Origin: Hyphococcus flavus
Lineage (GTDB): Bacteria; Pseudomonadota; Alphaproteobacteria; Caulobacterales; Parvularculaceae
Length of the DNA stretch: 64,000 bases
Assembly: GCF_028748065.1 (NCBI RefSeq)
Contig: NZ_CP118166.1
Span: forward strand, 3,177,501-3,241,500
Direction: 5' to 3'
Each line of letters opens with the position of its first letter. The stretch's first letter is position 1. The position numbers and the translations under genes were made by a program. Of this stretch, positions 1 through 64,000 are shown one piece after another. The notes beneath the pieces were generated by a model that worked only from the letters and a program-made list of their open reading frames with translations, made no database searches and had not been told where the DNA came from.

Positions 1-1082
1 GCCTTCGTACTGGGCTTAACATCCCTGAGGGCCGCTGTGGCTCATGTCACTTCGAACATAATGGCGAGACAGGCGTTCTGCCATCGGACTCTCAGCTTTG
101 CGTCGATTGTCATGCCGAAATGGATCAGCGTTTTGCAGAAACGGACCTCGTAAACGTTTCCAACTTTGGCCGGCGTCACCCGGAATTCAAACCACTGATC
201 GTTTTAGATCCGCAGGCGGATGACGGCGCTATGAAACGCGTTTCCCTGGTCGATAGACCGAAAGAAAACAACGGGCTCGAATTTCCGCATGATTTTCACC
301 TGAGCGATGATGAAGTCATCCGAAAGCTTGAAACCTTGCCGGCGAACTTACGCATGCGCTACGGCGATGAACTTGATTGCGTTGACTGTCATACAATCGA
401 TGCCGCTGGCGCTTATGTGGAACCCATAGAAATGGAAACCCACTGCAGCGATTGTCACTCACTCGCCTTCGCCACCAGTGACGATACCGTTCGTAATCTA
501 CCCCATGGAGAACCCGAGGAAGTACGTGAAACGCTGCAGGATTTTTATCTGGCGCAGGCGACGCAATTGCTGCTTGGCGATCAGCCCTCTGGCGTTCTCG
601 AGCGCCAACTCAGTTCTGAAGCGCGTTCACGCCGCGAACGTCTCCGCGCGCAGGCGTTTGCCAACGCCGAGCGTAACACCGACGCAATGATCCAGAGAAT
701 ATTCTCAGAAGAAGGCGTCTGCACGAAGTGTCACGAGAATGAAGACCCGGCTGCGCGCGCTGCGGTTGCAAGTAGCGACTTGCCGGAATTCACACCAGTG
801 CGGCTGACGAACCGATATCACCCCATGGCGGATTTCAACCATGCCGCGCATGAAACCGGCGAAATCAACTGCTCGACCTGCCATAAAGCGGAAACATCCT
901 CGGAATCCGCTGATGTTTTAATGCCCTCGATCACCGTTTGTCGGGCTTGTCATGACGATACAAGCGGCCGGACAGGTATCGCTTCGGATTGCTTAACCTG
1001 CCATGCTTACCATGATGACGACCTGAAAGCGCCGATAATGCAGCCGGCGCGTCTTCAGCGTGACGCCATGAGAACGCCGTAA
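1..1082 (+). CDS. Multihaem c-type cytochrome, 5'-truncated (at least 8 haems)
   Basis: The reading frame is open from base 3 and enters from the left edge, so the start and any signal peptide lie outside the window; an ATG at 120 is internal. Eight CXXCH haem sites are visible: CGSCH and CVDCH before base 120, then CVDCH, CSDCH, CTKCH, CSTCH, CRACH and CLTCH. The stretch around FNHAAH followed by CSTCH and then CRACH has the spacing of cytochrome c3/c7-like multihaem proteins. Haem attachment implies a periplasmic or extracellular location. The stop overlaps the next start by one base (TAATG), so the two cytochromes are probably translationally coupled. Electron transfer is certain in kind; partners and direction are inferred from the cluster. 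Confidence 0.9.
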   Translation, partial: LRTGLNIPEGRCGSCHFEHNGETGVLPSDSQLCVDCHAEMDQRFAETDLVNVSNFGRRHPEFKPLIVLDPQADDGAMKRVSLVDRPKENNGLEFPHDFHLSDDEVIRKLETLPANLRMRYGDELDCVDCHTIDAAGAYVEPIEMETHCSDCHSLAFATSDDTVRNLPHGEPEEVRETLQDFYLAQATQLLLGDQPSGVLERQLSSEARSRRERLRAQAFANAERNTDAMIQRIFSEEGVCTKCHENEDPAARAAVASSDLPEFTPVRLTNRYHPMADFNHAAHETGEINCSTCHKAETSSESADVLMPSITVCRACHDDTSGRTGIASDCLTCHAYHDDDLKAPIMQPARLQRDAMRTP

Positions 1083-2419
1083 TGAGTTATATTCGTTTCA
1101 TAGTCCCGATAGTGACAGCACTGTTCGCGCTTTCGACTGCTCACGCGCAAAACTCGCCAGTGCCGTTCGTTGACGGCCTCAGCCACACTGGCGTGCCGAG
1201 TTGTTCTACCGCAGGCTGCCATGGCGATCAGGTCACGGGCGACGGCGTCGGGCCTGTGGTAGGCCAGAACGAATATTTCCATTGGGCTTCGCGCGGGGAA
1301 AAAGGCGCGCATTCACGCGCCTATGAAGTCCTGCTGGAACCTCACGGCAAACGCATCGCCGCCAATCTTGGCATTGGCCCTGCTCATCAGTCTCCCATTT
1401 GTCTTGATTGCCATGCGGACAATGTACCGGACGACAAACGCTCGCAGCGTTTTCAGATCAGCGATGGCGTCGGTTGCGAAGCTTGTCATGGCGGCGCGCA
1501 GAACTGGCTGGCGTTTCACCGTATTGGCGCAGGTCATCAACAGAACATCGAAGCCGGACTTTATCCCACCGAAGAGCCTGTCGCCCGCGCTAAACTCTGT
1601 ATGGGGTGTCACCTTGGGTCGAGCTACGAAAATCAGTTCGTCTCGCACCGGCTGATGGGCGCCGGCCATCCGCGCATGAAATTCGAACTTGATCTTTACA
1701 CCACCATTCAAAAACATCACGTCGTCGACGACGATTATCGTGAGCGCAAAACCGTGGCGCCGGGCGCGCAGGTCTGGGCTATCGGTCAGGCCATGGGGCT
1801 TGAGCGTACGCTGGAACTCTTGCTCGATAACGATACCGGCTCAGCGGGCGTATTTCCTGAGCTCGTCTTTTTCGATTGCCATTCCTGCCACCAGCCGATT
1901 TCCGAAGGCGTCGGTCAGTTAAGCTGGCGCGCGAACCCCGGTCGTGCGCTCGGTCCGGGATCGCCAATTCTGAACGACGCCAATCTCATCATGTTGCAAG
2001 CCGCCATGCGGGTGATCGATCCGGAACTTGCCGACCAGCTTGAAAGCGAGGGACGTGTCCTGCATGCGGCGTCTCAGCATTCTGGTGGATATTTTCATAA
2101 TGCGGCTGAAACTTTGAAGAATACAACCAGCATGGCCGTTGCTCGAATCAAAGGCGCCGACCTTTCAAACCCGTCGACCGTGCGCGCAATCCTTTTGGAA
2201 GTTGTCAGTGATCAACGCACGCGTCGCTACACGAATTACGCCGGCGCAGAACAGGCGCTTTTCGCCGTACAGCGCCTGACGGCGGCGCTTGGCATGGCGA
2301 GCCCGGAAATGAAAGCTGCCGTCGAACGAGCTGGGAAAGAGGCACAAGGCCCTTATTCGTACAACCAGAATGGGTTTCGGTCGGCGCTAAGTGATATTCG
2401 CGCCATGATAGCGAATTAA
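1082..2419 (+). CDS. Multihaem cytochrome c, cytochrome c554-like (5 haem sites)
   Basis: A 445-residue exported cytochrome with an N-terminal signal peptide ending in a TAHAQ-type cleavage region near residue 23. Haem sites are CSTAGCH (a CX4CH site, about residue 40), then CLDCH, CEACH, CMGCH and CHSCH. Several histidines outside the motifs (for example in RLMGAGHPRM and KHHV) could be distal ligands. The pattern resembles the cytochrome c554/c-prime type of multihaem protein. After the last haem site about 170 residues carry no haem motif and look helical. The ATG overlaps the stop of the preceding cytochrome gene, which fixes the start. Probably a periplasmic electron carrier of the conduit encoded here; its redox partner cannot be read from sequence. 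Confidence 0.88.
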   Translation: MSYIRFIVPIVTALFALSTAHAQNSPVPFVDGLSHTGVPSCSTAGCHGDQVTGDGVGPVVGQNEYFHWASRGEKGAHSRAYEVLLEPHGKRIAANLGIGPAHQSPICLDCHADNVPDDKRSQRFQISDGVGCEACHGGAQNWLAFHRIGAGHQQNIEAGLYPTEEPVARAKLCMGCHLGSSYENQFVSHRLMGAGHPRMKFELDLYTTIQKHHVVDDDYRERKTVAPGAQVWAIGQAMGLERTLELLLDNDTGSAGVFPELVFFDCHSCHQPISEGVGQLSWRANPGRALGPGSPILNDANLIMLQAAMRVIDPELADQLESEGRVLHAASQHSGGYFHNAAETLKNTTSMAVARIKGADLSNPSTVRAILLEVVSDQRTRRYTNYAGAEQALFAVQRLTAALGMASPEMKAAVERAGKEAQGPYSYNQNGFRSALSDIRAMIAN

Positions 2420-2504
2420 AACGTGAGACGAATAAACAAGTGATAGGCGAGTTCCCTGCTCTGTCGTAACATTGCAGGTGATTTGGGGTCTGGAGGGCGA
2501 GAGA

Positions 2505-4010
2505 ATGTTTTGGCGTAAGAAAAAAGACGGAGTTCGCTTAGAGCCGTCGGGGGAAAAACCCGCGCCGCTGTTCAAGGCGCAACAGGACATGAGCGAGACA
2601 CTGGCGCGTTCAGCCTCTCAGCCGAAAGCCAAATACGCCGCTGGCATCGCCGGCGGCGGCAATGTGGTGCGTGAGATCGATCACTTCATGCAGGGTGTCG
2701 TCAATCGCAATCCCCATGAAACGGAATTTCATCAGGCGGTGTTCGAATTCGTCGAAACGGTGATGCCGTATTATCTCGATCACCGGAAATATATGGACGC
2801 GCGCATCCTAGAGCGCATGACCGAGCCCGATCGTATCGTCAGCTTCCGCGTCACATGGGAGGACGATCAGGGCGTGCCGCACGCCAACAAGGGCTTTCGT
2901 GTCCAGTTCAACTCTTCCATGGGCCCCTACAAAGGCGGCCTGCGTTTCGACCCGAGCGTCAACGCTTCCATTCTGAAATTCCTTGGCTTTGAACAGACAT
3001 TCAAAAACGCGCTGACGCGTCTTCCCATGGGCGGCGGCAAGGGCGGCGCGAATTTCAACCCCAAAGGCCGTTCAGATGCGGAGATCATGCGTTTCTGTCA
3101 TTCGATGATGACGGAACTGCACCGACATATAGGCGAAAGCGTTGACGTCCCGGCCGGCGACATTGGCGTCGGCGCGCGCGAGATCGGTTATCTTTTCGGC
3201 AAATACAAACAGCTTGCGCATTTCTACACGGGCGGCGTCATTACCGGCAAAGGCATTCCTTACGGCGGCAGTGAAATCCGCAAGGAAGCAACCGGCTACG
3301 GCGTTGTCGTCTTCACTGAAGAAATGCTGAAGAAACACGGTAAGACCATGAATGGCAAGACCGTCGCCATTTCCGGTTCGGGCAATGTGGCGATCTATGC
3401 CGTGCAGCGCGCCATGCGCATGGGCGCCAAAGTCGTCACCGTGTCCGACAGCCGCGGCTTCGCTCACGTCCCGAACGGCTTCACTGATGAAAGTTTCGCC
3501 GTTCTTCAGGACGTGAAGGAAAACCGCCGCGAGTCTCTCGCCAAATTCGCGAGCGAGGCGCGCGGTGCCACCTATCATGCGGGCAAGTCGCCATGGACAG
3601 TGCCGTGCGATGTGGGCCTTCCCTGCGCAACGCAGAACGAAATCGACGAACAGATGGCCGCGACCATGGTCAAGAACGGGATCATGTGCCTTTCCGAAGG
3701 CGCGAACATGCCACTGACCGCACAGGCCATTCACGTCCTCAAGGACGCTGACGTGATTTTCGGCCCCGCCAAAGCGGCGAATGCCGGCGGCGTCGGCTGT
3801 TCCGGCCTGGAGCAAGCGCAAAACGCCCAGCGCCTGAGCTGGACCCGCGACCAGGTAGAGCAGGAATTGGAGCGAATCATGCGCTCTATTCACGAGCAAT
3901 GCGTTGAATACGCGCCGGTCAGGAGCGGCATTGTCGATTATCAGACGGGCGCCAACGTATCGAGCTTTGCCCGGGTGGCCGACGCAATGCTCGCTTTTGG
4001 TTATATCTAA
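2505..4010 (+). CDS. gdhA: NADP-specific glutamate dehydrogenase
   Basis: Catalyses reductive amination of 2-oxoglutarate to glutamate in the cytoplasm. It is recognised by the hexameric GdhA signature: PMGGGKGGANF with the catalytic lysine region near residue 175, VPAGDIGVGAREIGY near 215, the Rossmann SGSGNVA near 290, ALPCATQNE-like and GKAANAGGV-like segments, and a terminal VADAMLAFGYI. I chose the ATG at 2505, preceded by GGAG about 9 bases upstream, rather than an in-frame TTG at 2472. This gives 501 residues, about 50 longer than E. coli GdhA because of a lysine-rich, poorly conserved N-terminal extension. It sits between multihaem cytochrome genes with an 85-base gap upstream, so it probably has its own promoter. 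Its link to the cytochromes may be only positional. Confidence 0.96.
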   Translation: MFWRKKKDGVRLEPSGEKPAPLFKAQQDMSETLARSASQPKAKYAAGIAGGGNVVREIDHFMQGVVNRNPHETEFHQAVFEFVETVMPYYLDHRKYMDARILERMTEPDRIVSFRVTWEDDQGVPHANKGFRVQFNSSMGPYKGGLRFDPSVNASILKFLGFEQTFKNALTRLPMGGGKGGANFNPKGRSDAEIMRFCHSMMTELHRHIGESVDVPAGDIGVGAREIGYLFGKYKQLAHFYTGGVITGKGIPYGGSEIRKEATGYGVVVFTEEMLKKHGKTMNGKTVAISGSGNVAIYAVQRAMRMGAKVVTVSDSRGFAHVPNGFTDESFAVLQDVKENRRESLAKFASEARGATYHAGKSPWTVPCDVGLPCATQNEIDEQMAATMVKNGIMCLSEGANMPLTAQAIHVLKDADVIFGPAKAANAGGVGCSGLEQAQNAQRLSWTRDQVEQELERIMRSIHEQCVEYAPVRSGIVDYQTGANVSSFARVADAMLAFGYI

Positions 4011-4050
4011 GTCGCTGCATGTCAGCGAACGCGGGGGTAAGGGAGAGATA

Positions 4051-6069
4051 ATGCCGGCGGCGAAAAAACTTTTATTCGCAGCAGCATCCATGCTGGCGCT
4101 TGCCGCATGCGGCGGGAGCGAGTCGACACAGCCGCCGCCAGTGACGACGCCAACAACGCCGGACCCGCCCGCAACATCGCCTCTGTTCAAACCTGAATTG
4201 CGGATGTTGACGGCCTCAGATGTTGAGACTGTCGTTGCGCAAGCGGTATCGGAGGCTGGCGCGCGCGGAGCGCCCGCAACCATCGCTATCGTTGACCGGG
4301 TCGGCAATGTGCTCGCTATCTTCCAAATGAACGGCGCGGCGCCGACAACCTTTGTTCGTGAAGGACCTGCCGGCACGCCGAACACGTCCCTTCAAGGCGT
4401 CGAGGTTCCCTCAACACTTGCGGCTATCTCCAAAGCCATCACCGGCGCTTATCTTTCTTCCGGCGGCAACGCGTTCTCGACACGCACCGCCAGCCAGATC
4501 GTTCAGGAACATTTCCCGCCGGCCCCGACGACCGTCGGTCTTGAAAGCGGGCCGCTCTTCGGCGTGCAGTTCTCGCAGCTTCCCTGCTCGGACCTCAACA
4601 CCCGCGCCATCGGCGGCGGGCCGACCATCGGGCCACAACGCGCACCGCTTGGCCTCGCCGCCGACCCTGGCGGATTTCCTCTCTATAAGGATGGATTTGT
4701 TGTAGGCGGCATCGGTATCATTACCGATGACGATTACGGGTTCGACCCAAATATTCTCGACGTCGATGACAGTGATGAGGAGGCCATCGCCTGGGCCGGA
4801 ACATCCGGCTTTGCAGCGCCAGCAACTATTCGCGCCAACCGCATCTCCGTCGACGGCACGACCTTACGCTTTTCCGACACAACGGACGCCGACCTGATGA
4901 GCAATCCCGGCGCTGCGCCGTCATTTGCGTCCATTGCCGGCGGCGTTCAGGGCGATCTGATCGATGTCACCTCCTATTTCGACGGCGCTTCAGGCGGCGG
5001 CGTTTACGCCGGCGTTTCTTATGGGGCCGAAGGGTCCGGCATCCGCGAAGCGACGCCTGCGGAATATTCGAATTCCGATATTTTCGTCTTAACCGATGGC
5101 GCTGGGACCAACCGTTATCCGGCTACAGGCGGAACAGACGGGGCAAGTGTCGCCTCTCCGCTCACCGCCGCCGAGGTTACGGTTCTTCTTGAAGAAGCGT
5201 TCGACATTATGACTCGCGCGCGCGGCCAGATCAGACAGCCGCTGAATTCGCGCGCGCAGGTTTCAATTTCAATCGTAGATACCAATGGACAAATTCTGGG
5301 TATCGTGCGTGGACCCGATGCGCCGATTTTCGGCACGGACGTTTCCTTACAGAAAGCGCGTACGGCGGCGTTTTTCACGAACGAAATCGCGGCGTCAGAC
5401 TTAACGGGAACGCCTGGCCCATCCATCGCCGGTTTCAACACGACAAAGTCTGTCGCCAGCTATCTACAGGACGTACGTGATTTCATTCCTGACCCAACAG
5501 CACTGACAGGAACATTTGCCTTCGCTGACCGGTCCGGCGGCAATATCTCCCGCCCCTATTTTCCGGACGGCGAGGTTGGAACCGCAAATGGACCACTTTC
5601 GTTGCCGATCACTGAATGGAATATTTTCGCAACCGGTCTGCAGACCTCACTTGTTGTGGATAACATTCTTGAACACGTCGTACATGTGGTCACGAGCGGT
5701 GGGAGTAGCGACACGGCGCCCGCGTGTTCGGCTCTTCCGGATATACCAACGCTCGGCGGCACACAGAACCGTCTGCAAAACGGCATACAGATTTTTCCCG
5801 GCTCGGTGCCAATTTATCGCGGCGACATCCTTGTCGGCGGCATTGGCGTTTCAGGCGACGGCATCGATCAGGACGACATGATTTCTTTCCTTGGCGTCCA
5901 CAATGCGGCCGAAAGGCTTGGCGGCGCCATCAATAACGCGCCAGAAGCGATCCGCGCGGACCAGATCGTCATTTCTGTCAATGGCGCTCCGGTGCGTTTG
6001 CGCTACATCAACTGTCCGTTCAATCCGTTTGTCGGCTCCGACGAACAGAATGTGTGTCAGGGGAAATAG
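4051..6069 (+). CDS. Lipoprotein with two GlcG/HbpS-like (haem-degrading) domains
   Basis: A 672-residue protein starting at ATG 4051 behind GGGAGAG. The N-terminus is a lipoprotein signal with lipobox LAAC near residues 16-19, followed by a Pro/Thr-rich linker, so it is predicted to be anchored in a membrane. Two diverged copies of the GlcG/HbpS (PF03928-type) fold follow. The first runs from about residue 52 (LTASDVETVV, then AIVDRVGNVLA, then AISKAITGAY) and the second from about residue 370 (LTAAEVTVLL, then SIVDTNGQILG, then LQKARTAAFF). Each copy ends in a glycine-rich VGGIG strand. Family members bind haem or small ligands; here haem handling at a cytochrome complex is an inference. 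The stop directly abuts the next ATG (TAG|ATG), which argues for co-production with the barrel protein. Confidence 0.82.
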   Translation: MPAAKKLLFAAASMLALAACGGSESTQPPPVTTPTTPDPPATSPLFKPELRMLTASDVETVVAQAVSEAGARGAPATIAIVDRVGNVLAIFQMNGAAPTTFVREGPAGTPNTSLQGVEVPSTLAAISKAITGAYLSSGGNAFSTRTASQIVQEHFPPAPTTVGLESGPLFGVQFSQLPCSDLNTRAIGGGPTIGPQRAPLGLAADPGGFPLYKDGFVVGGIGIITDDDYGFDPNILDVDDSDEEAIAWAGTSGFAAPATIRANRISVDGTTLRFSDTTDADLMSNPGAAPSFASIAGGVQGDLIDVTSYFDGASGGGVYAGVSYGAEGSGIREATPAEYSNSDIFVLTDGAGTNRYPATGGTDGASVASPLTAAEVTVLLEEAFDIMTRARGQIRQPLNSRAQVSISIVDTNGQILGIVRGPDAPIFGTDVSLQKARTAAFFTNEIAASDLTGTPGPSIAGFNTTKSVASYLQDVRDFIPDPTALTGTFAFADRSGGNISRPYFPDGEVGTANGPLSLPITEWNIFATGLQTSLVVDNILEHVVHVVTSGGSSDTAPACSALPDIPTLGGTQNRLQNGIQIFPGSVPIYRGDILVGGIGVSGDGIDQDDMISFLGVHNAAERLGGAINNAPEAIRADQIVISVNGAPVRLRYINCPFNPFVGSDEQNVCQGK

Positions 6070-7797
6070 ATGATCCGTAGCGCGATCATATCTCTTGTAC
6101 TTGGCGCTGTTACAGCGCCAGCGTTCGCGCAGGATGAACCGCTGAACCCCAGCGCCGTGGCGCCGCCAACGCTCGGCGAATACCCTGATTGCCGCGACCA
6201 GGGTCGCGAATTTACGGAATGCGCGCCCGCCGTACCCGATCGCTGGCGCCTCGCGGAAAACTTAGGGCTTCTCGAAACGAAATGGTGGGATCCTTATAAT
6301 CAGAACACAATCAAAGGCGACCGGCCGGTATTCGGCGATGACTGGTTCTTCGTCGGGGCAGTTGTTTCCGACACGGTGGTCGAGCCGCGTTCATTCCCGC
6401 TGCCTGTAGGCATTCAAACCACAACCGATCCGGGCGATCTCGACGTCTTCGGCGATAGCGACAGTTTCGGGTTCAACCAGAACCTCATCGTCAGCCTTTC
6501 TCTTATCAAGGGCTCAACGGCCTATAAGCCGCAGGACCTCGAATTCCGCCTCACGCCGGTTTTCAACTACAACTTTGCGCGGGTCGAAGAAAAACGCATT
6601 CTCTACGTCGAGCCGTCCGAAAAACTTACCCGTCACGACGGGTTCATCGGCTTGCAGGAAGCATTTGTCGACTATCATATCCGCAACGTATCAGAGCGTT
6701 ATGACTTCGACTCCGTACGTGTCGGCATTCAGCCGTTCTCATCCGATTTCCGCGGATTTCTGTTTCAGGACAACCAGCTTGGCGTTCGCCTGTTCGGCAA
6801 TCGCGACAACAATCGCTTTCAATATAATCTCGCAGCGTTTATGCGACTTGAGAAAGACACGAACTCAGGCCTCAACGACGTCACCACGCGCCCGCGCGAT
6901 GATTACGTATTTCTTGCAAACCTTTACCGGCAGGATCTGCCCTTTCCTGGTCTCACCAGTCAGATCACAGCCGTTTACAACCTCAACCGCGAACAGAACG
7001 ACATAGAGATCGACAAGAACGGTTTTCCGGTTCGCCCCGCCCTGCTCGGCAATCTTCGCGGACGCGACTATGACGTTGCCTATCTTGGATACAACGCCGA
7101 CGGACGCATCGGTCGCATTAATCTAACGGCGTCGGCCTATTACGCGCTCGGCGAGGATAGAAACAGCATCTTCACAGATGAAAAAGCCAAAATAAGATCG
7201 TTCTTCGCCGCCATTGAACCATCTTACGATCGCGGCTGGGGGCGTGTGCGGTTGTCCGGCCTTTTCGCCAGCGGCGACGGCAACCCTTATGACAACGTCG
7301 AACGCGGTTTCGATGCGATATTTGAAAACCCGCAATTCGCCGGCGCCGACACCAGTTACTGGATTCGTCAGGGCGTGCAGTTCCTTGGCGGCGGGCGTGT
7401 CATTGGCATAAACGGCCGCAACGGCGTCTTGCCTGACCTGCGATCAACCAAGGAACAGGGCCAGTCGAACTTCAACAATCCGGGGCTGATTCTCGCCGGT
7501 GCTGGCGCAGACTTTGACATTTTACCGGAGCTTCGTGTTTCCGTAAATCTAAACCGGCTCTGGTTCCACAAGACGGACACGCTGGAAGCGTTGCGCGTTC
7601 AAGGCGCTATCGACAATGACATCGGCTGGGATGCCTCTAGCGCCATCATCTATCGCCCGGACTTTATTCAGAACGTGGTCTTCCGTTTGTCTGGCGCAAC
7701 GCTGAAGCCCGGCGATGGTTTCAAACAGCTTTTCGATAATGATGAGAAGCGCGACCTTTATTATTCGGTCCTCTTTAACGTGGTGTTGACCTACTGA
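6070..7797 (+). CDS. Outer-membrane beta-barrel protein
   Basis: A 575-residue exported protein with a signal peptide ending PAFAQ near residue 21. The rest is rich in alternating aromatic and polar strands separated by Asp/Asn/Gly turns, with many Arg and Tyr residues. It ends YYSVLFNVVLTY, an aromatic terminal beta-strand typical of outer-membrane proteins. Overall it resembles alginate-export/porin-like barrels, but I do not recognise a specific family. It starts immediately after the lipoprotein stop, and its TGA overlaps the ATG of the decahaem cytochrome (TGATG), so the three proteins are very likely made together. A barrel coupled to multihaem cytochromes suggests a pore or sleeve for trans-outer-membrane electron transfer; this is inference. 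Confidence 0.8.
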   Translation: MIRSAIISLVLGAVTAPAFAQDEPLNPSAVAPPTLGEYPDCRDQGREFTECAPAVPDRWRLAENLGLLETKWWDPYNQNTIKGDRPVFGDDWFFVGAVVSDTVVEPRSFPLPVGIQTTTDPGDLDVFGDSDSFGFNQNLIVSLSLIKGSTAYKPQDLEFRLTPVFNYNFARVEEKRILYVEPSEKLTRHDGFIGLQEAFVDYHIRNVSERYDFDSVRVGIQPFSSDFRGFLFQDNQLGVRLFGNRDNNRFQYNLAAFMRLEKDTNSGLNDVTTRPRDDYVFLANLYRQDLPFPGLTSQITAVYNLNREQNDIEIDKNGFPVRPALLGNLRGRDYDVAYLGYNADGRIGRINLTASAYYALGEDRNSIFTDEKAKIRSFFAAIEPSYDRGWGRVRLSGLFASGDGNPYDNVERGFDAIFENPQFAGADTSYWIRQGVQFLGGGRVIGINGRNGVLPDLRSTKEQGQSNFNNPGLILAGAGADFDILPELRVSVNLNRLWFHKTDTLEALRVQGAIDNDIGWDASSAIIYRPDFIQNVVFRLSGATLKPGDGFKQLFDNDEKRDLYYSVLFNVVLTY

Positions 7798-10700
7798 TGC
7801 GCGCGCTCGTGAACATAACCGCTCGCACAGCAGCCGCAATTGCCCTGCTTTTTGGCGTCTCATTCGCGGCGGATGAAGAAAAGCCGGTTGAGCGCGATTA
7901 CTCCCTTGTCCGCGCGGAGCCGACACCGGTTTATCAAACGCAAGATCAGGTTGACGCAAAAAGCGACGGCTGCCTTACCTGTCATACGGCGACGGACGCG
8001 CCGACCATGCACAGTCCGACGGCGGACTTGCGCATTGGCTGTGTTGATTGCCACGGCGGCAACGCCTCGGTTTTTGCGCGGGGCCTCAGCGATGGCACTG
8101 CTGCCTATGATGAGGCCCGCGACAACGCCCACGTCCTGCCGAAATATCCTGAAAGCTGGCACTTCCCACATTCGGCGAACCCTAAACATTCCTATGCGTT
8201 ACTGAATAAAGAGTCGCCGGAGTTCGTTCGTTTCGTAAACCCTTCTGACTACCGCGTGGCGCGTGAAGCCTGCGGCAGTTGCCACATGAGGGAAATTCTA
8301 GCGGCCGAGCGTTCGCTGATGGCTACAGGCGCCATGTTGTGGGGCGGCGCGGCCTATAACAACGGCATATTGCCATTCAAAAACTACGTTCTCGGCGAGT
8401 CCTATACCCGCGATGGCGAACCGGCGACAATCTGTTCACCCGGAGAACCGGTCGAAGACGGTCCCATGGGTTGCCCGACTGAGCCGTCAGAAGCAGCGCA
8501 GGCACGCGGCGCCCTGCCTTTCCTTGCGCCATTGCCAACCTGGCATGTTATTCCGCCTGCAGATGTTTTCCGTGTCTTCGAGCGCGGCGGGCGCAATATT
8601 TTAACGCAGTTTGCAGAGGTCGGCCTGCCGAACGCCCTCGGTCAGTTACAGCGGCTGGAGGAACCGGGCCGCCCGGATATCCGCCAGTCGAACCGAGGCC
8701 CTGGCACTGGCCTTCGCGTCGCTATACCCGTCCTCAACATTCACAAGACGCGCCTCAATGATCCGTTCACCTGGTTCCTCGGCACCAATGACAATCCGGG
8801 CGATTACCGCTCTTCCGGCTGCGCATCCTGTCATGTGATTTACGCGAACGACCGCGAGCCGCGCCACGCCCTTACATATACGCAATATGGCCGCGACGGC
8901 GAGACGATCACCGCCGACCCGACCATCCCGAAAAACGAGCCGGGCCATCCGCTGCAGCATACGTTCACGCGCGCGATCCCGACGTCGCAATGCATGATCT
9001 GTCACATGCACCAGCCGAACATGTTCCTGAACACCTATCTCGGCTACACCATGTGGGATTATGAATCCGACGCGCCGTTCATGTGGCCGAAGGAACAGAA
9101 ATACCCGACCATGGAAGAGCAGCGAAAAGTGCTCGACCGCAACCCGGAAGGCGCGGCGGTGCGCGGCAAATGGGCGAAGCTCGACTTCCTACGCGATGTT
9201 TACGACCTCAATCCTGAACTCAACGACACGCAATTCGCCGACTATCACGGTCACGGCTGGAATTTCCGTGCGATTTTAAAACGCGACCGCGACGGCAACC
9301 TTCTCGATGCTGACGGTAATATTGTTCCTAACGACGATCCTGAGAAATGGCGCAAGGACGATGAAGGCAAATTCGTCGAGGTGGGAACGAACCCCGGCAA
9401 GTCCGTGCACATGATGTCGATCCATGCCGAGGTCGGGATGCAATGCGCAGACTGCCATTATTCACAAGACAATCACGGCAGCGGCTATATCCATGGCGAG
9501 GTCGCGAATGCGGTTGAAATCCGCTGCAAGGATTGTCATGGCACAGTCGATGAATACCCGTCGCTGAAAACCACCGGTCCCGCCGCCGGCCCGAACGGCC
9601 GCGACCTCGCGATCCTCAAAAATCCGGACGGACGCAATCGTTTCGAATGGATGACGCGCAGCGGACGCGACGTGCTTGTACAGCGCTCGATTATCGACCC
9701 CGAACTCGAATGGGAGGTATCGCTCGTCAAGGACAGCGTAACGCCGGGCGCGCCAAGCTATAACGCCAAATCGGCGCGTGCGAAAACCATGTCTATGAGT
9801 GATGATGGCTCGCTCAATTGGGGGGCGCGTTCTGACAAGTCAAATCTCGCGCATAAAGATGAGGAGATGGAGTGCTATACATGCCACCTTTCCTGGACCA
9901 CGTCATGCGGCGGTTGCCATTTGCCCATAGAAGCGAACTGGCAGGCCGAGTCGCATAAATATGAGGGCGGCACGACGCGTAATTACGCGACCTATAATCC
10001 GCAGGTTGCGCGCGACCAGATGTTCCAGCTCGGCAAGCACCAGGATACGAAAAACAATTCCGTCGCGCCGGTGCGTTCCTCCTCGGCGCTGGTGTTGTCA
10101 TCTACCAACGTCAATCGCGAGCGCATCTATGTGCAGCAGCCGCCGATTTCTTCCGCCGGGTTTTCCAGCCAGGCGTTCGCGCCGCACTTCCCGCATACAG
10201 TGAGGAAGACCGAAACCAAAACCTGCAGTGATTGTCATCTGTCGGCCGACAACGACAACAATGCCATCATGGCGCAGCTCATGCTGCTTGGCACCAACTT
10301 CGTCAACTTTGTCGGCTTGCATGCTTACACCGGCCTCGATGGCGCCGTTGAGGCGGTGCGCGTTACCGAATGGGACGAGCCGCAGGCGGTGTTTGGCTCT
10401 TATCTCCAGAAATACGCTTATCCCGATTACTACAAGGCCCACGTCGAAAAGAATGGCCGGGAGCTGAAAAACTGGACGCGCGGCGACACGTTCGGCGACG
10501 GCCTTTCCGGAGAGACTGGCGCGCTCGAAGAAATCGCCAATGTGGTTCAAAATACAGGCGGCGCGGTAAACTGCCTGCAACTACGCGGGGAATATTTGTT
10601 CGTGGCCGAGGGCAAGGGCGGCTTCCGCGCCTATGACGTTGCCTCCATCGCCAATAAAGGCCTATCCGAACGCTTCCTCACGGCGCCGTTTTCGCCGCTC

Positions 10701-11708
10701 GGTCATGACACTCATGTCCAGTCGAAAAACGCGACCTGCATGGCGTTGCCGACGAACCAGCCGATCGCGCCGGACCGCAATACCGAAGACATGCGGGCCA
10801 TGAACGACGAACAGCCGTTCCACCCGATTTATAACTACGCAGTCGTCACCGATGCTGAAGAAGGCCTGATCCTCGTTAACGTCAATACATTGGCCGATGG
10901 CGAACCACGCAACAATTTCTTCAAGCGCGCCCTCACCTGGAACGAAGGCGGTGTATTAAACGGCGCGCGGCATATCACGCTCGGCGGCTATTATGCTTAT
11001 GTCACGACTGATGCGGGCCTTGCGGTTATCAATCTCAACGATCCGCTCAATCCGCGAACGGAAACCGTTATTTCCATGAACGACGCACGCGCCAGCGCGT
11101 TGCAGTTCCGCTATCTCTTCGTCACCGACGCTGGAGGCTTCAAAGTATTTGACGTCACCGACCTCGCTTCACCGAAACTGGTTGAGAGTGCGAACGTGCC
11201 GTTAGCAGACGCGCAAAAGATTTATGTGGCCCGTACATACGCCTATGTGGCGGCGAAATCCGAAGGCCTTGTCATAATCGACGTTGAAAATCCTGAGGCG
11301 CCCGCCGTCTATCAGAAATTCACCGGCGGCGGCGCCCTAAACGATGCACGCGACATAATTGTCGGCACCACGAATGCTTCACTGTTCGCCTATGTTGCGG
11401 ATGGTCGAAACGGGTTAAAGGTTCTGCAACTGACGAGCCCCTCATCTCAGCCAAATTTTTACGGGTTTTCTCCTGAGCCAAAGCCGGAAATCATCGCCTG
11501 GCGCAAAACCGCCAAACCGGCGCTTGCGCTTTCCAAAGGCATCGACCGCGACCGCGCTGTCGATGAAACAGGACACCAGATGGCTGTATTCGGCCGTCTC
11601 GGTTCGCGGCCCTTCACAAGACCGGAAATGGAGCGCTTGTTCCTCAAGGAAAATGGCGAGCCTTATTATGTCACTGATGACCTGCACGAGGCGGGCGGTG
11701 AGAATTGA
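7797..11708 (+). CDS. Decahaem cytochrome c with C-terminal LVIVD-type beta-propeller
   Basis: A 1303-residue exported protein; the signal peptide runs to about residue 25 (FGVSFAA). Ten CXXCH sites are visible: CLTCH (about 59), CVDCH (82), CGSCH (158), CASCH (341), CMICH (399), CADCH (550), CKDCH (577), CYTCH (692), CGGCH (704) and CSDCH (810). From about residue 920 to 1220 there are six repeats of the form YLFVAEGKGGFRAYDV, YAYVTTDAGLAVINL, YLFVTDAGGFKVFDV and YAYVAAKSEGLVIIDV, matching LVIVD-type propeller blades. Long haem-free segments between sites suggest extra domains. The gene overlaps the barrel gene by one base. It is probably the outer electron-transfer subunit, with the propeller contacting a surface or partner; substrate unknown. 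Confidence 0.88.
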   Translation: MRALVNITARTAAAIALLFGVSFAADEEKPVERDYSLVRAEPTPVYQTQDQVDAKSDGCLTCHTATDAPTMHSPTADLRIGCVDCHGGNASVFARGLSDGTAAYDEARDNAHVLPKYPESWHFPHSANPKHSYALLNKESPEFVRFVNPSDYRVAREACGSCHMREILAAERSLMATGAMLWGGAAYNNGILPFKNYVLGESYTRDGEPATICSPGEPVEDGPMGCPTEPSEAAQARGALPFLAPLPTWHVIPPADVFRVFERGGRNILTQFAEVGLPNALGQLQRLEEPGRPDIRQSNRGPGTGLRVAIPVLNIHKTRLNDPFTWFLGTNDNPGDYRSSGCASCHVIYANDREPRHALTYTQYGRDGETITADPTIPKNEPGHPLQHTFTRAIPTSQCMICHMHQPNMFLNTYLGYTMWDYESDAPFMWPKEQKYPTMEEQRKVLDRNPEGAAVRGKWAKLDFLRDVYDLNPELNDTQFADYHGHGWNFRAILKRDRDGNLLDADGNIVPNDDPEKWRKDDEGKFVEVGTNPGKSVHMMSIHAEVGMQCADCHYSQDNHGSGYIHGEVANAVEIRCKDCHGTVDEYPSLKTTGPAAGPNGRDLAILKNPDGRNRFEWMTRSGRDVLVQRSIIDPELEWEVSLVKDSVTPGAPSYNAKSARAKTMSMSDDGSLNWGARSDKSNLAHKDEEMECYTCHLSWTTSCGGCHLPIEANWQAESHKYEGGTTRNYATYNPQVARDQMFQLGKHQDTKNNSVAPVRSSSALVLSSTNVNRERIYVQQPPISSAGFSSQAFAPHFPHTVRKTETKTCSDCHLSADNDNNAIMAQLMLLGTNFVNFVGLHAYTGLDGAVEAVRVTEWDEPQAVFGSYLQKYAYPDYYKAHVEKNGRELKNWTRGDTFGDGLSGETGALEEIANVVQNTGGAVNCLQLRGEYLFVAEGKGGFRAYDVASIANKGLSERFLTAPFSPLGHDTHVQSKNATCMALPTNQPIAPDRNTEDMRAMNDEQPFHPIYNYAVVTDAEEGLILVNVNTLADGEPRNNFFKRALTWNEGGVLNGARHITLGGYYAYVTTDAGLAVINLNDPLNPRTETVISMNDARASALQFRYLFVTDAGGFKVFDVTDLASPKLVESANVPLADAQKIYVARTYAYVAAKSEGLVIIDVENPEAPAVYQKFTGGGALNDARDIIVGTTNASLFAYVADGRNGLKVLQLTSPSSQPNFYGFSPEPKPEIIAWRKTAKPALALSKGIDRDRAVDETGHQMAVFGRLGSRPFTRPEMERLFLKENGEPYYVTDDLHEAGGEN

Positions 11709-11737
11709 CGGCGAGGTTTTTTGATTGTGGGCTCTAA

Positions 11738-11840
11738 CCCGCTCACCCCGACGCAAGTCGGGGTCCAGCTAAAGAAATAATACCGGGCAAAGCCCGTCTA
11801 AATGGATTATTCTGGATCCCGGCTTTCGCCGGGATGAGCG
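11738..11840. repeat. Dispersed intergenic palindromic repeat, copy 1
   Basis: Three adjacent hairpins: CCCCGAC-GCAA-GTCGGGG (11746-11763), CGGGC-AAA-GCCCG (about 11783-11796), and ATCCCGGC-TTTC-GCCGGGAT (about 11816-11835). Nearly the same block occurs at 56245-56350, and its last third recurs inverted at 63614-63643. It lies between the decahaem cytochrome and the antiporter gene, and may act as a transcript end or stabiliser. Confidence 0.85.
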
Positions 11841-11860
11841 GAGTGGGTTGATGTAGCGGG

Positions 11861-14386
11861 GTGACCGCCATGTGGGGTGTGGTCTTTGGACTGGCGAGCG
11901 TGTTGACGCTCGCCGTGTTGATGCTGCCGGTGGCCCGGCGCAGTAATATTCCTTACACTGTAATTCTGGCGCTGGTGGGCATTGGCCTCGGCTTTGCTGC
12001 GCAACAACTGGGCGTCGGCGCCGGCGATGTCGCCCACGATCCTCATGCAGATCATGGCGGCGGCTCACTTTGGGAGCAGATTGCCCAAGCGATCGGCGGT
12101 CTCTCCATTACTTCCGACGTCATTTTATTTCTTTTCCTGCCAGCACTGGTTTTCGAAAGCGCGCTGTCACTTGATCTCCGTAAACTCATGGCCGACATGC
12201 GCTCGATCCTTTTTCTGGCGATTGTCGGCGTTGTCATCTCGACAGCGATTGTCGGGTTTTCACTTTCCTACCTTTCCGGCATGGCAATTGTGATCTGTCT
12301 GCTTCTGGGGGCCATTGTCTCCGCGACTGACCCTGTGGCTGTCATCGCACTCTTCAAGGATCTGAATGCTCCGAAACGCCTGACCGTCCTTGTTGAGGGC
12401 GAAAGTCTTTTCAACGATGCTACAGCCATTGTCGTTTCGTCGATTTTCATCGCCATGCTGGCGCAGCAAACGAGCCTCAATGTCGCCGCCAGCTTACTTC
12501 AATTCTTCGTTGTGTTCCTTGGCGGTGTTGTGGTCGGCATTGTGGTGGCGCGCCCAGCCGTTTGGATGATGCGCGCCTTCCGGCGCGACACAATGATTAT
12601 TTTGACGCTGACGGTAACGCTGCCGTTCATCGCTTTTGTCGTTGCTGAGCATTTCTTGCATGTATCTGGCGTCATGGCGGTTGTCGCAGCCGGCCTTACA
12701 GTCGGCTCAATCGGACGGCGCCTTATCCCGCCGCAGGTTTTCGAAGAGGTCGAACACGCCTGGCACCAGCTCGGGTTCTGGGCGACCTCTTTGATTTTTA
12801 TTCTTGTCGGCCTCGCGGTGCCGCGCATGCTTGGCGATCATGTTATTGATTATGTCGACGATATTTTGCTTGTCATTGCTGCGGCGACGCTCGCGCGCAT
12901 TTTCATTATCTATGTACTTCTACCTCTGCTCAGCCGTTTCGGCGCCGGGCAACAGGTGAGCCTTGGCTACCGCACCATCATGTTCTGGGGCGGGCTTCGC
13001 GGCGCCGTTTCACTGGCGCTCGCGCTCATCGTTCTTGAAACAGAAGCCATCCCTGAAGAAGGCCGCACCTTTGTTGGCGTTCTTGTTACCAGTTACGTCC
13101 TTTTCACTTTGCTCTTTCAGGCGACAACAATTCAGCTTGTGATGAAAGTTTTCGGACTCGACAAATTATCACCTGCGGATCAGGCAGTGCGCGATCGTTC
13201 CGTCTCAAACGCATTACAATCTGTTTCCGAAGAGCTTGATCGATTCGCCAGTTTTCATGAGGTCGATAAAAGCGAACGTAATGTTGCATTGAAACGCTTT
13301 GAAGACGCCGCGGCTCAGGCGAAAGCTGAAGCCAAGAGCGATCATCTCAGCACCGATGACTGGGTGCGCACGGGGCTTGCGATGGCGCTAGCCCAGGAGC
13401 GCCAGCTTTATTTGCAGCGTTTCGGCGAGGGTTTTACAACGACAAGCCAATTGCAGGAATCGTTAACCCGCCTTGACGATGTGACGGATACGCTGAAATC
13501 CGCTACTGCAAACTGGAAGCAAGCTGCCAACACTGGCGTTGCGTTCCGGTCAAGCTTTCGCAATGCGCTGGATGTTCAACGGAATTTCGGTATTTCGGGA
13601 CCGCTGGCCAAAGTGCTGGCGCGCAGGCTCGGCGTTCTTGAATTCATGCGGCAGGTATTACGTGAACAGCGTGAGCACGGCTTAAGCGAAATCGAAGCGC
13701 TGTTGCCCGAAGCTGCACGCAGCGCATTCCGGGAGCGCATGGATGAGCGCTTCACCATTGTCTCACAAAATGCTGAGGCGTTAGCTTTACAATACCCAGA
13801 TTATGCCGCTGCGCTTCATCGTCGTGATTTAACCTTGGCAGGCTTACGTCTTGAAGAAAAGGCGTATAACCGGTTGTTGGAACAATCTCTTATAGGTCCT
13901 GAAATTCATGGCGATCTGGTTAAACGCCTTGACGGCGCCGGCGCCGCAGAAGGCCGTCTGCCCCCGTTAAAGTTAAAACTCAATCCGGCAGAACTTGTCG
14001 CCAAAGTGCCTTTCTTTGCTGACCTGGGCAAAGGCCGGCAAAAAGGCCTCGCACGGCTTTTAAAAACAAGACTTTTCGTACCAGGCGACGTGATCATCAA
14101 ACGCGGCGAAGTTGGTGATGAAATGTTTTTCATCGCTAATGGCGCCGTTAAAGTTATTTTGCCTGAAAACGAGATCACGCTCGGTACTGGTGACTTTTTC
14201 GGCGAACTTGCGCTGATTACCGATCAGCCGCGCAACGCAGATGTGGAAGCGCTCGGGTTTTCAAGCGTGCTGGCATTGAAGCGCCGTGACTTCAAGGCAT
14301 TCGTCAAACGTTACCCGGATATTCGCGACAAGATCCGCCGAGTTGCGCAGGAACGTGTTGGCAGCGGCGTAGAGATCGACCTTTAG
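11861..14386 (+). CDS. CPA1-family cation/proton antiporter with cyclic-nucleotide-binding domain
   Basis: An 841-residue inner-membrane protein. About 12 hydrophobic segments span residues 1-430. They include the CPA1 motif SATDPVAVIALF near residue 155, VEGESLFNDATAIV just after it, and GGLRGAVSLALAL near 385. They identify a Na+ (or K+)/H+ exchanger. A charged, mostly helical cytoplasmic region follows to about residue 700. Residues 710-830 form a cNMP-binding domain (VPFFADLG, then GDVIIKRGEVGDEMFFI, then GDFFGELALI, then PRNADVEAL). This transporter plus cyclic-nucleotide-binding tail resembles plant SOS1-type exchangers. Start is GTG 11861 or ATG 11870; the two differ by three residues. 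The stop overlaps the convergent ccmI stop by four bases. Confidence 0.92.
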   Translation: MTAMWGVVFGLASVLTLAVLMLPVARRSNIPYTVILALVGIGLGFAAQQLGVGAGDVAHDPHADHGGGSLWEQIAQAIGGLSITSDVILFLFLPALVFESALSLDLRKLMADMRSILFLAIVGVVISTAIVGFSLSYLSGMAIVICLLLGAIVSATDPVAVIALFKDLNAPKRLTVLVEGESLFNDATAIVVSSIFIAMLAQQTSLNVAASLLQFFVVFLGGVVVGIVVARPAVWMMRAFRRDTMIILTLTVTLPFIAFVVAEHFLHVSGVMAVVAAGLTVGSIGRRLIPPQVFEEVEHAWHQLGFWATSLIFILVGLAVPRMLGDHVIDYVDDILLVIAAATLARIFIIYVLLPLLSRFGAGQQVSLGYRTIMFWGGLRGAVSLALALIVLETEAIPEEGRTFVGVLVTSYVLFTLLFQATTIQLVMKVFGLDKLSPADQAVRDRSVSNALQSVSEELDRFASFHEVDKSERNVALKRFEDAAAQAKAEAKSDHLSTDDWVRTGLAMALAQERQLYLQRFGEGFTTTSQLQESLTRLDDVTDTLKSATANWKQAANTGVAFRSSFRNALDVQRNFGISGPLAKVLARRLGVLEFMRQVLREQREHGLSEIEALLPEAARSAFRERMDERFTIVSQNAEALALQYPDYAAALHRRDLTLAGLRLEEKAYNRLLEQSLIGPEIHGDLVKRLDGAGAAEGRLPPLKLKLNPAELVAKVPFFADLGKGRQKGLARLLKTRLFVPGDVIIKRGEVGDEMFFIANGAVKVILPENEITLGTGDFFGELALITDQPRNADVEALGFSSVLALKRRDFKAFVKRYPDIRDKIRRVAQERVGSGVEIDL

Positions 14387-15984
14387 AGTGCATCTATCAT
14401 TTGCCGGACGCCAGCGGCGTCAGGCGATCCTTCCGGCATGGTCGCCAACAGCCGCTCCCAATAACTTTTGGCGCGCGCCGTGTCGCCGCGCTGGCTGGCG
14501 GCGAGTCCCTGAAAGTATAATGCGAACGGATGCTCCGGATTAAGTCTTGAGACCTGATCGATGGCGGCTTGCGTCTCCTGGTCTATCGGTTCGCCGTCTT
14601 CACGTAGGGTCGTTAACAGCGCTTCCGCACGTCCGAGCCGCAAATTTACATCGTCCGGCGCCAGTTCCGCTGCACGCGCATACGCTTCAGCGCTTTCTTG
14701 CATGCGGCCAAGGACGGCGTAAGACCGCGCCAGCATGGTCCAACCCTCAAGATCGTCAGGTTCATTTTCAAGGCGAGCGGCAAGACCGGACACCATTCCC
14801 TCGATCATTGCGGCGCGATCATCTTCGCCCATCTGCGCCGCCGCCTGCATTTGCTCTTGTGTTGGGCCGCGCTGTCCCGTTTGGGTGTTTTCGCCTTCAC
14901 TGGTTAGCCTGCTACGCGCCGCCTCAATCTGTTGCAAGACAAATGGCGCGTTCGCATAACGCTCCGAAGCGCGATCAAGTGTATTTTGCACGTTCGCGTT
15001 ATCGCCTTCAGCCGCATAAGCATCAGCGAGCGCAATCCAGCTTTCATAAGGCGCCTCGCCGCTGGCGATCTGCGCTTCCAGCGTCTCAATCCTGTTTTCC
15101 GTTATTGCTTCATCAAGACCTAGCTCATCCATAGATCGTCCAAGTTCAGCAGCAATAACTTCAATCTGTGAACGAACGATCGGCGCCCATTGAACGCCAG
15201 GCGGCGCATCATTGCTAAGCGCGACAAGCGCGCCGAGCGCTTCTTCCCGTTCACCGCGCTGATAGGCGCCGAGCGCCAGATAAAACCGAGCCCGGGGTTC
15301 GGTGGCGTCGCGTTCAAGCGCGCGCTGCAGCGCCGCCGTTGCTTCTGCGTTGACGACCCCATCATTGGCCATAGTCAAAGACTCGCCCTCGGCTGCATGC
15401 AGATAAGCCTGATCCGGGGCCAGCGCCCTCGCCCGTCCAAACGCCGTAGCAGCTTCGGCAAAACGATCCATGCGCGCATAACTTTCGCCAAGCATCACCC
15501 AGCCGTCGAGATCGTCCGGCTGTTCCGCGAGGCGTTGCTCAAGCTCATTAACAGACTCAGCGAGCGGCCGTGCGTTCGCGCTGGACGGCGCTGTCATTTG
15601 TGAACGTTGCGCGATTTCCAGCGCTTCGGGCGTTGGCTCAGACGACGGATTGCCAAGTAGAACATAAAGCACAATAGCGGCGAGTGGCGCGGCGCCGATG
15701 ATCATGGTGCTTACCTGACGCGCAAAGAAACCTTTATTTTCGTCTTTTGCATCCGCTGCTTTTTCATTAGCGGTCAAAAGCCGACGGCGCGCCTCAGCCT
15801 CCGCTTCTGCGGCTTCTTCGTCACTCAACAGTCCAGCGTTCCGATCTCGCGCCACGTCATCGAGCTGAGCAACCAGGTAATCCTGATCATCCAGACTTTG
15901 AACGCGGACAGTCTTTCTGAAATACGGCTCAATGAGGAGCGCGAGGACCGCAATGGCGATCCCAAAGATCAACACCCAAATCAT
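14383..15984 (-). CDS. ccmI: Cytochrome c biogenesis protein CcmI (TPR)
   Basis: A 533-residue membrane protein of the System I haem-ligation complex, which presents apocytochrome c to CcmF/CcmH. An N-terminal membrane helix (residues 1-20) and a second near residue 100 (IIGAAPLAAIVLYVLLG) enclose a charged cytoplasmic loop. The periplasmic part has at least two sets of tetratricopeptide repeats, seen as repeated LAEQPDDLDGWVMLGESYARMDRFAEAATAFGRA-like units near residues 155-200 and 415-460. It is the last gene of ccmF-ccmG-ccmH-ccmI, all overlapping by four bases, and it converges on the antiporter gene. Its proximity to the multihaem cluster is functionally sensible. Confidence 0.93.
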   Translation of the reverse strand: MIWVLIFGIAIAVLALLIEPYFRKTVRVQSLDDQDYLVAQLDDVARDRNAGLLSDEEAAEAEAEARRRLLTANEKAADAKDENKGFFARQVSTMIIGAAPLAAIVLYVLLGNPSSEPTPEALEIAQRSQMTAPSSANARPLAESVNELEQRLAEQPDDLDGWVMLGESYARMDRFAEAATAFGRARALAPDQAYLHAAEGESLTMANDGVVNAEATAALQRALERDATEPRARFYLALGAYQRGEREEALGALVALSNDAPPGVQWAPIVRSQIEVIAAELGRSMDELGLDEAITENRIETLEAQIASGEAPYESWIALADAYAAEGDNANVQNTLDRASERYANAPFVLQQIEAARSRLTSEGENTQTGQRGPTQEQMQAAAQMGEDDRAAMIEGMVSGLAARLENEPDDLEGWTMLARSYAVLGRMQESAEAYARAAELAPDDVNLRLGRAEALLTTLREDGEPIDQETQAAIDQVSRLNPEHPFALYFQGLAASQRGDTARAKSYWERLLATMPEGSPDAAGVRQMIDAL

Positions 15985-16448
15985 TGGCTGCGCTCATTGA
16001 TTATTCGCTGTAGCTTTTCTTCATCGTCCTCACTCAAGCTCGACGAAGATGACGCGGATGCTTGCTTCATATTCCGTAGATAAAAAAACGCCGCGCCCCC
16101 TGCCAGCATTAAGGCAAGCGCCGGGAAGAACCACAGAACAAGCGTGTTCGCCTGAAACGGCGGCTTCATCAGCACGTAATCGCCATAGCGATCGACCAGA
16201 AACTGCATCGCTTCTTCGTCCGTATCGCCTGCCGTCAAGCGTTCACGAACAAGAATGCGCATGTCTTTCGCCAGTGGGGCGTTTGATTCAGCAATAGACT
16301 GGCTTTGGCAGACAACGCAACGCAACTGTGTTTCGATGGCTTGCGCGCGTTCTTCAAGCTGCGGATCGTCAAGCATCTCATCGGGTTCCGCCGCAAACGC
16401 CACAACCGTCATGAAAATACTGATGAAAGAAATAAAAACAGCCCTCAT
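15981..16448 (-). CDS. ccmH: Cytochrome c maturation protein CcmH
   Basis: A 155-residue periplasmic, membrane-anchored thiol oxidoreductase that keeps the CXXCH cysteines of apocytochromes reduced for haem attachment. The diagnostic LRCVVCQSQSI motif, with the LRCXXC active site, is near residue 42, followed by APLAKDMRILVRERL. A signal helix lies at residues 1-20 and a C-terminal membrane helix near 110-130. ATG 16448 is preferred over an upstream in-frame ATG at 16493, because it gives a clean signal peptide and the usual four-base overlap (ATGA) with ccmG. It overlaps ccmI by four bases. Confidence 0.95.
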   Translation of the reverse strand: MRAVFISFISIFMTVVAFAAEPDEMLDDPQLEERAQAIETQLRCVVCQSQSIAESNAPLAKDMRILVRERLTAGDTDEEAMQFLVDRYGDYVLMKPPFQANTLVLWFFPALALMLAGGAAFFYLRNMKQASASSSSSLSEDDEEKLQRIINERSQ

Positions 16449-16978
16449 GATTTTCTCAATTCTTCGATCAAGGGCTGCAGCGTCTCTTCCCAAGCACGCG
16501 GCGAAATAGGGCCGATAAACACATAACGGACGCGGCCATCCTGATCGACCACGAAAGTTTCAGGCGCGCCGGTAACGCCGAGGTCGATGGCGACGCGCCC
16601 GTTTTGATCGTCGCCGATCATCGAATAGGGATTGCCGAACCGGTCGAGCCAGGCCTTGCCGTCGCCGGGTTTTTCTTTCCAGTTAAGACCGTAGATCGGA
16701 ACGTCGCCGTCCGCAGCCAGTTCCATGAGCAACGGATGCTCCACATGACAACTCACGCACCAAGATGCGAACACGTTGAGCAATGTGACTTGTCCCTTGA
16801 AATCCTCGGAGGACATGCCTTCCGAAAAACCCTGAATGGCGGGTAGGTCGAATTCAGGTAACGGACGGTCAATAATCTGCGACGGTATTCGCGAGGGGTC
16901 GCGCGTCAGCCCCCAGGCAAAGAACGAGCCGACAACAACAAAAACAATAAGCGGTGCGAAGAGAATGATTTTCCTCAT
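16445..16978 (-). CDS. ccmG: Thiol:disulfide interchange protein CcmG/DsbE
   Basis: A 177-residue membrane-tethered periplasmic thioredoxin-like protein of cytochrome c maturation. An N-terminal anchor helix (residues 4-24) is followed by the thioredoxin fold with active site WCVSC near residue 74 and the cis-proline segment GAPETFVVDQDG near 138. It reduces apocytochrome or CcmH disulfides. It overlaps ccmH downstream and ccmF upstream by four bases each, so all four ccm genes form one transcription unit. Confidence 0.95.
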   Translation of the reverse strand: MRKIILFAPLIVFVVVGSFFAWGLTRDPSRIPSQIIDRPLPEFDLPAIQGFSEGMSSEDFKGQVTLLNVFASWCVSCHVEHPLLMELAADGDVPIYGLNWKEKPGDGKAWLDRFGNPYSMIGDDQNGRVAIDLGVTGAPETFVVDQDGRVRYVFIGPISPRAWEETLQPLIEELRKS

Positions 16979-18963
16979 GCAGGGGCTGCCTCAACGCTGC
17001 CGGCCTGTGCAGGCTTTTTACGTTTCAGCCTTGCCGGTTTGCGGCCGCGATCACCAAATGCGACCAGCCCACCGAACGCTGTCAGCCCGGCGCCCCACCA
17101 CAGGCAACCGACAAACGGATTGTAAAACAGCCTAACCGGCCAGCCGCGACCGGACGTGTTCTCACCGAATGAAATATAAAGATCGCCGGTCCCATGAGCA
17201 CGGATCGCCGCCTCGCTCGTTTCCATCTGGCGGATCGGATAGAAGCGCCGCTCGCCGGAAAGCGTGAAAACATCACCGCCTTTTGCGGCGGAAAAAGTCG
17301 CCAGTTCTGCGTCGTAATTCGGGCCGCGAAGGCGTTCAACGGAATCTAACGTAACAGCGTAGCCGGCGACATTCGCCGTGTCGCCTTCCGCCATCAGCAC
17401 CACTTCTTCAGACTTCCAGAGGCTTATGCCGGCAACGCCGAATGCGAATAGCGCAAGCCCCAGATGAGCGAGCGCGGAACCCCATGCGGCGCCGGGAAGC
17501 CCTTTTGCACGTGAGAGCGTGTCGCTGAAAGGCGCGCGGAAAAGCTTCACCCGTTGTGAAAGCTCGGTGAGCGCGCCGCCAGCCAGCCAGACCACCATCA
17601 TGATGGAAAACGCGCCGATGGCGCGGGCCCGGTCTGCGATCACGAATACGATGATCGCCGCCACAAGCGCGGCGATGGCCACCGGTATCATCTTACGCAG
17701 GATTGATCTTGCGTCAGCCCGCTTCCAGGCGAGCAGCGTGCCGACCGCAGCGAACGCCATCGCCAGAAACGACAATTTCGGGAAGACCAGATTGAAATAC
17801 GGCGCCAGCACGGTGATTTTTTCACCCGTCAGAACGTCAATAAATAGCGGATAGAATGTTCCGAAAAATACTACCGCACACGCCGCGACCAAAAACACGT
17901 TGTTCAAGACCAAACCGCCTTCGCGACTTACCGGTTCAAACCGGCCGGTTGGCGTCAACGAAGAAGCGCGTGCGGCGTAAACAGTCAACGAGCCACCAAT
18001 CGCCGCAACAAGAATGAGCAGAATGAAAACGCCGCGCGCCGGGTCGACCGCGAATGCATGAACGGATGTCAGCACGCCCGAACGGACGAGAAACGTGCCT
18101 ACAAGACTGAGCGAGAAAGTTGTGATGGCCAGCAGCACCGCCCAGCCTTTCAGCGCGTCGCGACGTTCGACGACACGCACGGAATGGATAAGCGCCGTGC
18201 CGGCAAGCCACGGCATGAATGACGCGTTTTCAACTGGGTCCCATGCCCACCAGCCGCCCCAGCCAAGTTCGTAATAGGCCCACCAACTGCCGAGTGCGAT
18301 ACCAATGGTCAAGAACACCCATGCCATGAGCGCCCATGGACGTACAAGCCGTCCCCAGACTGAATCAGCCTTGCCCAGCACCAACGCCGCCACGGCAAAA
18401 GAGAACGGGATCGAGAAACCGACATAGCCAAGATACAAAAACGGCGGATGGATCGCGAGACCAGGATCCTGCAACAGCGGGTTGAGCCCGGTCCCGTCCG
18501 GCGGCGCCGGAAACAGCCGCTCAAACGGATTGGACGTAAACAGAATAAAGGCAATGAATGCAGTGATGATCAGCGCCTGAACGCCAAGCGTCAGCATGTG
18601 TAGTTTAGCCGGGGCCGCCCGCCCCTGCGCCGCCAAGACGGCGCTGAACAATGTCAGGATCAGCACCCATAGCAGCATTGAGCCTTCGTGATTTCCCCAC
18701 GTTCCCGTCAGTTTGTAAATGAACGGTTTTGCAGAATGAGAGTTTTCAAAAACATTGACGACGGAAAAGTCAGATATCGCGTAAGCGTGCATCAGGCAGC
18801 CGAACGACAACGCCGTCAGCGCGAAGATCACAATCGATGCGCGCTGACCGAAAACCGAAAATCGTCCATCGCCAGTGTTAACGCCAATGAACAACGCCGC
18901 CGATTGCGCGATCGCCGTCATAAACGCGAGGATAAGAACGAAATGGCCGATTTCAGGAGTCAT
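16975..18963 (-). CDS. ccmF: Haem lyase CcmF
   Basis: A 662-residue polytopic inner-membrane protein that attaches haem to apocytochrome c together with CcmH and CcmI. The tryptophan-rich WWD motif (GWGGWWAWDPVENASFMPWL) lies near residue 235-255, and conserved histidines lie in the flanking loops (HPPFLYLGYVG near 170; LIHS after the WWD motif). About 14 membrane segments are visible. It opens the ccmFGHI operon. No ccmE, ccmABC or ccmD gene is in this window; the next upstream gene is an unrelated M14 carboxypeptidase 92 bases away, so the haem-chaperone half of the pathway must be elsewhere. Confidence 0.96.
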   Translation of the reverse strand: MTPEIGHFVLILAFMTAIAQSAALFIGVNTGDGRFSVFGQRASIVIFALTALSFGCLMHAYAISDFSVVNVFENSHSAKPFIYKLTGTWGNHEGSMLLWVLILTLFSAVLAAQGRAAPAKLHMLTLGVQALIITAFIAFILFTSNPFERLFPAPPDGTGLNPLLQDPGLAIHPPFLYLGYVGFSIPFSFAVAALVLGKADSVWGRLVRPWALMAWVFLTIGIALGSWWAYYELGWGGWWAWDPVENASFMPWLAGTALIHSVRVVERRDALKGWAVLLAITTFSLSLVGTFLVRSGVLTSVHAFAVDPARGVFILLILVAAIGGSLTVYAARASSLTPTGRFEPVSREGGLVLNNVFLVAACAVVFFGTFYPLFIDVLTGEKITVLAPYFNLVFPKLSFLAMAFAAVGTLLAWKRADARSILRKMIPVAIAALVAAIIVFVIADRARAIGAFSIMMVVWLAGGALTELSQRVKLFRAPFSDTLSRAKGLPGAAWGSALAHLGLALFAFGVAGISLWKSEEVVLMAEGDTANVAGYAVTLDSVERLRGPNYDAELATFSAAKGGDVFTLSGERRFYPIRQMETSEAAIRAHGTGDLYISFGENTSGRGWPVRLFYNPFVGCLWWGAGLTAFGGLVAFGDRGRKPARLKRKKPAQAGSVEAAPA

Positions 18964-19055
18964 GGAAGCCTGTAACGATGCAAAATTGATCAGACCAGAT
19001 TTCTACCGAAAATTGTTGCTTTTCGCGAGGCCAGCGAGCGCGATAAATCGCCCTT

Positions 19056-20177
19056 CTAGCGAAGAAAGTCGACGATTTCAGCCATCACCTTCAGGTGCTC
19101 ACCTGCGAAATGGCGGCACCGCTCCGGCGACCAACCCACTTCAGGCATCGGGTTCACATTTGCATCCTTGAACGGCATCTCAAGCGTCATGGAAAGACAG
19201 TCCCACGTCTCGGCCACATACGCGTTGGCGATGTCGAGATTACCCTTGCCTGGCGCCGGGACTGGATAGCCGTCCTTTGTTTGAAAATCCCTACTGATTT
19301 CCAATAGCCGGTCAGAGTACCGGTTAAAGCGCTTCTCATGCAGCGCATCCCAGGAGGGTATGCCTTTCGGCGCGTCAAGGAAATTGTTTGCGATCGCTTC
19401 ATCGCCATGAACGTCCAAAAAGAAATCGACGCCGCTGGCGCGCATCGCCTCACGCACCAGATAGACTTCAGGGCTTTCTTCCACGCTTGCATTGCGCCAT
19501 GCGCGGTTAAGATCCTTGCCGGCGGCGTTCGTACGCAAATGACCCCGTCTGGCGCCGTCCAAATTCATGCACGGAATTATATGGAGCGTTGCTTTGTCTC
19601 GCAGTGTTTGCGCATCCACATTCGCTTTATCGGTCAGGCGGTCGAGGAAACCTTCCATCCACCACGAGCCCATGGTCTCGCCCGGATGCTGGCGCGCAAT
19701 CACCCAGAGCTGGCGCTCGGCGTCACCCATTCTGAAGTAATCAATTTCCTGTCCATCAAGCGTTTGCCCGATAACCTGATGGGAAAGCTGCGGCGAGGAT
19801 TTCACCTTGTTTATGTAATCGCGGTAGCGCGACGTCTGGTAAGGGGCGAAATAGGCATAATAAACACTGTCGTGATCAGGCGTATGCTGAATGGTCAATT
19901 CACGGTCATCGAAAGAAGTATCGACGCGAAACCAGGTTTCATTGTCATATGAAGCAACAGCGCGATAGTCTTTCCACCCGCCGAGATAAGAGGCGCCATG
20001 AGCGTTTTTGAGGCGCATGGTTAAAGGCTGGCCCTTGCCGCCCTCAACGCGGAAATAGAACCATTGAAAGAAGTCCGCCTTACCGTCCGGTTTGATCTCA
20101 AGCGTTAAGTTCGTCGGGTCAGAAATGTCGAGAGGAACGATATTTCCGCTGTCGAAGTCGCTTGTGATTTTAACCAT
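19056..20177 (-). CDS. M14-family zinc carboxypeptidase, cytosolic-carboxypeptidase-like
   Basis: A 373-residue metallopeptidase with no signal peptide. Residues 1-120 form a beta-rich N-terminal domain typical of cytosolic carboxypeptidases. The M14 zinc site follows: HPGE near residue 160, LDVHGDE near 253, and the catalytic glutamate in MTLEMPFKD near 337. RRGHLRTNAAGKDLNRAW supplies the substrate-binding Asn/Arg region. It should remove C-terminal residues, as in the CCP/AGBL group, whose eukaryotic members trim polyglutamate; the bacterial substrate is unknown. AGGGAG precedes ATG 20177, and aspS ends nine bases upstream on the same strand, so it is probably cotranscribed with aspS. Confidence 0.9.
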   Translation of the reverse strand: MVKITSDFDSGNIVPLDISDPTNLTLEIKPDGKADFFQWFYFRVEGGKGQPLTMRLKNAHGASYLGGWKDYRAVASYDNETWFRVDTSFDDRELTIQHTPDHDSVYYAYFAPYQTSRYRDYINKVKSSPQLSHQVIGQTLDGQEIDYFRMGDAERQLWVIARQHPGETMGSWWMEGFLDRLTDKANVDAQTLRDKATLHIIPCMNLDGARRGHLRTNAAGKDLNRAWRNASVEESPEVYLVREAMRASGVDFFLDVHGDEAIANNFLDAPKGIPSWDALHEKRFNRYSDRLLEISRDFQTKDGYPVPAPGKGNLDIANAYVAETWDCLSMTLEMPFKDANVNPMPEVGWSPERCRHFAGEHLKVMAEIVDFLR

Positions 20178-20186
20178 CAGGGCTCC

Positions 20187-21986
20187 CTAATCTTTCTTTT
20201 CGGTGATCGGCATGACGACGCGAATATGCACGTCCTTCAATTGCTGGTCCGACGCCTCGATCGGTGCATGCAGCAACAAATCTTCCGCCTGCTGGTTCAT
20301 GGGGAACATTGTCACTTCACGGATATTCTCCTGCTCGCAGAGCAGCATGACTATTCGCTCAATACCCAGCGCACAGCCGCCGTGCGGCGGCGCGCCGTAT
20401 TTGAATGCGTTCAGCATGCCGCCGAATTTGTCCTCGACAACTTCCTTGCCGTAACCGGCGATATCGAAGGCCTTGTACATGATATCCGGACGATGATTCC
20501 GAATAGCGCCGGAACCAAGCTCATAGCCGTTACAGACAATGTCGTACTGATAGGCCTTGATCGCCAGATACTCTTCATCCGTTTTCGCCGTTTCTAAAGC
20601 CTCAAGACCGCCTTGCGGCATGGAGAAGGGGTTGTGACCAAACTCTACCTTTTTGTTCTCTTCATCCCATTCATACATAGGGAAGTCGATGATCCATGCG
20701 AGTTCGAACGCGTCCTTGTTGGTAAGTTCAAGCTCTTCACCAATGACCACCCGTGCCTTGGCGGCGACAGCGACAAAGTCCGCTGGCTTGCCGGCAAGGA
20801 AGAAAGCCGCGTCGCCCGCTTTCAGTCCGAGTTGTTCGCGCACGGCTTCGGACCGTTCAGGGCCGATATTCTTCGCCAGGGGGCCTTTGGCTTCGTTTTC
20901 ATCGAAAATCATGTAGCCCATGCCAGGCAGGCCTTCCTTCTGGGCGAAAGAATTCATGCGGTCGCAGAATGCACGAGAGCCCCCGCCCGGCGCCGGGATG
21001 GCGCGGATTTCGTTTTGCGGATCAGAATCAAGAATTTGCGCAAAGATTTTAAAACCCGAACCACGGAAATGATCGGACACGATCTGCATTTCGATGGGGC
21101 ATCTGAGGTCCGGCTTGTCGGTGCCGTACTTTAGCATCGCCTCGTCATAAGCGATTAATGGAAACGGATATTTCGTGACCGGGCGCTCGCCAGCGAATTT
21201 AGAGAAAGTCTGTTCAACGACCGGGCCCACCGCATCGAACACATCCTGCCGCTCAACAAAGCTCATCTCTAAATCGAGCTGATAGAACTCACCAGCCGAA
21301 CGGTCTGCGCGCGCATCTTCGTCACGGAAGCATGGAGCGATCTGATAGTAACGATCAAAGCCCGACACCATGATGAGCTGTTTGAAAATCTGCGGCGCCT
21401 GCGGCAGCGCGTAAAACTTGCCGGGATGCAAACGAGACGGCACGAGAAAATCGCGCGCGCCCTCCGGCGATGACGCGGTCAAAATCGGTGTTTGAAAATC
21501 AGTAAAGCCTTTATCTTCCATGCCACGGCGGATTTCACCGATCACTTTTGAACGCAGCATAATGTTCTTGTGCAGCGTCTCGCGTCGCAGATCGAGATAG
21601 CGGTGCCGCATGCGGATATCTTCCGGATAGTCCGGCTCTCCGAATACAGGTAACGGCAGGTCGTCAGCTTCCGACATGACTTCAAACGCGTCGATGCGCA
21701 CCTCGACCTCGCCAGTCGGCAAGTTTGGATTTACGACTTCATCGTCACGAGCGACCACACGGCCATCGACCTTGATAACGCTTTCCTGGCGTACCCGCTC
21801 AACGTCAGCAAAAAACGGCGCTTCTGGCTCCACAACAAGCTGCGTCAGTCCATAATGATCGCGCAGGTCTATGAAGAGCAGCCCGCCATGGTCGCGTTTT
21901 CGGTGCACCCAGCCGGACAGGCGAACATTCTCGCCAACTTCGGATTTGCGCAATTGGCCGCAGTGATGAGTGCGATAGGCGTGCAT
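20187..21986 (-). CDS. aspS: Aspartyl-tRNA synthetase
   Basis: A 599-residue class II synthetase charging tRNA-Asp. It has an N-terminal OB-fold anticodon domain ([23 protein letters not shown]), catalytic motif 2 ([13 protein letters not shown]), a bacterial-type insertion domain around residues 290-400, and motif 3 ([14 protein letters not shown]). Start ATG 21986 follows AGGGGA at good spacing and matches the family length; a GTG/ATG further upstream at 22025 would add 13 unconserved residues. Whether it is tRNA-Asp-specific or also charges tRNA-Asn cannot be decided here, as no gatCAB genes are in view. Confidence 0.97.
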
Positions 21987-22093
21987 TGGTTTCCCCTGAA
22001 GAATTAAGTCGCGCCGGAGTGGCAACGCTGCAGTGCAAAGTCAAGGCCAGCAAAGGTTAACCGCCTTTGGGCTCTTCTGCAGCAAGCACGAGT

Positions 22094-22152
22094 GTAAAGC
22101 ACACTTTACTTTCGGAGCCGCGAGACGTGATTTTGGCAGTGTAATATTGCAC
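22094..22152. promoter_or_regulatory. Two palindromes between aspS and rnd
   Basis: GTAAAG-CACA-CTTTAC (22094-22109) and GTGTAATATTGCAC (22139-22152, one mismatch pair) lie in the divergent aspS/rnd promoter region. Either could be an operator; no known regulator consensus is matched. Confidence 0.3.
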
Positions 22153-22202
22153 CGCAGAAACAAGCTTGTTTCCAAGGCGCCGGGCCGATAGAAGCGCCGG
22201 TT

Positions 22203-23348
22203 ATGCAGGTCATCACCACAACCGAAGAACTCCATACATTTTCCGCTGCCCTCCGGGACAAGCCTTTTGTCGCTGTCGATACGGAGTTCATGCGGGAAAA
22301 AACCTACTGGCCTATTCTCTGCCTTATTCAGGCCGCCGCAGAGGGCGAGGAAGCAATCATCGACCCGTTGGCGGAAGGCATTGACCTAACGCCCTTTCTT
22401 GAAGTGCTGACCGACGACAAGGTCGTAAAAGTCTTTCACGCCGCCCGGCAGGACCTTGAAATTTTCTACAAACTCCTCGGCGAAGTGCCAGGTCCGCTGT
22501 TCGATACTCAGATTGCGGCGATGGCTTGCGGTTTCGGCGATCAGATTGGCTATGAACCGCTGATGCGCACTTTGTTGAAAGCGAAAATCGACAAGGGCTC
22601 GCGTTTTACTGACTGGTCGCGCCGGCCGCTGACAGACTCTCAGCTCGCTTATGCTTTATCTGACGTAACCCATCTGCGCGACGCATACCCGATCCTGAAA
22701 GACTCACTTGAGGGACGCCGTCGCAAGCACTGGGTCGAGGAGGAAATGCACGCGCTCAACGACGATGACTTGTATCATGTGCAGCCTGCGAAAGCATGGA
22801 AGCGACTAAAGTTACGTGGCGTTCGCCCGAAAGAAATGGGTGTTGTCGTCAAGCTTGCGGAGTGGCGTGAACATGAAGCGCAAACAAAAGACATCCCGCG
22901 CAGCCGCATCCTGAAAGATGAGTCCATATACGAACTGGCGCGACTGCAGCCAAAAGATGCAAAAAGCCTCGCGCGAGCGCGTTCAATTCCCTCAGGTTTC
23001 GAACGGTCAAAATCGGGTGCGGCGATTATTGATGTCATCGGCGCAGGAATTACGCTTCCTAAAGCGGAAACGCCGAAAATCGACAAGCCTGACCGGGAAA
23101 AAGTCTCCGCCGATGTTCTGGAACTCTTAAAAGTGCTTTTAAAACGTCAATGTGAAACCTTTCATGTGGCGCCAAAACTGATTGCAACCACGGCTGATCT
23201 TGAAGAGATCGCCCGAAGTGACGACGCTGATGTACCTGCCCTATCGGGCTGGAGGCGGGAAATTTTCGGCGATGCCGCTCTTCGGCTCAAGCGCGGTGAA
23301 ATAGCGTTAAAGCTTAAAGGCGACAGCGTGGATATTATTGATGTCTAG
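22203..23348 (+). CDS. rnd: Ribonuclease D
   Basis: A 381-residue 3'-5' exoribonuclease for tRNA and stable RNA maturation. The DEDD-type exonuclease residues are visible: FVAVDTEFMRE (Exo I, near residue 22), KVFHAARQDLEIFY (Exo II, near 80), and QLAYALSDVTHLRDAY (Exo III, near 150). A C-terminal region from about 205 (LAEWREHEAQTKDIPRSRILKD) matches an HRDC domain, and a second helical domain completes the usual length. It diverges from aspS. The ribosome-binding site before ATG 22203 is weak. Confidence 0.95.
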   Translation: MQVITTTEELHTFSAALRDKPFVAVDTEFMREKTYWPILCLIQAAAEGEEAIIDPLAEGIDLTPFLEVLTDDKVVKVFHAARQDLEIFYKLLGEVPGPLFDTQIAAMACGFGDQIGYEPLMRTLLKAKIDKGSRFTDWSRRPLTDSQLAYALSDVTHLRDAYPILKDSLEGRRRKHWVEEEMHALNDDDLYHVQPAKAWKRLKLRGVRPKEMGVVVKLAEWREHEAQTKDIPRSRILKDESIYELARLQPKDAKSLARARSIPSGFERSKSGAAIIDVIGAGITLPKAETPKIDKPDREKVSADVLELLKVLLKRQCETFHVAPKLIATTADLEEIARSDDADVPALSGWRREIFGDAALRLKRGEIALKLKGDSVDIIDV

Positions 23349-23393
23349 CCTCATGTTAGTATCTGAAATAGAACGTCAACCATATATTTCAAA

Positions 23394-24125
23394 ATGAATT
23401 CTGTTTTCAGCACACAAAGTTTTGGCGACTCTCGTTTCTTCGTTTTTTGCGATCACGCATCGAACGCCATTTCATATCATCTGAATGCGCTCGGACTGCC
23501 AGAAGATTTGTTGGATACTCATATCGCCTGGGATATTGGCGCAGGCGCACTCAGCAAGGCGCTGGCGAAAAAGCTTTCAGCCACGCAGTTTCAGTGTGAA
23601 TTTTCACGGCTGATTATAGATCCGAACCGCGCCCCGTCGGCTAGCGATATTATTCCGGCGTCAAGCGATCATATCCCTATTCCCGGAAACAGGGAGATAA
23701 CAGAAGCCTCCCGCGCTGCACGCCTGAAAGATTTTCACGAACCCTATCATGCGGCGCTTGGCGACGGCCTGGATCAAATCACCAAGCGCTGCAATACGCC
23801 GTTCGTCATCTCCGTTCACAGCTTTACAGAAAGACTGATGGGAGCAGAGGAACGGCGCCCCTGGAAAATTGGCCTCCTCTGGCGTGATGATGAAGAAAGC
23901 GCTCGCGCCATGATGCGCCAGCTCAAAGCCGACACAGGCTGGTCTATCGGGGATAATGAACCCTATGACGCGCGCGTGTTTAACTATTCCATTGATCGCC
24001 ATGTCAGCCCGCGGAATCTTCCGCACCTGACGATGGAAATCCGTCAGGATTTAATTGGCGACAGCAGGGGCGTTCAGGAAATCGCTGCAATTATTGAGCA
24101 TGCAGTGCGGACAATCACTGCATAA
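23394..24125 (+). CDS. N-formylglutamate amidohydrolase family protein
   Basis: A 243-residue cytoplasmic zinc-dependent amidohydrolase-like protein. Family landmarks are CDHASNAI near residue 20, DTHIAWDIGAGALS near 42, CEFSRLIIDPNR near 68, the VISVHSFTERL histidine near 143, and LTMEIRQDLIG near the C-terminus. Members hydrolyse N-formylglutamate at the end of histidine breakdown, but no hut genes are here, so the true substrate is uncertain. There is no clear Shine-Dalgarno sequence before ATG 23394. The gene follows rnd by 45 bases and precedes a YbdK-type ligase. Confidence 0.85.
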   Translation: MNSVFSTQSFGDSRFFVFCDHASNAISYHLNALGLPEDLLDTHIAWDIGAGALSKALAKKLSATQFQCEFSRLIIDPNRAPSASDIIPASSDHIPIPGNREITEASRAARLKDFHEPYHAALGDGLDQITKRCNTPFVISVHSFTERLMGAEERRPWKIGLLWRDDEESARAMMRQLKADTGWSIGDNEPYDARVFNYSIDRHVSPRNLPHLTMEIRQDLIGDSRGVQEIAAIIEHAVRTITA

Positions 24126-24167
24126 TCAGTATAGGATAGGCTTTCCTTTTGCTAGAGGGGACGCCGG

Positions 24168-25307
24168 ATGCTGCCAGCGCTAACACTGGGCCTGGAGGAG
24201 GAATATCTCCTCGTTGATCCTGAAACTCGCGATCTTGTTTCGGAACCTTCACCGGAATTCATGTCGGAATGCAAGGAAAGGCTGGGCGAACGCGTTACGC
24301 CCGAATTCCTGAAATGTCAGGTTGAAATCGGTACGCCGGTTTGCGCCAATATTTCCGACGCCCGCCATCACCTGAATGCCTTGCGGTCTGTCATCATCAA
24401 CACGGCCGATAAATTCGGCATGAAACTGATGGCGGCGTCTACACATCCTTTCGCACAATGGGGGCGACAAAAACATACGGAGGCGCCGCGCTATGATTTG
24501 CTCGATGCTGACTTGGGCGGCGTCATCCGGCGTATGCTGATCTGCGGCATGCATGTGCACGCCGGAATAGAAGATCAGGAAGATCGCATCGATTTAATGA
24601 ATCAGGCGCGCTACTTCCTCCCGCACTTGTTGGCGCTATCAACATCGTCCCCTTTCTGGGGCGGTCACGATATGGCCATGCGCTGTTCTCGTCTTGGCAT
24701 CTTCGACTCCATGCCGCGAACCGGCATTCCCGACCGATATGAAAGCTGGTCTGAATATGAACGAATGATCGAGCGATTAATCCATGCCGGCGTCATGGAA
24801 GATGGTTCGAAATTATGGTGGGATATGCGCCCGAGCGCACGGTTCCCAACCGTCGAAATGCGCATCACAGATGTTTGTACGCGAATGGAAGATGCGCTGT
24901 GCATCGCCGCGCTTTACCAGTCCATTTTGCGGATGCTTGCCCGCATCAAACAGCGCAATATGCGCTGGCGAATTTATCCGCGCATAATGCTCGAAGAAAA
25001 CCGATGGCGCGCGCAGCGATATGGATGCACAAAAAGCATGATTGATCTCGGGCGGGGCGAATGCGTGCCCTTTGGCTCGCTGATCGAAGAAATCATCGAA
25101 ATCGTAACAGAAGACGCCACGGCGCTCGGTTGCCTCAAAGAGGTGCAGCATGCGCGGGTCATCTTGAAAAGGGGCACAAGCGCCTGCCGTCAGATCGATA
25201 CTTATACCGAAGCGCGAAAGGACGGCGCCGACGAGCGAGAAGCGTTTGTCAAAGTCGTGGATATGCTGATCGGCGATACAGCCGCAGACTTACCCGAAAC
25301 CGCCTGA
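24168..25307 (+). CDS. ybdK: Carboxylate-amine ligase, YbdK/GCS2 family
   Basis: A 379-residue ATP-dependent ligase of the glutamate-cysteine ligase 2 family. It opens with LGLEEEYLLVDPETRDL, carrying metal and ATP ligand glutamates, and has the CGMHVHAGI histidine motif near residue 128, WWDMRPSARFPTVEMRITDVC near 225, and a C-terminal RLG-like helix region. Some homologues make gamma-glutamyl dipeptides weakly; the cellular role is not established. GAGGGG precedes ATG 24168. It is 42 bases after the N-formylglutamate amidohydrolase-like gene on the same strand, suggesting cotranscription. Confidence 0.9.
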   Translation: MLPALTLGLEEEYLLVDPETRDLVSEPSPEFMSECKERLGERVTPEFLKCQVEIGTPVCANISDARHHLNALRSVIINTADKFGMKLMAASTHPFAQWGRQKHTEAPRYDLLDADLGGVIRRMLICGMHVHAGIEDQEDRIDLMNQARYFLPHLLALSTSSPFWGGHDMAMRCSRLGIFDSMPRTGIPDRYESWSEYERMIERLIHAGVMEDGSKLWWDMRPSARFPTVEMRITDVCTRMEDALCIAALYQSILRMLARIKQRNMRWRIYPRIMLEENRWRAQRYGCTKSMIDLGRGECVPFGSLIEEIIEIVTEDATALGCLKEVQHARVILKRGTSACRQIDTYTEARKDGADEREAFVKVVDMLIGDTAADLPETA

Positions 25308-25340
25308 ATGGTGGATAAACAAATTAACGTCCCCACCCCC

Positions 25341-25369
25341 TTGCAGGGCACCGGCGTCTTCGCTATACC
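25341..25369 (+). promoter_or_regulatory. Sigma-70-type promoter for tRNA-fMet
   Basis: TTGCAG (25341-25346) and TATACC (25364-25369) are separated by exactly 17 bases and point at the tRNA gene 56 bases downstream. Confidence 0.6.
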
Positions 25370-25425
25370 CCGCCTTCCTGTTTTCGGGCGCTTCTATGCG
25401 GCCATTCATGCAGGTAGTCAGTTGG

Positions 25426-25502
<77 letters not shown>

Positions 25503-25606
25503 ATTGTAACTCACAAAATTTGTTCAAAGCCCCATACTGTTTACGTCTACCATGCGCCATTCATCGCTGCGTCTTGTTCGCCGGTTTGAGCGCTATACTT
25601 ATAAAG

Positions 25607-27580
25607 TCACGGCGCCGAAACTCGTAAGCCGCCACGGATCACCCGCCCGGAGACGGGAAGACCAAGCTGCGGTTCGATCAGCGTATCAGTGAAATTGTCA
25701 GCTCGCAGAAAGATATTGACTGCGCTATCCGCCAGGGAAAAACCATAAGAAATTTCTGCATTGAAGCTTGTTGATCGTGCGAGCGGTATAAACACATTGT
25801 TTTGATCAAGTGAGAAAGCGCGGCCGCGATATTGCGCCTCAACAGAGCCGCGCAAACCATTTGGATGAACATAACTCAACGACGCCCTCGCCAGAACTTG
25901 TGGGCGCTCGGATAAAAAGCGTTCATCGAGTGCGTCGTTTTCCGGCAGACGTCGCAGGCGCATCGCAGTCAAGTTTCCTGCTACTGAAAGCCGCTCTGTC
26001 AAAGACGCCTCGCCAAACACCTCAACCCCAAAATTACGGGATCCGCGAAGGTTGATCCGTTGACGCAGGTTCAAGTTATCGACAATGACATTGCGCTGAT
26101 CGATTGTATTCGTGCTGAGATTCGTAAAAGGCGCAACTGTGAAAGACAATCGGTCATCCGCATATCGAACTGGCGCTTCAATGAGAATAGCGCTCTCCGC
26201 CTTGAGATCCGGGTTAATTAAAAACCGGTCTATAGCCGTGCCGAATAACTCGCGCTGTGTTGGCAATCGGGTCTTGCGACCGGCGGAAAAAGCAATCGAC
26301 CAGCGATCATCCAGTTCATGTTCAATGCCGCCAATCAAATTCCAGGTTGCAAAATCACCAGCCTCAGGCCTGCCCCCGGTATCAAGCGTTTGCAAAAAAT
26401 CACCGCTTACTCCCAAGGATAACCGTGTGACGCCGCGTGAGAGTTCGTATTCTCCGCCAACGCTGACTGTTCGGCGATGAAAACGGTCAGGCGGTGGCGC
26501 CACGTCTGGCGCCACGCCGTTTGTAAACGCAACATCCGTCTGTCTATGCCGCGCGTCAACAATGGTGACGACCCCACGCAACAAATGTACGCCAGCCGTG
26601 TTTTCAGCGACGACGCGCGCGCCATACGTGCGATCTGAATCAGTCTGCAGATCGTCAATCTGTGCATACTGGCCGGAAGAATAACTTTCGATAGTTTGAT
26701 TGAATTGCTGGACCCAGACTGCATTTCGAATAGAGAGATCGTCTGTGGGACGTATGGTTGCGTTTATCACGCCAACAATGTGCCGGCTTTTCGGATAGCG
26801 CCAAAAGCGCACGCTATTATCGCCAGGGTCGAGATGACCTTCTGGCGCAATCCCATAGTCCACATCTATCGCCAGGATACTCGCAGACAAACTGTGATTC
26901 CGGCCTAGCTCGGTTTCTAAACGAGCAAATCCATTGAGCCGTGATAAATCCGTATTTGTGCGAAGCGAACTATCTGCTTGCGAAAAAGCAATATTTGCAT
27001 CTCGCGTTAATGTCGCCCCTTCTCTATGTGTGAAACCGGCTGCGGCTACTCCGCGCCATGATTCGCCTCCACCGGAGAACACCGCTCCGCCATCAAGAAA
27101 ACCGCCTTCCCCGCCCTGCACGTCAAAAGATGTGGTAGTATTCGCGGAAACCGGATTGATATCAATCACACCGCCAGACGTATTTGCCCCATAGAGTACG
27201 GATGAAACCCCTGGCGTCGTCGATATTTGCGCAGCAGCGCGAGACGGAACGAGCGCGATGTCGAGGCGGTTATCCCAAGGTATGTTTAGGGAGGCGCCGT
27301 CAAAAAATAACGCTGTCTGACGTTCCCCCGCACCGCGAAAGAACGCCAGCGTTTCACCGCGAGAGTTCGTCTGCAACGACGCTGATGGTGCGCGCGACAG
27401 AGCATCCGATAGCGATGTTGCCCGAATATCAAGGAGGTCGTCAGAATCGAGCTCGTAAACTGTCGCCGCCCGTACGCTCGTCTCGCCGCGCACGACCGAC
27501 ACAATGATCTCGTCTCTTGCCCACGCAGAACAGGAGGCCGCAACCGATGCGAATATCACAACACTGGCGATGACGCGCAT
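25607..27580 (-). CDS. TonB-dependent outer-membrane receptor
   Basis: A 657-residue receptor with a signal peptide ending about residue 22. A TonB-box-like DEIIVSVV segment follows, then a plug domain (SLSDALSRAPSASLQTN, then FFRGAGERQTALFFDGASLN, then ISTTPGVSSVLYGANTSGGVIDINP) across residues 45-145. A 22-strand-type barrel rich in aromatic strands fills the rest. Size and plug pattern are nearest BtuB/vitamin-type receptors, but the ligand cannot be told. AGGAGGG lies upstream of ATG 27580. It is 55 bases downstream of the BNR-repeat lipoprotein gene on the same strand; a joint role in surface polymer use is possible but unproven. Confidence 0.92.
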   Translation of the reverse strand: MRVIASVVIFASVAASCSAWARDEIIVSVVRGETSVRAATVYELDSDDLLDIRATSLSDALSRAPSASLQTNSRGETLAFFRGAGERQTALFFDGASLNIPWDNRLDIALVPSRAAAQISTTPGVSSVLYGANTSGGVIDINPVSANTTTSFDVQGGEGGFLDGGAVFSGGGESWRGVAAAGFTHREGATLTRDANIAFSQADSSLRTNTDLSRLNGFARLETELGRNHSLSASILAIDVDYGIAPEGHLDPGDNSVRFWRYPKSRHIVGVINATIRPTDDLSIRNAVWVQQFNQTIESYSSGQYAQIDDLQTDSDRTYGARVVAENTAGVHLLRGVVTIVDARHRQTDVAFTNGVAPDVAPPPDRFHRRTVSVGGEYELSRGVTRLSLGVSGDFLQTLDTGGRPEAGDFATWNLIGGIEHELDDRWSIAFSAGRKTRLPTQRELFGTAIDRFLINPDLKAESAILIEAPVRYADDRLSFTVAPFTNLSTNTIDQRNVIVDNLNLRQRINLRGSRNFGVEVFGEASLTERLSVAGNLTAMRLRRLPENDALDERFLSERPQVLARASLSYVHPNGLRGSVEAQYRGRAFSLDQNNVFIPLARSTSFNAEISYGFSLADSAVNIFLRADNFTDTLIEPQLGLPVSGRVIRGGLRVSAP

Positions 27581-27635
27581 CGGCGTGACGCCCTCCTTTA
27601 CGCAACTACACTCTCGTACGTTGGCCCGAGCTTAT

Positions 27636-30600
27636 TTACGGAGTCGGCACGAGTCCTCCTGGGGTCCACGGCGCGCCGGCTTCGATCAACGCATTTTCAA
27701 AAGCAGGCATGTCTGTTTGTTTGAGCGTGTTGATCCGATCACGGATCGCAGCAAAGTCCTGCTCGACAATGTCAATTTGGGAAAGATGCGTATTTGTAGG
27801 CCCATAAGTTGACAGGCCCGTACCTACTAACACCTTGCCGAGACGGCTCTGCACGCTAGGAGGCGTATCCTGCCCAACCTCGTTCATGGATTGATTGCCG
27901 CCGAGCGCCGCTTCAAGTTCATAAATTTCGCGGCGAAGCTCGCGCCATTGCGCATCGAGAGCAGCAGGCGCCGTCCTTGATCGTGCAAGCGCCGTTTTCA
28001 GATGTCCCATCTTGGTATTGAGCTCGCCAACACTCGAGCTGGCTGCACTTACAGCGCGCTGCAATCGTGAAAGCCGCTCCCAGAACGCAACTGTTTCGGC
28101 CGGCTCCATGCCTGGAAGCGCACCATTTCGCAGACGTTCTACGGTAAACGGTTTCGCTGCAACGAGCTCAGTCGTTTCCCCGCGCACCCGCTTTGAGAGT
28201 GACACGGTGTATTGCCCGGGCGCTGCAAGATATCCTGTCGGCGGATCTTCGGGATCTTCCTGGCCTGTAACCGCAGTCATCGCCGGGTACCGAAGGTCCC
28301 AAGCAACACGATGAATACCCTTCTTCGCGGGGCCGTTGATACGGCGGACGATGTTGCCGTCGGCGTCACGCACTGTCAGCCAGATCTGCGGCTCGATTTC
28401 CCGGCGTTCTTCTTCCACCGCATCGTAGCCAGTAAAGGGCGTATCTTCCCAAGCGTCGAGTTTTTCTTTTTCTGCTTCCTGCCTGGTTTCAGCCAAGGAC
28501 TTTAGGTCTTCTTTCAGATAGTAAGTAAAGACCGCACCGAAAGGCGGGTTGGGCGCGCGGTAATAACTGTGGCCTTGCGTGCCGCCTTCAGAAAACGCCA
28601 GCGGATTTTGTTCCATGTACCACCAGGCGCGGCGACCCGGGAACAGCAAAGCATCTTCTTCAAGTGCTTCTTCAGTAATTTCCCGTAAAGGCGAATAGTC
28701 GTCGAGGATGAAGAACCCTCGTCCGAATGATGCGGCGACAACATCGTCTTCACGCCGTTGTATCGTAACGTCACGATAAGCAATGGTCGGCGCTCCGCCC
28801 TGAAGTTCGACCCATCTCGACCCGCCATCAACTGTAAAGAACAGGCCGAATTCCGTTGCCGCAAACATAAGATTTGCGTTTTCATCATCTTGTACGACTC
28901 GCCACACGAGATGACGTTCAGGCAAGTCGCCGGAAATCGATTGCCACGTCTGTCCTCGATTGGTGCTCTTATATAAATACGGTTTGAAGTCACCGTACTT
29001 GTGATTGTCGAGAGCGACGTAGACCGTATTGGCATCGAAGAGGTCCGCGCGAATATCGTTTACAAAAGCGCGCTCCGGCACGCCGGGCAGACGCGAGACG
29101 TTAATACGCGTCCAGGTTTCGCCGCCATCAGCCGTCGACTGGATCACGCCGTCATCTGTACCGACATATAGTATATTTTCATCGATCGGCGATTCCGCGA
29201 TCGAGGTGATCGTGTTGTACTGAGACATGGCTGCTAGGTCCCAGCCGGCGTCCCAAGACCACTGACGGCCCATCAGCGGAAGCAGCATGCGATCTTCGTC
29301 ACGTGTCAGGTCGCCTGACAGGGCGCGCCATTGATCACCACGATTATCCGAACGCCATAAGCGTTGCGACGCGAAATAAATGCGCTGCGGATTATGTGAA
29401 CTGACAAGGATTGGCGCATCCCAGTTAAACCGTTCCGCAGGATCACCAGGACTTGGTTGCGGCTGAACATGTACAATTTCACCCGTGGTGCGATCGACAC
29501 GGACGAGATTTCCTTCCTGCCATTCAGCATACATGATGTCTGGGTTGCCGGGTTCCGTCGCCGATTGGTGTCCATCGGCAAACAGCGTTACGAACCAGTC
29601 GGAATTACGGATGCCGTGCTGGTTATCCGTACGCGACGGACCGCCCTGACTGTTATTATCCTGCGTGCCGCCATATACGAGATAGAACGGCTCTGTATCG
29701 TCAACGGCAACCTTGTAAAACTGCGTAACTGGCAGATTGTCGATGTAACGCCATGACTTTTCGTCATCATGACTTTCATACAAACCGCCGTCGGAACCAA
29801 CGATTATGTAGTCAGGATTTGTCGGGTGAAATGCGATCGCATGATCATCGACGTGCTTGTATTCATTGTTGATGTTACGCCAGGTCTTGCCGCCGTCATG
29901 AGAAACCTGCGTCGTATTACTGACGAGATAGATACGGTCAAAGTGGTGGGGGTGCGCAAACAACTCCTGATAATAGTGTGGCCCCGTGCCGCCGCCTGTC
30001 TTGTCGCCGACTTTTTCCCATGATGCGCCGCGGTTGGCAGATCGCCATACCCCGCCCGTGCGCCGGTCCAGTTCTATCGCTGCATAGACAACATCAGGTT
30101 GCTGAGGCGAGATCGCCAGGCCGATTTTGCCCATGCTGCCGTCCGGCAACCCACTGGTGAGTTCCTCCCAGGTTTCGCCGCCGTCTTCAGAAACGTGAAT
30201 GCCTGTCTCTGGTCCGCCACCCATATAAGCCGCCACCGTGCGATGGTGCTGCCAGGTTGCTGCATAGAGACGGTCAGGGTCTCTCGGATCAATGATGACA
30301 TCGGTGACGCCTGTCCATTCACCAGCAGACAGGACATTATTCCAGGTGATGCCGCCATCGCTCGTCTTAAAAAGACCGCGCTCGCCGCCGCTCGACCAAA
30401 GCGGCCCCTGAACCGCAACCCAAACGGTGTTCGGATCATCAGGGTGCACAATAATCGTAGAAATGTGCTCGGACTCTTTCAGGCCCATATGCTGCCAGCT
30501 CTCGCCGCCATCCCTGGATCGATAAAGCCCGTCACCATATCCCACGTGACGGCCGCCCACATTTTCGCCAGTACCAACCCAGATTGTGTTTTCATTCGAG

Positions 30601-30920
30601 GGGTCAACCGCGAGCGCGCCTATGGAATAAGACGCTTGCTTATCAAAAAGAGGCTTCCATGTCGTGCCGGAGTTTTCAGTCTTCCAAACACCGCCCGAAC
30701 CCACAGCCACATACCAAGTCGAAGGATTATCCTCTACAATCGCGATGTCCGCGATACGGCCGGACATAAAAGCCGGACCAATATTCCTTAGCGCCATGCC
30801 GTTGAATGTGGATGAAACCATGGGACCTTTATCTTCTGTCTCCTGCGAGTTTGCATCCTGCGCGCACGCTGTTAGTGGCAACGCCAACAAAGCGGCGACG
30901 ACGACTAGTAGTGATCTCAT
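27636..30920 (-). CDS. Large BNR/sortilin-type beta-propeller lipoprotein
   Basis: A 1094-residue exported protein with a lipoprotein signal ending LTAC (about residue 18). Residues 35-800 contain many Asp-box/BNR-type repeats (DNPSTWYVAVGSGGVWKTENSGTTW, NTIWVGTGE, YRSRDGGESW, FKTSDGGITW, LYKSTNRGQTW), as in the two-propeller VPS10/sortilin-like or glycosyl-hydrolase-annotated family. A C-terminal domain from about 830 has Ig-like strands (RRINGPAKKGIHRVAWDLRYPAM), then a coiled-coil tail. Catalytic activity is not demonstrable from sequence. ATG 30920 follows AAGGGG at six bases; an ATG at 30938 is possible but would spoil the signal peptide start. Confidence 0.85.
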   Translation of the reverse strand: MRSLLVVVAALLALPLTACAQDANSQETEDKGPMVSSTFNGMALRNIGPAFMSGRIADIAIVEDNPSTWYVAVGSGGVWKTENSGTTWKPLFDKQASYSIGALAVDPSNENTIWVGTGENVGGRHVGYGDGLYRSRDGGESWQHMGLKESEHISTIIVHPDDPNTVWVAVQGPLWSSGGERGLFKTSDGGITWNNVLSAGEWTGVTDVIIDPRDPDRLYAATWQHHRTVAAYMGGGPETGIHVSEDGGETWEELTSGLPDGSMGKIGLAISPQQPDVVYAAIELDRRTGGVWRSANRGASWEKVGDKTGGGTGPHYYQELFAHPHHFDRIYLVSNTTQVSHDGGKTWRNINNEYKHVDDHAIAFHPTNPDYIIVGSDGGLYESHDDEKSWRYIDNLPVTQFYKVAVDDTEPFYLVYGGTQDNNSQGGPSRTDNQHGIRNSDWFVTLFADGHQSATEPGNPDIMYAEWQEGNLVRVDRTTGEIVHVQPQPSPGDPAERFNWDAPILVSSHNPQRIYFASQRLWRSDNRGDQWRALSGDLTRDEDRMLLPLMGRQWSWDAGWDLAAMSQYNTITSIAESPIDENILYVGTDDGVIQSTADGGETWTRINVSRLPGVPERAFVNDIRADLFDANTVYVALDNHKYGDFKPYLYKSTNRGQTWQSISGDLPERHLVWRVVQDDENANLMFAATEFGLFFTVDGGSRWVELQGGAPTIAYRDVTIQRREDDVVAASFGRGFFILDDYSPLREITEEALEEDALLFPGRRAWWYMEQNPLAFSEGGTQGHSYYRAPNPPFGAVFTYYLKEDLKSLAETRQEAEKEKLDAWEDTPFTGYDAVEEERREIEPQIWLTVRDADGNIVRRINGPAKKGIHRVAWDLRYPAMTAVTGQEDPEDPPTGYLAAPGQYTVSLSKRVRGETTELVAAKPFTVERLRNGALPGMEPAETVAFWERLSRLQRAVSAASSSVGELNTKMGHLKTALARSRTAPAALDAQWRELRREIYELEAALGGNQSMNEVGQDTPPSVQSRLGKVLVGTGLSTYGPTNTHLSQIDIVEQDFAAIRDRINTLKQTDMPAFENALIEAGAPWTPGGLVPTP

Positions 30921-31186
30921 GGAAAGCCCCTTATGCATTTACCCCTCACTATCTCATAAGCGAGGAGACACATCATATTTTTTGTGGTTATTCTATCACA
31001 ACTACGACAGCACAACATACTGGCGTTTGTAAACATGAGATTTTCGAACTTTATTGTCTGAACACGGCCATGATCGGTTATGAACATGGCTGATTGAGCC
31101 ACGATCATTCAACGCACTTTCTAGACAGCCCTTATTTCTGAGTTCGGCGCTCGGCTGGCGAATCACGCCTACCCTGACGAAAGCAT

Positions 31187-32299
31187 CTAACGATTTGCGC
31201 GTCGGCGGCGGTTTCGTTCTTTACGGGCCTGGAGCGACAGTTCCGCCAAAATGCCTTCGCGCAACCCCCGATCGGCCACACGAATGCGTTCCGCCGGCCA
31301 CTCATGTAACAGAGCATCTAATATTGCGCATCCGCACACGACGAGGTCGGCTCGCTCTCGCCCTATGCATGGCTCATCCGCACGTTCATCAAAGCTCATT
31401 TTACGGAGTTTTTCTGAAACTCCCCGAGCTTCGCGGGCGGTAAGCCAAAGTCCATCGACTTTGTCACGACGATATCGCCTGAGCCGCAAATGTACGCCTG
31501 CGATGGATGTTACCGTGCCGGACGTTCCCAACAGATGCGCATTGCCGCTTTGAAAAGCGTTTTTCAATCCTTCCGGATCGCCAAGTTCGCTGATCGCCAA
31601 CCGAACTTCCTCCACAATATCCGCATATGTCTGTGCATCGATGTCGCGACCGCCCCACTTTTCAGAAAGGCTGACAACGCCGAACGGCATGGAGGCCCAG
31701 GTTGCGATCTCGACAGGTTTACCGGCTTGCTTTCTTTGAACCCAAGACAACTCAGTTGAGCCGCCGCCAATATCAAAAATCAACCCTGACGGGGCGTCGT
31801 CATCAATCAACTCAGCGCATCCGGCGACAGCCAGCCTTGCTTCTTCTTCGGTTGAAATAACCTCGAATTCGAGGCCTGTCCTTAGTTTGACTTCCTGCAA
31901 AAACTCTTCGCCATTTTCAGCGCCGCGACAGGCTTGCGTCGCAATGCAACGCATATGCGTAACACCGCGCCGTTTGATTTTCTCGGCACATGCTTCCAGT
32001 GCGCCAAATGTTCGCTGCATTGCCTCTTGTGAAAGGACGCCGGTTTTAGAAAGCCCCTCGCCAAGTCGTACGATTTGCGAATAGGCGTCGACGATACGCA
32101 AGGATTTCCCGCTAGGCGCTGCAATCAGCAGGCGGCAATTGTTTGTTCCCAAATCAAGAGCGGCGAGTCGGGGCGCTCTACGCTTGTGTTTGAAACGCTT
32201 TTGGGAAGATTGCTTGCTGGCGTTTTGAGCCTGTCGATCTTGCGGAGTCTTGCCGCCGCCTCTACCGCCGGCGTCGCCGCCGCTTTTCACTTCGGTCAT
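31187..32299 (-). CDS. ppx: Ppx/GppA family phosphatase (exopolyphosphatase-like)
   Basis: A 370-residue cytoplasmic member of the ASKHA superfamily. After a basic, low-complexity 40-residue N-terminus it shows LAALDLGTNNCRLLIA (phosphate 1), IATQACRGAENGEEFL near 117, and LIFDIGGGSTELSWV (phosphate 2) near 170. It has the two-lobed N-terminal module only; the HD-type C-terminal domain of long E. coli Ppx/GppA is absent. Such proteins hydrolyse polyphosphate or pppGpp; which one applies is open. It ends about 265 bases from the BNR gene start, in an AT-rich spacer with no evident gene. Confidence 0.92.
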   Translation of the reverse strand: MTEVKSGGDAGGRGGGKTPQDRQAQNASKQSSQKRFKHKRRAPRLAALDLGTNNCRLLIAAPSGKSLRIVDAYSQIVRLGEGLSKTGVLSQEAMQRTFGALEACAEKIKRRGVTHMRCIATQACRGAENGEEFLQEVKLRTGLEFEVISTEEEARLAVAGCAELIDDDAPSGLIFDIGGGSTELSWVQRKQAGKPVEIATWASMPFGVVSLSEKWGGRDIDAQTYADIVEEVRLAISELGDPEGLKNAFQSGNAHLLGTSGTVTSIAGVHLRLRRYRRDKVDGLWLTAREARGVSEKLRKMSFDERADEPCIGRERADLVVCGCAILDALLHEWPAERIRVADRGLREGILAELSLQARKERNRRRRANR

Positions 32300-32388
32300 T
32301 CATTTGCGTCCTCGCTGGAGCCGGAACCGGCTCGTGAATGACAATCAACCTAGTGAATGGAATGGCGCCGGGCAAGAACGCAACGCAC

Positions 32389-32553
32389 CTAAAAAATCGT
32401 GAATATACAAACCGGTTTTGATTCCGCCTTGCATGCTGTGATATTTTTCGCCGCTTCCGGTTCATAGCCTAACGCTACCGCCAGCGCAGCAAATGCGACA
32501 AACGTTAGCGCTATTAATGAGATTGCTTTTATTGCAACGGCAATCAGCGTCAT
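32389..32553 (-). CDS. Small membrane peptide, hypothetical (54 aa)
   Basis: ATG 32553 follows GGGAGAG by a few bases. The product has one strongly hydrophobic segment (residues 3-30, ending ALAVALGY) and a short soluble tail with two cysteines (TACKAESKPVC). A CGCGCC-AAGC-GGCGCG hairpin lies just upstream (32569-32584). It sits between the phage-shock operon and ppx on the same strand. I do not recognise the family. Confidence 0.42.
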   Translation of the reverse strand: MTLIAVAIKAISLIALTFVAFAALAVALGYEPEAAKNITACKAESKPVCIFTIF

Positions 32554-32631
32554 GATCGCTCTCCCTACCGCGCCAAGCGGCGCGTCCCCTTTTCTTTCCT
32601 AAACTGTTCCTGTTTTCTCAGGACTTATACG

Positions 32632-33105
32632 TCACGCGCCACGTTCAAGGTCGCGAAACGCTTTTCTTAATCCGTACTCGTCTGAAGTCACCGCCTGCTC
32701 GAGGTCGGCTATGCGCGCATCAAGCGCACGGAACCTGTGTTTCAGCTCCGAAAACGTCGCCTTCGGCCGGGTCGAAAAAGTACGCCAAAAGCGCTCTGAT
32801 TCAGGGTCAGCGCTGAATTGTTCTGCGCAATCATCAGGCTTGATAAACACGGCCGCAGCAACATAAGCGAAAATCGGTAGCGGAAAGAAAAAGACAGTAA
32901 GCAGCACGCCTAGAACGCGCACCCATTTCAGATTCCAGCCGAAGTAATTCGAAAACCCGGCGCAAACACCAGCAATCTTGCCGCGCTTTGTATCCCTCCG
33001 CAGGCGGTGGAAATTTGGTCCCGGTCCGGGCTGTCCGGCGCGATAAGCATAACTATCGCGATCACGCCAATGATGGTGATGATGATGATGGTGACGCTCA
33101 GGCAT
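32632..33105 (-). CDS. pspC: Phage-shock protein C
   Basis: A 157-residue inner-membrane protein of the envelope-stress response. The PspC core (GKIAGVCAGFSNYFGWNLKWVRVLGVLL, then a membrane helix) is at residues 40-85, followed by a charged, helical C-terminal extension. The N-terminus carries eight consecutive histidines right after MPER. ATG 33105 lies inside the end of pspB, overlapping it by eight bases; an upstream in-frame start at 33177 would run through pspB. PspC normally senses membrane stress and releases PspA-mediated inhibition. Confidence 0.93.
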   Translation of the reverse strand: MPERHHHHHHHHWRDRDSYAYRAGQPGPGPNFHRLRRDTKRGKIAGVCAGFSNYFGWNLKWVRVLGVLLTVFFFPLPIFAYVAAAVFIKPDDCAEQFSADPESERFWRTFSTRPKATFSELKHRFRALDARIADLEQAVTSDEYGLRKAFRDLERGA

Positions 33106-33343
33106 GGGGCCGCTCCGGATAATCGCGGCGCCAATCCGGTGCTTCCTTGTCGAGGATCGTTTCCAGCGCATCGACACGACGTTCCAGACGCTGCGCTGTC
33201 TTCCAGAGATCGTCCACTAACCTTTCGTCATCAGTGGAAATCGACTTGGTCTTCCGAAGCTCTGACTGATAGTGAAGAAATACAGCTGGACACGCGACGA
33301 AGATGATCGCAACAATCGCAACAACGTAAGCGAATTCGCCCAT
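33098..33343 (-). CDS. pspB: Phage-shock protein B
   Basis: An 81-residue inner-membrane protein: one N-terminal membrane helix (residues 5-25) and a cytoplasmic helix with DERLVDDLWKTAQRLERRVDALETIL, matching PspB's leucine-zipper-like region and usual 74-80 residue length. It works with PspC as the membrane-stress sensor. It lies between pspA and pspC and overlaps pspC by eight bases. Confidence 0.93.
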   Translation of the reverse strand: MGEFAYVVAIVAIIFVACPAVFLHYQSELRKTKSISTDDERLVDDLWKTAQRLERRVDALETILDKEAPDWRRDYPERPHA

Positions 33344-33361
33344 TATTTTGCCCCTTGCCCT

Positions 33362-34048
33362 TTATTGACCTTGCCCAGTGCTTGATGTGCGGTTCGCCAC
33401 ACGTCTTTTCAAGTCTTCAAGTTCGGCATTGACGCCATCCTCAGCCTCTAGCTCCGCAAATTCGTCTTCGAGGGTACGCGGGCGACCAAGCGCCCAGCTT
33501 TCGGCTTCAGCTTCAAGTTCATCAATGCGACGCTCGTAGCGGTCAAATCGCGCCAATGCTTCTTCGATGCGTCCGTCATTGACCTGACGGCTCACGCGAA
33601 CGCTGTCGGAGGCAGCATGCCGGCGGATTTCAAGGGATCGCTGTTTCGCGCGGGCTTCCTTCAGCTTTGCTTGAAGCCGCTCAAGATCTTCGTTGGTTTT
33701 ATTGACTGTTTCATCAATGGCTTTCAGTTCACCATCGAGTAGACCGATCATTTCCTCGGCCTTGCGCTTCGCTGCAACAGCGCCGCGAGCGAGATCTTCC
33801 CGGCCCTTGGCGATCGCCAGTTCGGCCTTCGATTCCCATTCCTTTGTTCGCGTGGCGAACTCGCCTTTTTTGCGTGTGACTTCCTTACGGTCGGCCAGCG
33901 CGCGCGCCGCATTGGAACGCACCTCCACCAGCGTATCTTCCATCTCCTGAATAATCAGGCGTACGACCTTCTCCGGATCTTCGGCCTTATCTAGCATGGA
34001 ATTGATGTTAGAATTGACGATATCGCTCAGTCTCGAAAAAACGCCCAT
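33362..34048 (-). CDS. pspA: Phage-shock protein A
   Basis: A 228-residue coiled-coil membrane-maintenance protein of the PspA/IM30/ESCRT-III superfamily. It opens MGVFSRLSDIVNSNINSMLDKAEDPEKVV, where the amphipathic helix binds membrane, and continues with heptad-rich helices to about residue 200. ATG 34048 follows AGGAG at suitable spacing; an in-frame GTG at 34057 has no room for a ribosome-binding site. It forms an operon with a 41-residue peptide gene upstream and pspB-pspC downstream. Confidence 0.95.
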   Translation of the reverse strand: MGVFSRLSDIVNSNINSMLDKAEDPEKVVRLIIQEMEDTLVEVRSNAARALADRKEVTRKKGEFATRTKEWESKAELAIAKGREDLARGAVAAKRKAEEMIGLLDGELKAIDETVNKTNEDLERLQAKLKEARAKQRSLEIRRHAASDSVRVSRQVNDGRIEEALARFDRYERRIDELEAEAESWALGRPRTLEDEFAELEAEDGVNAELEDLKRRVANRTSSTGQGQ

Positions 34049-34059
34049 TTCGCGCACTC

Positions 34060-34185
34060 CTAAAATATGATGCCGCCAAGGATGAACCCGATGAAAAACG
34101 CGCCCCAGGCAAAGCCTTGCCGGCCGCGAATGGCGCGGTCGAGGCGATGCTCCCAGTAACGGTCGTCGGATCTATATCGGCTCAT
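34060..34185 (-). CDS. 41-residue membrane peptide leading the psp operon
   Basis: ATG 34183-34185 follows AAAGGAG by eight bases, an excellent ribosome-binding site. The peptide starts MSRYRSDDRYWEHRLDRAIRGR, basic and probably amphipathic, and ends in one short membrane segment (GAFFIGFILGGIIF). Its stop is 11 bases before the pspA start codon, so it is the first gene of the psp transcript. It is too short for most gene callers. I know no name for it; position suggests a Psp accessory peptide. Confidence 0.7.
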   Translation of the reverse strand: MSRYRSDDRYWEHRLDRAIRGRQGFAWGAFFIGFILGGIIF

Positions 34186-34334
34186 CGGGTTTCTCCTTTT
34201 CAGCGCGGGTTTTTCTGTTTTTGCCCCGTCACGGATTCAGTAGGTGAAATTCGCCCTCTAGCCGAATGATTTTTCTAGTTGTCTGTTTTCATTGTATTTT
34301 TTTGAATTGACGGATTTTGACCGAGCTTGATGTA

Positions 34335-34385
34335 GGTATTCTTTACCGTTTATATGGTATTATTTGCTGAATTTTGTTGGTATTC
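34335..34385. promoter_or_regulatory. GGTATT repeat array between psp operon and pspF-like gene
   Basis: Three direct copies of GGTATTC/A at 34335, 34356 and 34379 (spacing 21 and 23 bases, about two helical turns), with inverted TACC/ACC partners (TTTACC, ATAACC), in an AT-rich stretch directly before the pspF-like start. It looks like a binding-site array. No GG-N10-GC sigma-54 element was found in the 207-base divergent region. Confidence 0.45.
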
Positions 34386-34392
34386 ATAACCT

Positions 34393-35427
34393 ATGGGCCT
34401 CTCAAATTCACCACCAGAGTTGATCGGGCAGTCTCCAGCGTTTCTGGGGACGCTGGAACAAGCCTCACAGATCGCCATGATCGACCGACCGGTTATTGTG
34501 ACTGGAGAGCGTGGCTCTGGAAAATCGACCCTTTCCGCTCGAATGCATTACCTGTCGCCGCGGTGGGAAGGACCACTCGTTAAACTCAACTGCGCGGAAA
34601 TGGATGCTCGCCAGCTCGAGACGGCGTTATTTGGCAGCGTTACGGGAAGCGTTACTGGCGGCGCTGTTCGCCGATCACCTGGCGCCATTCAACGCGCTGA
34701 AGGCGGCACGCTTTTCCTCGATCATATCGAGAAAGCATCGCTGCACGTGCAATCGAAGATACTTCGACTGATTGAATCCGGCAGTTACGAGCACTTCAAT
34801 GATGAAAATAGTCAGCAGACTGATATACGCATAATCGCGGCTACCGATTGCGACCTGCGCTTACTTGCACAAACTGGCGAGTTTTGCGCAGACTTGCTGG
34901 ATATGCTGGCCCTAAGCGTCATCGAGCTGCCGCCGTTGCGCGAGCGGCATGACGACATCCCCATGCTTGCTGCGCATTTCGCCTCTCCGGCCGTATCGGA
35001 ACTTGGTTTCCGCTTTCCGGATTTCTCAGCAGAGGCCCTCATCGCATTGAAAGCGCATGACTGGCCAGGAAACATTCGAGAGCTAAAGACGGTTTCAGAA
35101 CGCGCAGCATTTCGCTGGGGCGAAGGCGAAGGGCAAGGAAAAATACACGAGATAATAATTGATCCGCTTGCCCAGTCCTTTGGGCCACGACGCAAGCTGA
35201 TGAAAAGTCCGCAAAGTGAGAAAGAGGGATTTACCCCCTCCGACATCTCGACCTTATCGGCGCCGTATCAGGAAGGCAGTGATTTGCGCGCCTATTTAAG
35301 CGCGCTTGAAAAAACAATTGTTGCTGAAACACTCGCCCGAAACGGCCAAAATCAGCGGCGCGCCGCTGACGCCCTGTCGCTCACCTATGACCAGATGCGC
35401 GGGATCGTAAAGAAACACGGGCTTTAA
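34393..35427 (+). CDS. pspF: PspF-like bacterial enhancer-binding protein with degenerate ATPase
   Basis: A 344-residue protein aligning with PspF throughout: an AAA+ domain (residues 5-245) without a receiver domain, and a Fis-type helix-turn-helix at the end (QRRAADALSLTYDQMRGIVKKHGL). It diverges from the psp operon, PspF's usual target. Walker A is intact (GERGSGKST). However, the sigma-54 contact loop GAFTGA reads GSVTGG, Walker B DE reads DH (GGTLFLDH), and the arginine-finger segment FRADLLDRL reads FCADLLDML. These residues are needed for ATP hydrolysis and sigma-54 remodelling in studied family members, so it may bind DNA and nucleotide but not activate in the usual way. Confidence 0.85.
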   Translation: MGLSNSPPELIGQSPAFLGTLEQASQIAMIDRPVIVTGERGSGKSTLSARMHYLSPRWEGPLVKLNCAEMDARQLETALFGSVTGSVTGGAVRRSPGAIQRAEGGTLFLDHIEKASLHVQSKILRLIESGSYEHFNDENSQQTDIRIIAATDCDLRLLAQTGEFCADLLDMLALSVIELPPLRERHDDIPMLAAHFASPAVSELGFRFPDFSAEALIALKAHDWPGNIRELKTVSERAAFRWGEGEGQGKIHEIIIDPLAQSFGPRRKLMKSPQSEKEGFTPSDISTLSAPYQEGSDLRAYLSALEKTIVAETLARNGQNQRRAADALSLTYDQMRGIVKKHGL

Positions 35428-35445
35428 AGATTATGAAAAGGGGCT

Positions 35446-35484
35446 GGCCGCTGCCGAGATGTTGGGAGGGTGTCGGCAGCGGCC
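35446..35484. terminator. Strong stem-loop between convergent genes
   Basis: A perfect 12-base inverted repeat (GGCCGCTGCCGA / TCGGCAGCGGCC) with a 15-base loop lies between the ends of the pspF-like and EF-hand genes. There is no U-tract on either side, so termination efficiency is uncertain. Confidence 0.5.
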
Positions 35485-35502
35485 GCCGGAGGGCGCATGA
35501 CT

Positions 35503-36033
35503 TTAGGCTTCGGGGCGCAAGTAAGCCTGTCTACGCGCGAAGATCGAAAGCTCCGTGCGCGTCAATGCACCGTTCGCATTAAGGTCTGATGATGCGAATA
35601 TCGCATTTTGCAGACCGATATATTCCCCCTGCTGCATCTTTCCGTCATTGCCGGCGAAAGCATAGAATGTGTGGCGTGCAACAGCATCGATGCGCGTGTG
35701 CTCGCTCGCTGACAATGCGCCGGTTGAATTCACCGGCAATGAAATCGTCTCGACGCTCGCGTCTTTTTCAACTGCGACAAAGCCGTTGAGGTTGGCGAGC
35801 TCAGCCGTAATAATCGTTAGCGCAGCGAATTCATCGACATCGAGAACCGCGTCGCCATTTCTGTCCGAGCGCGCAAACACTTTTTCAGCATACGTAGACG
35901 CTTCAAAATTCGAGAGGGTTTTCATCTCGCCATTGTCGTAAGGGCTGGTGTTGACGCCGACAAATGAGGTGAGCGCGACGCCTGCGGCGGCGACTGCGCC
36001 AGTAATTGTGCTCATGAAAATCGTTGTGGGCAT
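35503..36033 (-). CDS. Exported EF-hand protein
   Basis: A 176-residue protein from ATG 36033, preceded by AGGAGGGG. A hydrophobic N-terminal segment (about residues 5-25) suggests export or anchoring. Two EF-hand loops are visible: DRNGDAVLDVDEF near residue 54, a complete calcium-binding loop, and SDLNANGALTRTEL near the C-terminus, also near complete. The region between has additional acidic loop remnants. Probably a calcium-binding periplasmic protein; function otherwise unknown. An upstream in-frame ATG at 36162 would add a basic leader lacking a ribosome-binding site. Confidence 0.8.
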   Translation of the reverse strand: MPTTIFMSTITGAVAAAGVALTSFVGVNTSPYDNGEMKTLSNFEASTYAEKVFARSDRNGDAVLDVDEFAALTIITAELANLNGFVAVEKDASVETISLPVNSTGALSASEHTRIDAVARHTFYAFAGNDGKMQQGEYIGLQNAIFASSDLNANGALTRTELSIFARRQAYLRPEA

Positions 36034-36201
36034 CGACCCCTCCTTGAAATTCGCATTTTCAAGATGGCGGGCCTGAGCGGCTAATCTTCGATCAATTCGT
36101 GAAATTATGAGGGCGTCGGAGGCGGAATTGGGGCGATTGCGGCGAAATTTTGCAGGATTCAACCCTGACGCGTGCGCCAGCCTAGGAATACCTCAAAATG
36201 G

Positions 36202-37134
36202 CTATTCCGCTGGCTGCGGCGCTGGCTCTGCCGCTTTTTGCGGTTGTTCCGCTCCATGAATGCGCCGCCAGCGCTCCTTAATCATCGCCGATGTCATACG
36301 TGTTCCGTCCGGCGACCAGCCCGGCGGCCCGAAGGTATAACCGAGAACTTGCTTGAATGACTTCGCCGCCCTCAGATCCTTCGCAATGCCGATCCATTCA
36401 TGAAACGAGATCACCAGCGGATTGAAGGTGCCGAGATTTTTGATGATGCCATAGCGCGGTTTTTCATTCTCGTCTTCTTCAACGAATGTTCCGAACATTC
36501 TGTCCCAGATAATCAGCGTGCCAGCATAATTGGCGTCGAGATATTTCGGGTTAGTAGCATGGTGTACACGATGATGACTGGGCGTGTTGAATACCCACTC
36601 GAAAGGGCCCATGCGTTTTATAAGTTCGGTGTGAATCCAGAACTGATAGAGCAGATTGATAGCCCCCACAAAAAACACCATGGCGGGGTGAAAGCCGATC
36701 AACACCAATGGCGTGCGGAACAATATTGAACCCAGCACTTGCCCGGTCCAGGTCTGACGCAACGCGGTCGTTAAATTGTAGTGCTGTGACGAGTGATGAA
36801 CCACATGGCTCGCCCAAAACCACCGGCGCTCATGGCTAATCCTGTGCCACCAGTAATAGCGAAGATCGTCGAGCACAAAGCACAACAGCACCGCCCACCA
36901 TGTGTTTGGAATATCCATTAAGCGAAATTCATAAGCCGCAAGAAAAACAGCCAGCACGATAGCGCCGCCGCCCAGCAAGGGCGCCAATTCACTGCCGAAA
37001 CCCATGATCAGGCTGGCGGCGGAATCCCGCGCTTCATAGCGTCCGCGATTGAGGACTCGCGACAGCACGATTTCCGCCACAACCAGCACAAGAAAAGCCG
37101 GCACGGCGTAAGCAATGATATCCGGGAATTCCAT
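36202..37134 (-). CDS. Fatty acid hydroxylase/sterol desaturase family membrane protein
   Basis: A 310-residue integral membrane di-iron oxygenase-like protein. About four membrane segments frame the eight-histidine motif: WHRISHERRWFWASHVVHHSSQHYN (HX4H and HXXHH, residues 114-140) and SHHRVHHATN (HXXHH, about 205). The family hydroxylates or desaturates lipids and some sterols; the substrate here is unknown. The start may be ATG 37134 or 37140. The C-terminus is Pro/Ala/Glu-rich. It is followed upstream on the same strand by a small membrane protein gene. Confidence 0.9.
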   Translation of the reverse strand: MEFPDIIAYAVPAFLVLVVAEIVLSRVLNRGRYEARDSAASLIMGFGSELAPLLGGGAIVLAVFLAAYEFRLMDIPNTWWAVLLCFVLDDLRYYWWHRISHERRWFWASHVVHHSSQHYNLTTALRQTWTGQVLGSILFRTPLVLIGFHPAMVFFVGAINLLYQFWIHTELIKRMGPFEWVFNTPSHHRVHHATNPKYLDANYAGTLIIWDRMFGTFVEEDENEKPRYGIIKNLGTFNPLVISFHEWIGIAKDLRAAKSFKQVLGYTFGPPGWSPDGTRMTSAMIKERWRRIHGAEQPQKAAEPAPQPAE

Positions 37135-37160
37135 TTCCATGGGAGTTACATATCACGTGA

Positions 37161-37550
37161 TCAGGAAAACTTACGAGCCCAAGTTGCAGCATCTGCAGTA
37201 TGCAGCCGAACTGTGGATGAGCCAGGGTCCAACGGTTTGAGCACAAGCGCGCCGCCCTCTTCCGCCGCATTCACGGCGATGGCCGGATACCGGCGTGTGA
37301 CGAGATCGACACCCAGCCGTGAGACAAGCGCGTAGTCGCCGTCCTCTCCTTCAGCGAATGCCGCCCTTCCCTTCTCATCGATCAGCCAAGAGACCGGTTT
37401 GAAGTCGGGCTCGTCAAAGCGAAGGCGCTCGGCGGCCTCTTCCTCAGTCACCGGTTTCAACGGCGCACGGAACATCACCCAGGCAAGCAGCACCATCAGC
37501 CCTATCGCGCCTAGTGAAACTAAAGAATCCAGCAGCAGGTTTCCGGTCAC
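37161..37550 (-). CDS. Hypothetical single-pass membrane protein
   Basis: A 129-residue protein with one N-terminal membrane helix (residues 8-28) and a soluble domain of alternating strands and helices (FKPVSWLIDEKGRAAFAEGEDGDYALVSRLG, then RRYPAIAV). The family is not recognised. It lies 20 to 30 bases upstream of the fatty acid hydroxylase gene on the same strand, so it is probably in the same transcript. Confidence 0.7.
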   Translation of the reverse strand: MTGNLLLDSLVSLGAIGLMVLLAWVMFRAPLKPVTEEEAAERLRFDEPDFKPVSWLIDEKGRAAFAEGEDGDYALVSRLGVDLVTRRYPAIAVNAAEEGGALVLKPLDPGSSTVRLHTADAATWARKFS

Positions 37551-37583
37551 CCAACGCTCCCAATTCGGGTTATTGCAGCGTCA

Positions 37584-38666
37584 TTACTCGGTACGTTCAA
37601 GCAGCTCCTGCAAATAGACGCTCCAAAGCGCGGCGACAGAATGACTGCCATGGCCGCGGGTCTGGTCAGTGATCGGCAGTACCACCGCCCTGCCGCCATC
37701 GACCTTTTCAATTTCTTTCGCCAGAATTTTCAGCTCCGGCGGATTGACCTGATCGTCGGCGGAATTGACCGCCACCAGCGGCGCCTTGATTTTATGCAGA
37801 TGCGGTGACGGATCATAATTTCGCGATGCGTCAAATGCGTAGATCGTATCATTCGGATCGAGATAGCCGGTAAACCGCTCAACCAGTGCATTAAGCATCG
37901 CTTCGGATTCTTCTCTTGTCGGCGCCTGTTTTTGATATTGCAACGGGCTAGAGACCATGACGATCAAAGGATAGGTCGCAGCGGTTAATCCGTTCATTGG
38001 TTTTTCGTCGTAATCGCCGCCATTCCATTCCGGGTCCGCCATGATGGCGTCCATGATCATCTTGCGCAGCATGCGGTTTCGCCCGGCGATCTCAACCGGC
38101 AGACTCGCCAGCGGCATGATCGCGTCCATAAAGTCCGGATATGTATAACCCCAGACCCATGACTGCATCCCGCCCATGGATGTGCCCATGACGAGCCGCA
38201 AATGATCAACACCTAGTCCTTCTGTCAGCAAGAGATGCTGCGCGCGGACCATGTCATCATAATCGTATTTGGGGAAATCCATGCGCAGGCCGTCAGACGG
38301 CTTGGAGGAGTTTCCGTGCCCGATCCCGTCTGGGAGAATGATGAAATATTCTTCCGCATCGAGCAGCCCGCCCGGCGCGAACAATTCATCGGCAAAGGAC
38401 TCACGCAACAGGCTGGCGCCGGTCCCTGTGGTGCCGTGCATGATCAGAACAGCATTTGTTGCACGTCCGTTTGCGTCGCGCTTTAATTCGCCAATAGTGC
38501 GATAATGAATGCGTAATTCGTGTAGCGCTTCGCCAGATCCGAACTCAAAATCGGCAGCCGTATAATCGCCTTCAACCGGCGCGGGGTATGGCGTTTGCGC
38601 AAACCCATTCCCAATCGCCATAAAGGCGAGTGTAACAATCACTGAAAATTTTTTGGTAAAACTCAC
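37584..38666 (-). CDS. Exported alpha/beta hydrolase, MetX (homoserine acetyltransferase)-like
   Basis: A 360-residue protein with a signal peptide (residues 1-23, ending GFAQ), so periplasmic. The MetX-type fold shows an LIMHGTTG oxyanion strand, PDGIGHGNSS, and the nucleophile elbow GTSMGGMQ (Ser about residue 160). An Asp in NSADDQVNPP and the histidine in RGHGSHSV complete the triad. Biosynthetic MetX is cytoplasmic, so export argues for a different ester or acyl-transfer substrate. The start is GTG 38666; the next in-frame ATG would cut the signal peptide. Its Shine-Dalgarno sequence lies inside a hairpin (see 38670-38715). Confidence 0.85.
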   Translation of the reverse strand: MSFTKKFSVIVTLAFMAIGNGFAQTPYPAPVEGDYTAADFEFGSGEALHELRIHYRTIGELKRDANGRATNAVLIMHGTTGTGASLLRESFADELFAPGGLLDAEEYFIILPDGIGHGNSSKPSDGLRMDFPKYDYDDMVRAQHLLLTEGLGVDHLRLVMGTSMGGMQSWVWGYTYPDFMDAIMPLASLPVEIAGRNRMLRKMIMDAIMADPEWNGGDYDEKPMNGLTAATYPLIVMVSSPLQYQKQAPTREESEAMLNALVERFTGYLDPNDTIYAFDASRNYDPSPHLHKIKAPLVAVNSADDQVNPPELKILAKEIEKVDGGRAVVLPITDQTRGHGSHSVAALWSVYLQELLERTE

Positions 38667-38669
38667 GAG

Positions 38670-38715
38670 GGACGGCTCCTTACTGGCGTTTGGCCAGCAT
38701 AACGGGGAGCCGTCC
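38670..38715 (-). promoter_or_regulatory. Hairpin enclosing the ribosome-binding site of the MetX-like gene
   Basis: On the minus-strand RNA, GGACGGCUCC pairs perfectly with GGAGCCGUCC (10 base pairs), with an inner CUGGC/GCCAG stem. The 3' arm holds the GGAG Shine-Dalgarno sequence and ends three bases before GTG 38666. It also lies just after the ndk stop, so it could alternatively serve as an ndk 3' structure; no U-tract follows. Confidence 0.6.
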
Positions 38716-38727
38716 TAAGAACCAGCT

Positions 38728-39150
38728 TTAGCCGACCAGCTCATCTTTCGAGAAGAAGTACTCGATTTCCTGTGCCGCCGTATCCGGGCCGTCAGATCCG
38801 TGAACCGAGTTCTCACCGATAGATTCGGCAAATTCCGCGCGGATCGTACCAGCTGCAGCCTCGGCCGGATTGGTCGCGCCCATGATTTCACGGTTGCGTG
38901 CAATGGCGTTTTCGCCTTCGAGCACCTGAACTACTACCGGTTCCGAGCACATGAATTCCACTAGTTCGCCAAAAAACGGGCGCTCTTTGTGGACAGCGTA
39001 GAAGCCCTCGGCTTGCTCTTTGGTCATGTGAATGCGCTTGGAAGCGACGACGCGCAGGCCGCCCTCTTCGAGCTTGGCGATGATTTTGCCCGTCAGGTTG
39101 CGGCGGGTCGCGTCCGGTTTGATAATGGAAAAGGTGCGTTCAAGCGCCAT
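38728..39150 (-). CDS. ndk: Nucleoside diphosphate kinase
   Basis: A 140-residue enzyme transferring gamma-phosphate between nucleotides. It starts [21 protein letters not shown], has the active-site histidine in ENSVHGSDG near residue 117, and has the family's standard length and C-terminus (EIEYFF). ATG 39150 is chosen over an upstream in-frame start at 39279, which would add 43 unconserved residues. It diverges from a small membrane protein gene. Confidence 0.97.
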
Positions 39151-39279
39151 GATTGCTATCCTCAAAAGTGGAAAAGAATGATTCGGCGCGCTTCCTATCA
39201 ATCGTTTTGCGCTGCGGCAAGCGCTGGAAGACAGAATCAAGCCTGAATGGAAGCGTTTCGGTGAGAAAAGGAGAGCCAC

Positions 39280-39660
39280 ATGTCTGAATCGCCAACACCC
39301 CAGCCCGGCGGCTCCTCGCCGATCTCGACAAACCCGGGAGAGAGCGGGAACGCCAATTTAATTTACATTCTTTACCTTGTTGGCGTCGTCGCCGGCGTGA
39401 CAACGCTGGTCGGTGTCATCATGGCTTACATGGCCAAAAACGAGGCGCCCGACTGGCTTCGCTCTCATTATCGAAATCAAATCCATATTTTCTGGAAAGC
39501 CATTTTGTACAGCATCATCGGGGTTGTTTTGTCGGTCGTGCTGGTAGGCCTCCTGGTCTTGCTAGTGACGTTCATTTGGTATGTGGTTCGCACGATCAAG
39601 GGTATGCAAGCGCTGTCGAAAGGCGAGCCTTATTCGAACCCGGATAGTTGGGGATTTTAA
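39280..39660 (+). CDS. Small membrane protein, DUF4870-like
   Basis: A 126-residue protein with a Pro/Ser/Gly-rich N-terminal tail (1-25) and about three membrane helices ([53 protein letters not shown]). The [14 protein letters not shown] loop between the helices is characteristic of this family. Function unknown. AGGAGAG precedes the ATG. A strong terminator follows the stop directly. Confidence 0.82.
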
Positions 39661-39661
39661 G

Positions 39662-39689
39662 AAAAAAGCGGCGCAAGCGCCGCTTTTTT
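39662..39689. terminator. Bidirectional rho-independent terminator
   Basis: AAAAAAGCGGCG-CAAG-CGCCGCTTTTTT: a GC stem flanked by A and T tracts. It can end both the small membrane protein transcript (+) and the fadJ transcript (-). Confidence 0.9.
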
Positions 39690-39710
39690 ATAGGAATGGA
39701 TTGCGCTGAA

Positions 39711-41912
39711 TTACGCGGCGGATTTGTAGAGCTTGTCGCCCGCTTCCGCCATTTCACGGAATTTTTTTGGCGGGTTGAATCTGGACCCGTGTTTTTGCGC
39801 AAGGCTTTCGGCTTTACGCACAAACGCTTCTAAACCAATGGTGTCGATGTGGCTCATGGGTCCGCCAGTCCATGGCGCAAATCCCCAGCCAAAGATGGCG
39901 CCAAGATCGGCAGACTGCGGATCATGCACAACGCCTTCCTCATAGCATTGCGCCGCCGGGATCAATTGCGCGTATAGCAACCGATCCAGAACTTCATCAA
40001 CAGAAGGCTGATTTTTGGCGAGCGGATAATATTCCGAAAGCCCTTTCCACAAATGCTTCTTTCCGCCTTCGGGATATTCGTAAAACCCGCCGCCTGACTT
40101 ACGGCCCTTGCGACCAAGTTTATCGACAAATGTTTCAAGTAACTGGAACACCGGCTCGCCTGACGGATCTTGCCCTGTTTCTTTCGCTGTGGCGCGCGCA
40201 ATGCGAAGGCCCAGTTCCTGCGACGTCTCATCACAAAGCGCCAGCGGTCCAACCGGCATGCCCAATTGTTTGGCCGCGTTTTCAATGAGCGCCGGATTGA
40301 CGCCCTCAGTTACGAGCAACATCGACTCATTGATGTAAGGCGGTACGACGCGATTGGTGTAAAAGCCGCGCGTGTCTTTCACCACGATCGGCGTCTTCTT
40401 GATCATGCGGACATAATCGAGCGCGGCGGCAAGCGATTTATCGCCGGATTTTTCGCCAGGAATAATCTCGACGAGCGGCATCTTGTCCACCGGCGAGAAG
40501 AAGTGAATGCCGATGAACTGGTCCGGACGTTCCGAATGTTTCGCGAGCCCTGTAATCGGCAGCGTTGACGTATTCGATGCGAAGATCACATCAGAACCGA
40601 TCACTGCTTCGGTCTTCTTGATAACGTCCGCTTTAATGTCAGGATCTTCGAATACTGCTTCGATGATCATATCGACGTCTTTGAGATCGCTGTAGTCGGT
40701 TGTCGGCGTGATGCGGGCGAGAAGTTCCTCGCCCTTTTCTTTCGTCACCTTGCCGCGCGAAACGCCTTTCTCGACGATGCCTTGCGAATAGGCTTTACCC
40801 TTTTCGGCGTATTCGAGATCACGGTCGAGCAACACGACCTCCATGCCGCCTTTCGCCGTTACATAGGCGATGCCTGCGCCCATCATGCCGGCGCCGAGCA
40901 CGCCGACTTTTTTGAGCTCTGTCGGCGGAACGTCTTTCGGGCGCTGCTCGCCCTTTTCCGCCGCCTGCTTGTTGATGAACAGGGTGCGGATCATATTGCG
41001 TGTCTGGTCGCTCGTCATCAGCTTCACGAAGTATTTCGATTCAATCCTTAGCGCAGTGTCGATTGGAACAATTGAGCCTTCGTAAAGGCACGAGAGGATG
41101 TACTGCACCGCCGGATAATTATGCTGCGTCGATTTTTGCGCCATGGCGTTCGAACCGATAAAAAACTGCACCGCGCGCGGATCCATAGCGCCGCCGCCGC
41201 CCGGAAACTTGAAGCCTTTCTTGTCCCAGGGTTGGGTAACTTTCGGATTGGCTTTCACCCATTCCTTCGCCTTGGCGACGACGTCGTCAGCCGGAACGAC
41301 TTCCTGAATGATGCCCTGCCCTTTGGCGGTATTCGGATCGAGCGGTTTTCCCTGCGTCGCCATCATCGCGGCGTTTTGTAAGCCAGCGAGGCGCGGCAGG
41401 CGTTGCGTGCCGCCGCCGCCGGGAAGCAGGCCGACCTGCACTTCCGGCACGCCAAGCTGAATTTTCGGATTATCCGCCACAACACGATGATGACAGGCGA
41501 GCACCAGCTCCAGCCCGCCGCCAAGCGCGAGGCCATTCACGGCAGCAGCCACCGGCTTCGCATGAGCGTTACCTTTCAAAAGGTCTTTTGCCGCATGGCC
41601 GCCGGTTTCAAGCTTGCGCAGCATGCGGTTCAAACCAAAAGCTGCTTCGAACTGTTCTTTCGGCGTTGATGGAGCGCTTCCCCCCATACCGCCAAGCATG
41701 TTGAGGTCCGCACCAGCGAGAAAGCCCGTTGGCTTGCTGGACGTAATGACAGCGCCTTTGACAGTGTCATCAGCAACGAACGTATCCACCCATTTGGCGA
41801 AGTCTTCGATCAGATCCGCATCCCAGACATTCATGGATTTGCCCGGAAGGTCGATGGTGACCAGCGCGATGCCGTCGTTATCTGTTTCAACTTTGATTGT
41901 TTTGTAGGTCAT
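39711..41912 (-). CDS. fadJ: Fatty acid oxidation multifunctional protein (enoyl-CoA hydratase / 3-hydroxyacyl-CoA dehydrogenase)
   Basis: A 733-residue alpha subunit of the beta-oxidation complex. Residues 1-200 are the crotonase domain (GFLAGADLNML oxyanion hole; NGLALGGGLELVLACHHR; VQVGLLPGGGGTQRLPRL). Residues 330-510 are the NAD-binding dehydrogenase domain (GVLGAGMMGAGIAYVTAKGG, HFFSPVDKMPLVEIIPG). Two C-terminal helical dehydrogenase domains follow (TRGFYTNRVVPPYINE; RKSGGGFYEYPEGG). It hydrates enoyl-CoA and oxidises 3-hydroxyacyl-CoA. The thiolase gene lies 28 bases upstream on the same strand, completing the cycle. Confidence 0.95.
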   Translation of the reverse strand: MTYKTIKVETDNDGIALVTIDLPGKSMNVWDADLIEDFAKWVDTFVADDTVKGAVITSSKPTGFLAGADLNMLGGMGGSAPSTPKEQFEAAFGLNRMLRKLETGGHAAKDLLKGNAHAKPVAAAVNGLALGGGLELVLACHHRVVADNPKIQLGVPEVQVGLLPGGGGTQRLPRLAGLQNAAMMATQGKPLDPNTAKGQGIIQEVVPADDVVAKAKEWVKANPKVTQPWDKKGFKFPGGGGAMDPRAVQFFIGSNAMAQKSTQHNYPAVQYILSCLYEGSIVPIDTALRIESKYFVKLMTSDQTRNMIRTLFINKQAAEKGEQRPKDVPPTELKKVGVLGAGMMGAGIAYVTAKGGMEVVLLDRDLEYAEKGKAYSQGIVEKGVSRGKVTKEKGEELLARITPTTDYSDLKDVDMIIEAVFEDPDIKADVIKKTEAVIGSDVIFASNTSTLPITGLAKHSERPDQFIGIHFFSPVDKMPLVEIIPGEKSGDKSLAAALDYVRMIKKTPIVVKDTRGFYTNRVVPPYINESMLLVTEGVNPALIENAAKQLGMPVGPLALCDETSQELGLRIARATAKETGQDPSGEPVFQLLETFVDKLGRKGRKSGGGFYEYPEGGKKHLWKGLSEYYPLAKNQPSVDEVLDRLLYAQLIPAAQCYEEGVVHDPQSADLGAIFGWGFAPWTGGPMSHIDTIGLEAFVRKAESLAQKHGSRFNPPKKFREMAEAGDKLYKSAA

Positions 41913-41940
41913 GATTTCAAATCCGTTTCAGAATGTCTGA

Positions 41941-43149
41941 CTACACGCGCTCGATGATCGTCGCCGTACCCATGCCGGCGCCGATGCAAAGGGTGACGAG
42001 CGCCGTCTCCTTGCCCGTGCGTTCAAGTTCATCGACCATAGTGCCGAGGATCATGGCGCCAGTTGCGCCAAGCGGGTGACCCATGGCGATGGCGCCGCCG
42101 CAGACATTGATGTCGGAATGATCGATGTCGAGCGCTTGCATGAAACGCAGGACGACTGACGCGAAAGCTTCGTTCAGCTCCCAAAGATCGATGTCTTTCT
42201 TGTCCATACCAGCGCGCTTCAGCGCTTTTTGCGCCGCGAATTCCGGGCCCGTCAGCATAATGGTCGGCTCGGACCCAATCGACGCCATGGACTTGATGCG
42301 CGCGCGTGGCTTGATGCCCAGCTTTTTGCCGATCTCTTCATTACCGATCAGCACGGCGGCTGCGCCATCGACAATGCCGGAAGAGTTGCCAGCGTGATGA
42401 ACGTGATTGATCTTTTCAATTTCCGGATATTTTTGCGTAGCGACAGCGTCGAAACCCGGAAAATCACCCAGCGCGGCGAAGGACGGGTTTAACGCGCCAA
42501 GCGATTGCATATCTGTGTTGGCGCGAACGGTCTCATCATGATCGAGCACGACCTCGCCCATCACGTCCTTCACGGCGTGGATCGACTTGGCGAAACGCTT
42601 TTCTTCCCATGACTTTGCGGCCCGTTTCTGGCTTTCCACCGCATAGGCGTCGACGTCGTCCCGCGAGAAACCGTATTTGGTGGCGATCAAATCTGCTGAA
42701 ATCCCTTGTGGGACGAAATAGGTCTTGAACGCCGTTGACGGGTCCGTCGGCCATGCGCCGCCGTCCGAGCCCATGGGCACGCGGCTCATGGCTTCAACGC
42801 CGCCGCCGACCGTCATGTCAGCTTCACCAGCTTTCACCTTCGCCGCCGCGATGTTGATGGCTTCAAGGCCTGAAGCGCAGAAGCGGTTCACCTGAATGCC
42901 TGATGTTGTTTCCGGATACCCGGCATTCAAAATTGCGGTGCGCGTGACAACCGCGCCCTGCTCGCCAACGGGAGAGACGCAGCCGAACGCTACGTCCTCG
43001 ATCTCGCCCGCATCAATGCCGTTGCGGTCCCGCACGGCTTCCAGCACCTGCGTCGCCAGTTGCACAGGCGTGATTTCGTGGAGCGATCCGTCAGATTTGC
43101 CCTTTCCGCGGGGCGTGCGCACGGCGTCGTAAATATAAGCTTCCGTCAT
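41941..43149 (-). CDS. fadI: Acetyl-CoA C-acyltransferase (thiolase)
   Basis: A 402-residue thiolase cleaving 3-ketoacyl-CoA. Motifs: active-site cysteine in [17 protein letters not shown] near residue 90, [18 protein letters not shown] with the catalytic histidine near 350, and [17 protein letters not shown] with the second cysteine at the C-terminus. It is first in the fadI-fadJ pair, which together perform the last three steps of fatty acid beta-oxidation. It diverges from putA across a 208-base intergenic region with no recognisable operator. Confidence 0.95.
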
Positions 43150-43357
43150 GGACCATTCCTTTCGACCGAAAACAGGGGTTTCGCGCGTGACTTAAGTCGC
43201 CGCGCTGTACTTCCAGACCTAGTTAGGCCCCGCAAAAGACGAGCGCAATGGCGCGATGCAGCAAAGGACTGACTAAGAACAGTACTCGCGTTGGGGCAGT
43301 TCCAACGACGCTTCGAATGAGCTAAGCCGAGCCAAAATAACTGCTCAAGGAAGGCAT

Positions 43358-46300
43358 ATGTCTCAAAGCGACCCGCTCGCCACGCTCCGCGATCAAATCC
43401 GCGAACATTACCTGGTTCCCGAAGCGGAACTCATGCCCGCCTTGATCAAGATGGCCGACCTGGACGAACCGACCCGGCGCGATGCCCAATCTCGCGCGGC
43501 GGAATTCGTAACAGCAGCGAGGGCAAGCGCGGAACGTTCGGGCCTTATAGACAAATTCCTCCAGGAATACGGGCTTTCGACAGCCGAGGGCGTCACGCTT
43601 ATGCGTCTTGCCGAGGCGCTGCTCCGAACCCCTGACGCCGCAACCGCAGACGCCCTTATCGAAGACAAGATCGAAGCTGGCGACTGGGCGTCTCACAAAG
43701 GAAAGAGCCCTTTTCCACTGGTTAACTTTTCAACCCGGGCGCTGATGCTCACCGCCGCCTGGCTCGATGATGTGGAGGCAAAGGACCCGCTCAGGAAAAT
43801 GGCGGCGAGAACCAAAGCCGCGCTCGACAGGCTGGGCGAACCAGTGATCCGCGCCTCTGTCGGACAAGCCATGCGTATCATGGGTGAGCATTTCGTCCTT
43901 GGCGAAACCATCGCATCCGCCATGAAACGCGCGCAGCGCTATGGCGAGAAAGGATATGTGTTTTCGTTCGATATGCTTGGCGAGGCCGCACACACGGAAA
44001 AAGACGCGCTCAAATATTTCGACGACTACATGAATGCGATCAAGGCGATTTCGGAATATTCAACCCATGATCGCCCTGCTCTCAATCCCGGCATTTCAGT
44101 CAAACTTTCCGCCCTGCATCCGCGATATGAATTCGGCAAGAAAGAGCGAGTCTTAAAAGAACTCGGCGAGCGCGTCACGAAACTGGCGCTGCAAGCGAAA
44201 GCTGCGAATATGGGTTTCAACATCGATGCGGAAGAAGCCGACCGCCTCGACATATCGCTAGATATCATTGAAAGCCTGATGCGCAATCCTGACCTGGCGG
44301 CGTGGGAAGGTTTCGGGGTTGTCGTTCAATCCTATCAACGGCGCGCATCGTTCGTTCTCGACTGGCTGGCGACGCTCTCCCGCGAAACGAATCGCCTAGT
44401 GATGGTGCGGCTGGTAAAAGGCGCCTATTGGGACTCTGAAATCAAGCGTGCGCAGGTGATGGGTCTCGAAAGCTATCCGGTTTTCACCCGCAAGGTTTTA
44501 ACCGATGTCAGCTTTCTGTCCTGCGCCAGAAAACTGCTCTCCAATACGGACGTTTTCTATCCGCAATTCGCTACGCACAATGCGCTGACCGCCGCCATGG
44601 TGCAGGCCATGGCTGGTGACTTCGACGACTACGAATTGCAGCGCCTGCACGGCATGGGCGAAGCGCTTCATGATAAGCTCGTGGAAAGCGGTACGCGTTC
44701 GAGGATTTATGCGCCGGTTGGAGGGCATAAAGAATTACTGCCTTACCTCGTACGGCGACTGCTTGAGAACGGCGCCAACTCTTCCTTCGTCAATCAGCTT
44801 ATCGATCCCGACATGTCCGTCGATGACGTGGTTGCCGACCCTTATGATGAAATCGCCGAGCTGGAGACTTTTCCTAATCCACACATTCCCGCACCGCGCG
44901 ACTATTTCGATGGCGAACGCCTTGTCGCCAAGGGCTGGGATGAAACGCACCCACCGACGGCGGCGTCAATGTCGCCAGATGCGCGCGCTCAACTTCAAGC
45001 AATAAAAGCATGCCCCATCATAGACGGAGAAACACGACGCGGGGCGGTTGAGAATGCAACGAACCCGGCTAATGGTAACGACATAATCGGCGAAGTGACG
45101 CTGACCGCATCTGAAGATGTTTCGCTCGCTTGCGAAAAAGCGGCAACTTTCGCGGGCGAATGGGCCGCAACGCCCGTTACGGTAAGGGCCGACGCTATCC
45201 GAAAAACAGCGGACCTGCTTGAAGAACGCGGCGAGCACTTCATGCGGCTTGCAGTATTTGAAGCAGGCAAGTCGTGGCCTGACGCCATCGCCGAAGTGCG
45301 AGAGGCTGTAGACTTTTTAAGATATTACCCAAACCGCGCCGAAGAACTAAAAGCCGAGCCGCTTGGCGTTGTCGCCTGTATATCGCCATGGAATTTTCCT
45401 TTGGCGATTTTCCTCGGGCAGGTGAGCGCTTCCCTGGCCGCCGGCAATTGCGTCATTGCAAAACCGGCTGAACAAACGCCGTTGATTGCATTCGAGGCTA
45501 TAAAACTGCTGCACGAGGCGGGCGTCCCGGCAGGCGCGCTGCACTTCCTGCCGGGCGACGGCCCGTCCGTTGGCGCGCCGCTGATAGCAAATCCGAACGT
45601 TAATGGCGTGGTCTTCACCGGCTCGACAAACACCGCGCAGGCGATCAAGCGCACGCTTGTAGCGAGCGGCCGCCACGATGCGGCGCTGATCGCCGAAACC
45701 GGCGGCATCAACGCCATGATCGTCGACTCGACTGCGCTGCTGGAACAGGCTGTGACCGATACGGTTGATTCCGCATTTCAAAGCGCCGGCCAGCGCTGTT
45801 CGGCCTGCCGCGTCGTTTGCGTGCAGGAAGACATTACAGACCGTTTCAATGAAATGCTCGCCGGCGCCATGGCTGAGCTTGCCGTCGGCGACCCGTCGAA
45901 GCTTTCAACTGATGTCGGTCCGGTGATCGATGAAGAAGCGCGGGGCAATATTCAGCGCAATATCGAACGGCTGGAACAGGAAGCGCGGCTGATTGCGCGC
46001 GCGCCGGAAGTTGAAACAGGCCTCGGCGGCACGTTCATTCAGCCCGCAGCCTTTGAGATCAATTCGCTTTCAGATCTGAAACAGGAAATTTTCGGACCTG
46101 TTCTGCATGTTGTTACTTTTGAAGCTGAAAACCTTGAGGCGCTGGTCGATGAGATTAACGCTCTCGGTTACGGCCTCACCATGGGCGTTCACACACGCAT
46201 TGATGAAACCATGGAGCGCGTGGCGCAGCGCGCCCGCGTGGGCAATGTCTACGTCAACCGTAATCAGATCGGGGCCGTTGTTGGTGTACAGCCCTTTGGC

Positions 46301-47032
46301 GGCGAAGGCCTTTCCGGCACCGGCCCCAAAGCCGGCGGCCCGCATTACCTGAGAGCACTGACGAAACGTGTACAGTCTGAAGGTGACTTCAAAATTGAAT
46401 TCAATGATGGCCAGTTTAGCGCCAAAACTGATGGCGCGCTGAATCAAACACTTTCCAATCTCATTCCCTGGGCGAATGAACGGAATAAGAAAGCGATATT
46501 CGAACGAGCCGCCGGATCGCTTTCTGCAGAACACAAAGCATCTATGGAAAACGCTGCTGCGTTATTTGAAAAAGAGTTTGCCGAAACTGAGGAATTGCCC
46601 GGGCCCACGGGCGAGTCCAATACGTTAAAACAACGCGGACGCGGTATTGTCTTGTGTTTGGGCGGCGGTGATTGGGGCAATCAGATCGCAAAGTCATTAG
46701 CGGCTGGAAATTGCGTGATCGCTGACAAAGACCAATGCGAACCGTTCGCTTCGGCGTTAGCTGAATCCGCGCCTGATGTAATTTGTCCTATGGACTTCTC
46801 AAACGGAATTCCGAAATCTCTTCTCCTCGACAATCGCATCAGCGCGGTCGTTTATGACGGCGGGAGCGAAGGCCGGGCAGCGATCGAGGCGGTGCTGGCA
46901 GAACGCAAAGGTCCGATTATTCCGCTGCTTTCCAGCCTCGACGAGCCCTGGCGTTTTGCCACGGAGCGGACATTGACCATCAATACCACCGCGGCGGGCG
47001 GTGACGTTCGATTGTTGTCGCTGAGCGAATAG
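43358..47032 (+). CDS. putA: Bifunctional proline dehydrogenase / delta-1-pyrroline-5-carboxylate dehydrogenase
   Basis: A 1224-residue enzyme oxidising proline to glutamate. The proline dehydrogenase barrel spans about residues 70-480 (NPGISVKLSALHPRYE; NIDAEEADRLDISLDIIE; VRLVKGAYWDSEIKRAQ; YAPVGGHKELLPYLVRRLLENG). The aldehyde dehydrogenase spans about 550-1010 (SPWNFPLAIFLGQVSASLAAGN; FTGSTNTAQAIKR; catalytic cysteine in QSAGQRCSACRV; YVNRNQIGAVVGVQPFGGEGLSGTG). A diverged C-terminal ALDH-like domain follows to the end. There is no N-terminal ribbon-helix-helix domain, so it is not self-regulating as E. coli PutA is. AAGGAAGG precedes ATG 43358. Confidence 0.97.
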   Translation: MSQSDPLATLRDQIREHYLVPEAELMPALIKMADLDEPTRRDAQSRAAEFVTAARASAERSGLIDKFLQEYGLSTAEGVTLMRLAEALLRTPDAATADALIEDKIEAGDWASHKGKSPFPLVNFSTRALMLTAAWLDDVEAKDPLRKMAARTKAALDRLGEPVIRASVGQAMRIMGEHFVLGETIASAMKRAQRYGEKGYVFSFDMLGEAAHTEKDALKYFDDYMNAIKAISEYSTHDRPALNPGISVKLSALHPRYEFGKKERVLKELGERVTKLALQAKAANMGFNIDAEEADRLDISLDIIESLMRNPDLAAWEGFGVVVQSYQRRASFVLDWLATLSRETNRLVMVRLVKGAYWDSEIKRAQVMGLESYPVFTRKVLTDVSFLSCARKLLSNTDVFYPQFATHNALTAAMVQAMAGDFDDYELQRLHGMGEALHDKLVESGTRSRIYAPVGGHKELLPYLVRRLLENGANSSFVNQLIDPDMSVDDVVADPYDEIAELETFPNPHIPAPRDYFDGERLVAKGWDETHPPTAASMSPDARAQLQAIKACPIIDGETRRGAVENATNPANGNDIIGEVTLTASEDVSLACEKAATFAGEWAATPVTVRADAIRKTADLLEERGEHFMRLAVFEAGKSWPDAIAEVREAVDFLRYYPNRAEELKAEPLGVVACISPWNFPLAIFLGQVSASLAAGNCVIAKPAEQTPLIAFEAIKLLHEAGVPAGALHFLPGDGPSVGAPLIANPNVNGVVFTGSTNTAQAIKRTLVASGRHDAALIAETGGINAMIVDSTALLEQAVTDTVDSAFQSAGQRCSACRVVCVQEDITDRFNEMLAGAMAELAVGDPSKLSTDVGPVIDEEARGNIQRNIERLEQEARLIARAPEVETGLGGTFIQPAAFEINSLSDLKQEIFGPVLHVVTFEAENLEALVDEINALGYGLTMGVHTRIDETMERVAQRARVGNVYVNRNQIGAVVGVQPFGGEGLSGTGPKAGGPHYLRALTKRVQSEGDFKIEFNDGQFSAKTDGALNQTLSNLIPWANERNKKAIFERAAGSLSAEHKASMENAAALFEKEFAETEELPGPTGESNTLKQRGRGIVLCLGGGDWGNQIAKSLAAGNCVIADKDQCEPFASALAESAPDVICPMDFSNGIPKSLLLDNRISAVVYDGGSEGRAAIEAVLAERKGPIIPLLSSLDEPWRFATERTLTINTTAAGGDVRLLSLSE

Positions 47033-47129
47033 GGTTAGAATATTAAGCACTTAGCTGCGACGTTTATCGCATGGCGGGGGCTGTTCGCCGCAGAATGGCT
47101 TGTAATGCGGTGCAGACAGGCCTTTTTGA

Positions 47130-48329
47130 ATGAATAAACATGAGAATGCGCCCATGAGCTCTGCCGATGTGACAGCCTCCGCGGCTGGACCGTTCATTAC
47201 CACCCAAGGCCGTTCGCGCGAGTGGATGAACTGGTTTTTCGCCGACAAGGGCCGGATGTTCTGGATACTCCAGGTCGCCGGCTGGATGGGATTCTTTGCA
47301 CTTCACATTCTTAGTGTTTCGACATTCGTCGCCGGGCGCTCTACGGACTCCCTTCTCTATTCCGTTGCGTCATCGCTAATCGGTTTTTTAACCACTAGCA
47401 TTCTTGCACGGCCGATTTATCGTTTCGCGCGGCGGCAGGGACCGGCTGTTCTCTTGTTGATCGTTTTGACGTCCACCATTTTGATGGCCGTCGCCATGTC
47501 GGCGATGAAAGCGCAGACATTCGGTATTCTATTCGGCAACGCCTGGATGGATTTGCGCGGCGCCAGTCTCGGCACTACAAACTACCTACTACTGATCGTC
47601 CCTGACCTGCCGGTGAACCTGTTCCTGCTCGGCTCTTGGGCAGGGTTTTATTTCGGCATCAACTATTATTTGAAACTGCGCAACGAGATGGAGCGCGCCA
47701 TCCTTTCAGCGCGGCTCGCCGATCAAGCGCAACTGAAAATGCTGCGCTATCAGCTTAACCCGCATTTTCTCTTCAACACATTGAACGCGATTTCAACCCT
47801 CGTGCTCGAGCAGGATGGCAAGCAAGCAAACTCCATGCTGACTCAACTGTCAGCGTTTCTTCGCTATTCACTGGATAGCGACCCGCTGCAAAAGACAACG
47901 CTCGCGGAAGAAGTCCGTGCGCTTGATCTTTATCTTGCGATTGAGAAAACCCGCTTCGGCGACCGGTTGACGGTGACTTTTGATATCGATGAAGAAACCA
48001 AGAACGCTTACGTGCCGTCGCTGATTCTCCAACCAGCAATTGAAAACGCCATCAAATACGCCATTGCCCAGATGGAAAGCGGCGGCGAGATAACGATCAT
48101 TGCAAAACGCGAAGGCGGCGCGCTAATCATGCAGGTGTGCGATAACGGCCCCAATGCACCGGAAGACCCTGAAGCCCTGTTGAGAGACGTCAAAACGGGC
48201 GTGGGTCTTGTCAATATGCGCGACAGGTTGAATTATCTCTATCAAGGGCGCGGAAAGTTCATGCTTTCCCATGTTGAACCACAGGGTCTATGCGTAGGCC
48301 TCAGAATTCCATTTGAAAACCGGGGATAG
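47130..48329 (+). CDS. LytS-type sensor histidine kinase
   Basis: A 399-residue membrane kinase. Four hydrophobic segments between residues 45 and 190 are followed by a short coiled coil and the HisKA_5/LytS-type kinase domain. The phosphorylated histidine is in RYQLNPHFLFNTLNAISTLV near residue 212, the N-box is LQPAIENAIKYAIAQME near 308, and the G-box is DVKTGVGLVNMRDRLNYLY near 355. The N-terminal region lacks a recognisable ligand domain, so the stimulus is unknown. The LytTR response regulator gene starts six bases after its stop, so the two form a matched pair. ATG 47154 is an alternative start. Confidence 0.93.
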   Translation: MNKHENAPMSSADVTASAAGPFITTQGRSREWMNWFFADKGRMFWILQVAGWMGFFALHILSVSTFVAGRSTDSLLYSVASSLIGFLTTSILARPIYRFARRQGPAVLLLIVLTSTILMAVAMSAMKAQTFGILFGNAWMDLRGASLGTTNYLLLIVPDLPVNLFLLGSWAGFYFGINYYLKLRNEMERAILSARLADQAQLKMLRYQLNPHFLFNTLNAISTLVLEQDGKQANSMLTQLSAFLRYSLDSDPLQKTTLAEEVRALDLYLAIEKTRFGDRLTVTFDIDEETKNAYVPSLILQPAIENAIKYAIAQMESGGEITIIAKREGGALIMQVCDNGPNAPEDPEALLRDVKTGVGLVNMRDRLNYLYQGRGKFMLSHVEPQGLCVGLRIPFENRG

Positions 48330-48334
48330 CGATC

Positions 48335-49150
48335 ATGAGCGACGATAAAATCCGTGTCATGCTGGTCGATGACGAACCGCTTGCGTTACGCGGCCTGAAA
48401 TTGCGGCTGCAAAACTTTCCTGAGGTCGAAATTATCGGCGAATGTTCTAACGGACGTGAAGCCGTGAAGGATATCAAGGCGAAGTCTCCGGACCTTGTGT
48501 TTCTCGACATTCAAATGCCAGGACTCGACGGGTTCGGTGTTGTCCGCGCCATGATCGGCGGCCCGGCGCCCCTGTTCATCTTCGTCACAGCTTACGACAA
48601 ATACGCCATCGATGCGTTTGAGGCGAACGCCCTCGATTATATCGTAAAACCAGTCGAGGAAGAGCGTCTCAACGACGCCCTGCATCGCGCTCGTGAAGCG
48701 CTGAAAAGCAAAGTGGCGACAGACAGGGAATCCAAGCTCATTGAGATGCTGGCGTCTTTATCGGACGATGACCGCGACCGTATTAAAGAACTGATCAATG
48801 ATCCGGCATGGTCGGAAAAACAGCGTTATTCGGAACGGCTTTCATTTAAGGACGGTTCGAAGGTGGTCATGCTGATGGCCGACGAAATCGAGTGGATCGA
48901 CGCTGCAGGCGATTACATGTGCATCCACGCGGGCGGGAAGACTCATATCATTCGTGAAACTATGAAGGCGCTCCAAACGCGTCTCGACCCTGCCCGGTTT
49001 CAGCGCGTACACCGCTCCGCCATCGTCAATATCGACAAGGTTAAGGAACTTCACCCGCATTCGAATGGCGAATATTTTCTGATTCTCGAAAACGGTTCTG
49101 AGTTAAAGTTGTCGCGCTCTTACAAGGATGTCGTGGCGCGATTTTTATAA
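48335..49150 (+). CDS. LytTR-family response regulator
   Basis: A 271-residue regulator. The receiver domain spans residues 1-120 (VMLVDDEPLALRGLKLRL; phosphoacceptor Asp in DLVFLDIQMPGLDG near 55; TAYDKYAIDAFEANALDYIVKP). A linker with DDRDRIKELIN follows. The LytTR DNA-binding domain is at about 165-270 (ERLSFKDGSKVVMLMADEIEWIDAAGDYM; FQRVHRSAIVNIDKVKELHPHSNGEYFLIL; SRSYKDVVARFL). GGGGATAG supplies the ribosome-binding site. Target promoters are not evident. Its stop overlaps the convergent mobA stop by six bases. Confidence 0.95.
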   Translation: MSDDKIRVMLVDDEPLALRGLKLRLQNFPEVEIIGECSNGREAVKDIKAKSPDLVFLDIQMPGLDGFGVVRAMIGGPAPLFIFVTAYDKYAIDAFEANALDYIVKPVEEERLNDALHRAREALKSKVATDRESKLIEMLASLSDDDRDRIKELINDPAWSEKQRYSERLSFKDGSKVVMLMADEIEWIDAAGDYMCIHAGGKTHIIRETMKALQTRLDPARFQRVHRSAIVNIDKVKELHPHSNGEYFLILENGSELKLSRSYKDVVARFL

Positions 49151-49720
49151 TCTCGCACCTTCCGCTTCAGCAGCGGCAAGGTCTTCCGGCGTATTGATGT
49201 TCCGGAAATAGTGATCGCCGGGGAAGCTGACTTCTTTCGCTGCGGCGGCTTTAGCCAGACTTTTCAAGGAAACCCCTTCGTTGACGACGATTTCGTTAAA
49301 GGCTGTGTCTAAATCCTCAATGCGCCACCATGCGAATGTCGGATGCAGGCCCGCTTCGTCTTTTGCGACTGAACTCTTTTCCGAGGCGTGAAGTCGTTCA
49401 CATAGGTCGGATAGCAAAAATGGTCCGTCTACAGGCGCTGTAAAAAATCCGACTGTTTCAGCAGGATAGTTGTATTGGATCCATGCTAGCGCTGACCATA
49501 ATCCGCCCGCCGGGCCGGCTGGACCGTCGCGACGGTCGGGTACATTGACTAGTCCTGTTTCATAGTTACGCGGACCGGAGATCAGAACCTGATCTGCCTG
49601 CGGCGCTAACCTGTCGATAACAATATCGATTAAGCGCTTGCCATTCAGTTCTAACGCGCCCTTGTCGGCGCCACCCATCCGGCTCGCTTTCCCACCCGAC
49701 AGTATGACAGCGATACGCAT
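49145..49720 (-). CDS. mobA: Molybdenum cofactor guanylyltransferase
   Basis: A 191-residue cytoplasmic enzyme joining GMP to molybdopterin to make MGD. The signature LSGGKASRMGGADKGALELNG, with the nucleotide-binding loop, opens the protein; FFTAPVDGPFLLSDLCERL (metal Asp) lies near residue 95. ATG 49720 begins MRIAVILSGG; a longer frame upstream would overlap moeA. It is the last gene of the Moco series, two bases after moeA. Bis-MGD is the form required by the formate dehydrogenase FdsA encoded upstream in the same run. Confidence 0.94.
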   Translation of the reverse strand: MRIAVILSGGKASRMGGADKGALELNGKRLIDIVIDRLAPQADQVLISGPRNYETGLVNVPDRRDGPAGPAGGLWSALAWIQYNYPAETVGFFTAPVDGPFLLSDLCERLHASEKSSVAKDEAGLHPTFAWWRIEDLDTAFNEIVVNEGVSLKSLAKAAAAKEVSFPGDHYFRNINTPEDLAAAEAEGARL

Positions 49721-49722
49721 GC

Positions 49723-50916
49723 CTAGCGCAGCCAAACAATATCGACCGCGTCGTTCTTCGCGGCGGCTGACGCATTGGCCAGACGGCGAATAAGACAATT
49801 CGCTTTTGAAAAAGGCGTCAACAGCGAACTATCCTGATTTGAAGCCGCAGAAACTGTCAAACCACTTGACGTTAGTGACGCCTTAGCACGTAGATAGGAC
49901 TCACGCGCACCGTTAGCCTCCAGCGGCGTGACCAATGCGGCTTTGTGAAAAACCGGCGCGCCTTGCACGCTTTCACCGGCAAGCCGACGCATTAGGGGCT
50001 GAACAAATAGCGCCGCTGTAACAATCGCCGAAGCCGGATTGCCAGGCAGACCGACAACAGATGCATTCCCAAGCTTACCGAACCAGGTGGGTTTGCCCGG
50101 CCTTACAGCAACTTTTTCGAAGACAAGTTCACCGCCTTCCTTTTTGAACGCCGATTTGACGAAATCATAATCGCCAACCGATGCGCCGCCGATAGGGATA
50201 ATGATGTCCGCATCGCGACCGCGCCTGAAGTACGCTCTTATGGCGTCCTCACTGTCGACCGCCCGGCCCAGATATTCAGAGCTTCCGCCCCAGCCTGAAA
50301 CCATAGCGGCCAGCGCATAGTGATTGGAATTGACGATTTGCCCGGGCTTTAAGGTAGAGCCGGGTTCCACAAGCTCATCGCCATTTGAAAATACGGCGCT
50401 TTTAGGTCTTCGATAGACTTGCGCACCAGCAAGATTTGCCGCCGCTAAAACAGAGCCATGAATTTCATGCAGGCGTTCACCGGCGCGTACGAGTATATCG
50501 CCTTGTTTAAAATCAATACCGGCTTGACGAATGTGACGCGGCTCATCTTGAGGTTCGCGTATTTGGATGTGCACGTCATTACGCGTTACGTCTTCTTGAA
50601 TGATCACATGGTCTGTGCCGTCCGGCACGGCGGCGCCCGTGAAAATTCGCACCGCCTCCCCTTTATCGACCATGCCGCTATAGGGCGCGCCTGCGGGCGC
50701 CTCACCAATTACTGTCAGGGTTGCGCCAACCGATGCATCCGCAAAACGCACGGCATAACCGTCCATGGCGGAAGCAGCGAATGGCGGCTGCGTGATTTGC
50801 GCGGAAACATCTTTCGCAGCAATCCTGCCCGGCAAAGCTTCAAGCGGAACTGTTTCAGGTTCTAAGCGCTCAGTGTTTTCGAGAATTGCAGAAATCGCTT
50901 CATCAACGCTCAGCAT
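49723..50916 (-). CDS. moeA: Molybdopterin molybdenumtransferase
   Basis: A 397-residue enzyme inserting molybdate into adenylylated molybdopterin. Landmarks are PFAASAMDGYAVRF near residue 45, SNGDELVEPGSTLKPGQIVNSNHYAL near 185, PIGGASVGDYDFVKSAF near 250, and GLPGNPASAIVTA near 290. The C-terminal beta-barrel domain (MoeA domain IV) is present. ATG 50916 lies one base after the moaC stop; the longer in-frame extension to 50982 would lie inside moaC. Confidence 0.95.
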   Translation of the reverse strand: MLSVDEAISAILENTERLEPETVPLEALPGRIAAKDVSAQITQPPFAASAMDGYAVRFADASVGATLTVIGEAPAGAPYSGMVDKGEAVRIFTGAAVPDGTDHVIIQEDVTRNDVHIQIREPQDEPRHIRQAGIDFKQGDILVRAGERLHEIHGSVLAAANLAGAQVYRRPKSAVFSNGDELVEPGSTLKPGQIVNSNHYALAAMVSGWGGSSEYLGRAVDSEDAIRAYFRRGRDADIIIPIGGASVGDYDFVKSAFKKEGGELVFEKVAVRPGKPTWFGKLGNASVVGLPGNPASAIVTAALFVQPLMRRLAGESVQGAPVFHKAALVTPLEANGARESYLRAKASLTSSGLTVSAASNQDSSLLTPFSKANCLIRRLANASAAAKNDAVDIVWLR

Positions 50917-50917
50917 T

Positions 50918-51397
50918 TTACTTGCCACGGTTAAAGTCACCAGACTTGCCGCCGGATTTTTCGACAAGCTCCACCCCTTCAATGGTCATCGACTTATCAA
51001 CTGCCTTGGCCATATCATAAACCGTGAGACAAGCAGTCATCACGGCTGTCAACGCTTCCATCTCAACGCCAGTTTTGCCGGTTGTTTTGACCTCAGCAGT
51101 GACAACAAATGCGAATTTTTTTTCGTCCGGTTCAACACGAACCGACAGTCCGGTGATCGGCAGAGGATGACACAATGGGATTAAACTGCTTGTCTGTTTT
51201 GCGCCCATGACCCCTGCAAGCTCGGCGATGCTGGCCACATCGCCTTTTTTGACGCCTGCACGGACCTTATCAAAAGACTCTTTCGAAAAGACGACACGGC
51301 CGCGCGCAACGGCGCGGCGTTCAGTGTCGGATTTCGCGCTCACATCGACCATGCGCGCCCGGCCCTGTTCATCGAAATGAGTGAGATTGTCAGCCAT
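50918..51397 (-). CDS. moaC: Cyclic pyranopterin monophosphate synthase
   Basis: A 159-residue enzyme completing the first step of molybdopterin synthesis with MoaA. It shows MVDVSAKSDTERRAVARG at the start, TSSLIPLCHPLPITG near residue 70, and TGVEMEALTAVMTACLTVYDMAKA near 110, all conserved active-site segments. Start ATG 51397 abuts the moaB stop and its stop is one base from moeA, so translation is likely coupled. Confidence 0.97.
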   Translation of the reverse strand: MADNLTHFDEQGRARMVDVSAKSDTERRAVARGRVVFSKESFDKVRAGVKKGDVASIAELAGVMGAKQTSSLIPLCHPLPITGLSVRVEPDEKKFAFVVTAEVKTTGKTGVEMEALTAVMTACLTVYDMAKAVDKSMTIEGVELVEKSGGKSGDFNRGK

Positions 51398-51928
51398 CTA
51401 TCGTTCCATCAGGCGCGGCATGATTTCAACGAAGTTGCATGGCCTGTGACGAATGTCGAGCTGATAAGAAAGCACTTTATCCCACCCGTCTTTCACGGCG
51501 CCGTTCGACCCCGGCAAACAAAATATAAACGTGCCTTTCGCAACGCCGGCGCATGCGCGCGACTGCAAAGTTGATAACCCGATACTGTCAAAACTGACCT
51601 TATGAAAGACGGCTGAAAAACCGTCTATGGTTTTTTCGAATAGCGGCATCAGCGCTTCAGGCGTGACGTCACGGCCCGTCAGGCCCGTACCGCCGGTGGA
51701 AATCACGACATCAACAGATTCATCATCGATCCAGTCTCGAACCTTTTCCTGTATGGCCTTTACGTCGTCACGCACGATGGTCCGGCCCGCCAGTTCGTGG
51801 CCCGCTTCCTTTATCCGCGCCGCCAGCAAGTCGCCTGACGTGTCGTCTTTTTCCGTGCGCGTATCGGAGACGGTCAGCACGGCAATGCGAACCGGAACGA
51901 ATTCAAGGGACTCATTAATGCCGGGCAT
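51398..51928 (-). CDS. moaB: Molybdenum cofactor biosynthesis protein B (MoaB/MogA family)
   Basis: A 176-residue molybdopterin-binding/adenylyltransferase-fold protein. It carries VLTVSDTRTEKDDTSGDLLAARI near the N-terminus and VVISTGGTGLTGRDVTPEAL near residue 80, matching MoaB; MogA function is possible because the families are close. It lies two bases downstream of moaE and abuts moaC. Confidence 0.93.
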   Translation of the reverse strand: MPGINESLEFVPVRIAVLTVSDTRTEKDDTSGDLLAARIKEAGHELAGRTIVRDDVKAIQEKVRDWIDDESVDVVISTGGTGLTGRDVTPEALMPLFEKTIDGFSAVFHKVSFDSIGLSTLQSRACAGVAKGTFIFCLPGSNGAVKDGWDKVLSYQLDIRHRPCNFVEIMPRLMER

Positions 51929-51930
51929 GC

Positions 51931-52386
51931 CTAGTTATCCTCTCGCCAGCGTCCGACGTCCTTATAGTCCTGATCACGCGGCTCGATCCATGCTTCGCCA
52001 TTTTTTCGGACTTCCTTTTTCCAGAACATGGCTTCAGTTTTCAGATAATCCATCAAAAAATCCGCAGCTTCGAAAGCATCCCGGCGATGAGCTGACGCGA
52101 CACAAACCATGACAATCGGTTCGCCAGGTGTAAGGCGTCCCACCCGATGAATGATCAGCACCTCATCAATATTCCAGCGTGACTTGGCCTGTTGCTCGAT
52201 TTCTGAGATGGATTTCTCCGTGACGCCAGGGAAGTGTTCAAGCACAAGCGCTGTGACATCGTCACTCTCTGCTTTCCCACGCACCTTACCAAGAAAACTG
52301 ACGACGGCACCTGCGCCTTTTGCGGCGCTTTCAAACGATGAAAGTTCAGCGCCGGGGTCAAATGGTTCCTCGCACACTCGTATCAT
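51931..52386 (-). CDS. moaE: Molybdopterin synthase catalytic subunit
   Basis: A 151-residue subunit that, with thiocarboxylated MoaD, makes the dithiolene of molybdopterin. It shows GAVVSFLGKVRGKAESDDVTALVLEHFPG near residue 22, VLIIHRVGRLTPGEPIVMVCVASAHR near 80, and catalytic lysines in MFWKKEVRKNGEAW near 125. ATG 52386 is four bases after the moaD stop; the longer frame to 52431 lies within moaD. Confidence 0.95.
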   Translation of the reverse strand: MIRVCEEPFDPGAELSSFESAAKGAGAVVSFLGKVRGKAESDDVTALVLEHFPGVTEKSISEIEQQAKSRWNIDEVLIIHRVGRLTPGEPIVMVCVASAHRRDAFEAADFLMDYLKTEAMFWKKEVRKNGEAWIEPRDQDYKDVGRWREDN

Positions 52387-52390
52387 TTTT

Positions 52391-52642
52391 CTAGCCGCCG
52401 CTGACCGGGGGCAAGAAAGCGACCTCGTCACGATCCGAAACCGCTGTTCCCGAATCCGCCATTTTTTCGTTAATGATGACGCGAACAGAACTTTCTTTCA
52501 GTGCTGCTGACAGAACTGTATCGTCCTCTCCAATAGTATCGATCAGGTCGGAGACCGTGTGCGTTCTGGAGGGAAGCATGACATTGCGCTCGCGAGCGCC
52601 CGCAAGATCGCTTAGCTTTCCGAAAAACAAAACGCGCGCCAT
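52391..52642 (-). CDS. moaD: Molybdopterin synthase sulfur carrier subunit
   Basis: An 83-residue ubiquitin-fold sulfur carrier beginning MARVLFFGKLSDLAG and ending in the essential Gly-Gly (FLPPVSGG), whose C-terminal carboxylate becomes the thiocarboxylate. It lies between moaA (one base upstream) and moaE (four bases downstream). Confidence 0.95.
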   Translation of the reverse strand: MARVLFFGKLSDLAGARERNVMLPSRTHTVSDLIDTIGEDDTVLSAALKESSVRVIINEKMADSGTAVSDRDEVAFLPPVSGG

Positions 52643-52643
52643 G

Positions 52644-53648
52644 TCAGCCGCCCGTCATGGACATGTGCCGGGAAACCGCCGGCGCCGATCCGCGTTCCGA
52701 AATATCGAACGCATGGCGCTCAGGCTTGTTCAGCATCGCCTGGTCAAGAGCATCGCCAAGCGCAGCATCCGGCTCGTCGCTCCGCAATGCGCTACGCAGA
52801 TCGATCCGGTCCGAATGGCCAAGGCACATATAGATCTGGCCGGTACAGGTAACGCGCACGCGGTTACAGCCAGCGCAGAAATTGTTGGTAAGCGGCGTGA
52901 TCATGCCGAGAACGCCGCCAGTCTCTTCAATACGGGCATATCGCGCCGGTCCGCCAGTGCGCATATCAATCGGCGTCAATGTCCACTGGCGTTGAAGGCG
53001 ATCCTGCACAGCGGTCAGCGGCAGATACTGATCGACACGGTCTACTTCAATTTCACCGAGCGGCATCACCTCGATCAGCGTCAGGTCCATGCCGCGACCG
53101 TGAGCCCATTCAATCATTGCGGGGATTTCGTGCTCATTAACGCCTTTCAGCGCCACTGTGTTGATTTTAACTTTCAAGCCTGCGTTCTGCGCAGCATCAA
53201 GGCCTTTTAAAACTTTCGACAGCGCATTACGACGCGTCAGATTTTCGAACTGTCTATCATCAAGCGTATCAAGAGAAACATTGATGCGCCTGACGCCCAG
53301 AGATTTAAGCACATCCGCGTGATGAGAAAGCTGCGTGGCGTTGGTTGTCAGCGTCAATTCTTCGAGCTCGCCTGCCTCCAGCCGCTGTCCAAGCCGCGCC
53401 ATCAACGTCATGATATCCCGGCGCACGAGAGGCTCGCCGCCAGTGATGCGGATTTTCTTTACCCCGCGATCAATAAACGCGCCTGCCAGCCTCTCAAGCT
53501 CTTCGAGACTCAACACGTCCCGCTTTGGCAGGAACGTCATATGCTCCGCCATGCAATAGGTGCATCGCAAATCGCAGCGGTCCGTCACCGATAATCGCAA
53601 ATAGGTTATCTGGCGGCCGAATGTGTCTTTAAGCGAATTCAATGACAT
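52644..53648 (-). CDS. moaA: GTP 3',8-cyclase (radical SAM)
   Basis: A 334-residue radical SAM enzyme converting GTP to the cyclic precursor used by MoaC. The N-terminal SAM cluster is CDLRCTYC near residue 22. The C-terminal GTP-side cluster is CAGCNRVRVTC followed 11 residues later by a third Cys in YMCLG. The terminal Gly-Gly tail (SMTGG) is present. ATG 53648 is preferred; 53669 would add seven residues. It is the first Moco gene after fhs, 45 bases away. Confidence 0.95.
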   Translation of the reverse strand: MSLNSLKDTFGRQITYLRLSVTDRCDLRCTYCMAEHMTFLPKRDVLSLEELERLAGAFIDRGVKKIRITGGEPLVRRDIMTLMARLGQRLEAGELEELTLTTNATQLSHHADVLKSLGVRRINVSLDTLDDRQFENLTRRNALSKVLKGLDAAQNAGLKVKINTVALKGVNEHEIPAMIEWAHGRGMDLTLIEVMPLGEIEVDRVDQYLPLTAVQDRLQRQWTLTPIDMRTGGPARYARIEETGGVLGMITPLTNNFCAGCNRVRVTCTGQIYMCLGHSDRIDLRSALRSDEPDAALGDALDQAMLNKPERHAFDISERGSAPAVSRHMSMTGG

Positions 53649-53693
53649 GAGACTGACAATATCATGCACTTGCCAGCGGTCGCAAACCGTTCA

Positions 53694-55394
53694 TCACGCT
53701 AGGCCAACCACTTGTCCGGTCTCATCCAGCCCTATTTCCAGCGCCGCCGGTTTTCGCGGCAGACCCGGCATCACCATTATGTCTCCGCAGATGGCCACGA
53801 TGAACCCGGCCCCGGCGGAAAGGCGTGCTTCGCGCACCTCCAGCGTGTGCCCTGTGGGTGCGCCGACCAGTTTCGCATCAGTAGAAAAACTGTACTGCGT
53901 TTTGGCGATGCAGACCGGCAGATTGCCGTAGCCGAGATCTTCGAATTCTTTAAGACTACGCGCCGCGCCGGCATGAAATTCAACACGCTCAGCGCGATAG
54001 ACTTCGCCGGCGATCGTTTCAATCTTCTTCTTAAGCGGAATGTCATCAGGGTATATTGTAGCTACGTCAGGCGACGGTTTTTCAAGCTGTTCGACAACCG
54101 CTTTCGCCAGTTCGATAGCGCCCTCACCGCCCTTCGCCCAATGTTTTGCGATAGCGGGTGTCACCCCCTGCTCCGCGCAAATGCGTTGTACAACGCCGAT
54201 TTCGTCATCTGAGTCTTTGACAAAATGATTGATCGCAACCACGGGCGTCACGCCATATTTTTTCAAATTTTCAATATGCCGGATAAGATTAACGCTGCCT
54301 CGCTCAACAGCTTCAGCGTCGGGCGTGCCTAGATCACTTTTGGCGATGCCACCCTGCATCTTGAGCGCGCGGACGGTGCAGACAAGAACGACGACATCGG
54401 GGCGCAGGCCAGACTGACGGCATTTGATATCGAGAAATTTCTCCGCGCCCAGATCAGCGCCAAAACCGGCCTCGGTCACCACGATGTCTGCGAGTTTAAG
54501 CGCCGTTTGCGTCGCCATCACGGAATTACAGCCGTGAGCGATGTTTGCGAACGGTCCGCCATGGATGAACGCAGGATTATGCTCAATCGTCTGTACGAGA
54601 TTGGGTTGCAGCGCATCTTTTAAGAGAACCGCCATGGCGCCGTCAGCGCCAATATCGCGCGCCGTCACCGGCGTCTTGTCATAACGCCGGGCGATGATGA
54701 TGTCGCCAAGCCTTCGCTGCAAATCTTTAAGGTCCGTAGCAAGGCAGAAAATCGCCATGATTTCCGACGCCACAGTAATGTCGAAGCCGCTCTCACGCGG
54801 CACGCCATGGGCCGGCCCGCCAAGACCGACAACAATATTGCGCAGCGCCCGATCATTCATATCGACAACACGACGCCAGTTCACACGGCGCGGATCAATA
54901 TTCTGTTCGTTGCCCCAATGTATGTGATTGTCCACAAGCGCCGCCAACAGGCTGTGTGCGGAAGTGATGGCGTGAAAATCACCGTTAAAATGAAGATTGA
55001 TGTCTTCCATAGGGATGACTTGCGCGCGTCCGCCGCCCGCGGCGCCGCCCTTCATGCCAAAACAAGGGCCCAGCGACGGTTCACGCAGGCACACCATGGC
55101 GTTTTGACCAATTTTGTTGAGACCATCTGTCAGGCCGACGCTGGTGGTTGTTTTTCCTTCGCCGGCTGGCGTCGGCGTCACGGCAGTCATCAATACCAGT
55201 TTGCCGGACTTTTTGTCCTTTAGGCTTGAGATGTGATCGAGCGAAACTTTTGCCTTGTGGTGACCATAAGGAATGAGCGCTTCCGGCGGGACGCCTAACC
55301 TATCTTTGGCGAGATCCAGGATCGGCCGCATTGTTGCGGCGCGCGCGATTTCAATGTCTGGCGCCCCCGGCGCAGGCAAGTTGTCTTTTGTCAT
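53694..55394 (-). CDS. fhs: Formate-tetrahydrofolate ligase
   Basis: A 566-residue ATP-dependent enzyme making 10-formyl-tetrahydrofolate from formate. It has the P-loop [14 protein letters not shown] near residue 75, [24 protein letters not shown] near 112, [19 protein letters not shown] near 138, and [13 protein letters not shown] near 320. Its place between fdhD and moaA gives formate two fates at one locus, oxidation by FdsGBA or assimilation into one-carbon metabolism. Confidence 0.97.
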
Positions 55395-55445
55395 GGCTTA
55401 TCTCATCGGCAGTAACGCCGCCCTCTCAATGTTTGTTTTTGATAG

Positions 55446-56234
55446 CTACTGCGTAACTTCGACGAAACTTTCCCCTTCACGGCAGTATAATGAAATGTTC
55501 GCTTCGCCCGCTTTACGGATAGCAAACGCTGTCGGTCCCGAAACAGAAGCGACAGCGGCAACACCGACACGCGCAGACTTTTCTATGATTTCGTAAGAGC
55601 AGCGGCTGGACATCAGCACAAACCCGTTTTGCAAATCCGTGTTGTCGCGCACCAGCGCTCCTAAAAGCTTGTCGAGCGCATTATGCCGGCCGACATCTTC
55701 ACGTGCGAGCACAATGGCTCCATTTAAGTCCGCCCAGGCGGCGCCATGCACGGTTCTCGTAGCAGTATTAAGCGGTTGATGATCTTTCAGCGCTTGCAAA
55801 GCCGCTGACAGCGCCTTTCGGTCTACTGTTAGTGTCTTGTTCCTGACTTTAGGCAACGGTTCGAAAAAAGTCTCCGCGTTTTCAAGGCCGCAGACGCCGC
55901 AACCGGCGCGACCGACAAGGTTTCGCCGCTGCTGGCGCAGGTCGAGTCTTTCCAGCTTTTCAGGCTCTATCGATAGATGCAACTCTATGCCGCGTTCCGA
56001 TTGATGAATGTCAACGGCAGAAATCTCATCCACCGCATCAACAACACGTTCGGTAAGTGAAAAACCAACGGCAAAGTCCTCCATGTCGGAAGGGGTCGCC
56101 AGCATTACCGCATAATTGCGCCGATTATAGACAAAAGCGACAGGCGTTTCTTCGGGAACTGACCAGTTGCCGTTGGTGACTTTGACCGTTCGCTCGCATG
56201 GAGGCGGCGCGCCCGTGGTGGAGATTTTAGCCAT
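55446..56234 (-). CDS. fdhD: Formate dehydrogenase sulfurtransferase
   Basis: A 262-residue accessory protein that sulfurates the molybdenum cofactor for formate dehydrogenase. The catalytic cysteines are in GRAGCGVCGLENAE near residue 118; VLAREDVGRHNALDKLLG near 190 and FVLMSSRCSYEIIEKSARVGV near 220 are conserved. ATG 56234 begins MAKIST. The in-frame extension to 56264 is translated from the dispersed repeat and is not coding. That repeat separates fdhD from fdsA. Confidence 0.95.
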   Translation of the reverse strand: MAKISTTGAPPPCERTVKVTNGNWSVPEETPVAFVYNRRNYAVMLATPSDMEDFAVGFSLTERVVDAVDEISAVDIHQSERGIELHLSIEPEKLERLDLRQQRRNLVGRAGCGVCGLENAETFFEPLPKVRNKTLTVDRKALSAALQALKDHQPLNTATRTVHGAAWADLNGAIVLAREDVGRHNALDKLLGALVRDNTDLQNGFVLMSSRCSYEIIEKSARVGVAAVASVSGPTAFAIRKAGEANISLYCREGESFVEVTQ

Positions 56235-56244
56235 AGAAACCAAA

Positions 56245-56350
56245 CCCCGCTCACCCCGACGCAAGTCGGGGTCCAGCTGAGAAAATAACGCCGGGCGAAG
56301 CCCGACATGCTTGGCTTGACTGGATCCCGGCTTTCGCCGGGAAGAGCGGT
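56245..56350. repeat. Dispersed intergenic palindromic repeat, copy 2
   Basis: Same architecture as the block at 11738-11840: CCCCGAC-GCAA-GTCGGGG, CGGGC-GAA-GCCCG, then GGATCCCGGCTTTCGCCGGG, joined by matching spacers (GTCCAGCT; TGGATCC). It sits inside the formate operon between fdsA and fdhD. Confidence 0.88.
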
Positions 56351-56360
56351 TGAAAAGCCA

Positions 56361-59216
56361 TCATTCCGCAGGCTCGGCGACGCCAGCATCAAGGATACGG
56401 CGCAAATCCGGGGTAGTCGCTTCGTAGGTCTCCTGCCATTCGGACTTGTGATTCGCTGGAGCAACTTCAACCGCGGTAACTTTATATTCGGGACAGCTTG
56501 TCGCCCAATCGGAATTTTCCGTCGTCACCACATTTACGCCGGTCACGGGATGATGGAATGTCGTATAAACGACACCCGGGGCCATACGCTCGGAAATCAC
56601 GGCTTTGAGCGTGATCTCTCCCTTGCGGCTGCGAATTGACACCCAATGACCGTCGTAGATTCCGCGCGCTTCGGCATCAGCAGGGTGAATTTCCAAAACG
56701 TCTTCTTCATGCCAATCACTGTTATGGGTGCGCCGCGTCTGCGCGCCGACATTATACTGTGAGAGGATCCGCCCGGTCGTCAGGATCAGTGGAAACTTGC
56801 GATTTGTTTTCTCTGTTGTCGGCACATATTCTGTCGGTACGAAATTACCCTTGCCGCGAACGAACTTATCGATATGCATGATCGGTGTGCCGTCAGGCGC
56901 CGCGTCATTACACGGCCATTGAACGCTTCCCTTTTGATCAAGAAACTGATGCGAGACATTGGCGAAGGTCGGTGTCAGTGCTGCGATTTCGTCCATAATC
57001 TCCGCGGCGTTATTGAAATTCATTTCCGCATAACCGAGCGCATTGCTCAGCATTTGCGTCGCTTCCCACTCCTCAATGCCCACTTGCGAGCGCATGGCTG
57101 GCCGCACGCGATTAATGCGCCGTTCGGCATTGATGAAACAGCCGTCTTTTTCAAGAAACGACGTGCCCGGAAAGAAAACATGGGCGAAACGCGCCGTCTC
57201 GTTTAGGAAAAGATCCTGCACGATGATGACATCCATGGCCTTAAGGGCTGCTTCCACATGCTGCGTGTTCGGGTCGGACTGGGCGATGTCTTCGCCCTGC
57301 ACATAAAGACCCTTGAAGCCGCCAGCACATGCCTCATCAAACATGTTGGGGATGCGATAGCCAGGCTCCGCATCCTGGGGGCGGCCCCAGGCTTTTTCGA
57401 AAAGATCGCGGACCGATTCATCCGACACGTGGCGATAGGCCGAGAACTCATGAGGAAACGACCCCATGTCGCACGAGCCCTGCACGTTGTTCTGACCGCG
57501 TAGCGGATTCACGCCGACGCCGCGTCTGCCAATATTGCCCGTCGCCATTGCCAGGTTCGCCATGCCCATGACCATGGTCGAACCTTGAGAGTGTTCGGTA
57601 ACACCGAGCCCGTAATAGATCGCTGCATTGCCGCCGCTGGCGTAAAGTCGCGCCGCCGCACGAATATCTTGCGCAGAAACACCAGTGACTTTCGCTACTT
57701 CTTCTGGCGAGTTCTCTTGGCCCTTGATGAAATCGAGCCACTGTTTGAAGGACTCAAAATCGCAGCGGTCTTTGATAAATTTTTTATCGACCAGGTCTTC
57801 GACGACGGCAACATGGGCAATTGCGTTGATCAGCGCGACGTTCGTTCCTGGCAGTAATGGCAAATGATGCGCAGCCTCGATATGCGGCGTGCGCACTAGA
57901 TCGATAGCACGCGGATCAGCAACAATCAGCTTCGCCCCTTGCCGTAAACGGCGCTTCATCTGCGACGCAAAAACGGGGTGCGCATCGGTCGGGTTGGCGC
58001 CGATCAGCAAAATGATATCGCACTCTTCGACACTGTCGAAATCCTGAGTCCCTGCCGAAGTGCCGTAAGTCTGTTTCAGGCCGTAGCCCGTCGGCGAATG
58101 ACAAACGCGGGCGCAGGTATCGATATTGTTATTGCCGAAAGCGGTGCGCACCATTTTTACGACCGCCCAGACTTCTTCAATCGTACAACGCGACGATGAA
58201 ATAGCACCGATGGATTTACGCCCGTATTGTTCTTGCGTGGCTTTTAGGCGCTGCGCGGCGAAATCGACAGCGTCCGGCCAGCTCACTTCCCGCCAAGGGT
58301 CGGTGATCTTTTCTCGGATCATCGGTTTCGTGATCCGATCTTTATGTGTCGCATAGCCCCAGGCAAAGCGGCCTTTGACGCAGGAATGCCCGTGGTTCGC
58401 CTTGCCGTCCTTGTGCGGCGTCATGCGAATCACCTGATCGCCTTTCAATTCCGCTTTGAACGAACAACCTACGCCGCAATAAGCACAAGTTGTCAGCACT
58501 GTGCGATCCGGCACGCCATGTTCGACGACAGATTTTTCCTGCAAAGTCGCAGTTGGGCAGGCCTGCACGCAAGCGCCACAGGAAACGCATTCAGATTCAA
58601 AGAAATTCGCGCCTCCAAACGACACCCGGGAGTCAAACCCGCGCCCCTCGATAGTCAGCGCCAGCGTACCCTGAACCTCATCGCACGCGCGTACGCAGCG
58701 CGAACAGACGATGCATTTTGACGGATCATATTCGAAATACGGGTTGGAAACATCCTTGGCGCTTTGAGTGAAATGGTTCTCACCCTCATAACCGTAGCGT
58801 ACCTCGCGCAGTCCCACGGCGCCCGCCATATCCTGCAACTCGCAATCGCCATTGTCGGAACAGGTCAGGCAATCAAGCGGATGATCGGAGATATAAAGCT
58901 CCATCACCCCACGCCGAAGTTTCGCAAGGCGGTCGGTCTGGGTTCGGACTTTCATGCCTTCGGCGACTGGCGTCGTACAGGACGCGGGCATCCCCTTGCG
59001 GCCATCGATCTCAACAAGGCACAGCCGGCAGGAGCCGAACGCCTTCACCATGTCGGTGGCACAAAGCTTGGGAATGGATATCCCAGCCTCATTGGCGGCG
59101 CGCATTATGCTCGTACCTTCAGGGACTTCCACCCCGAAGCCGTCGATTTCGACGGTTACAGTCTTTTCAGCCTTCGACTTGGGCGTGCCGTAGTCTTTTT
59201 CTTTCAAGAGGGTCAT
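56361..59216 (-). CDS. fdsA: NAD-dependent formate dehydrogenase, alpha (catalytic) subunit
   Basis: A 951-residue cytoplasmic molybdoenzyme subunit oxidising formate to CO2. In order it has: an N-terminal [2Fe-2S] domain (KLCATDMVKAFGSCRLCLVE then SCTTPV); a His-ligated cluster (HPLDCLTCSDNGDC); two ferredoxin clusters (CIVCSRCVRAC; CVSCGACVQAC); and the bis-MGD domain starting CAYCGVGCSF near residue 275. The Mo ligand is cysteine in RVCHSPTGYG near 405 (not selenocysteine), with its conserved histidine partner. A C-terminal MGD-binding domain closes the protein. ATG 59216 overlaps the fdsB stop by four bases. Confidence 0.97.
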   Translation of the reverse strand: MTLLKEKDYGTPKSKAEKTVTVEIDGFGVEVPEGTSIMRAANEAGISIPKLCATDMVKAFGSCRLCLVEIDGRKGMPASCTTPVAEGMKVRTQTDRLAKLRRGVMELYISDHPLDCLTCSDNGDCELQDMAGAVGLREVRYGYEGENHFTQSAKDVSNPYFEYDPSKCIVCSRCVRACDEVQGTLALTIEGRGFDSRVSFGGANFFESECVSCGACVQACPTATLQEKSVVEHGVPDRTVLTTCAYCGVGCSFKAELKGDQVIRMTPHKDGKANHGHSCVKGRFAWGYATHKDRITKPMIREKITDPWREVSWPDAVDFAAQRLKATQEQYGRKSIGAISSSRCTIEEVWAVVKMVRTAFGNNNIDTCARVCHSPTGYGLKQTYGTSAGTQDFDSVEECDIILLIGANPTDAHPVFASQMKRRLRQGAKLIVADPRAIDLVRTPHIEAAHHLPLLPGTNVALINAIAHVAVVEDLVDKKFIKDRCDFESFKQWLDFIKGQENSPEEVAKVTGVSAQDIRAAARLYASGGNAAIYYGLGVTEHSQGSTMVMGMANLAMATGNIGRRGVGVNPLRGQNNVQGSCDMGSFPHEFSAYRHVSDESVRDLFEKAWGRPQDAEPGYRIPNMFDEACAGGFKGLYVQGEDIAQSDPNTQHVEAALKAMDVIIVQDLFLNETARFAHVFFPGTSFLEKDGCFINAERRINRVRPAMRSQVGIEEWEATQMLSNALGYAEMNFNNAAEIMDEIAALTPTFANVSHQFLDQKGSVQWPCNDAAPDGTPIMHIDKFVRGKGNFVPTEYVPTTEKTNRKFPLILTTGRILSQYNVGAQTRRTHNSDWHEEDVLEIHPADAEARGIYDGHWVSIRSRKGEITLKAVISERMAPGVVYTTFHHPVTGVNVVTTENSDWATSCPEYKVTAVEVAPANHKSEWQETYEATTPDLRRILDAGVAEPAE

Positions 59217-60769
59217 GTAGCCGCCTCCTGCTTTTGTTTTATCCCGAAATCTTCCGGGAAGTGTTTCACTGCGCTTTGCACAGGAATTGGCGTCATGCCG
59301 CCCATTGCGCACAGCGAGCCGTCAACCATCAACTCGCAAAGATCGTCGAGCACAGTCACGTTCTTTTCATGATCGCGGCCTGCTCTAATGCGGTCGATCA
59401 CTTCGACCCCACGCACGGAGCCGATCCGGCACGGCGTGCACTTGCCACAGGACTCCTCCACACAAAATTCAAAGGCGTAGCGCGCCTGCTCCAACAAGTT
59501 CACACTTTCGTCGAATACTACGACGCCGCCATGGCCGACCCCGGCGCCGTTCGCCAGCATTGTCTCGTAATCCATCGGCAGGTTATACATTTCGGGCGGC
59601 AAATAGGCGCCGAGCGGCCCGCCGATTTGCGCTGCACGCACCGACTTTTCCGTAAATGTTCCGCCGCCAATATCGTTGACAAGCTCGCCGAGCGTGACGC
59701 CGAAAGCAGTCTCAAACAGTCCGCCATATTTGATGTTGCCTGCAAGCTGAAACGGCATCGTGCCCGTAGACTTGCCCATGCCGTAGTCGCGATAGAACTT
59801 TGCACCCTTCGCCAGGATCGCCGGAACGGAACACAATGAGATGACGTTGTGGACGAGGGTCGGTTTGCCGAACAATCCTTCGAGGGCTGGCAGCGGCGGC
59901 TTGGCGCGTACTTCGCCGCGTTTGCCTTCGAGACTGTTCAACAGCGATGTTTCCTCGCCGCAAATATAAGCGCCCGCGCCGACAAACACCTCTATATCGA
60001 ACGTCTTGCCCGTACCGCGAATATTGTCGCCCAACACTCCCGCTGCGCGCGCATTTACGATCGCACCATTCAACACGCGCTCTGCGATCGGGTATTCTGA
60101 GCGCAGATAGACGAACCCTTTCGTCGCGCCGACAGCGACGCCGGCGATGATCATGCCTTCGATCAGACAGAACGGATCGCCTTCCATGATCATGCGGTCG
60201 GCAAACGTGCCGCTGTCACCTTCGTCGGCGTTAACAACAATGTACTTCTGGTCTGCTTTGGCTTCTGAAACCGTTTTCCATTTTATACCGGCGGGAAATC
60301 CCGCCCCGCCGCGCCCGCGCAAGCCCGATTGCATGATTTCTTCACAGATCGCTGCGCCATCTATGTTCAGCGCCTTGTCGAGCCCTTCAAAACCGCCATG
60401 GCTTTTGTAGTCTTCAAGCGATAACGGATCGGTCACGCCGCAACGTTCAAAAATTAGCCGCGTCTGCTTTTTGAAGAACGGGATCTCTTCGACCAGGCCC
60501 ACACACTTATCGTGTCTGCCATCTCCAAGGATGGCATCAAGCACCGAGACTGCATCATCTTCGCTAACCGGACCGTAACCTATGCGCTTACAGTCTTTTT
60601 CGACTTCGAGCAGCGGTTCGAGCCAATGCATGCCGCGCGAGCCAGTGCGCACAAGTTCCAGTTTTATTTTCCGCTTCGCCGCTTCGTTCTGAAGCGCATC
60701 GGCAACATCATCGGCGCCCATGGCGATGGCGACGCTATCAAGCGGCAGGAAAAGCTTCAACGCGCTCAT
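59213..60769 (-). CDS. fdsB: NAD-dependent formate dehydrogenase, beta subunit (NuoF-like)
   Basis: A 518-residue diaphorase subunit passing electrons from formate oxidation to NAD+. An N-terminal thioredoxin-like region is followed by FMN/NADH-binding GLRGRGGAGFPAGIKW near residue 155 and NADEGDSGTFADRMIMEG, ICGEETSLLNSLEGKRGEVR near 270, and a C-terminal [4Fe-4S] site ESCGKCTPCRIG plus a later cysteine (GSLCAMGG). It overlaps both fdsG and fdsA by four bases. Confidence 0.96.
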   Translation of the reverse strand: MSALKLFLPLDSVAIAMGADDVADALQNEAAKRKIKLELVRTGSRGMHWLEPLLEVEKDCKRIGYGPVSEDDAVSVLDAILGDGRHDKCVGLVEEIPFFKKQTRLIFERCGVTDPLSLEDYKSHGGFEGLDKALNIDGAAICEEIMQSGLRGRGGAGFPAGIKWKTVSEAKADQKYIVVNADEGDSGTFADRMIMEGDPFCLIEGMIIAGVAVGATKGFVYLRSEYPIAERVLNGAIVNARAAGVLGDNIRGTGKTFDIEVFVGAGAYICGEETSLLNSLEGKRGEVRAKPPLPALEGLFGKPTLVHNVISLCSVPAILAKGAKFYRDYGMGKSTGTMPFQLAGNIKYGGLFETAFGVTLGELVNDIGGGTFTEKSVRAAQIGGPLGAYLPPEMYNLPMDYETMLANGAGVGHGGVVVFDESVNLLEQARYAFEFCVEESCGKCTPCRIGSVRGVEVIDRIRAGRDHEKNVTVLDDLCELMVDGSLCAMGGMTPIPVQSAVKHFPEDFGIKQKQEAAT

Positions 60770-61221
60770 GACACACGCTCCCGCTTCACGCGCTCGATTG
60801 CTTTTTCAACCTTTGCTGCGCTCGCCATGCCGACAAGCCGGCCGCCAACCATCGCCGCCGGCGCGCATGAACAAAGCCCAAGGCAATAGACGGGCTCAAG
60901 CGTGATATCTTTCGAGGCGCTCGTCTCACCCATTTTGAGGGCGTATTGCTTTTCGACCTCTGAAACGAACTGACGCCCGCCCGCCGCCTGACACGCTTCC
61001 GCTGCGCAAAGGCGAACCACCGTTTCGCCTTTCGGCTCACGCGTGAAGTCGTGGTAAAAACTGATCACGCCTTTCACCTCGGCGCGTGTGATATTGAAAA
61101 GATCGCCCGCAACCGCTTCTGTCTCTTCCGGCAAGTATCCGACCTCTGCCTGTACGGCTCTGAGGGCGGAGATCAGCCCGCCCGTACGGCCAACATAAGG
61201 TTCGATAATTTTCGCGAGCAT
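60766..61221 (-). CDS. fdsG: NAD-dependent formate dehydrogenase, gamma subunit (NuoE-like)
   Basis: A 151-residue [2Fe-2S] thioredoxin-fold subunit. Ligand cysteines lie in VRLCAAEAC near residue 70 and YCLGLCSCAPAAMV near 115, spaced as in NuoE. It heads the fdsGBA operon; a 150-base gap before it probably contains the promoter, though no clear consensus is visible. The small delta subunit gene fdsD, usual in this operon, is not found next to it or after fdhD. Confidence 0.95.
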   Translation of the reverse strand: MLAKIIEPYVGRTGGLISALRAVQAEVGYLPEETEAVAGDLFNITRAEVKGVISFYHDFTREPKGETVVRLCAAEACQAAGGRQFVSEVEKQYALKMGETSASKDITLEPVYCLGLCSCAPAAMVGGRLVGMASAAKVEKAIERVKRERVS

Positions 61222-61372
61222 GAAAACCTTTTTACGCTATGTATCTTGCCCGGTCATAGCACATAAAGGCCGATTTTCATTACCAAAACCGGACAAACTC
61301 AAATAGAAATGGAATAGTTGAGAGCGTTTATCACGCTGCAACGCAACATCACGCGCGATCATTTTTCAGACG

Positions 61373-62218
61373 TCAGAGTCTCGCCGCATGCCAGCGCAAG
61401 TGATCCCCGATAAACGTCGAAATGAAATAGTACGAGTGATCGTAGCCGTCCTGCATGCGCAGAGTGAACTTCTGCCCCGCCTTGGTTGCAGCGGTTGCAA
61501 ATAACTCCGGCCTTAGTTGATCTACAAGAAAGTTATCAGCCGTTCCCTGGTCGATGAGGATTTCAGCTTTGCTGGGGCGTTTGGCGACCAGTTCGGTTGC
61601 ATCGTAGTCAGCCCACTTGGTCGTGTCAGACCCGAGATAATTCGAAAACGCTTTTTCGCCCCAAGGGACTTGGGCCGGCGCGACGATGGGTGCGAAGGCG
61701 GAACAGGTTTTGAATTTATCCGGGTTCTTCAAGTGTATGGTCATGGCGCCGTGCCCACCCATGGAGTGACCGAAGATGCCGGCGCGCGACCCATCAACCG
61801 GAAATTCCTTTTCGATGAGTTCCGGCAGTTCGCGGGTGATGTAGTCATACATCTGATAATGCTCGGACCAGGGCTCTTCAGTGGCGTTCAGATAAAACCC
61901 GGCGCCGAGGCCGAAATCATAGGCTTCCTCCGGATCGTCTGGCACACTTGTCCCGCGCGGGGATGTATCCGGCGCAACGATGACAAGGCCAAGTTCCGCC
62001 GCGACGCGCTGAAATCCCGATTTGGTGATGAAGTTTTCTTCGGTGCAGGTGAGCCCCGACAGCCAATACAGCACCGGGAACGGACCGGCCCCATGGTTTT
62101 CTTTGGGCGGCGTAAACACCGCGAACTTCATTTCGCAGTTACAGGCGGCGCTTTCATGTGTGTAGACGCTTTGCGTCCCGCCGAAAGATTTTGTGGAGGA
62201 AACAAGTTTGATACTCAT
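61373..62218 (-). CDS. fghA: S-formylglutathione hydrolase
   Basis: A 281-residue cytoplasmic esterase releasing formate from S-formylglutathione in glutathione-dependent formaldehyde detoxification. It has YWLSGLTCTEENFITKSG near residue 50, the nucleophile GHSMGGHGAMTI (Ser about 150), an Asp in LIDQGTADNF near 225, and the catalytic His in QDGYDHSYYF near 260. It makes formate just upstream of the formate-using operon. Its ATG overlaps the stop of the DUF2971 gene by one base. No glutathione-dependent formaldehyde dehydrogenase gene is in view. Confidence 0.96.
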   Translation of the reverse strand: MSIKLVSSTKSFGGTQSVYTHESAACNCEMKFAVFTPPKENHGAGPFPVLYWLSGLTCTEENFITKSGFQRVAAELGLVIVAPDTSPRGTSVPDDPEEAYDFGLGAGFYLNATEEPWSEHYQMYDYITRELPELIEKEFPVDGSRAGIFGHSMGGHGAMTIHLKNPDKFKTCSAFAPIVAPAQVPWGEKAFSNYLGSDTTKWADYDATELVAKRPSKAEILIDQGTADNFLVDQLRPELFATAATKAGQKFTLRMQDGYDHSYYFISTFIGDHLRWHAARL

Positions 62219-63177
62219 TATGCCTCCTGACGTAATGGAATATTTGTTAATCGGATTCTTTCATAAGGATTTTCAAACCCAATTTCACGTAACACTTCAC
62301 CAAACGCCTCGTAAGAAACCATGGGAAAGTATGTAGGCCCAATTAGAATACCTTCCAGTATTGCAGTTGGACTTAGATCAATTGGAATTTCACCTGTAGT
62401 CATTTTTAGCGGTATTTTATAGATTCTTTGTGGAATTCCGTGTACGGAAACTATTTCTGTATCCAACCCTTCTGGCGGCCCCAGAGCGGGCGAGTGAACA
62501 ACCCTCCATTCCCTTTCTTCGCGAAACGCTGCATGTTTAGTGCAAAGAATCCACGAAATAAGTGTTGTTCTCAGATAGAATATAATATCGCTTTTGTCGT
62601 GGTTCGCCAAAACTTTTGCATTATCGTGAATGCGTCGAGCTAAAGACATTACTTGTGCGGACACTTCTGCCTCACCCGCATATCGCACAGGAAACGAATA
62701 GGCCCCCAAATCATCTGTCTCAGCCGTAAACGGGTCGCCCCGAAATATAAGTGCAACCCCGGAACCGCCACCATAGGCTCTCCACATGGAGAGACGGCCA
62801 AGTTCATTTTCCGAATTTTCATGTTCGGAAACGCAAACGACATAGGTAGTAAGAGGAAAAGCCTTCAGCCACTTATCAATATCATTCAACACTTTATCCG
62901 CAATGGTATGATCCAATTCATTTATTGCCGCCCTAAAGGAGTTCCCTGCTTCGGAGTTAAAAGCTCGTACCAATAAGTTAGTTCCATAACTGATTTCTCC
63001 ATAGTCATTCATGCATGCCGTATTTCGCATCCAAATTTCTTTATTTTGGAGAATCCGTAACGCGGTTTCCGCAGACGTATAATATGCGAATCGCTTCGCA
63101 GTCCCGGAAATGTTTTCTCTAATTGCAACCTCATCTGGAATCAGAAGCCGGGCAGTTTCCAAAGGATCATCAATCAT
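62218..63177 (-). CDS. DUF2971 family protein
   Basis: A 319-residue soluble protein matching DUF2971 by its opening LFYYTSAETALRILQNKEIWMRNTACMNDYGEI-type region near residues 30-65, CVSEHENSENELGRLSMWRAYGGGSGVALIF near 130, and HAAFREEREWRVV near 215. The biochemical role of the family is unknown. Base composition is visibly more AT-rich than its neighbours, suggesting acquisition by transfer. Its stop overlaps the fghA start (TAATG), so fghA translation may now depend on it. Confidence 0.82.
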   Translation of the reverse strand: MIDDPLETARLLIPDEVAIRENISGTAKRFAYYTSAETALRILQNKEIWMRNTACMNDYGEISYGTNLLVRAFNSEAGNSFRAAINELDHTIADKVLNDIDKWLKAFPLTTYVVCVSEHENSENELGRLSMWRAYGGGSGVALIFRGDPFTAETDDLGAYSFPVRYAGEAEVSAQVMSLARRIHDNAKVLANHDKSDIIFYLRTTLISWILCTKHAAFREEREWRVVHSPALGPPEGLDTEIVSVHGIPQRIYKIPLKMTTGEIPIDLSPTAILEGILIGPTYFPMVSYEAFGEVLREIGFENPYERIRLTNIPLRQEA

Positions 63178-63195
63178 AAAATAACCCCCAGAAAA

Positions 63196-63582
63196 TCACT
63201 CCGGCTTCATGCAATAAGTGCAGATCTTGTTGCCGTCGGGGTCGCGCAAGTACGCCGCATAGGCTGTCGGCGCGAAATCACGCGGGCCCGGCTCACCCTC
63301 GCAGGTTCCGCCATTGGCGATGCCGCCCGCATGAAATTCGTGTACGGCCTTCCGGCTCGGCGCGATGAACCCAATCGTCCCGCCATTAGCGTGCGTGGCT
63401 GGCTGGCCGTTCGCGGGCGACGTCACCCAGAATTCCGGCTGGTTCACGCCATAAATCAGCGTGCGGGCATCGCCGAACGTGCCCATGTTCTTAATGCCAA
63501 GCGGCGCCAGCACGGCGTCGTAAAAGGCTTTTGATTTTTCCTTGTCGTTCGAGCCAACCATGATGTGTGTAAAGATGGGCAT
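63196..63582 (-). CDS. VOC-family (glyoxalase/dioxygenase-fold) protein
   Basis: A 128-residue single-domain VOC protein: FTHIMVGSNDKEKSKAFYDAVLAPLG at the start, GGTIGFIAPSRKAVHEFHAGGIANGG in the middle, and AYLRDPDGNKICTYC at the end, giving the paired beta-alpha-beta-beta-beta units. Metal-ligand candidates are His in FTHIM and Asp/Asn in the last motif. Substrate unknown. ATG 63582 is correct; an in-frame extension to 63648 comes from the dispersed repeat. Confidence 0.88.
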   Translation of the reverse strand: MPIFTHIMVGSNDKEKSKAFYDAVLAPLGIKNMGTFGDARTLIYGVNQPEFWVTSPANGQPATHANGGTIGFIAPSRKAVHEFHAGGIANGGTCEGEPGPRDFAPTAYAAYLRDPDGNKICTYCMKPE

Positions 63583-63613
63583 TAGATTGATCCTTCTTTT
63601 TAATTTCTTTCGT

Positions 63614-63643
63614 CCGCTCTTCCCGGCGAAAGCCGGGATCCAG
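63614..63643 (-). repeat. Dispersed palindromic repeat, partial copy 3
   Basis: CGCTCTTCCCGGCGAAAGCC continuing to GGGATCCAG is the exact reverse complement of the last third of copy 2 (56245-56350). It sits between the VOC gene and the next gene. Confidence 0.85.
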
Positions 63644-63648
63644 TACAA

Positions 63649-63948
63649 TTATTTCACAGGCGGGCTCATGCCGCGAATATCTTCCCAATATTCTTCAGCG
63701 ACGTCATCGTCTATGATTACTGGCGCCGAACTCTCTGGATACAACCTGTCGGCACCGTCTTTACGTGGCCCCGAAATCCAGAATTCTTCGCCAGTTTCCA
63801 CGTCGAAATAGTTGGCTTTGAAGCCTGAGCCTTTCAGACTTCGAAATGTTCGCCCTGCATAGGTGAGCGATTTGCCGGATTTAGAGTAAGTGACACGGCC
63901 GATGCGCGCCGGACCATTTAATCCGGTGGACTTATCTTCAATATACAT
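63649..63948 (-). CDS. Conserved hypothetical protein near the right edge
   Basis: About 99 residues from ATG 63948 (MYIEDKSTGLNGPARIG), containing KGSGFKANYFDVETGEEFWISGPRKDG and ending with an acidic DDDVAEEYWEDIRG. The sequence resembles a small conserved proteobacterial protein of unknown function that is sometimes mislabelled in databases. The frame stays open to the window edge and GTG 63984 is another possible start, so the N-terminus is not certain. Confidence 0.7.
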   Translation of the reverse strand: MYIEDKSTGLNGPARIGRVTYSKSGKSLTYAGRTFRSLKGSGFKANYFDVETGEEFWISGPRKDGADRLYPESSAPVIIDDDVAEEYWEDIRGMSPPVK

Positions 63949-64000
63949 AATGCGATTTTTGGACAGCTTAATTTCTCCGTTCACCCTCGCGGAAGCGAAA

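Follow-up and report, generated by a model that had tools for sequence, protein, structure and literature searches.

Three genes of Hyphococcus flavus, encoding a lipoprotein (Lipo), an outer-membrane barrel (Barrel) and a decahaem cytochrome with a propeller (Deca), are a real unit. We consider it fairly probable that this triplet is the outer-membrane end of a seven-gene chain, cyclic-nucleotide-responsive and fed by NAD(P)H, that would pass electrons to an outer-membrane reductase. Its other four members (Red, IMP, FHA and Pent) are encoded upstream of the triplet, mostly outside the window, that is, the whole stretch of 64,000 nucleotides that was analysed (Table 1). Electron chains that span the envelope have been described in metal-respiring anaerobes and in iron oxidisers; the one described here is related to, yet distinct from, the chains of metal-using bacteria. 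It is widespread and almost unstudied, and probably carries electrons from the cell interior to the outer membrane in hosts of which many breathe oxygen.

Table 1. Genes of the chain and its surroundings; positions are those of the window, except where a locus name precedes them.
Feature	Position	Strand	Description
Red	L003:8412-10871		cytoplasmic flavoprotein; FAD/NAD(P)-type oxidoreductase, two cyclic-nucleotide-binding domains, 4Fe-4S sites
IMP	L003:10874-11746		di-haem-b-type membrane protein; two WX3HX13H motifs
FHA (3' part)	1..1082	+	FHA-domain single-TM decahaem cytochrome; PF00498, Cytochrome_C7 PF14522
Pent	1082..2419	+	pentahaem cytochrome, 4 CxxCH + 1 CxxxxCH; presumed periplasmic
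Glutamate dehydrogenase	2505..4010	+	inserted between the two halves of the chain
Lipo	4051-6069	+	lipoprotein, two GlcG/HbpS domains; 672 aa; PF03928; presumed outer-membrane type
Barrel	6070-7797	+	18-stranded outer-membrane barrel (AlphaFold2 model); 575 aa
Deca	7797-11708	+	decahaem cytochrome, C-terminal LVIVD beta-propeller; 1303 aa
ccmI, ccmH-like, ccmG/dsbE, ccmF	14383..18963	-	cytochrome c maturation; supporting context, outside the chain

The original prediction had described the triplet as open reading frames joined by TAG/ATG and TGATG, and all three are found as claimed, with the Lipo/Barrel junction at 6067-6072 and the Barrel/Deca junction at 7795-7799 as read in the sequence. 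The products also agree with what it had proposed. In the Pfam search, Lipo matches the HbpS-like family in three stretches (E 1.6e-24), after a signal read by eye as ...LAAC/GG, and its PDB relatives are EfgA and GlcG-type proteins; a count of CxxCH-type motifs found no haem motif in it. An outer-membrane barrel fold is predicted for Barrel, with 18 strands of at least 9 residues by our own count, and Deca combines 10 CxxCH motifs with an LVIVD propeller (Pfam, E 6.9e-18). At least 23 haem sites are present in the window, 10 in Deca, 5 in Pent and 8 in the part of the FHA cytochrome that it contains. Lipo, Barrel and Deca occur together in 114 of the 125 relative loci examined and are collinear on one strand in every one of these 114, so their linkage is not a matter of chance. 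When 398 genomes were searched with the decahaem profile alone, all 11 that were found, the window's own included, had Lipo and Barrel adjoining Deca; homologues of the three genes are thus not usually unlinked, the case that had been named as fatal to the conduit idea. Among loci with enough flank, only L158 and L213 have no Lipo beside Barrel, so Lipo is not strictly required. Deca and Barrel are the most conserved members of the chain (median identity 60.9%, n=67, and 55.4%, n=80), as expected of its working end; selecting the 80 named loci by Barrel biases this ranking.

The inner half is equally regular. Red, IMP and FHA lie on one strand in all 91 loci that hold the three, among the 125 examined. 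In Red, Pyr_redox, cyclic-nucleotide-binding (cNMP) and Fe-S (PF13247, E 3.3e-10) domains are fused in one chain; five of the six Rossmann glycine positions are invariant in 80/80 sequences, and the Gly/Glu/Arg of the cNMP pocket are kept in 80/80/80 of 80 for domain A and in 80/68/80 of 80 for domain B. The W, H and H of both IMP motifs are invariant in 93/93 sequences, and SGXXG is found in 89 of them, with T for S in the other four. The FHA gene begins outside the window, 747 bases ahead of it, and encodes a protein of 609 aa with one hydrophobic segment (144-162) and 10 CxxCH. Haem counts are nearly fixed, which we counted in favour of the chain: 10 CxxCH in 80/82 full-length FHA relatives (the two exceptions have 7 and 9), the 4+1 pattern in 68/68 full-length Pent relatives, and 10 CxxCH in 101/103 full-length Deca relatives (the two exceptions have 8). 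A single sample of 289 class genomes contained Barrel in 20 and IMP in 27; all 20 Barrel genomes have IMP, at an IMP threshold (E<1e-70) chosen after the fact within the gap from 2e-73 to 2e-17. Two genomes, G624 and G809, have the inner half and no outer module within the 20 kb examined, which was counted against the proposed chain.

In the reading that we favour, Red would take up electrons by oxidising NAD(P)H, under the influence of a cyclic nucleotide, and IMP would use two b haems to bring them through the inner membrane. From there the FHA-anchored decahaem cytochrome and Pent would ferry them across the periplasm, and Deca, docked on Barrel and Lipo, would be the terminal reductase at the outer membrane. 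The likeliest substrate is an oxidant that is small or bound to a surface (a metal ion, a metalloid oxyanion or a quinone), and the chain would serve to dispose of electrons or to detoxify, not to respire minerals. Since the triplet is linked, the barrel fold is predicted, and an inner-membrane and periplasmic chain accompanies them, the locus is best read as a system for electron transfer across the envelope, in line with the joint function suggested at the outset. The dedicated inner half, the cyclic-nucleotide domains and two further points discussed below, the homology to the PCC4 cluster and the likely match to a published group of porin-cytochrome conduits (PCC), were parts missing from that earlier reading.

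It had also likened the locus to MtrAB/MtrC conduits. The transfer of electrons across the envelope is supported as the best reading, and the analogy in detail is not supported. MtrCAB, PioAB and MtoAB have in common with this chain the logic of an outer-membrane barrel with decahaem cytochromes, whereas entry here is via a flavoprotein and b-type protein pair. MtrB has 26 transmembrane strands. A count of 28 transmembrane regions is given for it elsewhere (PMC5566968). The profile check of the barrel against MtrB/PioB models came out negative: none of 40 barrels matches the MtrB/PioB family PF11854, and neither does any protein of the whole genome at E<=0.001. The window's Barrel matches nothing in Pfam or NCBIfam at E<=0.1, Alginate_exp PF13372 included, and the latter is weakly matched by 4 of the 40 barrels (best E 2.6e-4). 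In the AlphaFold2 model (mean pLDDT 74.8, pTM 0.75), the closest PDB fold among the 50 matches listed is AlgE 3rbh (E 3.1e-17, TM 0.50/0.65), and AlgE/OprD-type porins are the closest solved folds among these matches, at ~12% identity. Barrel is thus modelled as AlgE/OprD-like, not MtrB-like, and with 18 strands it falls short of the MtrB-like width for a decahaem wire; it is probably too narrow for one, on a width that rests on a moderate-confidence model folded without a positive control. Residues 401-472 form a long conserved stretch between long strands 13 and 14. The cytochromes are likewise remote from the Mtr families. Deca has about 75 aa per haem in its haem region and no visible lipid anchor, and Lipo is devoid of haem motifs. 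Deca has no match at E<=0.1 to TIGR03508 (MtrA/DmsE) or TIGR03507 (MtrC/OmcA), and reaches only E 0.069 with the MtrC domain PF22113. The full FHA protein scores 23.9 of 192.2 bits against TIGR03508, below the cut-off, while its in-window part gives 29.6 bits with TIGR03508, 22.3 of 209.3 bits with TIGR03507 and 27.5 of 30 bits with PF22113; Pent stays below the cut-offs of MtrA/MtrC-type models (17 and 15.4 bits). With an 18-stranded barrel, no PF11854 match and no MtrA/MtrC-family match above cut-off, membership of the MtrB type was rejected.

As Barrel is of a substrate-channel class and Deca has a seemingly plain Sec signal, the periplasm may be where Deca sits and where the chain ends. 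It is possible, if doubtful, that Barrel is a porin admitting or exporting a substrate which Deca reduces in the periplasm, with no electrons crossing the outer membrane. No lipid anchor is visible in the Deca sequence, and the 18-stranded AlgE/OprD-like channel suits this alternative. So does the relation to ExtM, a cytochrome of the Geobacter extHIJKLMNOPQS genes, whose model is matched by 28/28 scanned Decas at E<=0.001 (best 1.1e-23). Loss of ExtI impairs selenite and tellurite reduction (PMC5877670), and a porin with periplasmic reduction has been proposed for ExtI and the ext cytochromes in this process. However, the window's Deca matches ExtM over a best stretch of 51 residues, with 62.8 bits against an 800-bit cut-off and thus below equivalog level, and a dedicated GlcG lipoprotein together with a strongly conserved Barrel and its long loop suggests a stable complex, not a free pore. 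The ext genes, in the part of their description available, also comprise a lipoprotein, a porin and multihaem cytochromes, but have a rhodanese lipoprotein where this locus has GlcG, and Rieske/cytochrome b where it has an NAD(P)H flavoprotein; that part mentions no propeller. Structural modelling of Deca (residues 25-1224, 28-row alignment, mean pLDDT 52.5) was confident for the propeller alone, and the failure of the haem region to yield a model was counted against the proposed chain. The 50 Foldseek matches listed for the model were mostly propellers and taught nothing on the haem region.

Coming back to electron export as the preferred reading, the inner half has a known relative in PCC4, a putative porin-cytochrome cluster (He et al. 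2017, PMC5566968). Both have a two-motif b-type membrane protein, a cNMP/4Fe-4S redox protein, and large decahaem and small tetra- or pentahaem cytochromes; the PCC4 traits of an IMP with two WX3HX13H and SGXXG, and of a pfam13247 Fe-S redox protein beside its gene (here within Red), are present. With PCC4 reference loci picked by architecture and not from the accessions of He et al., hhalign aligned FHA with the PCC4 10-haem protein (prob 99.7, E 8.6e-27) and Pent with the 4-haem protein (prob 98.7, E 5e-16; one of the four rows of that set comes from the mixed locus L128). PCC4 also has a porin and a third cytochrome, neither detectably homologous to Barrel or Deca. Barrel reached prob 1.0 and 1.8% with two PCC4-type porin sets (the first drawn from three mixed loci, L126-L128, and two PCC4-like loci, L135 and L137), whereas these sets found each other at prob 100% (E 2.6e-39), and Deca met the 5-haem third cytochrome in a single 35-column CxxCH stretch (prob 48%). 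By these profile comparisons, the inner half is homologous to PCC4 and Barrel and Deca are not. In addition, the chain described here has the GlcG lipoprotein and the decahaem-propeller protein, five haems and not four in its middle cytochrome, and pyridine-nucleotide, cNMP and Fe-S parts fused in Red, of which only the C-terminal half matches PCC4 loci.

This homology bears on the direction of flow. He et al. (PMC5566968) proposed an inward model for PCC4, which speaks against export, and the chain might likewise be fed with electrons from outside, by Fe(II), Mn(II) or a cathode; a relative, L150, comes from a Haliea MAG, and the name of that isolate, Biocath, hints at a biocathode. We regard uptake as improbable. 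Red carries a pyridine-nucleotide domain, the locus shows no energy-coupling subunit for what would be an uphill reduction of NAD(P)+ by Fe(II) or Mn(II), and the named hosts are mostly known as heterotrophs. That the locus is simply a diverged member of PCC4 is highly improbable despite inner-half parts of the same kinds, being already contradicted for the outer half by the porin and third-cytochrome comparisons, and the IMPs of four PCC4 loci form a branch of their own (support 100/99).

Outward flow remains our preferred direction, and the outer end behaves as an exchangeable cassette, judging by two genomes and, in part, a third. In G632 and G672, Red, IMP, FHA and Pent of the present type lie beside a PCC4-type porin/5-haem pair, and in G683 IMP and FHA do; among the three mixed loci (L126-L128), L128 has IMP and FHA matches and no Red match. 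Since this inner-half type adjoins the PCC4-type pair, and the IMPs of the mixed loci (G632, G672, G683) fall on this chain's side of the tree, the outer ends are interchangeable. With different outer ends on one inner half, nature has set up an experiment on the role of the outer-membrane part. A more specific and tentative proposal is that of a cyclic-nucleotide-gated NAD(P)H oxidase across two membranes of aerobic marine and soil bacteria, with a cassette (either GlcG lipoprotein, AlgE-like barrel and decahaem-propeller reductase, or the PCC4 pair) swapped to fit different outside oxidants, and an electron outlet switched on and off via the cNMP domains of Red, which neighbouring CHASE2-cyclases would feed where present. 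Relatives of such cyclases lie beside 16 of the 125 loci, the window's own included; their presence was counted in favour of the proposed chain and their low number against it. CHASE2 genes occur in four copies in G000 and in one to four in all 24 same-genus genomes (own included); because many of these have no Barrel, the neighbouring cyclase is suggestive and no proof of gating. Nine of the 11 aligned cyclases share catalytic residues that are missing from L029 and L030. Control through binding of phosphopeptides by FHA was considered because PP2C phosphatases are found near 18 of the 125 loci (L003 included) and small FHA proteins near 17; it was dropped, as the cytochrome's FHA ligand residues, among them the position that we take to be the phosphopeptide-binding serine, are not conserved among relatives.

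A one-genome-per-species collection holds at least 547 Barrel relatives (tblastn-confirmed, 80 of them looked at), and others are found in Sphingobium plasmids. Many of the relatives lie in ordinary aerobic heterotrophs (Colwellia, Parahaliea, Steroidobacter relatives, SAR116). The entry to the chain is of the pyridine-nucleotide and not of the quinol kind, and cyclic-nucleotide-binding domains are built into it. If electrons are exported, such aerobes possess a reductase, extracellular or periplasmic, that is regulated and that MtrABC-type markers miss. The seven-gene system was not found among the literature matches listed, and it resembles the "first group" of PCC in a June 2026 metagenome paper on Sterkfontein ghost-rock MAGs (FEMS Microbiol Ecol 2026, PMC13264449). 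In that group, a large decahaem cytochrome adjoins a porin of ~20 strands, with a ferredoxin-NADP reductase (FNR) gene close in 7/11; most of the 36 PCC-bearing MAGs seem heterotrophic and may export electrons (PMC13264449). The architectures agree (large decahaem, porin, FNR-like gene), and, compared by description and without sequences, the "first group" is likely the same pair as Barrel and Deca, with decahaem genes of 4-5 kbp versus 3.9 kbp for Deca and a text that does not mention a lipoprotein, FHA, cNMP or membrane parts.

Several neighbours were also looked at. The largest neighbour cluster (38 loci) was dropped, its sequence looking like an antisense shadow ORF, and the idea from Sphingobium plasmid literature that the locus is tied to surface hydrophobicity had no support ("cytochrome" occurs 0 times in PMC10734547). 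The cytochrome maturation genes beside the window's copy were counted in favour of the chain: the ccmI, dsbE and ccmF models are matched above cut-off, the ccmH-like protein hits the NrfF model with a score under its cut-off, and ccmF, ccmG or ccmH relatives are also present in 11/125 loci. Finally, the glutamate dehydrogenase gene between Pent and Lipo, left out of the original prediction, has relatives in 11/125 loci, one of them on a Sphingopyxis plasmid (56% identity, annotated as NADP-specific gdhA), and is probably a recurrent neighbour and not part of the chain.

The open reading frames and motifs reread in the window bore out the original prediction of a lipoprotein, barrel and decahaem triplet: a lipoprotein with GlcG/HbpS domains (Lipo, P0001; PF03928, E 1.6e-24), an outer-membrane barrel without a Pfam or NCBIfam family at E ≤ 0.1 (Barrel, P0002), and a cytochrome with an LVIVD propeller and 10 CxxCH motifs (Deca, P0003). 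The operon is cut by the window start, and the missing genes were supplied by the upstream DNA (L003, the locus of the window's genome). They complete an inner half composed of a flavoprotein (Red), an inner-membrane protein (IMP), an FHA-anchored decahaem cytochrome (FHA) and a pentahaem cytochrome (Pent). Red contains Pyr_redox_3 (9.8e-33), two cNMP_binding stretches (4.7e-33) and Fer4_11 (3.3e-10), and the model closest to its N-terminal part was YpdA (8.6e-36, under the cut-off). IMP carries SGFFG and two WX3HX13H motifs, whose W/H/H residues were invariant in 93/93 sequences, the SG serine being S in 89 and T in 4. Two WX3HX13H motifs with an SG motif are the signature given by He et al. 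2017 (PMC5566968) for membrane proteins of PCC3 and PCC4, two putative porin-cytochrome clusters described there. In FHA, a single hydrophobic segment separates the FHA part from the haem part. Haem counts were almost constant in full-length relatives (FHA, 10 in 80/82; Pent, 4+1 in 68/68; Deca, 10 in 101/103).

Features of the proposed chain, its neighbours and related loci (window coordinates unless a locus is named)
Feature	Position	Strand	Remarks
Red flavoprotein	upstream of window	same	819 aa; first gene of the order read in L003
IMP membrane protein	upstream of window	same	290 aa; after Red
FHA-domain cytochrome	ends at 1082	same	609 aa, 10 CxxCH; after IMP
Pentahaem cytochrome	1082-2419	same	after FHA cytochrome
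Glutamate dehydrogenase	2505-4010	same	between Pent and Lipo-Barrel-Deca, which share this strand; also in L017, L019-L022, L071, L073, L074, L157, L159, L196
Lipo	4051-6069		P0001
Barrel	6070-7797		P0002
Deca	7797-11708		P0003
CPA1-type antiporter	11861-14386	+	C-terminal CRP-like cyclic-nucleotide domain; immediately after Deca; relatives in L019-L022
ccmI, ccmH-like, ccmG, ccmF	14383-18963	-	cytochrome c maturation; ~2.7 kb past Deca gene
CHASE2-cyclase, FecR-domain protein, TPR protein	L003:1319-7448	-	adjoins the proposed electron-transfer operon, divergently oriented
Mixed loci	L126:6428-17519, L127:2347-12472, L128:5396-12731		window-like inner-half genes (in L128, IMP and FHA alone) with PCC4-type 5-haem cytochrome/porin
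PCC3-like locus	L131:1-3657		next to a distantly related IMP, cytochromes with 13 (truncated at the contig edge) and 21 CxxCH
PP2C phosphatase (18 loci), small FHA-domain protein (17 loci)	~5 kb downstream of Barrel		mostly after Pent in gammaproteobacterial copies; L155, L157, L164, L176, L188 and others

Linkage was surveyed in 125 relative loci, most of them selected via Barrel. The order search and plasmids contributed 20 (L016-L035) and the phylum and class searches 25 (L068-L091, L218); the other 80 are named contigs, the best of at least 547 confirmed relatives. Lipo, Barrel and Deca were complete in 114, on the same strand and collinear in 114/114. Nine of the 11 others had a contig end at or near the missing gene's side, and in L158 and L213 the lipoprotein was absent although the flank was present. 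Red, IMP and FHA were complete in 91 loci, on one strand in 91/91, and the usual order in the named, mostly gammaproteobacterial loci was Red-IMP-FHA-Lipo-Barrel-Deca-Pent on one strand. The predicted linkage also held with Deca as bait: 11/398 phylum genomes were positive, own included, and Lipo and Barrel adjoined Deca in 11/11.

Barrel was present in 18/200 order genomes and 20/289 class genomes. In the same 289, an IMP profile gave 27 strong (E<1e-70) and 7 weak matches (1e-6 to 1e-17), and 20/20 Barrel genomes fell within the strong ones. Among the 7 other strong genomes, the G602 contig stops inside the lipoprotein gene and that of G778 is just 4.8 kb. G624 and G809 (L125, L130) have Red, IMP, FHA and Pent with no outer-membrane module in 20 kb, and their outer-membrane partner may be located elsewhere in the genome. 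In G632 and G672, these four genes, of window type, adjoin a pair made up of a 5-haem cytochrome and a porin of ~535 aa; in G683 (L128), IMP and FHA of window type adjoin such a pair, with no Red match in 17 kb. In five weak-IMP loci (L132-L135, L137), 5- and 10-haem cytochromes occur together with a porin-like protein and a protein related to the Red C-terminal half, and L132-L134 add a 4-haem cytochrome; by its gene content, this set appears to be the published PCC4 make-up. Of the two other weak loci, L131 resembles PCC3 and L136 is a 4.9-kb contig. In profile comparisons, FHA matched the PCC4 10-haem protein (prob 99.7, E 8.6e-27) and Pent the PCC4 tetrahaem (prob 98.7, E 5e-16). In contrast, Barrel matched neither of two sets of PCC4-type porins (prob 1.0 and 1.8), while the sets matched each other (prob 100, E 2.6e-39), and Deca aligned with the PCC4 5-haem protein over 35 columns only (prob 48). 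In an IMP tree of 57 rows (46, a subset, of window type), four PCC4 rows formed their own clade (100/99). All three mixed loci grouped with the window type (95/77, under the 'starred' threshold, with long branches flagged). Altogether, the profile matches, mixed loci and tree indicate that the inner half is common with PCC4 and that the outer end was exchanged.

The predicted barrel fold was recovered, with 18 long strands and a mean pLDDT of 74.8 (AlphaFold2, 40 rows). Among the matches listed, its best PDB fold was AlgE (E 3.1e-17, TM 0.50 query / 0.65 target), followed by chitoporin and OprD/Occ porins. With a modelled width of the AlgE class, Barrel would probably leave no room for an MtrA-like wire. 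Between long strands 13 and 14, 72 residues are strongly conserved and could serve in docking or gating. Median identity to the window's proteins was 60.9% for Deca (n=67), 55.4% for Barrel (n=80) and 45.1% for Red (n=55), so that Deca and Barrel appear slower-evolving than the cytoplasmic flavoprotein, in loci selected by Barrel similarity and thus biased toward Barrel.

In our preferred reading, electrons would pass from NAD(P)H to flavin, 4Fe-4S, b haems, the FHA decahaem, the pentahaem and then Deca at the outer membrane. Since entry would be by pyridine nucleotide and no energy-coupling subunit was seen in the locus, we infer that they run outward. A porin with a periplasmic reductase, which would place Deca on the periplasmic side rather than facing outside, is to us a less likely alternative. 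Glutamate dehydrogenase, possibly linked to the NADPH pool feeding the proposed chain, had relatives (>150 bits) in 11/125 loci, including 4 that are closely related to the window.

Both cNMP domains of Red retain the phosphate-binding cassette Gly-Glu...Arg (80/80/80 and 80/68/80 of 80), in which we take Glu and Arg to act as in CRP. A CHASE2-cyclase relative adjoins 16/125 loci (L003 and 124 relatives, several incomplete). Four of five scanned cyclases (L003, L156, L016, L190) have CHASE2 and a class III cyclase domain, and the fifth (L072) combines the cyclase with GAF/PAS domains. Among 11 aligned cyclases, catalytic-site motifs were common to the window genome's and eight others, with L029 and L030 deviating. 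FecR-domain relatives lie beside 8 loci and a metallophosphoesterase beside 7, annotated as CpdA in one plasmid. CHASE2 genes were also found off-locus and in relatives without Barrel.

In the part of the literature covered by our search, neither the seven-gene set nor its cNMP entry turned up. The 'first group' of PMC13264449 comprises 11 PCCs in which a decahaem gene of 4-5 kbp adjoins a porin of ~20 strands, accompanied in 7 by a ferredoxin-NADP reductase; by its published description, it is probably the same system. Prior work also includes the Geobacter ext clusters (PMC5877670, PMC6148476), PMC6344600, PMC10734547 and MHCscan (PMC11475568), the main text of which leaves Alphaproteobacteria unmentioned.

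The chain is patchily distributed but highly conserved. Among 72,556 plasmid records, 15 matched Deca; in 13 (12 Sphingobium, 1 Sphingopyxis) the match spanned at least 80% of the protein. Named hosts, among the best 80 of at least 547 relatives, include Colwellia, Cognaticolwellia, Thalassotalea, Haliea, Parahaliea, Peristeroidobacter, Tahibacter, Limnobacter, Marinobacter, SAR116 and Woeseiaceae. The window's genome encodes a haem-copper oxidase, consistent with an aerobic host. Relatives of ccmF, ccmG or ccmH occurred in 11/125 loci.
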